From positions 1 through 64,000 of the forward strand of contig JBAMDO010000057.1 in NCBI GenBank assembly GCA_037074765.1: a DNA stretch of 64,000 nucleotides. Direction: 5' to 3'. This document shows positions 1 through 64,000 of this stretch, one piece after another. The position numbers were made by a program, and so were the translations under genes. Below the pieces are notes generated by a model. It saw only the letters and a list, made by a program, of their open reading frames with translations. It was not told the origin of the DNA and made no database searches. Every line of letters begins with the position of its first letter. The stretch's first letter is position 1. Origin of the DNA: Mansonella perstans (lineage: Eukaryota; Nematoda; Chromadorea; Rhabditida; Onchocercidae).

Positions 1-422
1 ACATTCCTCTATGATATGTGTATTATGGGATATCTCGGGTAGTCTGCCTAGTACTTCGATTCCTCCAATGAATCAGACAGGCTGGAACTATTCCTAATTG
101 TTAGACTTTTTGCGAAAATAATTGCTCGGTAAATATACTTTACAATTTCGCTTTTTTTTTTAACTGGTGAATCGTTTATTTATGACTGAGGGCAATAGAA
201 TTTTTCTTGCAGGAAATTTTTAAATTAATGTTTAAATTAATAAAGATCTATTTTTTTATAAATTTTTTACTGTATTTGTTTACAAATTGGAATATTTCGT
301 TTAAACATTCTCTCAAAGAATATCTCAAAGATTTCACACAAACACCAAATATTGTCTGGCAAATATCGGGAAAAATGTTTGAGAATTATCAATCCTTCCA
401 AATATGTAACAAACAGTAATTT
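1..422. other. No gene assigned
   Basis: AT-rich. A plus-strand frame from about 11 to 101 (ending ...PPMNQTGWNYS stop) looks faintly coding and could be the tail of a gene that lies to the left, but no splice site or homology supports it. Confidence 0.3.
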
Positions 423-681
423 TCAAAGAATGTGTTCTTCGCATAAATCACATACGCAGCTTTTATCCTGATCAGCACGTAAGCTCATCCATTCCAATGC
501 ATGCTGACAGAAAGTGCATTTTTTAGGCTCCCAGACTATTTTGCTACCAGAGAAACGGCTCATATATTTTCTGCGATTTGGCGGGGTTATTGATTTACGT
601 ATTCTGCGATTTGGCGGGGTTATTGATTTACGTATTCTGCGATTTGGCGGGATGATTGGTTTTGCCAGTGATTTGTGGAAT
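423..681 (-). CDS. Terminal exon of an unidentified gene: 11-residue repeats followed by a Cys-rich, zinc-knuckle-like C-terminus
   Basis: On the minus strand an acceptor (TTTTCACTTAG) at about 682 opens a frame of 85 codons ending in TGA at 425-423. It begins FHKSLAKPIIPPNRR, then contains two copies of RIRKSITPPNR (encoded by the 33-bp tandem repeat), then KYMSRFSG, and ends with CTFCQHALEWMSLRADQ and CVCDLCEEH. The spacing C-x2-C ... C-x-C-x2-C resembles a small zinc-binding knuckle at a C-terminus. The exon starts in phase 2. The upstream exons would lie at higher coordinates, in or before the anillin gene, and I could not place them. A possible preceding piece at about 733-775 gives the right phase but has no acceptor. 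I do not recognise the family. A plus-strand reading of the same DNA also stays open because the repeat is frame-preserving, but it lacks the Cys pattern. Confidence 0.5.
569..657 (-). repeat. 33-bp tandem repeat, about 2.7 copies, in frame inside an exon
   Basis: Two identical 33-bp units (569-601 and 602-634) and a truncated, slightly diverged third. Read on the minus strand they add 11-residue blocks (RIRKSITPPNR) to the C-terminal exon of the unidentified gene. A period of 33 keeps the frame. Confidence 0.85.
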
Positions 682-1282
682 CTAAGTGAAAATTTCTTTT
701 CTTATTAGTTAATTTGCAGCGATATTCATTTGTACAATCCTATCGGAAGTTTCGAAATGGGAAGACGTGGAGTGAGATTTTTGAGAATTTTAAACAAATT
801 AAATAAATTTTATTCGAATATAATTTTTACAAAAATAATAAATTAAATTCATTACTTTTCATTTAATAGAAATTCCTTAATATATTTTGTCTAACAAAAA
901 ATTTTTTTTTAAATTTCAAATTATATTATTTTTTTATTCAAAAAATTTTCTAATCATTACTTTAATCGAATAAAATTGAAAATTATTAAGGATTTTGATG
1001 ATGATGATGGAGAATACAATAACTACAGAAATAACTGCTATCGATATGAGAGTGGCAATAAATATCATGTTGGAAATGTTATTATTTCATTTAAAAAAAA
1101 ATTTTATCTTTGAAATAGTGGCAATTTACTTGAATTAGATTCTTTTGTTTTTTTTTTTACCAATGTTTTTCTCATTGTATTTTCTACAATTTTATATTTC
1201 TCCCTTTAAGCATCACTTTTCAAGTGTATCTTGTACTTGGATCTCATTTTTTTCCTATGTATTGAAAGTTTCGAAATTTCAG
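682..1282. other. Probable 5' flank or first intron of the anillin-family gene
   Basis: Very AT-rich with no convincing exon on either strand. The initiating ATG exon of the anillin gene should be here or further left. An ATGATGATGATGG run near 998 is the only start-like sequence, and its downstream donor is weak. Confidence 0.3.
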
Positions 1283-4200
1283 GAGGTGAAGATTTTTCCA
1301 CCAAAATTTATTGGTGTACCAACTGGAAAATATACGGTGTGTTTGTCGAATTTAACTATCTTCATTAGTCTTTAAGTTATTTTCGGTTTCTTTTTAATTT
1401 GAACTTTTGAAAAAATGGTGACAACAAATCCTATGAAATATTACTGTGCGAGAAGAATTCTGAAAAAGTCGTATAGTTGTAAATGTTCACCAATGAATAA
1501 TGCGTACAATCATGCGTAAAACTATAGTATCTTATGGCCTAATTAAGCAATTAAAATATCACGCTATTAACATCTCGCAAAATAGGTATGACTTATTTGA
1601 TTTTTCTTTTCAGCCCAGTGCAACTGGTCTTTCACTGCAGGAAATAGCAGAATACAAGGAAGCTGTGCAAGAAAATATGGGGATTTCCTCCGCGATACAA
1701 AACACTGAGCCAAAGATGTCATCTGCAAACCCTATCGTTAGTTCATTTATTCATTCATTGTTAAAACTGTGAACGTTCTTGTTCAGATGAATTACAGAAT
1801 CTGTGCATATTAGAGATCGGTATTTATTATACTGCTGATGAACTTGAAAATAGATGGGATAACAAAGGGTAGACTGGTATTGAATATTCGCACATGAAAT
1901 TAGCTGAGAATTGATGGGACTGTGCTTGAAATTGTATTCGCAGCGAATACTCAACTATTACTATAGCCGATGCAATACCGGATTTCTAGTTTTCAAAAAA
2001 GTTCGTAAAGTTCTTTGTGAGGTATATTTATTGGATAATAACTTGGACAAAAAAGATCATTGCAGTTAACCAGCTCAGTCATGCGAGACATTGAATTAGA
2101 AAACGAACACGATCTCAATCGTAATACGATTTTATTGTCTAAAGATGTAAATTTTCTTAAAGTCTTGATTTTTTTAATTATAACTGATTCCTGCTTAATT
2201 ATTCTCTATTGCTGCTGCAGAGGCCATATTTTTGTTTGGGAAGTGAAATTATGATTTTTGCAATGCCCATTAATCGTGGCTTATCTATCTACTTCCAGAA
2301 ACTCTAATATTAGACACTCATCGACTGAACTGATTCTTTTGAGTAATATTGTAAAAACAGCTGCAAATTTAATGTTCAGAAAGGCAACGAAGAAATTTCC
2401 CATGGTTTTGGTCGGCAATATTTATTTCCACAGCGAAATACGATATTATTAAGTATTCATAGTGAAGTGAGTCATTCTTCATTTATGCTAAAAATATTAA
2501 ATTTAAAATCAAATTTGCAATGTTTTTAATCATCTCCCACTTACACAAAATGCCTTCCGTTGCAAAAAAAAATGTTCAAAAATTTACCAAAAGTGTTTCT
2601 TTGCATGTTTAATCCTTTCCTGAATAACAAAGGATTAATTTGAATTTGTTGCACTGACATTCAATTTTTTAAAATCTCATTAATCGTGATCATATTATAT
2701 ATTGAAATTGATATAGAAAGTTACTTCCCGCACTTTCTGTTTGTACAAAGTTACTCTAAGAAAACAAGTTTCGAACATTGTGAAAAAATGATTTTTTGTG
2801 GAAGGAGTACATTGAAAAATTACAGTTGTCTCTAAGCAATTCGAAAACGAAGGAGACTAATGCTGATCCATCATGGGGCTCTTGTTTCGAGGTTGGCAAT
2901 GTAATATTTGTTGAGCATTCAAGACTGATTAATGGAGATCATATACATTTACTTTTTAACCTAGTGCTTCCTAACTTTCTCAATGAAGGATCACTTTTAG
3001 CTTTTTTATCTATGGGTTTAAAAATGATAAATTTTTGGAAATAAACTTCAATTAGGACTTTAAAATTTATTAGTTAAAAAGAACTCATCTGTTTTTGTTT
3101 CCTGTACCCGCTGTTCTTGGAAACTATTGGTTGAAATCATTATTTTGGTTGAAGCACTGATCTTAAGCATTAATTCATCTGATAATTTGACTTAATTTCT
3201 TTTTAGGAGGATTTTTTTTAAAATATATGTCGTCTGCTTCATCTTTCACTCAGTATCAGTCCTTTCGGTTGTTGCTAATGCAATTACAAAAGTGGAAAAC
3301 ATAAACGTATCCTTCAGCACCCCATTTTGTATTGATTTGAATTTTGCAGTCAAATATTATCTGACTGTAAAGCAAATGTAACAATTGACACTTGAAAATA
3401 TTAAAAAAATATGTATATATATTGACGTTGCAGCTTAACCTCGATTGTGGTAATTCCCCAAATTCGAATGCCGATAAACCAAAAAATACCGCAACATCAC
3501 TGGAAATTCTTTATAATGGAGTAATAAATTGTTTAGTTTCCATTGTCCTTGTAAACTTAATTAGGATAAGAGAGTATCTCAAAGCAATGTCGTAATTCTT
3601 ATTTCAGAATAACGTTGATCTGAATATTACTCGAACAAGTATCTCTGGGCAAAAACTTGCTTCTGCTTCAGACGAAAATCTTTCTATGGAGGTAAATTTT
3701 TATTGATTTACCGTGGTAATATCATTTTATCCGTCTTTATTACTCCCTGGAAGTGGCCAAAACCTGCAATCCAAAAATTGTACATTAAGTAGAAGATTTA
3801 ACTTGGAGTTCTATTTAACTTGTACGGTTGTGAGTCCGATTATAACAGTGTCTTTATTGAGATTGAATGACTTTTTCAGTCAAGCTTGTAGCTTGATGCA
3901 GATGAAGACAATAATATAGGATAATATAGGCGTATTTAATGTATTTCGCATCACTTTTTATTGTTTTTGACAATTATTATAAAATGCGAGCATTCCTTTG
4001 ATTTCTTTCGATAATTATTATAAATTAAAGCTAAATGAAAATGCTTGGGAAGTTGAAAATGTAATTGACAGATTATGTTTCCCTAAGAACGGTTTAAACA
4101 GAAAAATAGTATATTTTTCTCCGCCTGAAACGGAGATGTTGACTGAAGGAGCTTAGTTTTTCTTTATCAAGGAAATTTTTATGCACGTAAATAATTCTTT

Positions 4201-7200
4201 TTCTATGTTTTTGCTAGCTTGCGCAAGAAATGGTTGCATCGGTGTATTAAACACATTTTTAAAAAAAAAAAAAAAAAAAACTTTTAAAATCCATTTCCAT
4301 TCAAAATTTGAATGAATTTTGTTCGTGCAAAATACTACGTAGAATAAGCAGTTTGATAATTATCACAGAAAAGTTGCATTTCAAATGTACCTGCTTATTG
4401 AAGTACTTTGAGAAATGATTTAATTTATCAACATAGGTCTACTAGTTGTTGCATTCAATTCGTTGTCTCATCGATATTTTAAAAATAAAGCATGAATGTT
4501 CACTTGTTACTATTTGCATTTATTTTAGCTGAATGCAGTCAAAGATAATGCAAGGAATCATAGAAATATAATTTTTCTTGCTTTGAAACCAGATATTTGA
4601 TTAAAGGATATCAGGAAAGTGTTTATAAAAATTTAAATATACGTTTGAAATTAAAGGTCACTCTTGTTTTACTTGACCCTTGTTCTCGTAAATGATGGGC
4701 ATTATACAGGCATTACTAGTTTATAAAGGTTGCTTACATAACAACTAAAATATGAATTCCTGAAATAAATATAAGTTATGGAAAGGAATTATGAATTATA
4801 ATATTGTTACCTAAAATTATCGCGGTGCACATTTTCAGAAAGTACAGAAATTCTGGGAGAGAAATGACTAAGACATAGTCCAGGACAGCAAAATCTATTA
4901 AGTGCTTTGCTTCATTACTTTTCAGGATTTGCATAATGGAGCACACCGAGCCTCTGACAATTGTCTTGATGTTTTATGTGGTGAAATACCTGAAAATTCA
5001 CGTTTTATGTCAAGATGGAAAAGCCTTTCTGTTCCTGCGGTTTGTTAAGAATTTTGCATAATAAAATGATAGTATATCGATTATCGAGTTTGAATTATGG
5101 ATACGAATTTATTCAATTCTTGCCTATAAGACTCAACTGAATTAAGAAAGGGAAGCTGGTGTTTGGGTTTACCATAAGTTGTTTATGTGGATTTAGAATG
5201 CGGAAATAGGTTAAAGAGTAAAAGCATAGAAAACTCACGAATTTTTTTTCAGCAAGATCATAAGTGTGCTTTGATTTTCCCGAAGAATAAGAATATAAAA
5301 AACTGCAACTGATATTGGGAGATTGAGTAAAAAATTTCATTTTTCTGTAAATCGTGCAGTAAGCATTTTGGTCATCATTTTTATTTGTTAAGAGACAAAA
5401 TATTAATCTGAGTTTAGGTTGCTTCAATCTCTGAAAACGATGTGTCGACACGGGATACTAGATTCTCATCGAAATATAGCCGCGACAGTCAAGTTAGTTT
5501 TACAAGCGTTATAGCATCATAACAATCCATTATAATTTTTTCTCAAGTCAGAAATATTGTTTATTATTTTAGTTTTGATATTCCAAGAATTAATTTTCTG
5601 CTTAGAGAATTGCATGTCGAATAGTTGGTAAAATAAGATTATTTTTTGTGCTGGAAAATGGAGATTTGTTATTCAAATGTTTTCAGGCTGAAATATTACT
5701 GACGGCATCAAAGCATAAAAAAACACCACTGAATGAATCGCATGATTATGTGCCGTTAATCGATCAATCATTTAACCTTACAGATTCATCTGCAGATAGC
5801 AAAAAGAATTTGAATGATTCTGTTCCAGAGGTTAGTGATTACATATCTAAGAAATCTCTTTTGATTAAAAGTGTACTTAGATGTATTATATAGATTTGAT
5901 TTCTAGGGCGATGTAACTCTTTCGCTGGAGTTGTACACAACACCGAGAAATGATGCAAATGAAGAGGTGGGGAATAAATTTATAGCTTTAAGTTTGAATG
6001 ACACCAGTATTTTTAAGGTTCCAATTTTCTAAGAACATGATTAGAGAGGAATTCTTCTTTTGACAATTTTCTAAAAATTTAGAGAAAATTGAGGGGCACA
6101 GAACTGTCTTATACGGTGCTGTCAGATGTCAACCACACGTTAGGATGTGATTTCAACCAAACGCAAATTAACTGTGAGGAATATTATAAATACAAAACAA
6201 ATGCTGCGCAGAAGACAAAGGTCGTAAGCTATATGTTACGTGTTCACAATAAGAATAACATTAATGAAAAGAAAATAAAAATTTGCTGTTTCTATGCACT
6301 GTGTTTTTAAGGAGTTTCAATACTTTGTTTTATCTACGAGCTTTGTATATTTTAATGCACACTGGTGCACTCACTTTGCTTACCTCATTTAAACAAAGTT
6401 TTTTTTTTGAATGACAACTGTATATTTTTCATTGCTTGAATATTTTAGTTAAATTCAAGTTTTTTGCAAACATTTTTCTGTGCTTTTCATCATAAGACTT
6501 CATCAATTCTCCAGGAATTGTCCAAAAGCGATTTGAAAAAGTACTGTTTTGTTACGCAGCATACTGTTATTTATCCAGTAAGTCATTTGGAAATGCAGTG
6601 TTTCCCGAACAGCATTTGCCAATTCAAATACGAAACAAAAGATGGGAAAAGTGAGGAAAAGCAAACAAACATTTTACGCAGAGAACAGTATTCGCTAACT
6701 AAGGATCCTATAGTGACACAGTCACCAAAGGTGAATTTGTTGTGTTTCCAAATCCAGTGGTATTTTCGAGATCAGATATTTGTCGCTTCCTTTAATCCTT
6801 TGTTTCAGGATACAAATGAAGCAGCATCTATGCTGAACATAATGCTGCAGCGACGTTTAAATAATGGTGGAAGCCAGAATGACTCTATCACTCAGGAACG
6901 ATTAAATAGTTTTTATTCGACACCACCCAGCGACCCGAAATCAGCATCACAAAATATGAATTTTCGAAGTCCCACAGTCTGTCTTTTTAGAAGTTGAACT
7001 TTATCTGTCATCTTTATTTCACTTGGTATAAGAATACAGTACATCGCATTTATGAGTTGTTAATTACTAGGTTAGACAACTAATTATCTTTCCTCTTTTT
7101 CAGAGAACTAACGAATTAAGTGAATTTATTGATGGAAGGAATGTTTCATTACCATATGAGGTCGTTTTTCAGCTCTACCTGAGAGTAGTGAACTTTTCTT

Positions 7201-10200
7201 GCCACTTCAGCGCATTGCTTTTCTCATTTTAGTGGCACAAATAAAGCATAGAATTATAAGTATGGTAAGTTATGTAATTATTTAAGATGGACAAAAAGGC
7301 AACAATGGTTGTGAACGAGCAACATAAATATATAGTCCAAGAACCGAAAGAGCCTTTTTTGAAGCAACATTATGAAAATAGCTTTGATAAGAAATTTCAA
7401 AGATCTAACAGCGATGGCCGCTCAACAATTCGGTATGGTTTGTAGTGATAACAATTCATCGTTTTGATGAGAGAGCACGGACAATTCTTGTTAGTAATGC
7501 TGGTATTTATGAGGATATCTTGTACAAAGAAATTTTACGTTTTCGAAAAAAACTAGATTTATAGTTCCCTCACTACTTCCTTTTTGCAAGAATTTGTTGG
7601 TTGGATTTTTTATTTTCATGAGTTTTTAATAAATCTCCATAGTAAAAAAACAAACTGACTTTGGTAGCGATCATATATGCATGTTTCTAATTTAATGTAA
7701 TTTTTTAAATCATATTGCGATTGTTCATGATCTGGTAAGGAACACTTTTGTCAAAATACCATTTAATAAAATTTTGACTAGGAAAAAAAAATACACTGAA
7801 ACATTAATCGAAGCCGTTCGTTTTATTCCAATCACCTTTCATCAAAAAATAATTGACACTTATTATGATAGCTATGTGGAAATATTTCTGTAAATCTTTG
7901 TGTTAAAATTAAAAACAGGTCAGTGTACGACGATTTTCCTTGATCTTGCCTCGACATTTCACCGATACATGAAATCACATATTGATGTGCTTAATATATA
8001 TTATAGTGACCGTTTGCCACGAGGAATGACACGTAAGCTGGCATCATTCTTTGAAACAATGAGTGATGCAGCAAAAGTAGAGATGTTGCGAGAAATGAAT
8101 CATTTGAAACGGCGCGGCAAGTCAGTTCCGCCGAAAATTGTTAGTAAAACCTGTCACCAAGAAACTAAAGCCAATAAGGAACTTTTCCATGGTTTGTTTC
8201 ATCTGCTGCCTTTAGAAGTTCAGTCCTAAACACTTGGCGACCTTTTTTAATCTACAAAACAGTTAATTTTAACTATTAATTCGAAGAAATTGGAACTCAT
8301 TTAGGTCTCACAGTTCCATGCAAAAGAAGTGGTGGGTTTGAAGGACATTATGTAAGAGACAAGGTTGTCGAGGCACGCAGCGTACGCAGCATTGTGAATC
8401 GGTTGGATTTTATACCTTTATTTTCTTTCTTTTATTAATATTTTTTTGCTTTCTGTATAAACATTTTTAGCTTTGAATCAGTGTTGGATCCAAATATGTG
8501 TCGAAATTCACCGGCAGCAGTTCAGAATGATATAACACCACAAAGACCAAAGAATCGGAAACGATACTCGCAGTACGTTACGAGCATGTTACAAACAGTT
8601 CCGGGTATTACTAATTACAGAAGCAGTAAAAATGTTTTTGCTGTTGACTCGAACTACAACGTCTGTAATACTGAAAGGTCATCTTTACCGCGATCAGATG
8701 ATTGGGGTGAGTGCTCAGATCACGAAACTCTCTCTCTTAATTTACCGTACGACAGTAAGAGCAACGCGAACGTTTGGGATCAACAACAATACGAATTAGG
8801 ATTACGCAAGGTCTTCATTTTTTTCATTCATTATTTTTGTTTAACAGAAGAGCAAATTGACTTTTCCAGTGTCGACGTAATAAAAAGTAATAAAATGTTT
8901 AGAAATTCAAATTCTTTGCTGTTTGAAATTTATTTTTCAGGGAATAACCAGTCTGAAGCGTTACGACAGCAGTTACAACAGGATGACGAATGTAGAGTAA
9001 TTTCATCATTTATCTAAATGAATAAACGAAGATAATCATTTAATCAGAAATCCATGTTTTTTTTCTTATCACCTCTGTCACTAAATACTGCAGAAGCGAA
9101 AAAAGTAAATCAGTCGCTGGTTAACCCAAAAAAAAAAAAAAAAAAAAAAACATTGAATATAAATCGCAGAGTGTTGATGTTTGTATCGAAGCTTAGTAAT
9201 AAAGGATAAGTTTATTGCGGATTCATGATGTAATATATCACTTCAGCAAGAACTATTTGAGATTTTAAAGTGTTTCCGTATTTGCACATACACATTACTT
9301 AAACTTGCTATATTGATTATAAGATCTGTTGCAGATCCTCAGTCAAATGAATAACACTGCAGAAGTACAACTGAGCTATCGTAAGGATACTGCAACTAAT
9401 GGTTCACAAAAACGTATGCGATTTTTGCTGTTTACTTTCATCTTCATCTTGAAGATAGTGTCGTATATTATATATTTTTGTAGATATTTATGAAGAAAGA
9501 CCTAATAGCGAAGTTGTGGATCATGTTGCTGAGGTAGAAAAGGCCTTTGATTTCGTCAACAAGGTTTGCTTTGATTATCGTTGGTATTATAGTTAATTCT
9601 CTGTAATCTAACAGCTTAAATCTTAAACAGATGTAATTTAGGCTGAATCACAAGCAACTCATGGCCGACAGTATTCGCTAGAATCTTTGGAGAAATCTTC
9701 ATTATCACATGCAAAAACTTGCTATTCGGTTAGTGCCATTTTTTATGATAACTTTCGCATTTATTAAAACTAAGCATTGTAGGAATGTAAAATGTTGAAT
9801 TTGTTATTGTAAATTATTGTACATTCTAAAATATTCATAAACATTACTTTTTGTTGTGCATGTATTGAATTGCTTACAGCATAAATTACCAAATGATGAC
9901 GTTCCTGTTCGTTTCTCTTCTGCTGTTAACTCGCCACCGCCTTCCGCGAATCAACGAATGGCAACATATGAACACAAAGATCTGGTTGTAATTTAATTAT
10001 GGTATTTAGAAACTATTTCTGAAGGTGATTCCTTCAGGGTTTAGATTAAAGGCTGTTTAGCCTCCATTTTTTGTTTATCCTCCAAATCTTAAATTCTGTT
10101 GTGATTTTCGTGGATGTGATTTGTGAATAATAGATTTGCTTCTCCACGCTGATTGCTTCATAAGATTGAAATTTCCTAAAGTTTATTTAATAGCGATTGC

Positions 10201-12903
10201 CAACATATATGGCGTAATTAGAGTATGTTATGCTATTCCAATAAGAATAAAAATACTTGGAGGGAGTGGAACCGAAAATTACTTGTTTTCAGATGAAAAG
10301 TGCTAAAGTTGGAGATCGTACGGTTAGAGAGGACCCAATGGCCACTTCCACTCCTCTTGATAGTTCACCGGGTTCTAATAGTCTTATGTATACCTCTGCA
10401 AGTTATATGCTTAATCGAAGCGGCATCTCTTCAATAACAGCCTCGACAGCACATGAATTCGTTCAACTCCAACGATTAGATATAGAAATGCAGGTAATAA
10501 TGTACAAGGATTAGGATTCAAGTAATATAATAATATAATTACATTTATATATATGCATAACAACAGTGGTGGTGTAGCTCTGAATTTAGCTTGAATCCTG
10601 GCAAAAATTGATCTATTTGAATACAAATCGCTCGTATATCCTGCGATAATCAATCAATTTCTATTTTTACAGCAGTCAGTTTCTAACTGAAACATTTTTT
10701 TGTCTTGAGATTTCCTGAGTTGCTATTGAAATGTCGCTTAATTTTCTTCATTGTTGAATATCGCTGTTGTGAAGCTTTTATATCAAAATGGATTGCAGAC
10801 AGTAAAGCAAGAAATGAGAATCCAGGAGGGTCAAATTGCACAGGCATCATTGGCATTAACTCACTGCAAAAAGAATAGCAGTTTTAATGGAACTATTGTC
10901 GAGGTTAGTCCTTACAGTTTAAGCAGTTTTTGAAGTACATTATGCTAAAGTGCTTTATATTTTTTGTTCTGCAGAAATCCCTGACCAAATCTAAAAAATG
11001 GAGGAAAAAATATTTTAGAATAAGAACTTGATATTAATATTTTATAATATAATTACAGCTAAGCGCTCAGCGTGGCTTGTTGCTAGCACGTGAACGATTT
11101 ATGGCATTGCATAATGAAATGCAACGATTAAAAACACGTCGACTTGTAAAGGGACCGATTCCTCCACTAGCTAAGCGTATGCGTGGAGCTATCGACCTTA
11201 CATCAATTAACGTTTATCTCAATCGGAACTTCTGCGCTCGCAATATCGATGAAAGTAAGTAGATGGCGATATTTGTTGTGCAGAATTTGTCACTACTTTT
11301 TTATTAGTCCATAATCATGATCATTTATTATCTTTCTATTTTCTTATTCTTTATTATCTCTGTTGTTTTCTTATTTTTTATTATTCTGCTGAGGAATAAA
11401 CTGTCTTTTTGTAGATGTTTCGTATGCTTTCGTTGTTCTGCTGAAAACTGATGAACAAGTAGAAGCTACGCAAACAGTTACGTTGATGGACACACGAGCT
11501 TTGCGTGTTAGCAAAGTTCATTTTTCTGATCATATTCGATTTACAAACTTGCCGGTCGATTTCATAATATCGTTGGAGATTTACGCTTTGGTAACGAAAT
11601 TTATTTATTATATTTGCTGTTCTTTAGGATCTCTTCATTTGACTGTTATAGTTTGCCTGTTGAAAAAAAAATCGCTTAGGAAGTAGTCACGTGTTCAACA
11701 CTTTTAAATCTTGATTATTTTCAGTTTTCCTGATGACATATGTTATTATAACTATTCTCATTTTACAATGATACCTACAGTTCTAGCTTTTCCTACTCCG
11801 AACTTTGTTTGATAGCTCACCTCCAGTCATGTAGGTTTGTAGCTCTAAACTTTGAGCTAGATGGTGTTTTTATTCATTTTTGTTGTTGAAATTACACGCT
11901 GTTGATTTTATAAGGAATTATCCACTTTTAGAAAGTCACTGAAAATCGCCGTTCGGATGACTATTCATGCAATATGCTGAAGAACAAAGCGAAATCATTG
12001 TTGAGTCCATGTTGGTTATATATTACTTTATCATATCCGTTTAAAAAATCTTCTGTTTTGCCGCCAGTTTTATTTCGGATTTAATTTTTTAGCTAAGAAG
12101 ACATGCGTTAATGAATCAATTGTGGGTTTCTCAGAATTCACGTGCTGCGGACATATCCGTTTGAATAGGGACACTGTTGGTATGCAGAAGTTCTACCTGG
12201 ATGGGGCGGTTTATCCCTTGGAAGGAACAATTGAGATCGATTCTCGCTGCACGACACTTCCTCCTGCTATTGAAATCGATTTCGAAGGATTCTTGGTGAA
12301 TTTAAAAGTCAAAAGTCAATGGAAATTGTAGGAATTTTTTTTTTGGATTTTCATTTGCATTAATTTGTTTTGTAATTTGTATTTCAGACTATGTATCAAA
12401 TAATAGCTGGATTAGGATCATGGGCTAGATACTGGGCTGTTCTACGTTGTGGTCTTGTGCAATTTTGGAAATATCCAGATGATGAAGCTTCCGAGAAGGT
12501 TTTTATGTATAACTTCATATTCCATGGCAATAATATAATATTTCGAAGATGTTTCGTTGCATTAATTGCTTTCAGCCAGCTCTTGCATGCATGGACCTTT
12601 CAAAATGTACGGACAAAGAAATTAGCCATGCATCCCAGGAAATCTGTTCACGTCCGAATGCTTTCACCATCGATCTTCTAGTTTCAACATCATTCTCTCG
12701 TACAGAGAAGAAACGGTTTGCATCACTCGTTTTCAAGGGATTGGTAAGAAAAAAGGCTTCACTTAGAAGAATGAATAGATAGACATTCAAGAGTAGGTAA
12801 ATATGCCTACTTTTTCAGTGTATTATTATCTGCGGACACGAAGGAGCTTTGTACTGCTTGGTTGAATGCATTGAATGGGACATTGGAAGTACTTCGAGGA
12901 TAG
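1283..12903 (+). CDS. Anillin-family cytokinesis scaffold (ANI-1/ANI-2-like), 31 exons, start exon not found
   Basis: The C-terminal part gives the identity. Exons 10799-10903, 11059-11254 (QRGLLLARERFMALHNEMQR), 11415-11590, 11932-12010 and 12093-12295 form the anillin homology (AHD/C2-like) region. Exons 12388-12498, 12576-12715 and 12819-12903 form a PH domain ending LLSADTKELCTAWLNALN before the stop. Upstream exons, all in phase, are 1283-1336, 1614-1736, 2066-2146, 2826-2891, 3434-3520, 3608-3691, 4926-5039, 5687-5830, 5907-5966, 6083-6220, 6515-6730, 6809-6976, 7104-7160, 7287-7432, 8007-8143, 8305-8401, 8471-8810, 8941-8991, 9335-9413, 9484-9563, 9642-9728, 9880-9984 and 10293-10493. 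Together they make 1,270 codons, close to known anillins (about 1,100-1,200). Anillins link RhoA, septins, actomyosin and the membrane at the contractile ring and germline bridges. The N-terminal half is Ser/Asn-rich with no motif I recognise. Exon 7287 opens with ATG right after an acceptor and could start a short form. Smaller 5' exons may have been missed. Confidence 0.88.
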
Positions 12904-13638
12904 CCGTAATTTTGTTGATATGGATTACTTTTTAATGCGCATAATTCTCGAGATTGTCGGTTTTCAAATACTGATAATTAAAAGTGTAGAGTGTGACATT
13001 TCGAATTATTTCCTAATGATAATAGTATGAATCTTTTTCACGCAATTTTTTGCTTGTTTGCTGACTTATTTTAATTATAAAGCTCATGTTATTTTTTTCT
13101 TTCTCTGATTTTATTTCATATTACAAGAATTCAGTTCATTGTTATTACTATGTGTGGATAAATTGTTACTTTTAATTCTTATTGTGTGCTGCAACAAATA
13201 TAAGCGTCCAATAGCGCAGTATTGAAAGTTTGTATATTCTTGTAGCTATAAATTTAAAGATATTTTATTGATTAATTTTTCATTCTTTCAGATTTTTCAG
13301 CTGATATTTCTTTTTGAAAGATTTGTAATTAGTTGGGGAAATGGATTTTGATTTTTTGTTTAATCATTTTCTACTGAGAGCAGCATTTAGAGCTGAGTTG
13401 TAGAAAGAGAATAACTTATTTAATTATTAATTGATTTAGTGAATGAAATGCGTTGGTTGCTTTGTTGATGTTCCATTGAGGTATTATTCCTATGTTAATT
13501 TACTATATTATAGCTTCTGTGTGTGTTTGGGCTAGCAAACGAATTTTACAATGCACTGGATCTAGTGATTAGTTTTAAATACAGAAATTTCGGAAAGTTG
13601 TGCAACTTTATTCTATCTCTACTCTTTTTTCAGGTTCG
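12904..13638. other. Intergenic, anillin 3' flank
   Basis: AT-rich with no exon seen. A pyrimidine-rich acceptor (CTTTTTTCAG) ends five bases before the ATG of the next gene and is a likely trans-splice (SL) acceptor site. Confidence 0.5.
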
Positions 13639-14779
13639 ATGGCAACAAAAATCCCTGTAACGAAATATTTTCGACCATTTATACCACCATTACCGCCTGG
13701 AACGAAAATTAGCAATGATTTATATTGGGATGTATATATTTACCGGCCTCTCTGCCGTCTCTGGGAACGTGTGGGGGTATATTTGTACAATCGAGTGATC
13801 AATCGCTTTGAGATTGGCGTGCGAGATAAGTCATATGATGCTCGTATTCATGGTCCGTATTGCCCGTGGAGATATTATGGAACTAAAAGTATGGTTACTT
13901 TTTTTAAACTTAACTTTGTAATGAATTTTAGTGGGTAATTTGTGATAAAAATTTTTTAAATTGTCGCAAGCATTGTCAGCTTTTGTTTGAAATAGGTCTA
14001 TAAGGCTACAGTCTTCTAAGGATTTTTTTATTGATATGAATTGCTTTTAGAAGATACAAAATTGATGGACGTTAAATTATGCGATTTACCGTCATGGTTT
14101 TCACGTCGTGACAAATCTATTGGAGGCATTGCAAACGCTGCTGTGAAAAGTTTTTACAGATTTGAGCACTACTATTTTGATCACTATCTAATTAATCTGG
14201 TTAGATTTTTGCTTTTCCAATCATTTTGGAGTGCAAGTCATATATATATATATATAAATAATTTAGAGTGCGTTCCTGTAAACTGCACTGCAGCTTGTAC
14301 TGAAAATGATCTAAAGTCAAACATCGGGAGATTTTCGTTTGATTCTTTCCAAAAAGTGGTGGAGTTGCAGAAATGTCGAGAATTTGATTAAAACACATTG
14401 TTAAAAACATAATTAGCTGATGCTGAGGGATCTGCTAAAAATCTGCAAAGACAACTAATAAACAGAATCACATGTTTGGTTTGGAACAAATTAGCTGGTG
14501 GTGAAGGGCTAAAAATCTACAAAGGCAACTAATAAATAGAATCACTTATTTGGTTTGGGACAATAGGTACCAATCACTCTTTTCATGTATAGGTTTATAA
14601 AATCTTATTCATTTTATCAAATGATTGGTCAAATTATTTTTTTAATATAAAGGTGGTCTTTATATTTGTTTTGTTTTCAGCCACGATTCGTCCTGCGTTT
14701 TGTCCTTCTCGCTTATCTTCTGGGAATAATACTTTTCTATGAAGAGATTCCAGTTTCTGTTGCGAGATATCACTGGTGA
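13639..14779 (+). CDS. ATP5MF: Mitochondrial F1Fo ATP synthase subunit f
   Basis: Three exons (13639-13888, 14051-14199, 14681-14779) join in frame to 165 residues. The middle exon has the subunit-f signature KLMDVKLCDLPSWFSRRDKS followed by a Tyr-rich stretch, matching the family's conserved K-L-x-V-K-L-x-L-P-S-W-x-x-R-D. The last exon gives the single membrane span (FVLRFVLLAYLLGIILFY). Subunit f is a small inner-membrane Fo protein that contacts the membrane sector and takes part in dimer organisation. The N-terminal exon (MATKIPVTKYFRPFIPPLPP...) is an extension of about 80 residues that vertebrate subunit f (under 100 residues) lacks. Nematode homologues such as C. elegans R53.4 are also longer. 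The start lies five bases after a splice-like acceptor. dTMP kinase follows on the same strand 750 bp downstream. Confidence 0.9.
14411..14564. repeat. Two-copy tandem repeat (about 78 bp) in intron 2 of the ATP synthase f gene
   Basis: AATTAGCTGATGCTGAGGG... starting at 14411 is repeated, diverged, from 14489 (AATTAGCTGGTGGTGAAGGG...). Both copies share CAACTAATAAA and AGAATCAC and end in TTTGGTTTGG. Confidence 0.8.
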
Positions 14780-15526
14780 TGTGATAGATAGACGTTTGAT
14801 CGTTTTTTGAACTGTTTATATTATTAAGATCTTATTTTATAGTTCTAGTTATATTATTCATTGTGCTTAATATTTCGTGAATATATCTGATACAGTTTGG
14901 AATTTGCTGCTGTCACAATAAACTTAGATTTCGCTGATACAAATTCGTTTACAGAGTTCAAGGTTTCCTTAACTTTTATTTTTACAGCCATTGTCCGCTG
15001 CAGCCACTATTGTTTGGAAGGAAATATATATATTTTTTTTACAGTATCTAATAGTTATGAGTAAATTTCGTTGTTCAAATTGATGATATTCATTTCAAGT
15101 AAAGAAGAGCATTAATTTAATGGTTATTAGAAGAAATCTTTTAGATATTATTCACTTTTACATTTTCAAAGAAACAAAGAATGAACTGTTTATGCTGATC
15201 CTACGTCATAATTGATCGTACATTACCGTTCAAATTCTGATTTTATTGGTTGCTTTGCAGGAATCTATAAAACTGACTGCGTAAAAAAGACAAAAACACA
15301 TGTTACATCGGATATTTTCTGAACTGTAAAATGGGCTTTGTATTTCCAATTAGCTTGTTTTCTACGAACACTAATAGACATTGCTGAGTTTGTTTGTAGG
15401 AAGTTTGATTAGGTAGCTTAAATAATTTTCACTAAGAATAATAATTTTGCTTGTCAATGAATGTCTATCCTTTCTACAGTAAGTAATTGTAATGGTGAGT
15501 TGCAGAAGTGATTAATGTTGTAGGAA
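14780..15526. other. Spacer between the ATP synthase f and dTMP kinase genes
   Basis: Holds the 3' UTR and poly(A) signal of the upstream gene. The rest is AT-rich with no exon. TTGTAG three bases before the next ATG is a possible trans-splice acceptor, so processing from a shared precursor cannot be excluded, although 750 bp is long for an operon spacer. Confidence 0.45.
14917..14922 (+). terminator. AATAAA polyadenylation signal for the ATP synthase f gene
   Basis: Canonical AATAAA 138 nt after the stop codon. It is the first in the 3' flank. Confidence 0.55.
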
Positions 15527-16527
15527 ATGGGGTCACGTGGTGCGTTTATTGTATTCGAAGGATGCGACAGAGCTGGCAAAAGTCTACAAAGCAGAAAATT
15601 GGTGGAACGTATCAAAGCAGCAGGCGGCGATGTAGATCTGATTTCATTTCCTGGTTATTTTTTTTTTTTTCTGGACACACTGTAGTAATGAGATAAATGA
15701 ATTCATTTTAGATCGCTCAAGTGACTTAGGCAAATTTATTGATCGTTATTTGAAAAAGGAAGTTGAAATGGAGCCGCGAGAAGCACATTTAGTGTTCGCA
15801 GCAAATCGGCAGGCACTTATGCCCTTAATGGTGAAAAAACTGCTGAAAGGAACACATTTGGTCGTTGACCGATACGCCTATTCAGGCATTGCTTATACTC
15901 TTGCAAAAGGTATTCTTACTACTTTAGTTTTTGCTTTGGCTTCTCAAAATTTTTGTACCATTTAGGATATATAGCCTAATTAAAAGTATAAGTTTTATAA
16001 AAAAGTTTTATTCCTCTTTCATGGTCCTGTTGTTTATTGTGGTTAAGGAGCTGACAATATAACAGTGGAGTGGGCAAAACTTGCTGATATGGGTGAATTA
16101 AAACCTGATTGTGTTATATACTTCAAACTTTCATTCGAGGAAGCAAAGAAAAGGAGCGAATTTGGTAATGAACGCTTCGATTTTGGTAGTTTCCAGGGAA
16201 AGGTCAATAACGTCATGGAAAAGTTAGCCGCTGAGGATACAGATCTGTGGAAAGTAAGTTCGAAGAATTAGTCTTTTATTGTATTTTGAATAAAGTAGGT
16301 TGCTGCGGAATATTTATGCTAAGCAATAGATCTGGAAATTTTCTTTTTTTTTTCTGGGGAATTTTATAACAAATTTTCCTGAATCATGATAAATTGTGTC
16401 AACTGTTCAGTTTAAGGTGGTGGATGCTTCCTCGTCTATTGAAGAAATTTCCAAAAATGTCTGGAATTTGGTGGTACCAGTTTTGGATAATGTGAACAGG
16501 AAAAGTCTTGCATTTCTCTGGGAGTAA
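15527..16527 (+). CDS. dtmk-1: Thymidylate (dTMP) kinase
   Basis: Four exons (15527-15653, 15712-15909, 16048-16253, 16411-16527) join in phase to 215 residues, the normal length (human 212). The enzyme phosphorylates dTMP to dTDP with ATP, the committed step that funnels both salvage and de novo thymidylate into dTTP. Visible motifs: P-loop FEGCDRAGKS near residue 10; SSDLGKFIDRYL in the nucleotide-binding helix; REAHLVFAANR; the DR(Y) motif VVDRYAYSGIAYTLAKG; KPDCVIYFKL; and a lid segment rich in Arg/Lys/Glu (AKKRSEFGNERFDF). The C-terminal VVDASSSIEEI also aligns with the eukaryotic family. The start is chosen because MGSRGAFIVFEG is the usual short N-terminus and lies three bases after an acceptor-like TAG. 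The symbol follows the C. elegans orthologue R53.2, recalled from memory. Confidence 0.95.
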
Positions 16528-18084
16528 CAACTATCGTAACTTTTTAAATCGCTTTTTCCTGCAACTTACATTAATGGACTTTTGTTGTTTACTGCTGTTT
16601 CACTGAACTAAATCCAAATTGTTCTTACCATTCCATATTGCTAATGTGATCAATCTTTTCTACATGTAATAGATAAACGGTGAAAAATGTTTTCTTTCAT
16701 TTTAAAATAAGAAATCCGAAGGTTTCCTTGATTCTTTATTCTTCGGCTTTGTCCTTTTTTCTTTATAGCTTGTTCTCTGTTTTGCAGCATTTAGGATCCA
16801 TCTAATGTAGCATACAGAAAATCCCAACACTATTCTCTTCAACTAGTGGATTGTAGAATGAAGAAATAATGTTAGAATTAAATGAATTTTACAATTATGT
16901 AATGATGAAAAGAAGCATTATCATTCTGTTAAAATTTTAAAAAAAGAAAAAAAAAACGAATAACCGTATTTTATAAGATAGGATAAGTGATTCCAATGAG
17001 ATTCGACTTAATACAATAATGAAAAATAAGCGGTATTTCTGGGATTTCTGTTTCAAATGATTAAGACACTTTTATGGTCTTAGAAATTGAACAGCATGTC
17101 TTTTGTAGAAGATATTACTTTTACGACTTCTAGTTGAACTGAAATTATTTGATTTGCGCATTCCGTGATTCTTTAGAAAGCTTTTTTGTCCGAAATATGA
17201 TAGAAATATGAACGAAAAATTGAAATCGGTTTCATGTGTCCTTGTGATATACCATAATCATCACAAGTGCATTAAATATCTATCATTTGTTGGTTATATT
17301 GATATAATTGATGACTTTATATCATAGACTATAGTGCCATGGGATAATGGTATAATGGGAAATAATCTCGCAAAAGTCAATTTTTTTATCACCTTTAGTG
17401 TTTGTTAATGAAATTGATAATGTTAATTTGTCGAAATTTTCAGAGATTTTACTCATTGTACATATATGCAAAGTTCGTTGTTCACTTATATTGCTTGCTG
17501 CAGTAAATTTCTACAAATTTAACATGAAAACTTCATTGAAGGCTGATGGCTTATTAATTATTATTTGCATTCAGTGGCAAAAAATGTATTTTCTTTATTT
17601 TAAAATTTATGACAAATACCGTGCTGTTTATTATCAACATGAAATGAACACAGCACATGTAATCCGGTTTCGTTTTTTTAATCACTGGGAAGACTGAATG
17701 TGTATATAATATAAATATATATATATATATATATAAATAGAATACAAAAAAAATCTGTTAAATTAATGTTTTGAAAAAAAAAAAAAAAAAGAAATCTATA
17801 CAGGGAAGTATCATTCTTTGATTATATTGTTTTAAGTCAGTATTCGTAATATGTAATAAAAAAGAGCAATGTATAAATATGGAATTTTTTTGATCACATA
17901 AATGAGGTCAGATTTAACCAAAATAGTTCTTCGTTTTGAGTTAAATGGAGAAAGTGGGTATTCTATAATAACCCTAACAATATTAACTAACAATTGTGGA
18001 GAAGAAATATAAAAAATTTGATGCATAAATAGGAGAATTATTATCTCAGATTTCGAGTAAAAAAAATTTCAAGGAAATAATTTT
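16528..18084. other. Convergent intergenic region between dTMP kinase (+) and the egl-43-like gene (-)
   Basis: Both genes end here. AT-rich with a (TA)n tract near 17708-17735 and an A18 run near 17775. A 99-codon plus-strand frame at 17398-17697 has no splice sites, homology or codon character and is not called. Confidence 0.5.
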
Positions 18085-21000
18085 TTAAAAAATAGGCTGA
18101 GCGGATGGTGTTAGCTGTGAAAAAAGGCTTTGGGCGGAAAATGGCAATGCAACAACAGCTGTTCGTGTGGTCAGTGGTTCTCGGCGAACAGTCAGGGCTC
18201 CAGTTGTAGCAGCAATCGTTAGGGCACTACTGTTTGATTCGTGCTTTTTAGTATGCCGATCTAGATTGGTTTGTTGCCCAAAACAGCGGTCACAACGGTC
18301 ACATCTGCAATAAATTCTTATGTCCACCAGTAAACATGAAATGTTTGACCATAAGCATGATGCTTGCTTGTAAATAGTGATAACGATGATGCTGCTAATC
18401 ATGATTAAAAACTTCTCTATTTTTTCTCTGTGGAAATAACTAAGGACGAAAATGTTTTGAATAATAATACTCAAATGAAAGAAAAACCGAGAAATTCTGT
18501 ACAGTTCTCGTTCATCATGAATGTGTAATTAGCTATTAGCGAAATAAATCTTGAAATGGCAGATGATGGATGACGAATAATAACAATTTAGTTCAATTTT
18601 ATGCAGCAATGTAATGATAAAAAAGTAATTGTAATCGAGAATATTATCAGCATAAGTGATAAATGAGGAATAGGAAATGTCTTTTAAGGTTCGTAATGAT
18701 GACAAATTTATTAATTATCATTACCTGAATGGTTTCTCCTTGTTATGTATGTTTCGAACATGTCGTTGAAGATTTGAGCTGATTGAAAATGACCGATCGC
18801 AGTACTGACACTAAAAAAGGATGATAATGTTCCGTACTATTAAAATTTTTTAATTAGCTTCTGGAAAAAGGCATATATTGCTTGGTAACGGCATTACAAA
18901 TGAAATTAATGATTGGTAATTTGGCTTGTTGGCTTAACAAGTTGGGAGGTTTGCTTTGTTTTCAGTTTTTTAGTGATGCCTTTTCTATTCAGTGTTTTCG
19001 TATATTATCGAAAAGTTTTAATATTTTGTTTAAATTCCAGATGACTTGTTTAGAAAATCATGCGGAAAAGTAGTGGCCGCAATAATGTTTAATTATTTTT
19101 ATGATAAATTACACACATGCATTTCTATCAATGAAGCTTTGGAAAATATTACCATCGTGGGAGATTGAACGAGCTATGGGTTCTTAAGTATAATTTGATA
19201 AGGACAGTCAAATGCAAGAGGCTGGAATTGATAAAAATAAGTCTTGAATAAGATCACAGATCATTCAAAACAAATCATGATTTGAATTTTACATATTCAT
19301 TTTATGGATTTCAGGAGAAGTTTTAATGATAAAATGAATTGATAGTGATGTTGGCAACTTTGAACTAGATCAGTCTCGATCTAATTTCATTTATCTTTTC
19401 GTGGGAAAACGAAAAACGATGATTACGCCAGCGGACATTGCCACAAAACCGGTTTTTCGGTGTAGCAAGAGAAAGAATAGAGCATGGATCTAGTTGACCC
19501 CGGTTCTGCTAAAGTTCCCAGTGCGACACTTTCATTTTTACACCACACTGATAAGAATATATGACCCTCGAAATTGAATGAGTGGAAAAACTGAAGGTTT
19601 CCCGATGCCCGCAGGAAGGCCGTGTTTGGATGTCATTGAAAACATGTTCGAATTATTACTCCCGCTACTGCTGACCCTTTGATGGAATAGTGTAACCACC
19701 ACAAAATCCCTGATGAATGTCATCCTCAGATCTACTCATTGTCATTTCAATCATTTGAACAAATAAATAGTCACTCATTACTTTAGTCCTGATTAAACAT
19801 TAAACACTCTTATAACTGTGAAATTACTTTTGCAGACCATTGCCAACTATTCGAAATACTTATCAGCTGAAAAGCTGTTGTGAAGTAAATGGCCATATCT
19901 CGACGATTTATTATATCGAATTGGTCTTTAAGCAAATAAATAAGAAAATTTTATAAGTTTCTGACAGTAAATTTATGAATCGATTATTAAAGTTAAAAGT
20001 AATTTCATGATTATTGGAAAAATTTTGCAAGCTTCGTTTTTGCAAGTTCTGTGGAGAAATCAAAGCCTTTCGAATTTAAGAGTTATTATTTTAAAAATGA
20101 TTTGTTGTGATAACAAGTGTTGCAATTCAGCTTAGCATTTCATGATCCGATAATCCAAAACATTTGTCTTGCCCATTATCCATTAACAATTGTAATGTTT
20201 TTAGTGAAGTAATAGTATTAATTCAAACGAATTAATCCATAAAATATTTCAATAAAAAAGATATTTGCAGAGAACTTTAAAGCACTAACTATAATCAGTA
20301 AGTTTTACCTTGTAGGGCTGCTCACCGGTATGTGTTCGAAGATGTCGCGTCAAATTGGCGCTACGCGGGAAAACTTTGGAGCAAAATTTGCATGTATATC
20401 GATCACGTGCAGTTTTTGATAAAGAAGCTGATGGTGCTGAATGTTGTGAAGGATGGCTGTAGGGATTCAGGCGGTTAGCAGCTGAAGCCATTGTGGGTGC
20501 AGGAACAAGCGGATAAGTGAAAGGACGACGAAGCATCTGCATGAAAGCAGTAGAGGAAAATGGATTTACTACTGGAATTAGGTCTAATTTGCCATGACTT
20601 TTAGGTAGTACTGATGATTCCGTGGATGCGTTCAAATTTCTATGCTCCATTCCACTCCTGTCTTTTTGATTTTCTGATCCTGGAAACATCTTAGCACTTT
20701 TATTTTCTATATTTTCCTCGTCTTTTTCACCGTTCGATCGTTCTGTTGCCACAACCTTGTCTTCAATTTGCTCTGCTGTCGTTACTACTGTCACCGTTGT
20801 CTCAGCTCCAGATGCTTTCATAGATAGATCCAAGGGAGTTAACTCAAAATTGCCTGGTAGACCATCATCACTTGAATGTGGACTGTATTTTTGTTCAGTC
20901 GGCGATAGATCCGATGGTTGTTCACTAAAATGTATATGGAATTTGATTGTCTAAAAGCTGATGTCAAAGTCAGCTAAAATTGAATTATCATAGCTTTATT

Positions 21001-24000
21001 GACTCTTTCTCTCAGATTAAGCTAAAAAACAAATTGCTTCAAGTCAACTGACAATTTTCCGTTGCTTTGATTGTCAGTATAGCTTCAAGTAATAGGATTC
21101 GCATTAAGTTGATTCAAAAAAAAAATCAGTCAGTCAGAATTGAATAAAACAACTCGACCTGCTTCCAGGTGAACTTTCACCATCAGAGCCGTTGGTAGTA
21201 TGATAATCATCCTGCCATGGATGTAGACCATTGGCAATAGTGGGAACTGAATTTGGTACTGCTTGAGGATGTTGTTGTTGTTGCTGTTGCTGAACGGATG
21301 CGATTTGTAACAATCGAGACCAATAATGCGATGGTACTGTGAGCAATGGAGGCTGCGTCGCTGTTAAAATAATTCAAATATTTACGATTGGTAAAATGAG
21401 TATGATAGGATTCCTAAATCACGCTTTCGTTTAGTATGATTCTCAGCAGATGATATTTGTCCTTCTCTCTTTTATTTCTATCATCGTTAGATTTTACTTT
21501 GATAGCGATTAGTAATGAGTGACTGTCATTTATTGATGAATTAGGATGACAAGCTGAGAAAGTTTGTAGTGTTTTTTGATTTTTTTGTCATCTTTCTTGT
21601 TCAGATTGCTAAATACTTTTTCTTCAAAAGCGCTATTTTTATTGAGAAAAGTTTACGAATGTTTTAATTACGTCAGTAAAACGAAATCAAGATTAAATAC
21701 TTGGAAAATGACGGGGTGAATTAATCTTGAAATTTGGAAAATGGGAGGGAAACAAAGAGAAATGATGGGAACGGAGGACAAGAAGAGCTGAGAAGAATAT
21801 AAGAAGATAAGAAAAGAAGTTGATGAAAACGATGAAAATAATGAAAAGATTACATTATAGTTGCCAGATATCACCAATGAAATGAAAAGGAAAGAGATCT
21901 TTCATACTTTGGTGAACTCTTTCCCCAATTATCCATTAATTATCTATACCTATTATGTCCGGAAAACCTGTTTTCGCTACCTATTTTAACAGCTTTCTAT
22001 TGCAAATCACGTTAACTACCACAAATGAAAAGAAGGACAGAAATAGCCAGAAATTTTCTGGAATTTACAATTCTAAGGAAGACATGAAATAAGAGGCATG
22101 AGTACTACGAAGAAACGAAAAAGTATTTATGATATAATTTTAGATTTCACAGAATTCAAATAATTTATCAAATGCATTGATGCTTGGCTGAAGGACACTT
22201 ACCAATAGGCTTATAAAAGGCGCTAAATGCTGTCATCTGCGACTCGCATATGGATCTGTGCCTGATAAGCGCTGATTGACTGGCTAATGATGCACTACAA
22301 TGCTGGCATTGCCATCCTTCCTGAAAGCGCATGTCGCTTTGATCTAATTTCTTCTCAAATATGAATATCTCAATTGCAAATTTTAACTATTTTGAAAAAG
22401 AACCTTCTCTGACATAACGACAATTGTTCAGAAGTGTCGTTAAAGGAAGGAAAACAGGAAGTCATTGTGTTAAGATTGATGAAAAAAAGTAAAAGTTATA
22501 ATAGTATGGAATTTGGAATCTATAATGTATCCATAAAATTTTTCATAGTTTCGCTGAAAATTTTTTTTACTTTTTTTTTACTTCTTTGAAATGGAATCTT
22601 TTTTTTTGAATAGAATTTTTTGTTTTTCTCCAAAATTTACTGGACAAGCAGTTCTATCACTCTGTCTTATAGTTTGCGTTAAATTCTACTCAAACATAAT
22701 TTCCATTCAAATGTTTGCACATTTACCGTATTATATTTTTGCAATTAGTATGTTTCTAATTTTGGTAATTTGAAATCAGTTTCTCTTTCAATACCCAATG
22801 TTCAATGATTAGCAAATAAAATAGCTGAAATACAGTAGTTGTAATTTTTCAAAAAAAAATTTGAGTTCTAAACAACTGGAATCAAAAGCATATGTTTTAA
22901 CCATACTTCTACATAAATTCCACTTCACGTTTGTGGAAGACACTTTTTTAAGAAAGTAAAAAATGTTTTTTTTTTAAACAACTCTGAGCTTAGTGTTTAT
23001 GAATATAAGAAAGGCTGACCAGATGTATTCTTTTGTGACGACAAAGATTAGAAAATTGCGTGTAAGCTTTGTCGCAAACGTGACACCGGAATGGCTTTGA
23101 ACTGCAGTGAATATGACTGTGTTGCTTGAGGCTGCTAAATGAAATAATTAGCTATTATTAAATTAAATTTAGAAATTGATAAATAAAATTATCCATAAAG
23201 CTTTGGGTTAATTTAAAATCAAGAAATCAGTTAAATTTGGTGTTATTATTTCAAGTCAAAATTTTTCAAATTAATTAAATCATTGATTGATTGTTCATGA
23301 TATTCAGTACCAATAAATATAAAATATTAACTGATATACACATGTAACGCTGATCGCTGATCGATTTTTTTAAACAGTTGTGATCAGTAAAGTAAGCCGT
23401 AGTCAAGTGCTACAGTAATCATTATATAACAATAATGAAAGATGACCGCATTGCGCAAACTACGTAAAAGTAGTCCATCATCAAATGAAAACTGTTTCAT
23501 AACTAATCCAAGATATAATTTTATCATTCACGCAATACAGTGGTCATTTAAAACTTCTGGAAGTGTTGTTAATTGATGCATTTGTTGAATTGGGCATAAA
23601 AATTACGGAATGTCTCTACATAAAGAGATATTTGGAATTGACACACTGATATCCTACTGCAGTAGTCGTAAGCTTAAGATAAGTTATTGAACTCATTTCA
23701 AATTCTTTTTGGTTCACTTCGAAATTCGGTAAGCTTTCCAAAAACTTCTGAGCTAAATACAGACTTTTTCCTTCGCTACTGCCCGACAATTCAAACGCTA
23801 AACAGATCTAGACTTAATATCTTTCTTGCAAAAGATTGGGCTTGCTGATATTGAGTATGCAACAGTGTAATCAGCAAAGGATGCAGCTTAATTAATGATA
23901 GTGCGAAAAGTAATCAGGAAACGAACATTTCAAATCCACCAAAAAAAAATAGTATTGAAAGAAATTAGTAAGTTGGATAATTAAATGTACTTGTAAATGT

Positions 24001-27000
24001 ATAAAGGTATGCAGAATTATTTCTAAAGTCTGTTCAGATCAGAAATGTTTATTAGATAAATAGCGGGAAAGTATATAAACATCGAATAGCTTATCTGAAG
24101 CCAAACTAAAGTTTAATAGATATTTTTTGTGTTGAATCTAGCAAAGAGATTCTGAATAATAAATAAATAATTGAATGGCTCTTATTTGATCACCTTGCGG
24201 ACGAAAAGCTTTTTGGACAAAGTTGACACTGATAGGTTGCCGCTGCTTGATGATGTTGTTGTGCTGATGACGACTGCTGTTGTTGAGCACTGCAAAAATG
24301 ACAATTTTACTTTCGTCCTCTTTAATTTCTTCATCACCTTTTTCATCTTTCTCAGATGTACTCTCTCACTCTCACTCACTCAAATACTTCTACATCTCGA
24401 GATTTGAACATTGCCGCTGGCGGATCGTATCACATTCAGATGGATAAGAGGCTAGAGGGTAAAATTCGAGTTCAATCCCAAACAGGGGCAGTTCTTCGTT
24501 CATCCTTCGAGAAAAAGGTGAAAGAGGAAGGGTCGAGTGATAGGGCAGGGTGCGTGGCGCAATATGGGTCACTAGGACAATCAGTGAAAGTGAAAATCAC
24601 TGCCCTTGCTGTGTTATTCCTACCACTTTTTCCACGATTGCTACTAAAACTTCGACGACTTTTGCTACATTGTGCATTTTCCATATCGCTGTTCTGGAAA
24701 TCCACAAATTTCTTTTAACAGTGCTGTGCGCTATCACTCTGCAGGAATAGAAAGAGTGGATATTGACAAAACACTTGATAATTTAAACAGTTATTCAATG
24801 CAAGGTATCAATGAGTTCCTTCATTACTTTCCGACCAGGCAAATATAATTGTTCAGTAAAAGGCATCCAAAAAGGAATTACGGTATCAATTTGAAGGGAA
24901 AATGTTTCAGTTCCTAATAAAAGTTCTATGAGTCAATAATTCACTACTCAATTTAAAACGTTTGACATTTTCATTCTTTAAGGATTTAAGGATCAGTTTT
25001 ACCAAAACTGGAATCTGTGACAGAGCAAATTGCAAATCCTACTTTGTATTTATCAAAAAAATCATTGAAAGTCTGTCAGCAGAAATTTCTTGGGATAACA
25101 CTTTTCAGTCTGAATGCACGCCTGAAAGAAAAAAGAACTTTTCCGGCTTTTATCAATAGCCGGAATCTTTCCACATTTGAAGTGAGACTCTAATAACGAA
25201 TAAATTATTGAAATTGCACGAACTTCATCAAAATAATGCAGGAACGAAAATTTTGAAACTGAAAATCCAAAAAAGTCAAAAATTTCGAAGCCGTCAGTTT
25301 TCCTTTAAAAAACAAGAAGCAAAAACAATACTTTGCTCCCGCAGCTCCTCAGATCCTCATCTTTTACGATATTTCTTGTTAATTATAGTTCCCCATTACT
25401 TAACTTTCTTATCAATTTGGAGAATTTTTTCCAATTTGCCTGGACTTCATTCTCTTAGAATTGATACCACAGATCATAAGAAATTGATTTTTTTGACGAA
25501 CAAGATGAGTTTCTTTTGTTCTGATAAACAGAATTTTGGAATTGTAGGATCTACATGGTAACACTATTATAACTCAAGTCGTTCTTTCCAACAAAAAATT
25601 TTAAAAGATTTAACAAAAAGAAATTTTAAAAAAAATAGAAATAATAAGACATAATTCCTCTCTTTGAGTTTTTTAAATGATGGTTGAGAACTTATGTTTA
25701 AAACGCTTGTAGGCTAACTAAATCATTGAATTGCTTTTCTACTTTTGATTAATATTAAATATTCTCATTTATCAGAATGGGATTATTTTGCACCTGTACA
25801 ACAAATACACGATATTGAGAATAAGACTTTATTTTCGACTCATCCACAGTTGTCCCAGTGACTAGATTAGAATTCGAAGATTTTACTAATTACTTTAAAA
25901 AGTTCATGCTGTTTCACTAAATCGTAAAATTTCCAGACTTTGTAAGCTTCTGATTATGCGCTGTCTCTTTCTTCAAATATTGAAGAATCTCTTAAAGCAG
26001 AAAATGAGAGAAATGAAGAATTGATGATCAGTAGAAATGAAACAAGTTTACCTTTCTGGATAATGCTGCTGCTGTTGTAGTTGTCGTTTAGCAGTGCTGT
26101 TGCTTACAATATTAGCAGTACTACTAGTAGTAGTTGTAGTATGATGCGCGATAGCTGTTTCTATTGCTCTAGACATACTGGATGACGGTGATACTGACGT
26201 GGATAGTGATGATGCTGGTGATAATGGTGATGGTGGTGACGAGATGGACGAGGAGGTAGGCTTCCATGAGCTACGTTTTTGCAAATGTGAATAACTCTGA
26301 GCCACCGTATCGCCGTCACTGCCACCATCATTATCATTACCACTATTAAGCAAATGTTGCTCAATCTCGATCCTTCGATCTGCTACCAAACACTCGTTTA
26401 CTTCAATTTCACGAGATGTTTGTAAACATATCTGCAAATAATTCTCAAATTTCCATAGGCCTAAAAAGTGGTTAAAATGGCAAGCAAAAAAGCAAATTGT
26501 AATAAAGCTATACATTGTAATGAGTTTTTTAGATCGATTAAGTAATAGAGCAAAAGTTGTTGGAGAAAATAAACGGAAGAATCAAAGGAACTAATGTGGG
26601 CAAGTAAGTAACCAAGCAGCATGAGTAAGGTAATCTTATTAATGACAACACAGCCATTATTATATTAATTGTGCTCGAGTAAATTATCTTAAAGGGTTTT
26701 GTACCAATATCAGAGAAGTTAATTTTCAGTCTTTTGACGATCGTAGTATTTTTTCAATTTTTGGGCTCATTTGAGTGATTGATGAATTAGGCCAATAGTT
26801 TTGAGAGAGAAAGAAGAGTGAAAGACTTAAAATGGATGGCCGAGCTCCTTTGGAGAATTCCGGATGCCATACACTGAGAGAAAAATAGAAGATCCATCAA
26901 CAGAATGCTATTACGGTGTGTGTCAGTGAGGAAAGAGAAAGCTAATGATGATGATTGGTGCTTCTTTTCGGTAACCTTACTTTACCTGATGGAACAATTA

Positions 27001-30000
27001 ATTACATTGTTTGCAATGAAGCGGAAGGCATATGTTGCTGTTTGCTAGTTAAGAAGGGAGATTGAATGCCTGGGATGCGTAAGGACAGGAAGAAGACTTC
27101 CTTTCCTTTCCTTTGCAAGAGAAGGAAAGCTTTCTAGAAGGTCACCGCAGGACAGGTGCTTTCCGAAATGGAATACATGTTCCTTTACCCATTCATGAAC
27201 TGTTGGATTCTGAGATGCAAATAATTGCTCGCCTGGGAATACAAGCAACCTGTCCCCGCCTCACCTTTTCCTCACCAATCATTTATCTCCTTGAATAGAC
27301 TAATTTATTTTAGTGTCTCTCATATTGACATTTCATTAATGGAACAATATTTCTAGCAACATACCTATCCTTTGTTCCCCATGTATACATAAAAGATTAT
27401 GGAAACATGTGCATAAAACACATTAAACAGTAAGTAACCAAGTATTTCCTTTTAAAACATGAAATTCGGATGGATCTAGATCGGTACTGGGCTATCAGAT
27501 ATTGATGAACTAAATAAATCGTATAGTCTAAACGAGAAATGCGAGATGGACTGGGATTTTAAAGTTATCAGCATCTCTACAGTGTCTCCCTTAACTTTCC
27601 ATCATTTCTCATTTCTTTATGTAAGTTAATTTAAAATGAATTAGTTTTTCTTAAATTTTTAAATTTTTTTGCATTTCTTCTAAAATAGTTCAATATATTA
27701 CACCTTCATTATTGTATCTATACATCTCTTCCATCCCGTTCTCTGCGCCGATTTTGTAAAAATAATCTAAAAAAATGATCCAAAAAAATTAATTCAAAAA
27801 ATAATATAAATTAAGTATACGTACATATAAATTTTTCGGAATATTCAATCGCTATCGGCCGAAATGACATAAAAATATTATTTATTTACTTCCATTCAAA
27901 ATGCCTCATTCGTCCACCATTTCAGGTCATTACTTACAAGTTCACTTTGCAATTCATTATCTTCGCTTTTTTGATGCTACCATATGTAATAAAAATCTCA
28001 GAACATAATTTTTTTGGAATTCACGTTTTTTTTCCAGCATACCGGGCATTGCAATTGAATGTATTTTATAAACTAAAAAAAAAATTTTTGACGGAGCGTT
28101 TTTTTTTTGGATAATTTTCATTTCTTTGTATGAAGCTCTTGACTGAATCCTAAATTGGTGCCATAAACAACGATGAAGATTGGAAGAAACTTAAAAGAAT
28201 AAGTGAGAAAATCCATTTTAAATAGCCAGTTTTAGCAGAAGGGTACAATTACTGATAGAACTATTCGAAAATTAAGAATTGAAGCTTCTATTCTGTTTTC
28301 CTTTATCTTTTCACTACTTTTACAAATATGTCATTGATTATGTAAGCATTATCAAAATAATGCTATTTTTACTGTTATTTGAAAGATCTAACTTTTTGCT
28401 GGATGGATTTCACCATTACGTTGAAATTACTTTCAGAATTTGATGATGGACGGATCAAATTGAGCAACAGCAACGCATTAGCATCATTTCGTTCTCTCTG
28501 AAATGACGATTTTTGTCATATGGATTTTAAGATGAGAATTTTCAGTGAGAATATATTTCTTCTCATGGTGCAATTATTATTGTTATTTTCGTTATTATTT
28601 TTACTATTATCGTTATCGTTATTATTATTGTTATTATTATTATCATTTTATTATGATTACAACAAGCAGTAGCTCATTAAAATTCTCATTTTTTGTTCGA
28701 AAATTTTTCAGCGTAGGCAATTTCTATAAAAGCAAAATGAAGTTTCCTCAAGCATATGGTATATCTGGACAACTTCAGCTGCCCATCATGTGTACACTTT
28801 GCTTCTTCTTTTTTTTTATTGATAAACTAATGATGAATGCTATCAACTTCATGTTTTATTTGCCTTTTTTTTTTTTTTGTGCAGAATGCACTTTAATTCA
28901 TTTTCTTATTCCTCATGATGCAATTATTACTGTTATTTTCGTTATTATTTTTACTATTATCGTTATCGTTATTATTATTGTTATTATTATTATCATTTTA
29001 TTATGATTACAACAAGTCTATTGATCTATTGATCACAGTTGTATGCTAAGATGATCATATGAAAAATGGACTATGAAGTATGATCATTCAAGTTTTCAAT
29101 CATGCATAACGGTCTAAGTTATCGATTATTAAATATACTTATGATTTATTTCATGAAAATGAAATAGGTAAAAAAAATGAGAATAGAATTTTTCATTCTT
29201 TCAATCTTCAATGTTATGTTATATAAGTGAATTAAGGTAATTTCAAAATGAGTTGCAGTAGCCATTGATTGAAATAGTGTTAGAGATGATAGGAATAGGT
29301 AGTAACACAATGATGAGGATGGTGATATTAATGGTGATAGCAAATTGATCACTATAGTAGACGTTAATAACAGGTGCAGTTTTGATGAAGTAATTACCTT
29401 TGATTGCTCTCTCTCTCTCTCTCTCTCTCTCTTTTATAATTGTTTCAATTCATAGTTAAAATTCACTATTTCATGTCTATTTTATGCATTTATTTTCAAG
29501 ATAGCTTGCTATTATGATTGAGCCCATCTCGTTATTCTGTTGTGAGCTTTTTCAAAGCATTGTGTCAATATATCACATTTTTCTCTCTCTCTCACTTCTA
29601 TTATACCTATAATATAATAATATGTTCCTCTAAATAGGTTTCTATTAAGCTTTACGAACGCAACGAACCTAACCAAACAGGCATAATAGCTTCATAGAGA
29701 GTAATACGTAAAGTGGGATTGTTGAAGACAAGTATTGAAAGAATCATGACTTGCTTTAAAAGAAATCGAAAAAGTGTAACGACAGCGGCAGCTTTCTTCT
29801 CGAATCTTTTTCAAAGAGGTATCCTGTTCTGTCATATCTTACTACCTCTTCTGTTGCCTCTTCTCCCTTTTCTTCTTGCTATCATCGTATCATGAAATTG
29901 GCCGAATAAAGAGTTAGTCTTTCCTGCGCTCAGTAATTTACGAGAATTCTTCGACATTTGCCATTCCTTTCTTTTCTTATCGAATGTAGCTACCGTATCC

Positions 30001-32370
30001 ATAGCATCTATCTCCTTATCATCATCCCACATCAATACTTGAAAACAAAACAGCCAATTTAGCCTTAAGTTAAAAAGCTTGAATCACAATTATTATGGCA
30101 CCTTAATATTTTAATTGGAAAATTGACAACTAATCAAGTCTGTAAGAGAAAAATTTTACCGTAAACTGACTTAAGCACTTCTGAATATATAGCAAATAAT
30201 TACGCAATCACATAAACTAAATATCTATCAAATAATTATGCAATAAGTCTTGTTTGTTTTGCTCAACTTTCTTAAAGAATTGAAGAAAAGCTTAGTAAAC
30301 AGAAAAGTGTCTGGTTTAAAATTAGAAAATAATTAATTGTTTGTTAATTTCGATATAGAAAATAATTAATTTCGATATTACGAATAATTTTTTTCAGATT
30401 CTAACTATTCCAAAAAAGATGCCAAGGATGTATGCGCAATTAGTGAATGGTTAATTGATTTGGAAGTAAGCCACTGAAGGACAGCAAGTAGATTATACCT
30501 CATTTTCCCGTGTTATATACCAATTATTGAGTTGCAGCATATCCTTTCTAAGCATTCATTGTAGCTTGCAAACTGCGCAAGTTTGCATGATTTTTTAAGG
30601 ATTTTCATGTGATAGAATAGGTAATGAATACTTTGTGGCAGAAATGTATTTACGGTATTCGCAGATCTTTTTGAAGTGCAGAAATTTTGCAATGTCAAAT
30701 TACTACTATGCCGCTAATCTTAACTGCTGAAACTTTGCTCAATTTTTGATTATGACTGTGATTGTTCTTGACTCTTCAGAATAAAAACAAAATTTAAAGC
30801 ATAAATGTAAAATCTCAAAGATGATAATTGGGTTAAGAAACTTGTTGAAAAATTAAATTGCATCAATGTTCATCCACTATAGAAATTTATAAAATGCATT
30901 TCCCAGATTTTGTGCGGCGCTATAATTTAAGCATTCTTATCAGGTGGAAATGAAAACAGAATCAACTTGATTCCAGTATTTGTCAGAAGTTTGTCAGAAA
31001 TTTCATAGACTGGAAACATACTCCATCAATCACCGTTAATGAACTGCACCTATTTTTTATTAAATGAATTTACTGGATGCAAAAACGACTGTGAATACAA
31101 TTGCTTCAGGACGATGATTACGATAATCGCCGTCCCGAAGAAAAAATTTCTGAGGAAAATGAGAGCGGTAGTTGTTGCATTCATTCATTCGTTGTTTTAT
31201 TTGTGAATTCTTCCTGATGAAGTGATGGGTGGTACAGGAAAAGAATCGCTTATGCGGGTGGTCTTTTAAGTAAGCAGTAGTATTATAATTTATGCATGTT
31301 AATATCATAACAATAGTAAAATATGGGTTCGTTCCCAAATGAGAGAAGAAAGAAGGAAGAAGGAAGATGTGGGTGTCTCTTCATACCCTTCGAAGCACCA
31401 CGGAATGTGGAACGTAAATCTAAAAGCAGTGTGGGTGGCGAACATCTGCTACAATACGCATTCCATCACTGATTGATTATGAGACATTTTTTATGAGATT
31501 TTTCTACAACAATTCTGAACATGTGGAACGAAACGAAATTTGCATAATCTGTTTGAGACTGAAGAAAGTAGCTAAGAGTGATTAATTTCATGATTAATTT
31601 AAAAAAGAGATATGCATTGAATGACTGTTAGGATGTTTACTAAAGATCAGTACTAATTAATGGTTTTCAAAACATTGAAAAATTCATTAAAAGTTTGAAG
31701 TTTTAGTATAATTCAGACTAAAAATTGTATTAAACAATTTATGAATTTCTGATATAACATCAAAAATCAATAACTGTGTAGAGGATTGTAGTATTGTCAA
31801 GTCTTGGGATATCTATGTTAGCAAAATATAATTTTATTTGTTAATGTAACCAGAAATGTTATTTGTGATGAATGGCACTTTAAAATATTATTTAAAACTA
31901 GTTTCAGAATCCAAAATAGCTGTTAATATTGTCACAGCAGGCTTGAATTCATAGCTATTACAAAGTGCCACTACCTCATGTCAGGTCTTTCATCTGAAGA
32001 TTGCTATCACTGCTGGCAAATCATATTAGCTTTAAAGCTTTTGAAATAAGCTCTAATCGTAATTTATAAACCAATTCAAGATTCACTGATCGGCACCTTA
32101 TTTATTGACAGTGTCAATAATGGCTATATGTAAATTTAATTAATTAATAAAGGGCAGTAATTATTTAGCAAGGTCATTACTAAAAAGCGCGTAATTTAAA
32201 TACAAATTCATAAAATTTTTAAAACCTAAAAAATAACCTTGTCAAGGACACCAATCAGTAAACCAGACTCAAGTTTTTCTTTTGTCCACAACGAACTTGT
32301 CTGATCATCATTTTGCCGAACTTCTACTGACCGCAAAAAATTTGCATCCAAACTCATTTCTTGATATTTC
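18085..32370 (-). CDS. egl-43: EGL-43/EVI1 (PRDM3/16)-type PR-domain zinc-finger transcription factor; 5' end missing
   Basis: Exons in transcription order: 32370-~32250, 30037-29942, 27232-27189, 26431-26052, 24289-24194, 23134-23020, 22320-22203, 21360-21159, 20924-20309, 18810-18725, 18304-18085. Apart from the first junction, all phases agree. The first four carry a divergent PR (SET-like) domain: [25 protein letters not shown]...[23 protein letters not shown]; then [16 protein letters not shown]. Three N-terminal fingers follow: YQCQLC...[25 protein letters not shown] and the C2HC finger WQCQHC...HRSIC. A linker has polyQ and the CtBP motif PLDLS (near 20830). Three C-terminal fingers ([51 protein letters not shown]) are nearly identical to vertebrate EVI1. 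In C. elegans EGL-43 acts in neuron migration and anchor-cell invasion. The exact junction between PR exons 1 and 2, and the ATG, are unresolved. Confidence 0.93.
28562..28666. repeat. 105-bp ATT/CGT-rich block, copy 1
   Basis: Nearly identical to 28912-29016 with two or three differences. Both begin CTCATG[G/A]TGCAATTATTA and end ATTACAACAAG. It lies in an egl-43 intron. Confidence 0.85.
28912..29016. repeat. 105-bp ATT/CGT-rich block, copy 2
   Basis: Direct repeat of 28562-28666, 350 bp apart. The sequence between the copies is not itself repeated. The block accounts for most of the low-complexity open frame at 28545-29006. Confidence 0.85.
29407..29432. repeat. (CT)13 microsatellite
   Basis: Uninterrupted CT dinucleotide run in an egl-43 intron. 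Confidence 0.9.
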
Positions 32371-35070
32371 CTGCAGAAAGATGAATTTATAATCAACAAG
32401 AAAAAAAATGAAAATCAATAGAAATTAGCAAAATTTTTGAAAAAATCCAATAAAGAAACAAATACTGTTTTGAATTTTTTTTTATTCAGAAGTTACGAAA
32501 TGTTTGAATTCAGTACCGTGAGTTTATAAAATTTTTGATTCCACGGTTGAGAATCTGGAAAATTCCATCTACTAAATTTTATAAAACAATTAACAATAAC
32601 AACTTATCGTTTAAAACTAAGAAATTTAAGATTTCTAAAGGTCTGAATGAATATTGGACAAATAAATCAACAGATAATAAAGTGTGGTGATAAAGTCTTG
32701 AAGATAATGTCGGATATAGATGAAAAATTTCTTACTATCACTGACCTGGTCGATTTGGGGAAAGTTAACAAATCAAACTATGCTATGCTTTTGGCTTTTA
32801 GATAGAAAAATACAAGAATTGAAGCGTAAAAAAGCATATTCTAACCAAACTTTCATTTTAGAAGAAAAATTTTAAGCTATTAAAGATGCATAGATAACAT
32901 TAACTTTTCAAGAGTTTGGTATCTGTTCCACTTCAACATCATTTATGGTATACTGTAAGGGAGTTATAACAGTGATGCGTTGCAAGAAAGAGGAGCGAGA
33001 AAATAGATAGAGAATGATGATACATGAAAGAGGCTATCACGACTGGTTGGTGATGATGAAGTTGACTGAGTGAGTGCATAAAATGAGTGTCACTCGTCTC
33101 ATCCACCTGTCAATACAAACAGGCAGGTTAGGCAGACAAATAAAAGGATGAGATATAGGCGGAGGCAAAATAGAGGAACAGCGAACCTGCCTACCTATCA
33201 TATTTGCCCACCTCCCTATGTAGATAGGATAGATGTTATGATCATCGGGAAGGCCTATACTTCTTACCTTCCATTGCTAACCTCTGCTTCCTCACGACAA
33301 TCAGCGCATCCGTAGATTAATTCTCCATCAATTCCCTCATTTCCATTCATTTTATGTGGCTGGCTGCATCTCTTATTTTCCTGTGGACTACGGTATTTAT
33401 GACGTTTAGATGTGTGAAGTTGATGAAAGAGAAAACGATGTTGAAAAATAACCGAAATAGGTTTTAATAAAATGAACTATTCTTGCAGCAATCAAATTAT
33501 TTATATTTTAATAATTTTTTTTTTCAATTTTCTTCTCCCTCATTGTGTCTTAATATGTATTAGTTATCGTGTTGACAAAATGACAAACGATGGTCAGTTG
33601 AATGACCATTGAAAAGAAAATGATGAAATGTTTGCATTCAAAGTAAACGGAAGAAAAATAATCAATAAGATTCATTGATCATGTAAAAGTAGTAGGAGAT
33701 TCAGAATATATCTCAGTAAAAATTCATAACTTTATGTAATATTTCTGATTCTTCATAACAAGAATTTGTTTGATTTTTTTTTTCTTTATTATCGCGAGGA
33801 AATACTTCTACAGATCTTTTTACTTTAAAACTCGTTCATTCATTCTTTTGTTTATCCTTCCAAATGTTTAATCAAAGACTTCCTTAAAAAAAAAAAAAAA
33901 CTTATAGATGTTCTTTGAGTTCCAATTACTCTCTGTACAAATACATCTCATCTATGTTTTGTCACTGATAATTGGCTAATTGGCTCTCAATTAACAGAGA
34001 AGCTTTTCATTAGGATAAGCGTAATGAATCGTAATTGACAACACCCAGTCGAGATTAGTTTAATTGCTGTGGTCACAATAAAATATTTGTGTATGTGTGT
34101 ATGTGTGTGTATGTTTATGTATGTATGTGTATGTGTGTGTGTGTGTATTTGTATGTATGTGTGTATGTGAGTGTATATGTTGAGATAATTGACTTTAGAA
34201 GATGGAGTAAGCTGATCACGCATGCATTGTTCATCAAGGAAGGAGATGATGATGATGCAATGGATAGGTGGTTCTTAAAATCATTTTAGGATTAAAGCTT
34301 AGTCTTTGGTCAGTTCAGCTAACCGGAACTGAAGAATAACTAGCCTTCTCTCCTACAATTGACTGAAAGCTAAATCTTCAATGCCATATCGTAGTACCTG
34401 CTGTTTTATGAATTTTTCATAAAACGATCAACATTACTCTCAGTCCACATCGGCTTGTACAATTATCGTTCATCCTGAATTATTATTATTATTTAATGTG
34501 CCATCAAAATGCTAATTAACTATATCCTGGCAATAGGTTCAATTTGTGAATTGCTTCTCTTATTTTCATTTCTATTTTTATCTTTTTTTTCATTCACTCA
34601 TTTTCACTTCCTTTCTTCTTATTTATTTAATTTAAAATATTCCATTTCTATGTCACAAATATGCTTTCAGTAGAGAATGAAAATTAATTTTTCTAGGTAA
34701 TTTACGAGGAGCAATGAAATATGGCCTCATTTCAAAATGTTTTATTTGTCTTGAAAAGTTTTTGAGCACACAATTTGTCGAAAAGTAATGAATGTGATCT
34801 ATTCGAAATTGCAAAAGCGATGATAATTGTATAAAAAACAAAAAATGAATGAAACGTTTAAGCAAAAAAATAATAAGATATTAATTTTTATGGAATTTTA
34901 ATAACAAAAATTCTTTTTAATAAGAAAAATCGTTGTAATATGTGTTATTAAATAATTAAGTAATAGATTCTTCTCTTCGTTTTATTCAGAAGATTAAAGA
35001 ACAAGTTCAGCTCAAACTGTCAATAAAAAAACTGCGCATAGAATTGGAGATCCGAGAACTGTTCAATTAA
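29746..35070 (+). CDS. Small predicted gene on the opposite strand inside the egl-43 locus, with a helical C-terminus
   Basis: Three plus-strand exons join in frame: ~29746-29818 ([20 protein letters not shown]...), 30398-30465 ([20 protein letters not shown]) and 34990-35070 (KIKEQVQLKLSIKKLRIELE..., stop TAA). Donors GTATCC and GTAAGC and acceptors TTTTTTTCAG and TTTATTCAG are good, and phases (1 then 0) match. From the first ATG it is 73 residues: a basic N-terminus, a short acidic middle and a Lys/Leu/Glu amphipathic helix that may form a coiled coil. No signal peptide, membrane span or known domain. The frame is open further left to 29698 after a TTCATAG acceptor, so upstream exons may exist (the open codon at 29713 is GTG, not ATG). 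The egl-43 PR exons 30037-29942 and ~32250-32370 lie in its two introns on the other strand. Expression is unproven. Confidence 0.5.
34089..34180. repeat. TG/TATG microsatellite
   Basis: About 90 bp of (TG)n interrupted by TATG and TTTG, in the region upstream of the egl-43 PR exon. It explains the Val/Cys/Tyr/Met frame on plus and the His/Thr frame on minus. Confidence 0.9.
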
Positions 35071-35369
35071 TTCTCAATTTGGAATCAGCGACAGTTATCA
35101 AAGAAATTAATATTTTTCAAGAGGAAACTTTCATGAAAATATTTCACACGTAATGTATTTGTCGAAATATCAAAGTATGATTCTTATGTCATATTTTTAC
35201 GCCGTATCTCCCATTCTGCCAAAAACAGGTGCAAAAAATGCTTTCCAAACGTATTTCATAATGCATGCCGGATTCCCAAACTTCTTACTTCTAGTTCGTG
35301 TCCCAGAATCATGGAGACTAGAAAAAAAAGGAATATAAATAGGCATTGTTATTGACCGGTATCCAATAC

Positions 35370-35381
35370 CATCAGCACCAC

Positions 35382-35414
<33 letters not shown>

Positions 35415-35493
35415 TATCATCATCATCATCATCATCATTATTATCATCATCATCATTATTATCATTATCATCATCATTATCATCATTATCATT
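35370..35493. repeat. (ATC)n / (ATT)n trinucleotide array
   Basis: About 120 bp of ATC repeats with scattered ATT. It lies just downstream of exon 3 of the small plus-strand gene. Confidence 0.9.
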
Positions 35494-36502
35494 AGAACAT
35501 CGTCGTTTTATTATTTACACAAAATTTTGGCGACGAATAAGAAATATGACAGTTAATCTTTTTCCGTTGCATTGATAATATTATGGAAATCTAGTTCAGC
35601 CTAGCTTCGAAAATAATTTCGTCTTCGTTAATTGGAAGGTACTCTGATTGCTAATTCTGCAGATAAATAATCCGTACTACACATACGCATCCACAGAAAC
35701 ACACAAAAGCAAACACATATACAATCGCATGCAGAAAAGAAGTTCGTGTAGAAAATAAACAGATTGACTAACTGACCAACTGAATCAATCACTACTAACA
35801 GAATACAGGAAATCAGACAATAAGTAACCACAGCTGGCGGCAACCATAAATTTTCCCATTGAGAAGATGGACTATTTGTCAAGAAATATTGAGACACGAT
35901 GAATTGTGCCTATTTGAGGTAAATTAACTATCAGAATCACTACAAATATTTAATTATCGTTAACTATTAATTAGTATAAGTTAAATTTAGCATTTTTCTT
36001 TTTGATTGATATGTCACTATCCATTTGAAAGTCTTCCGTTTTTAGCAATTCATTAATTTCATTCAACTGCGTGATCGCAAATCGCAAATTATTGTAATTT
36101 TAAATAAAGATCAAATTCTGAACCAACTGATGCATCAGCAAATTATTATAAGAAGAGATATTTATGCGATGCAACTATAATTGAACGGTTTTTAAGGGTT
36201 TCCATCTTCTTAAATAATTGTTAGCCAAGTGAGATACTGATCTGGCTATCGTTTGAGCAAACTTACAAATGCAATGTTTAATAGTTTCTTGAAACTATAA
36301 ACCTATCAAGAAACCATACTGTGGATTAAATGTCACACAGTTGAGTCATATGAAAATATGAACGAAGTTCAATATAATAAACAAACAGGAAGCCATAAAA
36401 TGATTCCAGATGCATGAAAAATGCGCATCTGAGAAGACAGAAAACATTGCACTGAAAGATTTTTAACAATTTTCTTTGGAAATTAAGTGATACTGAAATT
36501 TT

Positions 36503-36624
36503 TATTCATATGTTTCATTTTATCAATTTAGTCTATTTTTCATTCCGTTCAGGCCAGTCGAACAGATAAATAATAGTGAAAGCAGCTATCAATAAATGAA
36601 TTGATAAAATGAAACATATGAATA
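36503..36624. repeat. 26-bp perfect inverted repeat with a 70-bp loop
   Basis: The arm at 36503-36528 (TATTCATATGTTTCATTTTA...) is the exact reverse complement of 36599-36624. It could form a hairpin in RNA or mark an old insertion, but no flanking target duplication is obvious. Confidence 0.8.
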
Positions 36625-38995
36625 ATTAAATTTTTGTTTTAGTGCTACATGTGAATGTATCATCCAAACGATATTTTATAGAAAGCGATGATGTAAATAC
36701 CATTTTTTCCAGTTCGTAGCACTAAAGTAAACATATCATGCTGTTTTTCGCACCTTTTTAGATGATACTCAAACCAAATCGCTCTCCAGGAATTATAGCT
36801 TATGCTTGACAAATATTACAAATACTAATGAAACAAAGAAGGGAAACGGTGGACTTGGATAAGAGATGGATACGTGCTGTTGAAGTGGCTCAAGCAATTT
36901 AACTCATCAATTGTTATCCGATCTATAAGTGTATTTATTTAACTATCTGTTTATCTATCTATTTATATAACTATAGATATATATACATAACGGACAATGA
37001 GAAGAGGTGACACTTGATGTTTGATATGTCGATCCTTTCAAAACTTCCAAATCTTCAATCAAATATGATAAATCAGCAACTCGATATAACTATATTACTG
37101 AAGCAGTATTTCAAATGACTATAATAGGTTTTCTTTTTAGCTAAAAATTTCACGACCATTTAATGAACGCATATAACTTTAACACTTATCACACGAATCA
37201 TGTCATTTTTATTTAAAATTCAAAATGTTCAATGACGTTTAATGCCAATCCTCGAGCAGTAGTAGCATTGTATTCAGCTATCTTAGTGATGCAGATTTTA
37301 GGAATACCTGTCAACTGAATAAAAAGTAATCCGGAAAGATCAAAAAACACATTAAACTGCGCAACCTTAACTCTTCTTTAATGTTATCTTTATTTTTCTA
37401 TCGCTGACAAATAAAAAAATCCTTTTCAGTATGAAGTCTCTGATTTATAATAAAGGATGAGATGAAACTTAAGTCTATCTTTTTATTATCAGACAGTAAA
37501 CAGCATGACTTATAGTGGATTTTGTCCGAAATTCAACCAAATTTATTTTATGATGAAAATAATTAATATGCACAATTAATTGGCTTAATTTTTAAAACAA
37601 AATATTCGCCTAGCATTATCCAAACACGATACAACTCAGTTAAAGAAATCGAAAGGAGCAGAAGGAAACTTGAATGGATAAAGTTAAGGTTGAGGTGAAA
37701 TCTTGAAAACACCAACATTTCGAAGAATTTTCCTCATTTACACCATTCAAACAGGATGAATTATCCAAGTTAAAGACAAACTAAATTACAATGTCGTTCA
37801 ATCAAAATAAGAAACCAAAGCAAATTAACTAAAAAAATCGGAATTGTAAAAGCGATATGAAAACTAATCTATTTTGATCCATTTGTTTGGATATAATCTA
37901 ATTAATTTTCAAAAACAATGACCTTAACAAACAATTAATTTAGGGAACTGTTTAAAAAAAAAAAGGAAAATCTTCAATAAAACTTAAAAGTTCAAACCTC
38001 TGATCATTTGACAATTTACAAACAGAATTAGTCTGTAACAAAGTATTAGATTAGTAATTATCATTTACAAATGAAGTAATTACGTTAAGAAGCAATTTCG
38101 TTAAGCACACTTCGCTTCGCCTTATCTCGCCGAACGATCCTGAAAAGAAACCATTCGCTCTCTGAAAAAAAAAAAGTTCTATGATCTAATTACATTACTT
38201 TAATCATACATTTTTATTGTTGTTTGTGTTTGTTATTGTTTGCTAAATAATGTTATTTTTTATAAATTTATCGAATTTTTAAATGACAGTTTAAAATTTC
38301 AAGTCTGATTACAAACAGGATTACCCATTACTTTATCAGCAGTACTAATAGCATTTGTACTGATATATTCATTTATATTTTCTTGGCTTAATAAATCAAT
38401 GTTGTGTACTTGGGTGGAATGCAAAAACAATAAGCTTTAGAATACTTATTTCAATTGATAACAAATTCAAATGAGATAGGAAGAAAAATTCTTGATGAAC
38501 CCGATTAATGGAAAATCCATAGTTTTTGATAAAGCATGATAATCTGAAAAAGGTATCCAACAAAATTAAAAAATTATGACTGAAATTTAATAATGAAGAA
38601 ATGATACTAAAAGTTACGAAAAAATGAAAATGAAAATTATAGAAATTATATAATTGTATGAACTAAATGATATAATAAATGAAAAAAAAGCGTAAATTGT
38701 GCCAGTATGTAATGTCCAAAATAATTGTGCAATTATATAAGACAGTGAATAAATAAGGGTAAGACACGGATATATGGAAAACAACAAAATGAGCAGAACA
38801 GCATAATGAAAGATTAAAAATACAACTGACAAAATACATCAGCACCCATTATTTCAAATGGTAAAAAATTGAAAAGTTGCTAACAAGAGTTATTTTGAAT
38901 TGAATGGAGAGAAACATCTTTTAGAGAATAGCATCAGCAATTATAGAAATGGTTTTCTTCTAAAAAATCGAACCCTAATAAATTTATAAAAATTA

Positions 38996-39001
38996 TTTAT
39001 T
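38996..39001 (-). terminator. AATAAA polyadenylation signal of the anoctamin gene
   Basis: AATAAA on the minus strand about 107 nt past the anoctamin stop. Confidence 0.5.
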
Positions 39002-39107
39002 CTGAAAAAGTGATGCTTTCTTGACGAAACTAAATATAGGTTGCAAAAAAAAAAATCAAAAACAGATGCAAAACAACATTTCAGTTGGTAGTTGAAGTTA
39101 CATATAT

Positions 39108-42100
39108 TCAAGACTCGTCCACATCTAGCGAACTTCGACATGTATGAAAACTATCACTTCCATGACTTCGATGCGAAAGAATAGAGTACGCTCGCCTACG
39201 AAAATCATTTCTCATAATCTTTTCGAGCTCACCTGGTGCTTGCTCATTTTTGAATTGTCCTGGTTGGAAGATCAGTTCTTCTTGAATAGAGTCTACTTGG
39301 CTGAAAATATTTAAATAATAAGCAAATTCATCAGTAAACAGCTGCTCAGATGAACTGCGGTCTTTTATTCCGTCACTTAACGAGCTGTGAACAGTGAAAT
39401 TTCACCTAAAATAATGTCCGTAATTGTAATCAATGCAAACTATTCATCGGATAAATTACATAAAAATTAATTTATAAGCAAAATGAATAAAGATCAACGA
39501 TGTGCCTTTTTTCTGCAGTATTTTGATTGTTTCTTAAGCCATTTCGAGCACTGACTGACGCGGTAATATCTGAAATTCGCGCCTGTCGAGCGAGAAAACG
39601 CTGCCGTTGAAGCTGAATGAAAATATTCGTCGGAATATCAGGTATCACATAGGCGACCATAGCTTTGACCATTGCTACTAAATGCTTAAAAATATTCATA
39701 AGCAGTACATTGTGACAGTAATGGACTCGAACTCATTTACATTTAAAAGGTACATCAAACTGAAAATTATATCAGTTTCATACTGAATACCATAAATTGT
39801 GCAAAGAAACTTGAAAGGACGATTGCGGAAGCAGCACTAAAATGGAGTATTGAAACACTTAAAATAAAAGCTACTATAAATATATGTAAAAATGTATTTT
39901 TCAAATAAGTTCATTCAAAAATATTCCTAACTTCCTTCTTAAATATTAGACAAATGTTTGCAAAACCCATACTATTAACATATGTTTTTAAAGAATAATG
40001 AAATTTTAAATCTTTTCATGAAAGAGAATTTTTCCTTGCAGCAAGAAGAGCGAAGCATTCGCGCTATTATTATTTTTGCTCCATCACACAATATAAATTA
40101 CTAATTCCAAGAGCAATCATTGTAGCTTCTACTTTGAAACCAATGTTTTCGAAAATTATATATTGGCTCAAATCAATTATTAGAACTGTGCATTTGTTAC
40201 GCGAAATGAACTTGCCTCGAAAATGAGGACAAATGCCAAGCGAAAAGTAAAAACAATCCACCACTGCATGGTGAAACCATAATCATCATCGCAGTTTGAA
40301 GACGGAGCGATAGTACAAGGTAGATTTCTATAGTCACGAAATCTGATAAATTGTAAAGAAATTAGAAAAGATGTAATTTCTGTAAAGAAAAAGAAAATTT
40401 TTCTGTAAAGAAAAAGAAACTAATAATAGCAAAACAAATAAAAGTCCAGGCAGGACTAACAAGATCAACAAAATGCCGTTTCTTTATTTATGCTACATGT
40501 CCATCAAGCTTATGGTAGTGGCGCTTATATTATCAAAGGGTAATTCTCTTTCATTTTTTTCAAAAACTTTGAAAACAAAAAGAAATACACTAGCTTTATT
40601 TCATTTTTGATTTCCTAAAAATAAATATATAAGCTCATATTTTTTCAAATGATCAGTGAATAGAAAGCATCAGTCATAAGAAGAAATGCTATTTCAATTT
40701 TATGGAGTGACTTACCTACAAACAGTAATGTTATCATTCTTGAATTCGCTCCATTTCACAAAAATCCCTGATGAATCATAAAAGGAGAGTGAATTGTTCA
40801 CATATCCGTACAAATTATCATGCATATACACAAACCGATACACAAAACGTGGTATGAAGTCGCTTGTGAATGCTATGATACAAGCCTTAAAACAGAAAAT
40901 TGCGTTGTAAAAAAAACAAACGAACTGTTGCCTATTCATTTCATTATTTAGATATCGCAGTATTAATCTCAACTGAATAAGGCATTAAACCAATATTTTC
41001 CAGATAATAAGTTTTGGATTTTTGGTTGAGACCTTTATTAAAAATGATAATGAAACTTACATTAACAACGACCGCTGCTTTGCTAATCATGTTCAAAATA
41101 GGCAACCAAATACCAATATCACGTGCTCGTTCCGGCACAGGACGTCGAGTGGCAACAATATATTTGTATGCATCAACCCGAATTTCAAGAATATTATTCA
41201 TCAAAGCGAAAAGTGGTGCAAGTGGAAAAGCCGACACAAAAAGAGTTACAAAGCCAAATTGCATTACTGAAAAAACTTCGTTCTGTCTAAGAAAAAAATA
41301 TTCAAAAAGGTGCTGATTCCTTTTATTAGAATAATTCAACAAAAGATTCATTTTTCTCTACAAAAATAGGACTGAAAAAAGTCAGAAAAATTTTTTTACG
41401 AATCAGGTACAGGCGAGATCAGAATTACAGTGCTTTTCATTTAGAGCGTGTTCGGATCGTTTTCTTTCTAAAGAGAACTATATTACAAGAAAAGAGAGAT
41501 CATTTTGACTTCTAATTCTAATTAAAAACCAACCCATTTCCAGGTATTCATCAAATAAGAATTGTTCTTGTGTAGGGTTGAGTATATAATCTTGCTCCCA
41601 TCTAGCTATTCCATCCTTTCTAGTCATCAATTCATAATTTGTCCTTTCGTTTCGTTGCTTTTTAGTTTCCAATAATCGCAGCGAGCGTAACCAAGTCATA
41701 AGCACTCTGAAAACCAATTAACTTTATAAATGAAAAGTGAGAAATGTTTGCTAAAAACCAAACTTTTGTTTCAAACTGATTTTGAAAATCTCCTTATAAA
41801 ATTATGTAAAAGCCAAAAAAATACTGCTTACGGCCAAGCAAATTCCACAAGGCCATTCCAGAACTGTTTACCACACATGATGATTGCCAGCTGTATTACA
41901 AGCTCGACCATACAACCAGCTGGATCACATTCTTCTGGCCGAAGACCGAAATAATGTTTTTCAGGTAAGCCTGACAAACTACAAAAGTCTTCTTATAATG
42001 GTTAAAATTAATTATATACTATTTGCTATATCTACTACACATCAGCATAGGCATAAAGAAAACGCGATTAAATCGATGAGAAGTGGAAAAAATATTTGCT

Positions 42101-45100
42101 ATCCTTCCAGACAAGTTCAAGTTTAGATGCTGACAAAATTCATAATGACAGAAAGCTAAGATAGGTTTACCTAGATTTAACTTCGAAATATAACACCCCT
42201 CGTAAAATAAGAACTGTAGAATTATCCAATTATCTAGTTAAAAAGAAGCTAAGCTTTCAACGTCAACATGCCGTTTCTGAACAAAATACTTGCGACAAAA
42301 TAAAGGAAAATGACTATCGAATTAAGTTGAATGAGAACTTCTAAACGATCTGAGAATAATTCAAGTAGGAAAAAATCTATTTAAAAATCAAAATTGCGAT
42401 AGTTTGTCCGTTTACAATAAAGAAAATTAGGTTAAAAGAAGCGTGGATGAATTTGAAATGCGTAAATGACACAAAAGATTGCTTGACAGTTATTATCGCT
42501 ACGATTAATTAATCTCACAAAGAAAACGATAAAGAGGAGAAATAGTAAGGCGAATAAATTTATGAACAGTCCTAATTAAGCAGAAAAAATTATTTCTGAT
42601 CATAATATACGCCAATCAAAGGTACTCGAAAATGAATAAATGAAAATATCTTCATGAAATAAAAAGTGAACAAAATGGCACCGTACGTACGATGCAGTTT
42701 GTTTTGCTTATATGGTAATTCAACATTTAAATCCAACAATTTCAAAACATACTTGCCCTTTACGAAAGCAATGTAAAAGATGGATGAGTAGTAGTTGATA
42801 AACTGGAATAAATAAACTTTAAATGTGTAACTGTTATCGAATTCAAGTTGCGTCCTCGGGCATTCCCAATCTGTTAATTTTAGCGCCAGATAAGAATAAA
42901 ACTAAAAACATAAAGCATGTCAGGTTAGCTAATAAAACTTTGACAAACAATAGCTTCATTTTTCCTTCTTAGTATCTCTCTCAAGTTAGTATAACAATTT
43001 AGAAAAATATGAATGCTATGAATGCTATATGAAATTTTGAAATCTTTGTTCGGCATTAATGTCCTTGCGCTAATACAATATTTTCTTAGCTTACATTAAG
43101 AATTTTAAACATGCGCTGAAAGAAAAGATTCACAAAAACTGCTAAGAGTTTTGACTAAATCAATAAAATTGTTAAACATACGTAGCTCATTGCTAAAATA
43201 ACAACTAAATTCAATGTGGCAGCAGTAGTGAATGTGAGAAGATTTGCATATGGTTTCATTTTATCCACTCGATAAAGAACTTGAGAAAATACGATTCTAT
43301 AAATTATAATACCAGTAACAAATGCTATCACGAGAAAGAGCTGCAAAAAGAAATAAGTGATCACATGCTTGAAAAAAATTGAAAAAAACGTTGCATCATT
43401 TTGCTCAATGTAATCCATCGTAATAACAGTTGATATACGGAAAAAAATAAACAACTTGAATTCCAAAAAAAAAAATCACACTTAGCATTTTCTAAAAATA
43501 ATGAAACAACTTCAGCAGATTATCCAAACTATTAAAAAAACTCACAAAGAACAGAACAGTTATGCCGGATCCGACTAAATGTAGAAATCTATAACTATAT
43601 GCTAAATAAGGCTCCAGCTGCTGCGTAACCGGATTGATTCGCATTGTTTTCGCTTTTTTAACACGTAACTGGTATTCAGGTCTGACTGTTTCCTGAAACA
43701 AATAATTCAGTAAACTGAGCAAAAATCTGAATCTCTGTTTAGAAACACAAGTGAACAGATAGGAGCGATAAACGCAGTCAATCAACAGTTTTTGTTAAGA
43801 GATGAGAAAAAAGGAAATTAAAAAGGGAGTGCGGTATAACAAAAGAATAAGGAAAAGAAACCTCACAAAAATAAAAAAAAAAACTTCGCAAGAACCTCGT
43901 CAACTAAGTGGTATCATTAGAACAATTATGTCGATTATTGCTAACCAAATTTGGCGAACTGAAAAAACACTCCAGACTTATCAGGAGTGGTCTTGTGCCC
44001 CACAACAATAATGCATTAATACACTTTGAGTCAAGGACTTACAAAAACAGACCTATAGAGAATTTACAATTTTTCCACAATGTAAATATTCACTGCAGTC
44101 TTTTTTAAAAAAAAAAATGTACAAAACCTCGTCAACTTCAAAATCAAGCAAGCCCCACTTCCAAGCCACTTCAGCGTGATATCTTTTCCATCCTTCCAGA
44201 AACAGCGTTGCAAATATACTCATTATGGCAGAAAATATAACGGTCGAAGTATTATCAAACACATATGACAACTGCAACCCAACAATAAGAAACAAATAAA
44301 TTACAAAAAGGACCACTGAGTATCAACGATATAAATGCAGTAAAATGTAGGCAGAAAATAAATAAAAAATGAATGCAAAAACAGTAAAGTACATTTCCAA
44401 GAAATACGAACAGAAAGGAAACAGCAAGGAATGTACTGTTTTGCTTCAACTGGTTTGAAAAACTTTTTGAATTATCATTCTTAAAACAGTCACATACCTT
44501 TGCATAAATACAACTAGAATTAAGTCGAGTATAATCACAATACTTATCACATGTCGGACATAATATCACTTCAGCACCAATTCCATCACTACCACAAATG
44601 TCATTACTGGAAAAAAAACATAATTCCAGAATTTAGAAAAGTTTAAATGTTAAAATTCAAAATCTGGAATTTAGTCAAGCTGTAAAAAGTTATTTAATAA
44701 ATCACGAAATGTTCTAAAACATCGGATTCAAAATCAAGAGTCTCTAAACTTGTTGTCTATTAACTTCGTTCTTCTGTTTCATATTGCTTACCACCTCTTC
44801 AACTTCTAGTAAGTCTTCAAATCTATTTCTTAATAACTTTCTCAAAAATATCAAGATAACTTCCCTAGGCATTAAAATTAAATTACAAGTACTCCACAAT
44901 TTCACGTCCTCGTCGACATTAATATTAACTTTTAAGTAGTTATAAAAGATTTAATTAGTATTCCCAATTAAATTTTAAGTATTTCCTGCGTTGATGTGCA
45001 AAAAAAACAACGTCGAAATTTGGTGAAAAGATTAAAGCGTATAAATGACTAAAAGCCGTAAAAAAAGTAAAAACTGAATAAAAATATATCGCTACTTATA

Positions 45101-48100
45101 GAGAAATAAAAGTAAACCTCGGTATGTCCTCTGAAATTGTTGATAATCCATAAGCGAAACATAAAACGCCGATGATAGAAGCAATTATTAAAATTTTCGT
45201 ATAGTAACCTAACCAGACAAAATACCATCCAATTTTCGAGCCAAAATATTTCCTATAAACAATGTTCCAACAGATTTTCCTGTTGGCAGAACGTTTAGAA
45301 GCAAATCCGAAATTTCACACAGGATTTCATCAATCCACTATAAACTCTGCGCTAGTAACCTTTATCATTAAATTTAGCTAGAAACGTAAAAAAGATAAAT
45401 CACATTCAAAAGTGGCTTTGATTAATAAAATACATCAATCAATTTGCATCATTGAATCAACAATAGCAGTATCATAAGCTCAGTCTTTATCGCTATGGAA
45501 ATTTAAGAAATCCAGATAAAATGAATTTCCCAATAAATGGGAGAAAGAGAAGATGAGAAAAAAAAAGCTCACTTTATTAAAGAAAGTGGCTGATACTTGT
45601 AAACGTTTGCAATACGAGCCCAATGCCAGTACAAAAATTCACGATCGGTACTTTTTGTAGCATTATACTTATTCCAACCACAGTTCTACAAACAAAAAAC
45701 AAAAGAAATGACAAAAAATTACTACTGTATAAAGGACACACTGAAATATCGATAAAAGATGACGAATAAAAAACCCAGCCATCCAATTATTTATAATAGA
45801 GTAATAAGTAATGAAAGTTTACAATAAGACTAATTAAAAAAACCAGTCAAATGAGACCACAATGCTGCGTGCCCAAATTTCGTAAAAATATTTTAATCTG
45901 ATATGTAGATGTTACCTCATGCAGAGGAAAAGCAGACGTATATGTACCATTCTTGATCAAACGTTGTATGCCAACGCGATATCCTTCAGCTTCGTGCGTG
46001 TCATATCTAGTCCGAATTAACAAGTCATATACTAGCCGACTTCGTTCCGAATCGTCAAAAAATGTATCTGGGTTTTCATGACCAACATAACTATAAAAGA
46101 AAACACAAATAAATCCTACAGTTTCATGTAAATACCAAAATGATATAATTATATAGATTACGAAAACGATGATACTGCTGTCTTCGTTACTAAATCACAT
46201 ATTTATAGATCTGTATACCTAGCCCAGCCATTTTCGACAACATATCTTGATTCTTTTCATAAATCCATGTCTGGTTTGGTGCGAATGCTACCGCTTGTCA
46301 GGTTTACAAATTAAAACAAAAAGTTAATAAAAAGAAATACCATTCCAAATAAGCTGTCACAAAGGGAGCTGTAAAATAATTTGGCTCTTTTAATCGTTCA
46401 TTTGTCTTCTCATCAAATGTCAAGAAACGAAATCTTTTCATAAATTTGTCCAAAATCCCTTCTAAAACAGTTCGTTCCTGAAATACAACAACCAATATTT
46501 TGCATCATTCATTGTAAATCTTTCACAGAAGAGTTATAAACGTGGTTTTCCCTATTGCATGGATATTAATGGTTTAACGGGGAATAAAATATAAAAGCTT
46601 AGTGACATTACTAACTTCTACAACTTTAAGTTACAAGAAAGCAGTTGTATACTGCTCATATTTCTTAATAAAATCATACTTCGTGAAATAGCTAATTTCA
46701 ACATAACGAAAATAAACTAACTTTCACATCGCTTTGAAGTACTGGCATTTTCAAGCAAAGACTTTCAGCTTGTTTCATCAGCAAAAAAAATGGTGCATGA
46801 ACTAATACAAAATGAATCCCTTTGCAATACTGAAAACAATATGTTTCAGGAATTGCTGCAATTACAAGAATCGTTTTTCTGTAAAATCTTGTTCACTTAT
46901 CTGACATCAAAAACTTCTTGAGTAAAAACTTCCCAGTAAATGAAGCTTAACTCTTCCCTATGACTAAAAATGCAGCCCTACATTGTTTCAGATTCATTTA
47001 ATGTCAAATTAAACATTTAAACTTCCAACCAAGGAAATATGATGTGAAATCTTCCCAAATAATACTGAGTGAAAGTCCGAAATTCCAGAACAAGAATAAA
47101 ATTATTCCTTTGGTTGATCAATAAGAATAAACTCAGAAATTATAAGAGTGTCTACCAATAAATTCAATTATTTACTGTCAATATTAACTAATTTTAGCAG
47201 CATTTTTGACTTGCCAAAAATACTTAGAGCTATAAAACTTGTATTACGAAACCATACCTTCCCTTCAACATGTTCTAATTCCAATCCTAGCTGCTTTAAA
47301 TTTGTTTCGTATTGCAGGCGTTTATTTATTTTTTTCTCCACTCTTGATCTTGCATAACAACTCTATAACAATACCATATGAGATGTATTGATTTTCCCAA
47401 AACTGATAGTTTTCGAAAAAAGTGTTCTCATTATCTTGATCCAAACAGTGTGATATTGTTGGTTCAGCGCAATATACAATATCAGGCATGCCTGCTGAAC
47501 TATGCTGCACATAGTAAATTCGAAAATATATCAATGAGTTAAGCATTAGAAAATATTATCTTAAGAAAATGAAAAAAAATTAAGTACCAAATTATTAAAA
47601 AAATAATTTTAAAGTAATATTTACATCTTCTTTATCGTTTATACTGGATTCTTCTTCAATTACTCCATCGCATTCATAGGTAAGAACGTAATCAATTTTC
47701 CTTTTACCGTCTTTAAAATATATGCTCTGAAAATTATTTCGCTGAGATTTCGAAATTTCGGACATCTCCTGAAAAAGGGATTCAAGAATAGAAAACTGAT
47801 CGGACGACTAATCAAAACAGTTCTAAAAGAATTACATAAAAATATTTTTTGTCAATAGAAGCCAAACAATGTCCGCTCTGCTCATCCTTCATTTGTTTTC
47901 TAGCCAGAACTAATGTATAAAAATACTTCCTGCTATTTAAGTCCGATTATAAATTCTCAACCTTCCTATTCATATTTCGAGAAGCAAAATCTCCACCTGC
48001 CTTTCTCCATCATTAATATCCATTACTAGTGATTCACACTCAAAACAATCAATACGCTTCAAGCGATGCCTTCGATTACTGCCAAGCGACGTTCCTATAA

Positions 48101-49289
48101 AATGAATTTTAATTTGCACAGTTGATGATCCGAACAAATAATGAATTGCGGAATTTGTTTCATGCATGCATTATAATGGCAGAAACATGGTTAGTATCAA
48201 TTATTTAAAAAACAAATTATATGTGAAAATACATTAAAAATATCGTAAAATATGAAGCAAAAAAAATGAACCAAAATGTGCGAAACACACACAATAATAA
48301 CGGAGTAATAAGAAAATAGTAAAAAAAATGAACCAAAATGTGCGAAACACACACAGTAATAACGAAGTAATAATAGCAAAAAAACGAACCGAAATGTGCG
48401 AAATACACAGTAATAACGAAGTAATAAAAAAAATAGCAAAAAAATTCATTAGAAAAACTTATTTTAAATTATCAAACAAAATTTCGATGTCTTATTCATA
48501 ACAGAAATGTACATCAGCTATTTTTGCGGTTCCTCATAGAAAAACATTTATTTTTTGTAAATAATAGCAAAAACATCTATCTTAAATTAATATTTTTATA
48601 ACTGAACTTCGATGAACAAAGAAAATTAAAAAATTTACCTCTCAAATATATTTCATTTAAGAACTACACTAATTTATCCACAATTCAATGTAGCAAAAAT
48701 TTGCAAAAGTTTTGAAATTGTCAAGATTTATTGATCTATTTAAAACATGTATCTCATCCAATTTTTAGACAATGTATGCATCAAATTGACTTGTAAAAAT
48801 TCATTCTTGATGCGAATTATTTTTTATATGATGACTCAACTTATAAACCATAAAGAAAAATTTGATGCATTTGTATGAGTATACGCTTATGAAAAGTACA
48901 TTCGCATTTTATTTCAAATAATTTTTTGTTTATTTTCAAACTTTGTTCATCCTTTTATTTTAGCCTAACCATTGCTCTGTTCTGTAAAATAATTATTCCA
49001 CTTATTCTTCATTAAAAACCCTATTTTTATTGAAAAATTACTAATAATCACAAAAATAGTTAACAACTAAACCATTCAAGTTATGATTAAACAATGAATC
49101 ACCTATCTCTGCAGTTTAAAATATAAACTAACAGATAATTTTTCATTCTTTTCTTCTTCTATGAAATGAAAGCAATGGCTGTTTAAAACAAACACAAGTA
49201 GTAAGTACAAGCGATTTGATCCCATATCAAGTACCTGATTCCATAATGGCTTTTGTCGATGATGATATGTTGTCAGATATTTCATCCAT
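39108..49289 (-). CDS. Anoctamin (TMEM16) Ca2+-activated channel/scramblase family protein, complete
   Basis: Exons: 49289-49235, 48094-47997, 47768-47625, 47504-~47410, 47362-47258, 46829-46722, 46477-46341, 46090-45916, 45685-45573, 45252-45118, 44606-44498, 44271-44128, 43692-43546, 43340-43182, 42901-42753, 41978-41832, 41706-41534, 41266-41061, 40885-40716, 40342-40216, 39684-39560, 39300-39108; about 1,000 residues. Phases agree everywhere except the short intron near 47,400. Family landmarks: [15 protein letters not shown] in the cytosolic N-terminus; QPLSLIKKYFG before TM1; [13 protein letters not shown] and [105 protein letters not shown]. The six Ca2+ ligands seen in TMEM16 structures have counterparts (Asn and Glu in FWNGLVEF, two Glu in DEYLEM, Glu and Asp in LEIRVDA). 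These proteins are ten-helix dimers carrying chloride and/or lipid; sequence alone does not tell which. C. elegans has anoh-1 and anoh-2; I cannot say which this matches. Confidence 0.95.
40208..40215 (-). other. GC-AG intron donor in the anoctamin gene
   Basis: The exon ending ...LAFVLIFE is followed by GCAAGTTC, the consensus form of a GC donor (AG|GCAAGT). Only this site restores the conserved FE-H-L-V junction with the next exon (39684). The nearest GT (four bases on) would break the frame. Confidence 0.75.
48268..48442. repeat. Three-copy tandem repeat (units about 56-62 bp) in anoctamin intron 1
   Basis: Units begin GAACC[A/G]AAATGTGCGAAA and contain CACACA[A/G]TAATAACG[G/A]AGTAATA. 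The minus-strand frames reading CFAHFGSF / VFRTFWFI are products of this repeat. Confidence 0.85.
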
Positions 49290-50635
49290 CGTGATTCATG
49301 TTCTAAATGTAAGCAAAGATTGACTAAATGATCAAAAAAGTATAAAACACTCGCCAAAAATCAAATAGAAAATCAACTGATCGCGATTAAATATATAAGG
49401 CTGAAATTAAGTTAAGAATTAATAAAAAGAAATATTTCAAATTAGAAATTAAAAATGAAATTATATAATATTAACAATGGAATTATATACATATTAACAA
49501 TAAAATTATATGAACGAATAATTAGATGAGAGTTTGAACGGTGGATTCATTCACCGTAAGAACAATGATAGCAATAAAACAAATAAAATGCAATAATTAT
49601 GTAAATGAAAAAATATATTAATGAATAAATTACAAAGAAACTATCTACGAACATTAATCTATTCTATTCCATTTTCTGCTTCAATTCATTCTAACTTTAT
49701 ATTGTTTTTCATTTCTTTTTGATTAAATTTTTCAATTAATTTTTAATCAATCTAAGCCAATGCATAGAAGAAAATCACAAATAAGTCGACGTGCATACTA
49801 CAAGAAATAAGCATTTATATCTATATTACTATTCTTATCTCAATTTCTTGAATTTCCATCTTTTACCATTTAGATTTAATGTGAACTACGTGAAGCAAAG
49901 GTTGTTAATAAAACGTGCACTCAATCTAATATCTTTTTATCTTCTATATTTTAGCATATTTTGAGATGTAAGCATCAGAAGGATGACATCAGAAGGAGCA
50001 TCAGAAAGATCTGTTTCCCAACATTCACACTACTATCCTCAGATTCTCGCACCCATATTGCATATATGCAACCTGAATTTTTTAATTTGCACAATCGAAG
50101 CCAATGTTCTGTTGGTGCGAAACCATTATGCAAATTGGATGATTCAAAACGTGATTTGGATGTTTAAAAATATTTATTGCACGTGTAACGTGAGGAGCAT
50201 TTAATTTACGCCAATATATAGAAGTGATAGATTGACGGAATATTTCTGACAATTGATTGAAGGAGCAATTCAAAGAAATGATAATTTTTATTGATTTATT
50301 CAATTACAAGTGGAATGCAGAAAGAGAGATATGTTCGTTTGGTTGTCACATTGATTCAAAACTTTCACTTGATTGATCTAGACTAACTGAAAGCAATGGT
50401 CATTAAAAGTTTTAGATCGTTTCTATTGGTCATTAGTTAATATCTTGCAAGGGCTATTACAGGACAGTATGGTACTTCGTAATAATCATTTGAATATGAA
50501 AGTGTTAATTGGCATTGCAATATATGTAAATGTCTGTTTTCATTACCATTTCTTTCTTCTATAATATTCGTTTTTTTTTTTTTTTTTTTTTTTTTTTTGA
50601 TTTTAAAGTAAAATCAAGTAAAAATGGATAATTAA
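49290..50635. other. Intergenic: anoctamin 5' flank and micro-exon gene 3' flank
   Basis: No exon seen on either strand. Contains a T28 run at 50571-50598, which reads as A28 on the minus strand about 40 bases past the micro-exon gene stop. Frames at 49961-50303 overlap on both strands and lack splice support. Confidence 0.45.
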
Positions 50636-53600
50636 TTAACCAGAATTTGAATAAACATCCTGATCCATTACAAATGAATTTGTTAGTGCTGTGTTATATT
50701 CTGTTGAAATTCCTGATACCATCGATGAATCACTTTTAACTACAATAATCATTACCAGAAATGGTTTATGTTTTTGAAGTGTTGTTGAAATGAAATTTAT
50801 GTCTAAATTACACAAATATACTCTTCACAATACATTAAATATATCTTAAAATTTTAGCAAATGAATTGCTATTTGCAATAAGCTTAGTTGAATGCTTTCA
50901 TTTATTCTCGAAAATGTTTTGATAGAATAAATTAAAGCGCAAAAATTAAGCAAACATACTTTCAATCAGTTTCTGATCATAATGATATTCAGGAATAGAA
51001 TTCTCATTGATACCTGAAATATGCAAAAAGGAACAAAATAACTGAATTGGATTAACAACTCTTACAACTGTAATATATGTTTCGATTTTATTTCATTAAT
51101 AAAAATGTTTAATTGTTGCAAAATAAACAAAGATAGATGATACTATTTGAGTAAAACTTACTTTTATCCATAAATGTAAGTAATTGTTCTATGTTATCAA
51201 GATGCTGCACTGGCATTATAGTTTTGCTTACAGAAACCGAATCTTGAATTATTTATTTGATTATATATAAGAATTAAATTTTAGAAATGATATTTCAAAA
51301 AATGAATTTCATATGATTTACCATTATCACTCGACGTAAATAACGATAATTCATCCTCGCTCGTTTCGTTCCCATTAACTTATTAGTTGAAATTATTAAA
51401 ATAGTATTTGTGCAAAAAAGAATTAGTATTTATTTAGTTAGTTCTAGAAATTTTGAAAGATATTTAAGTAGTAAAAACTTAATAAAAAATTTTAAAAAGC
51501 GAGTAAAAAGAATGAACTGAAAAAGCATTAAAAAAGCCATTAAAAAAGCTTACTTTCTTGAAGAAATTCTAGAGAATCACTAATGTACTTGCAACGAAAT
51601 TTTGGTGGGCGTCCTAAATTTGAAACTATTTTGAATTTAATGATCTTGTTCACAAAACATAACTTATACGATAACATTAAGCTACGGAAATTAAATAAAT
51701 CTCACATGTATGTTGAAAAAGTTTACTTCAATAAATTCTGAAAAAACTCTAATGCACAAAATCCTACGTGTATAAATATCGCTCGAAATAGTGTTGTACG
51801 TATTAGTGTCGGAGATTTCATCGATACTGCACGGTATTTCCTGCTCTGTAGAATATATGATCTGATCTTTTTTATTTCTTTGAAAATACTTTATTTCACT
51901 TCATATTTTTTTTCTAAGGTAATCTCTCCAACATATGGTGTGAATATGACGATTGCTACGCTATTGTTATATAACTAAGTGTTGTAGATGTTTCAGTACA
52001 AATTTCTTGAAATACATCATTGAAAAAAAGTTTGAAAGATGAATTAACATTGAAAAAAAAGCAATTTTTATGACGATAATTGTTATCACTATTCACTGAC
52101 TAATTTACTTGGAAATTTATCATCATTTCATCCTCATAACAAATCATAATTACTTGAAGATTTATCGTCATTCCGTTCTCATAACAAATCATAATTTTTG
52201 GCTTTAAACAATTAGGCATTATAACATTTGAAAATTACTTTAAGGCCGATATGATGAATAATTTAGTGAATAATTTGTTTCATTTACTATATCATTAATA
52301 TCTTGATGATGAGAGCAGTTTTTAAAAAGTACCAAATGCACTAACTTTTTTTATACCAACTTTTCAAATGTTTCTTTATTTCTTTATTTTCCAGAGAAAA
52401 GACATTTATGTTCCTGTTGAAGTTTCATGACTTTTTCTACCTTTTCCTCACTTTTATAAAAGTAAGTTTCAAATAAAACTCCACTATTATGGGAGCAAAT
52501 TTCAGATCTCAATTCCACCAGATTGTCAAATAATCTTACCTGCACTTAGCTCTTCATCGAGGCTTTTTAAATCATCTGTAATACCGACATTTTGTTAGCT
52601 CATGCTTTTGATCATGTGTAAATCTCATATCTTGTCATTCACCTTTTATATAAAGGAAAAACTGCAAATTGATTGTAGTTTTAAATTATTTACTTAATTT
52701 GGCGATTGCACGTTCGCTCTCATATTCAATTTCAACATCTACTTCAGATTTCGGTTCTGTGTAATCAGAATAGATTAAATGCGTCTCACGACCTGAAATT
52801 ACGCCCATACCGAATCTATACGTATTGTCTTTAAATTGTTGCAATTCTAATGTAATACTTAATTCTTTTTGAATCAACATAAATTTCAAATCAGTTGATA
52901 TTTATCTATTAAAAGCATTTTTTTCAATATGAAAACACGTGTCGAATAATTTTAGTTACGTGATTACAATCTTTTCAATATTAGAAAACCAATAAGCATA
53001 AATTTCCAGCGTAATGATATTTGGCAAGCATTTAATGAAAAATATATGAAATGCGACGAACTAAATAAGCAGACTATACCTTCATTTCGAATTTTCCAAA
53101 GTGCCGGATTGCCTAAAATTGAACAGAACTTGAAAAATTTAACTTGGATGTTCAATGGTTGAAAGGTGAGCAAACTTTTATAAAAAAGACAAAAATATCC
53201 ACCAAATATAGAGCACCATGGTCGTCCATCATACTCAACATCAGTCTCTGATGGAGGTTCATCATATTCAGAATAAATTAAACGAACTTCGCGGCCTAAA
53301 GAAACTTAGCTATTTTTGAAAACTTTATGCAAATTCTTGTTTTTATCGTATACTTTGTAATTGCTATTCTAAATTACATAGATCTTCATCAAAGCATTTT
53401 ATCAATCCAATATAACTTGGTGAAAATATATATATTGAAAAGGTTCTTAGCTGATCTCTTGAGACAGACTGGCAATACACGTCAATCAATTCCGGTTCAA
53501 GCCAAAATTATTAAAATGCAACATAATATGCTGGACAAACCATCAGTTTTTTGGTCGTAAAATTTTTTTTGGTCGCTCATTTCAACACTCGTTTCGGAAG

Positions 53601-54414
53601 ATGGCTCATCGTAATCGGAATATACGAGGCATACTTCCCTACCACCTTAAATTTTGTTGATTAAGCAAATAAGTGTTTCCTGCAGTTTTCTGGTTGTCGC
53701 CGATCATATATTGAATTTAAACATTGCTAGTTGTCGAAGTGTTTTCTAAACTCGATTTCTAATTATTGTTTTCAAAGCACTGTCACTACTAACACGGGTG
53801 CTTTATAACAATTTTTTCTGTACCACTTTCTTTTCTTTATTGTAAGTCTCAAAAGAATAATATATTCGAAAATATGATGATTCCACTTTGAATGATTAGC
53901 AATTTGTTTCAAATGGAAAATCACGATTTTCAATTTGAGAGAAAATTCCTGAGACAAGCTATTAATAAATTAAGATTTCAATTAAAAAACTGATTACATC
54001 GTGGTGAACAGTAATCGTTCGACCCATGTGGCGCATGATTGTAGTAAGAATTAATTTCATCAGCTGCTGCAAATTATTGCGTACTTTATGAAAAAATATA
54101 AAAAATTATCAGTACGAAATATATTAAAACGATGAATTTTTTACTCACTCGATTTTGAACTTTGCCACCAATATTGTTTGGCTCCTTCGATTACTTCAAC
54201 ATCAGTTTCCGATGGATCACTGTCGTATTCTGAATATATCAAATGGACGCCTCGACCTAAAAATTTTTCGCCAGCATGTTTTCTAAAAAAAATTATCTTT
54301 CCTAGGAAACTGAAAGCACCACTGGTGGTAAATGTAACATCGTCATAATAGATGATCGCGGGTAACATTTTCATGGTCATTCACACCTTCCTCATCCACC
54401 AGTGGTGAGTTCAT
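50636..54414 (-). CDS. Micro-exon gene: novel 323-residue acidic protein built from symmetric phase-1 exons
   Basis: I do not recognise the family. Fourteen exons: 54414-54387 (ATG), 54256-54149, 54066-53998, 53645-53541, 53295-53203, 53112-53080, 52792-52694, 52575-52540, 51845-51768, 51613-51554, 51378-51322, 51209-51162, 51013-50960, 50739-50636 (TAA). Lengths 28, 108, 69, 105, 93, 33, 99, 36, 78, 60, 57, 48, 54 and 104 nt total 972 = 324 codons. All 12 internal exons are multiples of three and every junction is phase 1, so any skipping keeps frame. Exons 2, 4, 5 and 7 each encode a copy of GRExxLIYSxYxEPxSE plus xDVE, so they arose by exon duplication. The other exons are Ser/Asp/Glu/Asn-rich. 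No signal peptide, membrane span or Cys pattern appears; the first exon is MNSPLVDEE. The repeated Tyr motif (YDEP) resembles phosphotyrosine SH2 ligands, which is inference only. It is probably intracellular. It shares a 194-bp upstream region with the plus-strand gene at 54609. Confidence 0.75.
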
Positions 54415-54608
54415 AATATTGCAGTTGTAAGACAACCGTTTGTGATACAGACAAAAGTGGGCAATAACAATAATGAAGACAACTCATTTATTTTATAATT
54501 TTCTGATTTTCCAGAATTTTAGGACCGAAAAGTAATTTACATGAGATTTAACGGAAATAATTGCATTTCCGAAGTAAAGTGTCTAGAAGTGAAGTAGTTT
54601 GCTGAAGG
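54415..54608. promoter_or_regulatory. Shared divergent 5' region of the micro-exon gene (-) and the small membrane protein gene (+)
   Basis: Only 194 bp separate the two start codons, so any promoter elements are likely shared or overlapping. AT-rich; no TATA or other element can be named confidently. Confidence 0.5.
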
Positions 54609-55139
54609 ATGGCTGTTCTCACAATTATCATAATTATTGCCATTGTTGCTATTTTCTATTTCTTCTTTTATAAAAAACAGGTTGTTTTTTAGTCAGGAAA
54701 CTGAAATCTATTCCTTTTTTGTGAGACTGGAACATATTAAAGGGAATATGAGAAGCAATTATTTCCAAGTAGAAGTTTTTTTAGGAGAATGCATCAAGAA
54801 ATGTCGAAGGGAGAGTGGCATCACCAGGGTTTAGACCTGATTCCAATTTTCAAGGCAGTACTGCAACTGTAGAGGTTGGTCTCTTAGTTTTTTTTCCGGA
54901 ATTCGTGAAATTCACTGCCTTGGCTTGTTTTGAATTTCAATTTCAAATGAAAAAGAAGCATCAAACGAGAATAAAAAACAATCATCAAGCTGTTGCATAT
55001 CAGTTTAGTTCAGTTTTACTCCAGAATCTTTTATTCAGAATTTATTGGAAATAGGTTTACTTTTATGGCCTTTCAGAACTCAAAGTACTTAACTCCAGCA
55101 ATGACACGAGGACGTTCCATTCATATTAAACCAGCTTAA
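54609..55139 (+). CDS. 74-residue single-pass membrane protein, unknown function
   Basis: Three phase-0 exons: 54609-54680, 54785-54874 and 55077-55139 (TAA). The N-terminus MAVLTIIIIIAIVAIFYFFF followed by YKKQ is a clear membrane anchor with positive charges on its cytosolic side, so the remaining 50 residues probably face the cytosol (N-out, C-in). That tail (SPGFRPDSNFQ..., then NSKYLTPAMTRGRSIHI) is Ser/Asn/Arg-rich without a domain. Splice sites are good (CAG|GTTGTT, TTTTTTAG, GAG|GTTGGT, TTTCAG), and AATAAA follows about 50 nt after the stop. It is easy to miss because each exon is short. I do not recognise it. An uncleaved signal-anchor or a cleaved signal peptide is also possible, but no cleavage site is evident. 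Confidence 0.6.
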
Positions 55140-55187
55140 GAATTGTCAAATATTTCGATGCATGAAAAATATGTAAAAATATTGATG

Positions 55188-55193
55188 AATAAA
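55188..55193 (+). terminator. AATAAA polyadenylation signal for the 74-residue membrane protein gene
   Basis: Canonical hexamer 49 nt after the TAA stop. Confidence 0.6.
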
Positions 55194-55539
55194 TAGTGTT
55201 GTACAGAGGAAGAAAAACTCTCAAAACACAGATTCAAAAATATTGAAGCCCATATTGTTATTCGTCGGTGATTGGGCCCGATTGCTAAAAATTAACTTTT
55301 TTAATGATTTGAAAAATTCCTTTCATTAATAAGCCGTATATTTTATCATCGAAGAATTAATTTAAATGGTAAAGTTTTGTGTATAGATTAAGTTCGCTCA
55401 ACTTAATTGTTTAAACACTGATCTAAATTCTCGTAATGATAAGCTTGTTAGTGTCATCAGCTGTAAACATTGCAAAGCACTTTTCAAATTTTAAATTCAT
55501 TTCCCAAGTAGGTTAAAAGAAAACGTGAAAATTATTTAC

Positions 55540-58500
55540 CTTAGTGGACAAATTTTTTTGCAACAGCACAGTACTCCATCGAGTGTCTTTGCATGAGAAT
55601 ACGTCACATTATGTATACCATTACAAATATATGATCGAGATAGCCACAACAGAGTGTGTTTGCAGAAATTTAGCACAACTAATTCTGGTTTTTTCTTTAC
55701 CAATCTTGGTATTTCATCGATACATCCACGCTTAAAATTTTGACATTCAGAGGAATAGATGAAAGCAGGAGATTTTCACCAAGACCGATCCAAAGATCTA
55801 ACTGACCGAAAGTATTAGAAATTATAAAGAAGACTTGACTTAATTAATTAATATAAGTGTAGAGCAAAATAAAGCAAGGATAAAGCGTCAACAACTTTTT
55901 CCATCTCAAAAAGAGTTGAATTGTCGTGATTTGTTATTTGTTTTATATAAATTTTTGTAAAATGTAACTACTTTAGATTGTTAATTGTAATTAATGGAAC
56001 CACATTTCAGCAACTGACTCGTGTAATAAGACTTTCAACGATTATGAAATCTCCAAATTCGAATTTCTCATTATTTCGTTTTTTGTAAGGATTAATTTAG
56101 CCGTTCATCTATGAAGTTCATTTGTAAAAAAAACTAAACTTACTTCCTTTTCACCGTCAAAAGAATGAAAATCGAAGCATCCCAAATTTGTTTTACAATT
56201 TATTCGATGTAAATCATCCGTAACATAACATTTAGAGTAACCAGACGGTGCTCTGTCTCTTGAATAATGTTGCAATGCAAATGGTACTAAATTTTCAATT
56301 AAATTCTTGAAATCTGAAAAAAAAACTTAATCAATAAGCTATAAAATGGTTTATATCTGCTTAATTATCTTTTTTAAATTGAACTGAAGTTTTGATGGAA
56401 ATGTTAGTTAGTTTAAAAGTGGAATCAGTGGACCGTTGCATGGCCTAATTGATTTCGATTGACATCGCTGTACAAATGTATCACTTTCATGATGACTAAG
56501 CGTCTGAAAACGTTTAGAATTTTGAGTTTCAGCGGCTATTTTTATTGATGGTAATGCATATATACCAAAGGAGATGTTTTCATTGCTAATTTTAACAAAA
56601 GTAACACAAATCGGAGTACTGCTTGTTGCCTGAAATTAAAACAATTCCATTTATGCTTGGTTCTGATAAAAAAGAACTGATAAATAAAATTATGTATTTA
56701 AAAATAAAAAAAATAAAAACTTTTCCTGAAAATTTTTTCATGGTAATTCTGGATAAGATCAGGTTAGCAGTAGCCAATGAATAATGGCAATTAATGATTG
56801 TGAGTATAACGTGAAAAGAATAAATCTCATACGAAGTTTTTCCTCAAAATTTCAGTTCAATTTTTGGAAAAGCTGAATTCAATACTTTGATTACTAATCA
56901 GTAACTATTATTATTATATGATGTTTGCAGGATGTATTGTGAGAAAACTCAAGCGTTTCCACTGAAATTTGATTGACATCTTAAACTTGCTCAAGATATT
57001 CGGCATTTTAATGGAATTAAAACTTACCAATTTTCTGATCCTAATACCAGCAAAACTGACTTCCTGTTTAGTTGAATGTAAATTAATTGTTAATGGCCCT
57101 TTCTCATCACGGGCTTCATAGCAAGTTGGCCTAATAAAAGTATCTTTGTACTTTTTGAAATAATAGGGCATATTCTCATCGCAAGTCTCCTGCAAAATTA
57201 CTAAAGGATAAATTGAAAATAAAAAAGAATTAAATCAAATTTTATTGGAATGAATGAAAATGGATCAAAATGTTTTAGAATATTTCTTCCATTCAAATGG
57301 ACAAAATCCTTGTTATAATGATCTATTTATTGGTTGGGAAGTGATGAGCGACTGGATGTTACCGTAATATTAGATTTATTTTGGGAAGCTTCAAGAATTC
57401 GAAAAAAGACTATCAAGTGTTACCGGATGTGCTCAAAATGAGTAACATCAAGATTAGCTACTACACAAAGCAAAAACGATTTTGACCTGTTGCAGGAATG
57501 TGTTTTTTGTTAAAGTACATTATTTCTTGATTTTTTTGAATATTTCTTAACTAAAAAGTCCCCAGCTGTTGAAAATTTGCAAAAGACTTTATTTTAAAAT
57601 TTCAATTACTTTGTTACTGATAAATAAAATTTAGATTTCGTACAATTTTCTTTTTTTTTGGTAAATGACTGGCAAATGAATCCATCGAAAAACTGAGATT
57701 TGTCTTTCGCTGTTTGCATTCACATTTGAAAAATTGATAGGTGATAGGTTGATGTGTATAATCTTTTCGATGACAATTTTGTGGTCGCAGTGGGAACGCA
57801 TTCAATATCTCACAAACCATATTTCTATGTCAAAAAATCTTTAATTTTTGCTATTAATTTCAATTGATCAAAATTTCGGAAACTTACAGCAAAAATTAAT
57901 TCCAATTTAATGGTAGCTTTTTAAGGTCTTTTATAATGCTGCATGAAGTGCACAATCATGTCGCAATAAACAGCAAATAGTTTGTAAAGGCCAGCAGTTT
58001 CAAGTTCCGAGAATTCTCCATCCACTCATACTTTCAGTAAAATAGTAGCCCTTATGTGGAGCTTATAAATCGGACTTACTGGTCAGGGAATTCTTCACGC
58101 ATCAACCGATAAGTCATTTCTGGCTGATAAGAAACTCCAGGAATCAAGAGAATTTCTTGTTCGAAATCAAAATCAAATGATCGCCAACATACTGCAAAGA
58201 TAAAATGTATTCATGTCGCAAGCAGTGTTTTTTGGAAACTTTATTATTCGTGTTTTTTTGAAAAGTTTAGCGGCATCTGATATTCACTAAGTTTCTGTCT
58301 ATCTTTTTAAATAGCTGTTGGACTTACTTTTTGATAAGTCGCTCTTACTGCTCTTCGTAAAAAATTGCGTCAAATACGCTACGGCCTTTACGTGACATTC
58401 AAACACAACACTAAAATGTTTTTTCATGTCAGTTTCGCTAGTGAGTTTTAACACTTTTATTTCATAGAAATTACTGCAATTGTTGGTTGAATTTCCAATT

Positions 58501-61500
58501 GAAACTAGCGAAATTGAAGAAAGAAAATTAAAATTTTGTTGAAGGTTAAAGTTTGCTTGATGTGAGACAAACTTCAGATCTAAAATGCCTTATGTACAGA
58601 CACATCAAAAAGAATTCCTATTTAAACTTCAAATTTACTTCCGGACATTTGCAAAAAAGATACAATATGACAAAATCAAAATGATCCAACTTTTGCAAAT
58701 CCTCCAAATTTAGATCAATTTGATATTTGCTTTTGAAAAGATTGTTATTGCCCCAGTGATTACACAAATTTCCACGATTACAACAACATCGATATTGTGC
58801 TTCAATGCGAGATACGTATAATAAATTATTGAGACATTCCGGTCCAATTAGCTGACAAGAAACCCTTTCACTTGAACGACATGTGCTTTTCGTATCTGCT
58901 TTTGCAGCCAAGATTATACTAAAAGCATTTGAACTGTTATCTGTTTTTTATTTTTAATTATAACTGAAATGTAGTACACAAAAGACTTGACTGAAAATTG
59001 CACGAATTCGTGGGGATTTGATTGCCATAAAGTAATCCTGAAAATATTGGATAAACGCTTCCCACAAACTGATTTTTCTTGTGTCCTAATATAGAAGAAG
59101 GAATTATTTTATCAGAAATTAATACTAAATTTATCTTTGGCTGAAATTTTAGTCTCTTAAGCGCTGTCTGCACCAACAAATTTGGTGTCGATTTTTGAAG
59201 GCTTTTGAAGTTTGATGGAACATATTGCAGAACTTCAAGTAAGCCAGAAGCTCACTTTCATATTTATGAGACAAATGATCAATCATTGTCGATCTGAATT
59301 TAGAATAAATAGATTTGATCAATGACGTGGAGCATCCGAAAACAATTTACAACTGTGACAAGGGAGACGCTGTACTGACTGACGACAGTATAAAGATGGT
59401 GGTCGTAAGGTGAAAATTTTCTACCTTTCCGTTTGCCCTTGTTTAAATTTGATCCAAAAATCAGCGATACAATACTGAGTACGAAATGGTAAGTCTTTCC
59501 GTTTCAACCTATTCAGTTTCTTGGAAACTTCGATATCTCGAGTGCTATATACCATAAATCGGCCAACAGCACAGTGCCAAAGTGGATAATTATGAGTTAC
59601 CGGAAGTTTTTTCTGGTCATCTCGAAAAGTATATGGCATTCAATGAATATTGAACAATATTCATTTTTAACTAATATTTGCACTCAAATTAAAGTTGAAA
59701 TCAGATAAACATTATGTAGAATTTAACCATTTTGCACATCGCAATTTTTGTTCAGCTATTTTTCCTTTGCAAAATATCATTTTTTACTACAAAGTCGAAA
59801 GTGACAACGATGAAGAGATAAGAAAGAGGAATAAAATATAAGAAAATTTTGCACAAAGTAAAAACATATTCATTAATTAAAATCTACTCAATCAAAAGTC
59901 AGTACTGTGTGAGATGATTACTGTGAAAAAGGAGAGATGTAACATCTCTGCATTATAAATTGAGCAAAGCTTAGTTAGCACTGAATTTAGCTCTTGAAAT
60001 TGGTTTATCGTAGCAATTGTTGTGATGCTATCACTGATATCAGTACGGCTTACCATCTGTTTCAGATTTGCTGTAGATGAAGTCTCGATACGTCCAAGAG
60101 CTTGTTCGCGCACTATTTATATTTGGGTTCAATTCTTTAGCTAAAAGGGAATTGCGAATTTCGAAATTTGTTTCCCATATCTTACGATTTGCTCTTACAT
60201 TTCTCATCGATTTATTAGATATTGTATATGCACAAAGTTCGGGTCTCACATAACAGCAGCAGAGTACAAAGTATTCCCGTGCCGATGAGTATTGGATGCA
60301 TTCACCATCCGGAATTCGCGAAGCACTGTGTGGTGCACAAAAATGACCTCGTAATGCTAGGTTCACTAGTGAATTCTGGAAAAAAGTTTGCATCGGCGTT
60401 TACGAAAAGTTTTGAGGAAAGAACTATATTTGAAATTAGAAAAAGCTATAAGTATATAAGAAAATCAAGGCAAACTTCTTTTTCTGTTTAAAATGTATTT
60501 TATTAAATTAATGTATGTAAAAGGATGCAGTCTTATCGAAAGAAGTCGATTAGCTTCCTATCTTATCTAGACCAGATTTTGGCCATGGGAGTTTTAGAAA
60601 TGAATTTCGACACATCAAATCATACGCTCTTGGCTACTTTATTTAATTACGTTAACTAACATACATTTTCACGTTCTGATGACTGCTCTGTCAAGTCAAT
60701 TGAGTTCCAATGCATTGCACCAAAATGCACCTTTGCTGGAGTATTTACATCAAGCATAAACATACAAGACGTATCACTATGCTAAACATTGAATCGTTTT
60801 TATAAACGAATTCGAAATGCCAATATTCGATATTCGGTCAAAAAAATTCCATTGAGTCCCGTCATGCCCTAATTTTAATTCTTTTTCAAAATTATTTTGA
60901 GATTTGAAACTGAAGATCAGTTTACTTCTTTTTCACCATCAACATTAATGCAGTAGCCGGAATCCTCCGGAAATATTGTTTCTGCTGTGTCATCTGAATC
61001 TTTATGACTACGCCTGTAGAATTCCGTAGCAAGATCTTCGATTATTTCTTGATCCGTTTTGTTCTGCAGGATTCAAAACTGTTGCAAATAAGATTGCGCA
61101 TATTATGAGGAAAATTGCTTTGAAGAAAGAGGAACTATGTCACCAAAGTCTTATTCATGAACGAATATCCACTTTAACTATTTCATAGTGAAAATTAACA
61201 AATTCGCAAGATGATGTAAAAATAATAAAAATTTGTTATGAATTATCTACGTTTATTGTGATTTACCTCGTAATGTTCACACTGTTTACAACAATAATAT
61301 ATAACATCGACAAGAATTTTTTGTCGCTCTTCAGTTTTAGCTTCATTTTTTTTCACTTTCAAATCACTAAAACAATTTGTATCCAACTGTTACAATTCTT
61401 TGAAATTTATATATATAAATCAGGAAAAGTCGATTAGCAACCACTTCCAGTATGTATAGCAATCTTCTTGATGTTGTTGTAACCAACAATTGACATTTTT

Positions 61501-62618
61501 CAGATTTTTTGAAAACATTTTATTTTAAGTTTTAATGTAATTGAACATTTAGGAGCTATTTGATTGCTGAGGATCAGCTCGCTATCATATATTTTTGAAT
61601 AATTGAAATTTACATTGAAGTTCATCACTTCTTAAAAGAAATATGTAAATCCGAATTTTAGAATAAAAGAATATTTCCAAATTCGAATTTAGTTTCGAAA
61701 AATACTAACACGTAGGAAATATTTGTAGTAACGTTCATGAATGAAAAACCATAAACTCCGTTAACAGATTTATTGCATCGCAAATAGATATTATCTTCCA
61801 ACAAACGTGACATGCCGTTCCGGTAAAGATGAAATTCTGTTGCCGATACCAAATCAATTGCCCACCAACAAAATGGCTTCATAATTTTTTAAAAATTAGC
61901 ACAAAATTTTAGCAATAGGTTTTATACATATTAGATAATCTTATGACCAATGTAAGAAATTAAAATAATCTTCGAAATTGACCACAAAAACAGGTTAGCA
62001 GATTCATTAGGTGTACGGCCTTTGCAGTTAAGGTATAAATATCACAATAGCAACGAATTGGGTAAGCGAAATTGAATGTGAGATATTTTATACGACAAAT
62101 TCTTGCTCTACCCACAGTTAAAGAAAAAGACCTAAAATGGGTCTTTGCCAAGTAAGGAAACTTCAACTCCTAGTTCTTCCATTGATGAAGCACATAATCT
62201 TCCAGCTCGCAAGAAATAATGCCTTGTTTTTTGAATGTATGACTTCTCTTTAAAATATTCTTCTAATGCAACAGGAGGATTTTAAAGAAATGTGATTTAA
62301 CTGGAACTTACAGTTAAAATGCAGCGTGAAGCACCAACAAAGGTTTCTTTTCTTACTGTTAGAGAACCTGAAAACATTAAATCCGGTATTTCTCAAGTTT
62401 TATTATTTTATCTTTAGTCAATCTTTTGGCAAACTTACTCCAATTATTGGACTGCCAAATAGCTCAACTGAAAAAGCAAAATAGAAATGTCAACTGATCA
62501 TCGGAGAACGTCAGCTTTTTAATATGAATTTCTTTTTTTAAAATTTAACAATTTTACCGAATTCAATGCTCAATATTAACAACATCGAAAGTTTAGGAAT
62601 TAGTGAAGTAGCAACCAT
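55540..62618 (-). CDS. Long cysteine-rich modular protein, probably secreted; Ly6/TFP-like CC(C)..LC motifs
   Basis: Starts with a signal peptide exon (62618-62558, ...LIPKLSMLLILSIEF). Supported exons after it: 62467-62435, 62367-62312, ~61882-61710, 61366-61267, 61063-60926, 60375-60186, 60140-60054, 59620-59425, 59085-58978, 58918-58639, a piece ending ~58330, 58191-58080, 57824-57644, 57189-57028, 56629-56434, 56313-56144, 55678-55540. Consecutive junctions keep phase from 61882 to 60926, from 60375 to 58639, from 58191 to 57644, and from 57189 to 56144; links elsewhere are uncertain. Modules of 70-100 residues carry spaced Cys and end in Y-x-x-C-x-C-like motifs: QYRCCCNRGNLCN, YFVLCCCYVRPELC, VIYYCCKQCEHYE, YQFFKCECKQ, VLCCCKKICP. 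Exons 61063 and 56313 both end DGEKE before the donor. The C-C-x4/5-LCN ending recalls Ly6/activin-receptor-type three-finger domains (inference). It might be two or three tandem genes rather than one. The 3' end is not located. Confidence 0.5.
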
Positions 62619-63206
62619 TTCGAAATGGGATTAATCTATGCAATAAACTTTTTTGTATCAAAGAAAGTCATTTAAAATTATGTTTTGTTCTTGAAATATT
62701 CACAACTCGTTCTTCATTCCAAACTTTGCATTTCTTTCATTCTCAAATATTTGCTTTTTAAAATCGAAATTCAAAAAGAAAAAAAAGATTAAATAATTTA
62801 ATCCTCATTTCTACTGTGCTTCAATTAAATGCCGCTTGAAAACATTAGAAATTAAAAATTTCTTTCTCTATTTCAGTAAAATCACTAGCGTAAGTATCTT
62901 TTTCAGATTGACAGAAATAAATGCAGAAGAACTGAATCATCTTCTGTCATCAAACTTCTACGAGGGGTAGTTTTTTTTTGATCTGAAAATATCTCAGCAT
63001 TTGTGAGCAAAAGATAGGAATTTATTATTGATATTACTGAGAAGGAACACTCCATGATATTTTGCTGTCCGGTGAGTAATAGCTCTTTCTTCCTTCTCCT
63101 TTATGTTGCTGCTTATAAATCGGTCTGTCCATTGAAATTTATTTTCAATATTACTAATAAAATAACGAAAAACGCGACGTATATTTTCTTGGAGAAAAGT
63201 TCAACA
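62619..63206. promoter_or_regulatory. Divergent 5' region between two secreted-protein genes
   Basis: 588 bp between the start of the cysteine-rich gene (-) and the Cys/Gln-rich gene (+). AT-rich. A plus-strand ATG followed by a donor (ATGATATTTTGCTGTCCG|GTGAGT, 63054-63071) may be a 5' exon of the right-hand gene. Confidence 0.4.
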
Positions 63207-64000
63207 ATGTTCAATCACTGCCTTGTTTCTCTTACTATTACTGTTGTAATTACTGTCATTAACAATGAAGCATTCATTCTACAGGTATTCATTCTCGTCC
63301 ATTATCACTGATCTCAACCAATCTATGGCTTTATGAATAAATATTCTTTGCTCCATTATGAACAATTCATTATACAGTTAGACAAAAAATCTTATTTCAT
63401 ATTCATAATCATTTCAGTTACTGTGATACGATTTGTTAGTTTTTAGAAATCACTCGTAAAAAAATTACGAATGTTGATTATAAATGCGCTAATCATATTA
63501 AAAAGTTTATATTTGTGTTTTTGTTGATCGCTTTTATTGGAAGAAATTTTTGATATAACAGTTGAACATTTTGTGAAGGACTGTAGATTGTTGCGATCAA
63601 AAATGACCCCGGTCTCGTAAAGCAATTAATCCATTTTTTGGGTTAATTAATTTATTGCTATGGAAGGATTTTTGTAATTATAAGTTCATACCTGATGCAG
63701 AGTTGAAAATATTGAATGAAGTATAGAGACTTCAATGTTTCAGTGCCAGAATTGTCGGTGCATACCGGATTATTGTCAGCAGACGGTACCACGATCATTA
63801 TGCCCTTGTGATGGGGTGCAAACACAGTGTAGTCAAGCAACAACTGGAATGCAAACTGTGTTTACTGGTGTATCAAATACACACCAACAACAACCATTTG
63901 TGTTACCGCAGACCATAAAATATTTCGTCATTCAACAACCATTTCAACAGCCACTACCAGCCCAAATAACAGGCCAACAACTGATGATAGGAAGCCAACA
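63207..64000 (+). CDS. Secreted Cys- and Gln-rich protein, 5' part only (runs off the window)
   Basis: Exon 1 (63207-63284) encodes a signal peptide, MFNHCLVSLTITVVITV then INNEAFILQ. Exon 2 starts at 63744 after TTCAATGTTTCAG, in phase 0, and is open to the window edge (85 codons). It begins CQNCRCIPDYCQQ, then LCPCDGVQTQC, so seven Cys lie in about 30 residues. It then becomes Gln/Pro/Thr-rich (HQQQPFVLPQ, VIQQPFQQPLPAQ). This layout, a small disulfide knot followed by a low-complexity Q/P tail, suits an extracellular structural or cuticle/eggshell-type protein, but I recognise no family. The donor is CAG|GTATTC. Confidence 0.65.

Follow-up and report, generated by a model that had tools for sequence, protein, structure and literature searches.

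Does an unbroken series of phase-1 introns on the minus strand of a Mansonella perstans contig mark a genuine gene, and, if so, does that gene generate protein variants by dropping exons? The initial annotation had proposed a micro-exon gene here, of 14 exons and 323 residues, in which 12 internal exons of 33-108 nt were all multiples of three and split codons after the first base. The window analyzed is the initial 64 kb of contig C57, within an assembly of 75.7 Mb in 539 contigs. In this assembly, what we take to be the sequence of the SL1 nematode spliced leader has 266 exact occurrences, as compared to 0 for a reversed control, which identifies the DNA as nematode. Contig C147 carries from 259001 a series of TTAGGC clusters every ~290-355 bases, a telomere-like repeat array within a longer unit.

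Genes were predicted with a purpose-built gene finder that combines a 3-periodic coding model with splice-site matrices, allows introns in any phase and was trained, with no phase constraint, on 264 kb of contig C57. Its initial settings gave too many exons and fused nearly everything; they were dropped and the per-exon cost was made higher. For the stretch 54600-50560, the gene finder predicts a minus-strand gene at 54414-50636 with 13 exons, 324 residues and 12 introns, every one of them in phase 1 (Table 1). As the circularity of self-training had to be removed, the gene finder was retrained with 49.0-56.5 kb left out, and the identical 13 exons were returned (score 21.7). Forbidding phase 1 on the minus strand of the same stretch makes the gene disappear, with full and leave-out training alike. 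The leave-out gene finder produced gene models in 0 of 200 simulated order-3 DNA sequences of equal length, and neither the plus strand of the region nor the reversed sequence yielded one. Intron number is governed by the per-exon cost (12 at -3 and -4, 11 at -5 and 4 at -6), and the phase is 1 throughout. When 258 tiles of 4 kb from both strands were parsed (137 models obtained), the gene was split into two overlapping partial models, 54414-52686 with six phase-1 introns and 53580-50346 with ten, the latter with ends that differ from those of the main model.

The main model places the start, the stop, the strand, the single frame and the uniform phase exactly where they had first been annotated. 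The counts are revised, from 14 exons and 323 residues to 13 and 324, and from 12 internal exons to 11, spanning 33-120 nt, all still phase 1-1 and multiples of three. Judged from the gene models, the gene is very probably real, whereas exons 10-13, like exon 1 and the exon ends in general, stand as model predictions. Exon 1 is the top-scoring phase-1 initial exon in 54.26-58.0 kb, and it is swapped for another exon in parses of longer stretches. Exon 5 has a possible shorter form, also in phase 1, that would end at 53203 (93 nt; donor 2.1 vs 3.5). A 57-nt segment at 51378-51322 is probably the extra internal exon of the earlier 14-exon model, a matching that is a guess, as that model came with no exon table; with content 3.6, donor 4.7 and acceptor -1.4 (background acceptors mean 5.1, SD 1.6), it is doubtful as an exon. 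Internal exons have a median of 78 nt, as compared to 123 nt on the contig (n=473). Beyond exon 13, AATAAA occurs on the minus strand at 50300 and 50292. A run of 28 A, also on the minus strand (50571-50598), begins 38 nt after the end of the stop codon.

Table 1. Predicted exons of the phase-1 gene, in order of transcription (window coordinates).
Feature	Coordinates	Strand	Source	Sequence	Remarks
Exon 1, initial	54387..54414	-	GHMM	MNSPLVDEE + 1 base	boundary least certain of all
Exon 2, motif copy A1	54149..54256	-	GHMM	RGVHLIYSEYDSDPSETDVE...	motif profile E 3.4e-15
Exon 3, 69 nt, phase 1-1	53998..54066	-	GHMM		donor weak (1.9)
Exon 4, motif copy A2	53541..53645	-	GHMM	GREVCLVYSDYDEPSSETSVE...	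motif profile E 4.9e-15
Exon 5, motif copy A3	53176..53295	-	GHMM	REVRLIYSEYDEPPSETDVE...	motif profile E 2.4e-15
Exon 6, 33 nt, phase 1-1	53080..53112	-	GHMM		
Exon 7, motif copy A4	52694..52792	-	GHMM	RETHLIYSDYTEPKSEVDVE...	motif profile E 1.1e-15
Exon 8, 36 nt, phase 1-1	52540..52575	-	GHMM		donor 7.0
Exon 9, 78 nt, phase 1-1	51768..51845	-	GHMM		
Exon 10, 60 nt, phase 1-1	51554..51613	-	GHMM		lost when 61500-50560 is parsed
Possible extra exon, 57 nt	51322..51378	-		NGNETSEDELSLFTSSDN	outside gene-finder model; open in phase 1-1
Exon 11, 81 nt, phase 1-1	51162..51242	-	GHMM		acceptor weak (2.6)
Exon 12, 54 nt, phase 1-1	50960..51013	-	GHMM		coding score low (0.5), splice sites good
Exon 13, terminal	50636..50739	-	GHMM	...VYSNSG-stop	coding score low (1.0)

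Four of the exons (2, 4, 5 and 7), all phase 1-1, encode a 21-residue motif, roughly GREVxLIYSxYDEPxSETDVE, with the pattern GR[EG][VT]xL[IV]YS[DE]Y[DT]xxxSE[TV][DS]VE. Against a profile built from those same exons they score E 1.1e-15 to 4.9e-15, and no fifth copy was found in the window, where the next best of 2864 open segments reaches E 3.5. In each of the six pairings of these exons, the score exceeds that of 300 of 300 shuffles. Pooled over the six pairs of the four sequences, which are not independent, silent differences are near saturation (pS 0.84) as compared to a pN of 0.29. Differences by codon position are 40/31/82, so that third positions hold 82 of 153; no comparable contrast between pS and pN appears in the other two reading frames of the copies. 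Identity between copies is 0.54-0.67, vs 0.28-0.37 in the 60 nt upstream. Silent saturation combined with constrained amino-acid sites indicates that the copies are old and that their protein sequence has been kept, and this protein-level constraint in turn argues that the motif exons are translated. That phase symmetry permits exon duplication, as had been supposed, is borne out by these four homologous phase 1-1 exons in series. Homology among the remaining exons is not credible (best shuffle fraction 0.04 in 60 pairs, excluding motif-motif pairs). Searches of the 75.7-Mb assembly, in which the best candidates were scored, returned four matches to a composite motif query, these being the four copies themselves, and five matches to the 3' half of the gene, all at its own locus. 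Bacterial and archaeal contigs gave 12 matches to the pattern, 0 of them confirmed.

The motif exons bear directly on whether the first annotation had simply joined up chance open segments, as short exons are easily invented in A+T-rich DNA. The same exons were predicted under leave-out training without a phase constraint, the controls were empty, and the four motif exons combine silent-site saturation with protein conservation, all of which leaves chance assembly scarcely credible. The extent of the gene is a separate matter. Parses of longer stretches fuse the phase-1 gene with upstream cysteine-rich exons, replacing exon 1, so that the exons in Table 1 could be the 3' tail of a larger minus-strand gene with cysteine-rich modules at 55.5-61 kb. 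The gene finder, however, likewise joins the phase-1 exons to those of a downstream anoctamin gene: a parse of the whole contig also fuses them with downstream exons as far as 38085. Adjoining genes on this contig tend to be fused by the gene finder, but these parses make the 5' boundary tentative. An in-frame stop just past 55539 can end the last upstream exon, a possible divergent plus-strand gene (54609-55139) sits between the two parts, and the local stretch alone gives a complete gene from 54414; we therefore regard a larger gene as unlikely. A division into two or more unrelated genes, with the motif exons of the 5' half separate from exons 9-13 of the 3' half, is more improbable still. 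The longest intron (694 nt) does fall between exons 8 and 9, and credible homology between the halves was not found, but phase 1 continues across this intron, where the gene finder places no start exon.

The neighbors themselves are as follows. The predicted cysteine-rich exon series lies on the minus strand at 55539-61063; some of its exons end CCC...C and resemble, by eye, three-finger/Ly6-type modules, and Pfam gave no match to pieces of the series (four pieces at E 1, two at E 0.01). The plus-strand candidate at 54609-55139 is a possible small three-exon gene, divergent from the phase-1 gene, with phase-0 introns by eye and a start, MAVLTIIIIIIAIVAIFYFFFYKKQ, that forms a membrane span; it is not called by the gene finder, and the Pfam rows of its hand-joined product all fall under curated cut-offs. 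Downstream, the anoctamin gene occupies 40947-46194 of the window on the minus strand (PF16178, E 3.8e-17; PF04547, E 3.1e-33).

How unusual the uniform phase is can be gauged from the leave-out set: it comprises 21 models from the two strands, of which several are fusions, and its 494 introns fall in phases 0, 1 and 2 in the proportions 233/149/112 (47%, 30% and 23%). By arithmetic from these counts, twelve successive phase-1 introns have p ~6e-7 if introns are independent, an assumption that does not hold because four of the exons are duplicates. The longest phase-1 run elsewhere in the set is seven introns, reached twice, both times in one model at 161.9-177.1 kb of contig C57 with exons that we take to be LDL-receptor-A-like. 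Fourteen successive phase-0 introns occur in a predicted plus-strand gene at 991-7432 of the window, presumably anillin-like, so that long one-phase runs are unusual and not unique; this gene serves as a contrast case on the same contig. The phase-1 run is thus far above chance for independent introns, and a one-phase parallel exists within 264 kb. Among the 4-kb tiles, the 14 longest models listed (10-14 introns) are all mixed in phase. The longest single-phase model is that of the phase-1 gene (10 introns), followed by one of eight phase-0 introns in the anillin-like gene. Apart from the partial models of the phase-1 gene, single-phase models of at least four introns comprise two that overlap each other, with eight phase-0 introns, one with five phase-0 introns, and a further overlapping pair with four and five phase-1 introns. 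Within the LDL-receptor-A-like region, the minus strand at 166.2-166.8 kb holds four near-identical tandem units (VNELAQSQLCPFVTSSER...) in phase 1-1, in a model of presumed LDL-receptor-A-like and fibrinogen-like exons. Three of the units measure 69 nt and the fourth runs into a longer exon; they may reflect exons duplicated recently, a satellite or an artefact of assembly.

On the gene models, free dropping of exons from the phase-1 gene would be possible in principle. Among the 78 ways of joining two exons, 76 create no stop, the two exceptions being exon 3 to exon 9 and exon 3 to exon 10. Because of these joins, 2024 of the 2048 subsets of the 11 internal exons are free of a new stop; if the doubtful 57-nt exon is counted, the figure is 4048 of 4096. 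The first annotation, which had all 4,096 subsets staying in frame, is therefore correct as to frame and 99% correct as to stops. This skippability follows from the uniform phase, and it is thus no evidence that skipping occurs.

A micro-exon-gene-like generator, making many protein forms by combinatorial skipping, would accord with the run of 12 phase-1 introns out of 12, with the open joins and subsets, and with some weak splice sites (the donors of exon 3, 1.9, and exon 7, 2.4, and the acceptor of exon 11, 2.6). As a set, however, the splice sites are ordinary: the 12 donors average 4.4 and the 12 acceptors 4.7, as compared to 4.2 for 498 donors at other loci and 5.1 for the corresponding acceptors. 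Nine of the 11 internal exons exceed 36 nt, the two at or below that length comparing with 9.3% of the contig's 473. A scan of 54.26-58.0 kb for an ATG exon with a hydrophobic leader (12-residue hydropathy above 2) and a phase-1 donor scoring above 1.5 found none, and exon 1, itself uncertain, is hydrophilic. The repeated motif exon is under purifying selection at the protein level, conserved rather than diversified, whereas the reverse would be expected of a diversifying antigen. The geometry first described thus survives (phase-1 symmetry, one frame, duplication, frame kept), and membership of the micro-exon genes is not supported. We consider a variant generator of this kind improbable. We think equally little of its selective form, in which the uniform layout would be kept by selection, skipping would vary the linkers and the number of docking motifs (from none to four), and the resulting valency switch would have arisen convergently with fluke micro-exon genes. 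Should isoforms exist, the locus would offer a compact test case of whether single-phase runs persist because they allow skipping or simply result from exon duplication; should there be none, it would caution against inferring variant generation from a uniform phase.

The predicted 324-residue protein has a pI of 4.3, a GRAVY of -0.79 and 24 tyrosines, and a charge-hydropathy rule classes it as disordered. It has no hydrophobic stretch of membrane-span strength (19-residue hydropathy maximum 0.65). In Pfam, the four motif exons gave no row at E 0.01 and the whole model a single row at E 3.1; a PDB search with an earlier, hand-joined version of 328 residues also gave a single row, at E 0.14. 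The tyrosine motif reads YDEP in two of the four copies, YTEP in one and YDSD in one. Combined with the single locus and the duplicated exons, these predicted properties favor, with fair likelihood, a single-copy nematode gene for an acidic, disordered protein whose four tyrosine motifs arose by symmetric-exon duplication and may act as a multivalent docking scaffold.

A phase 1-1 exon bearing the motif was thus duplicated to four copies, and between these lie linker exons, likewise phase 1-1, for which no kinship was detected. The predicted product is an acidic, largely disordered protein of ~324 residues, with leader and membrane span undetected. On the scaffold reading, it would offer one binding site per motif. 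The sites would presumably be read at their tyrosines; docking at tyrosine is the most tentative step, possible but doubtful, and it draws by analogy on the resemblance of YDEP and YTEP to what we take to be binding sites of Crk/Nck-type SH2 adaptors. Uniform phase would then be mainly a by-product of assembling a disordered protein with repeats out of symmetric exons that can be duplicated, and it would leave scope for dropping motif copies to tune valency.

Several known systems share parts of this layout. Schistosome micro-exon genes carry most of their coding sequence in symmetric exons of at most 36 nt, their 5' exon encodes a signal peptide, and exon skipping makes their transcripts vary. 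The phase-1 gene is like them in its run of symmetric one-phase exons, skippable without a frame shift: all 11 internal exons are multiples of three and all 12 introns share one phase. It differs in its longer exons (median 78 nt, range 33-120, with two of 11 at 33-36 nt), in its conserved repeat and in the leader, no signal-peptide 5' exon having been found in 54.26-58.0 kb (exon 1 being uncertain). The bicycle genes of gall-forming aphids combine a leader with a long series of phase-2 exons, each very short. The worm gene likewise has numerous short exons in one phase; its phase is 1, it has an internal repeat, neither a leader nor a second genome copy was found, and it does not fit the bicycle description. 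Extracellular modules with phase 1-1 exons, such as the LDL-receptor-A-like model above, also show phase 1-1 runs and tandem exon duplicates, whereas the phase-1 gene has no cysteine-rich module, had no leader found, and is acidic and predicted to be disordered. The substrate domain of p130Cas belongs to a scaffold with repeated YxxP motifs; in Cas-like docking scaffolds, SH2 adaptors bind tyrosine motifs once these are phosphorylated. Although Pfam finds no SH3 or other domain in the worm gene and one of its copies reads YDSD, the two are alike in carrying repeated tyrosine motifs (two YDEP and one YTEP in the worm gene) within an acidic disordered context.
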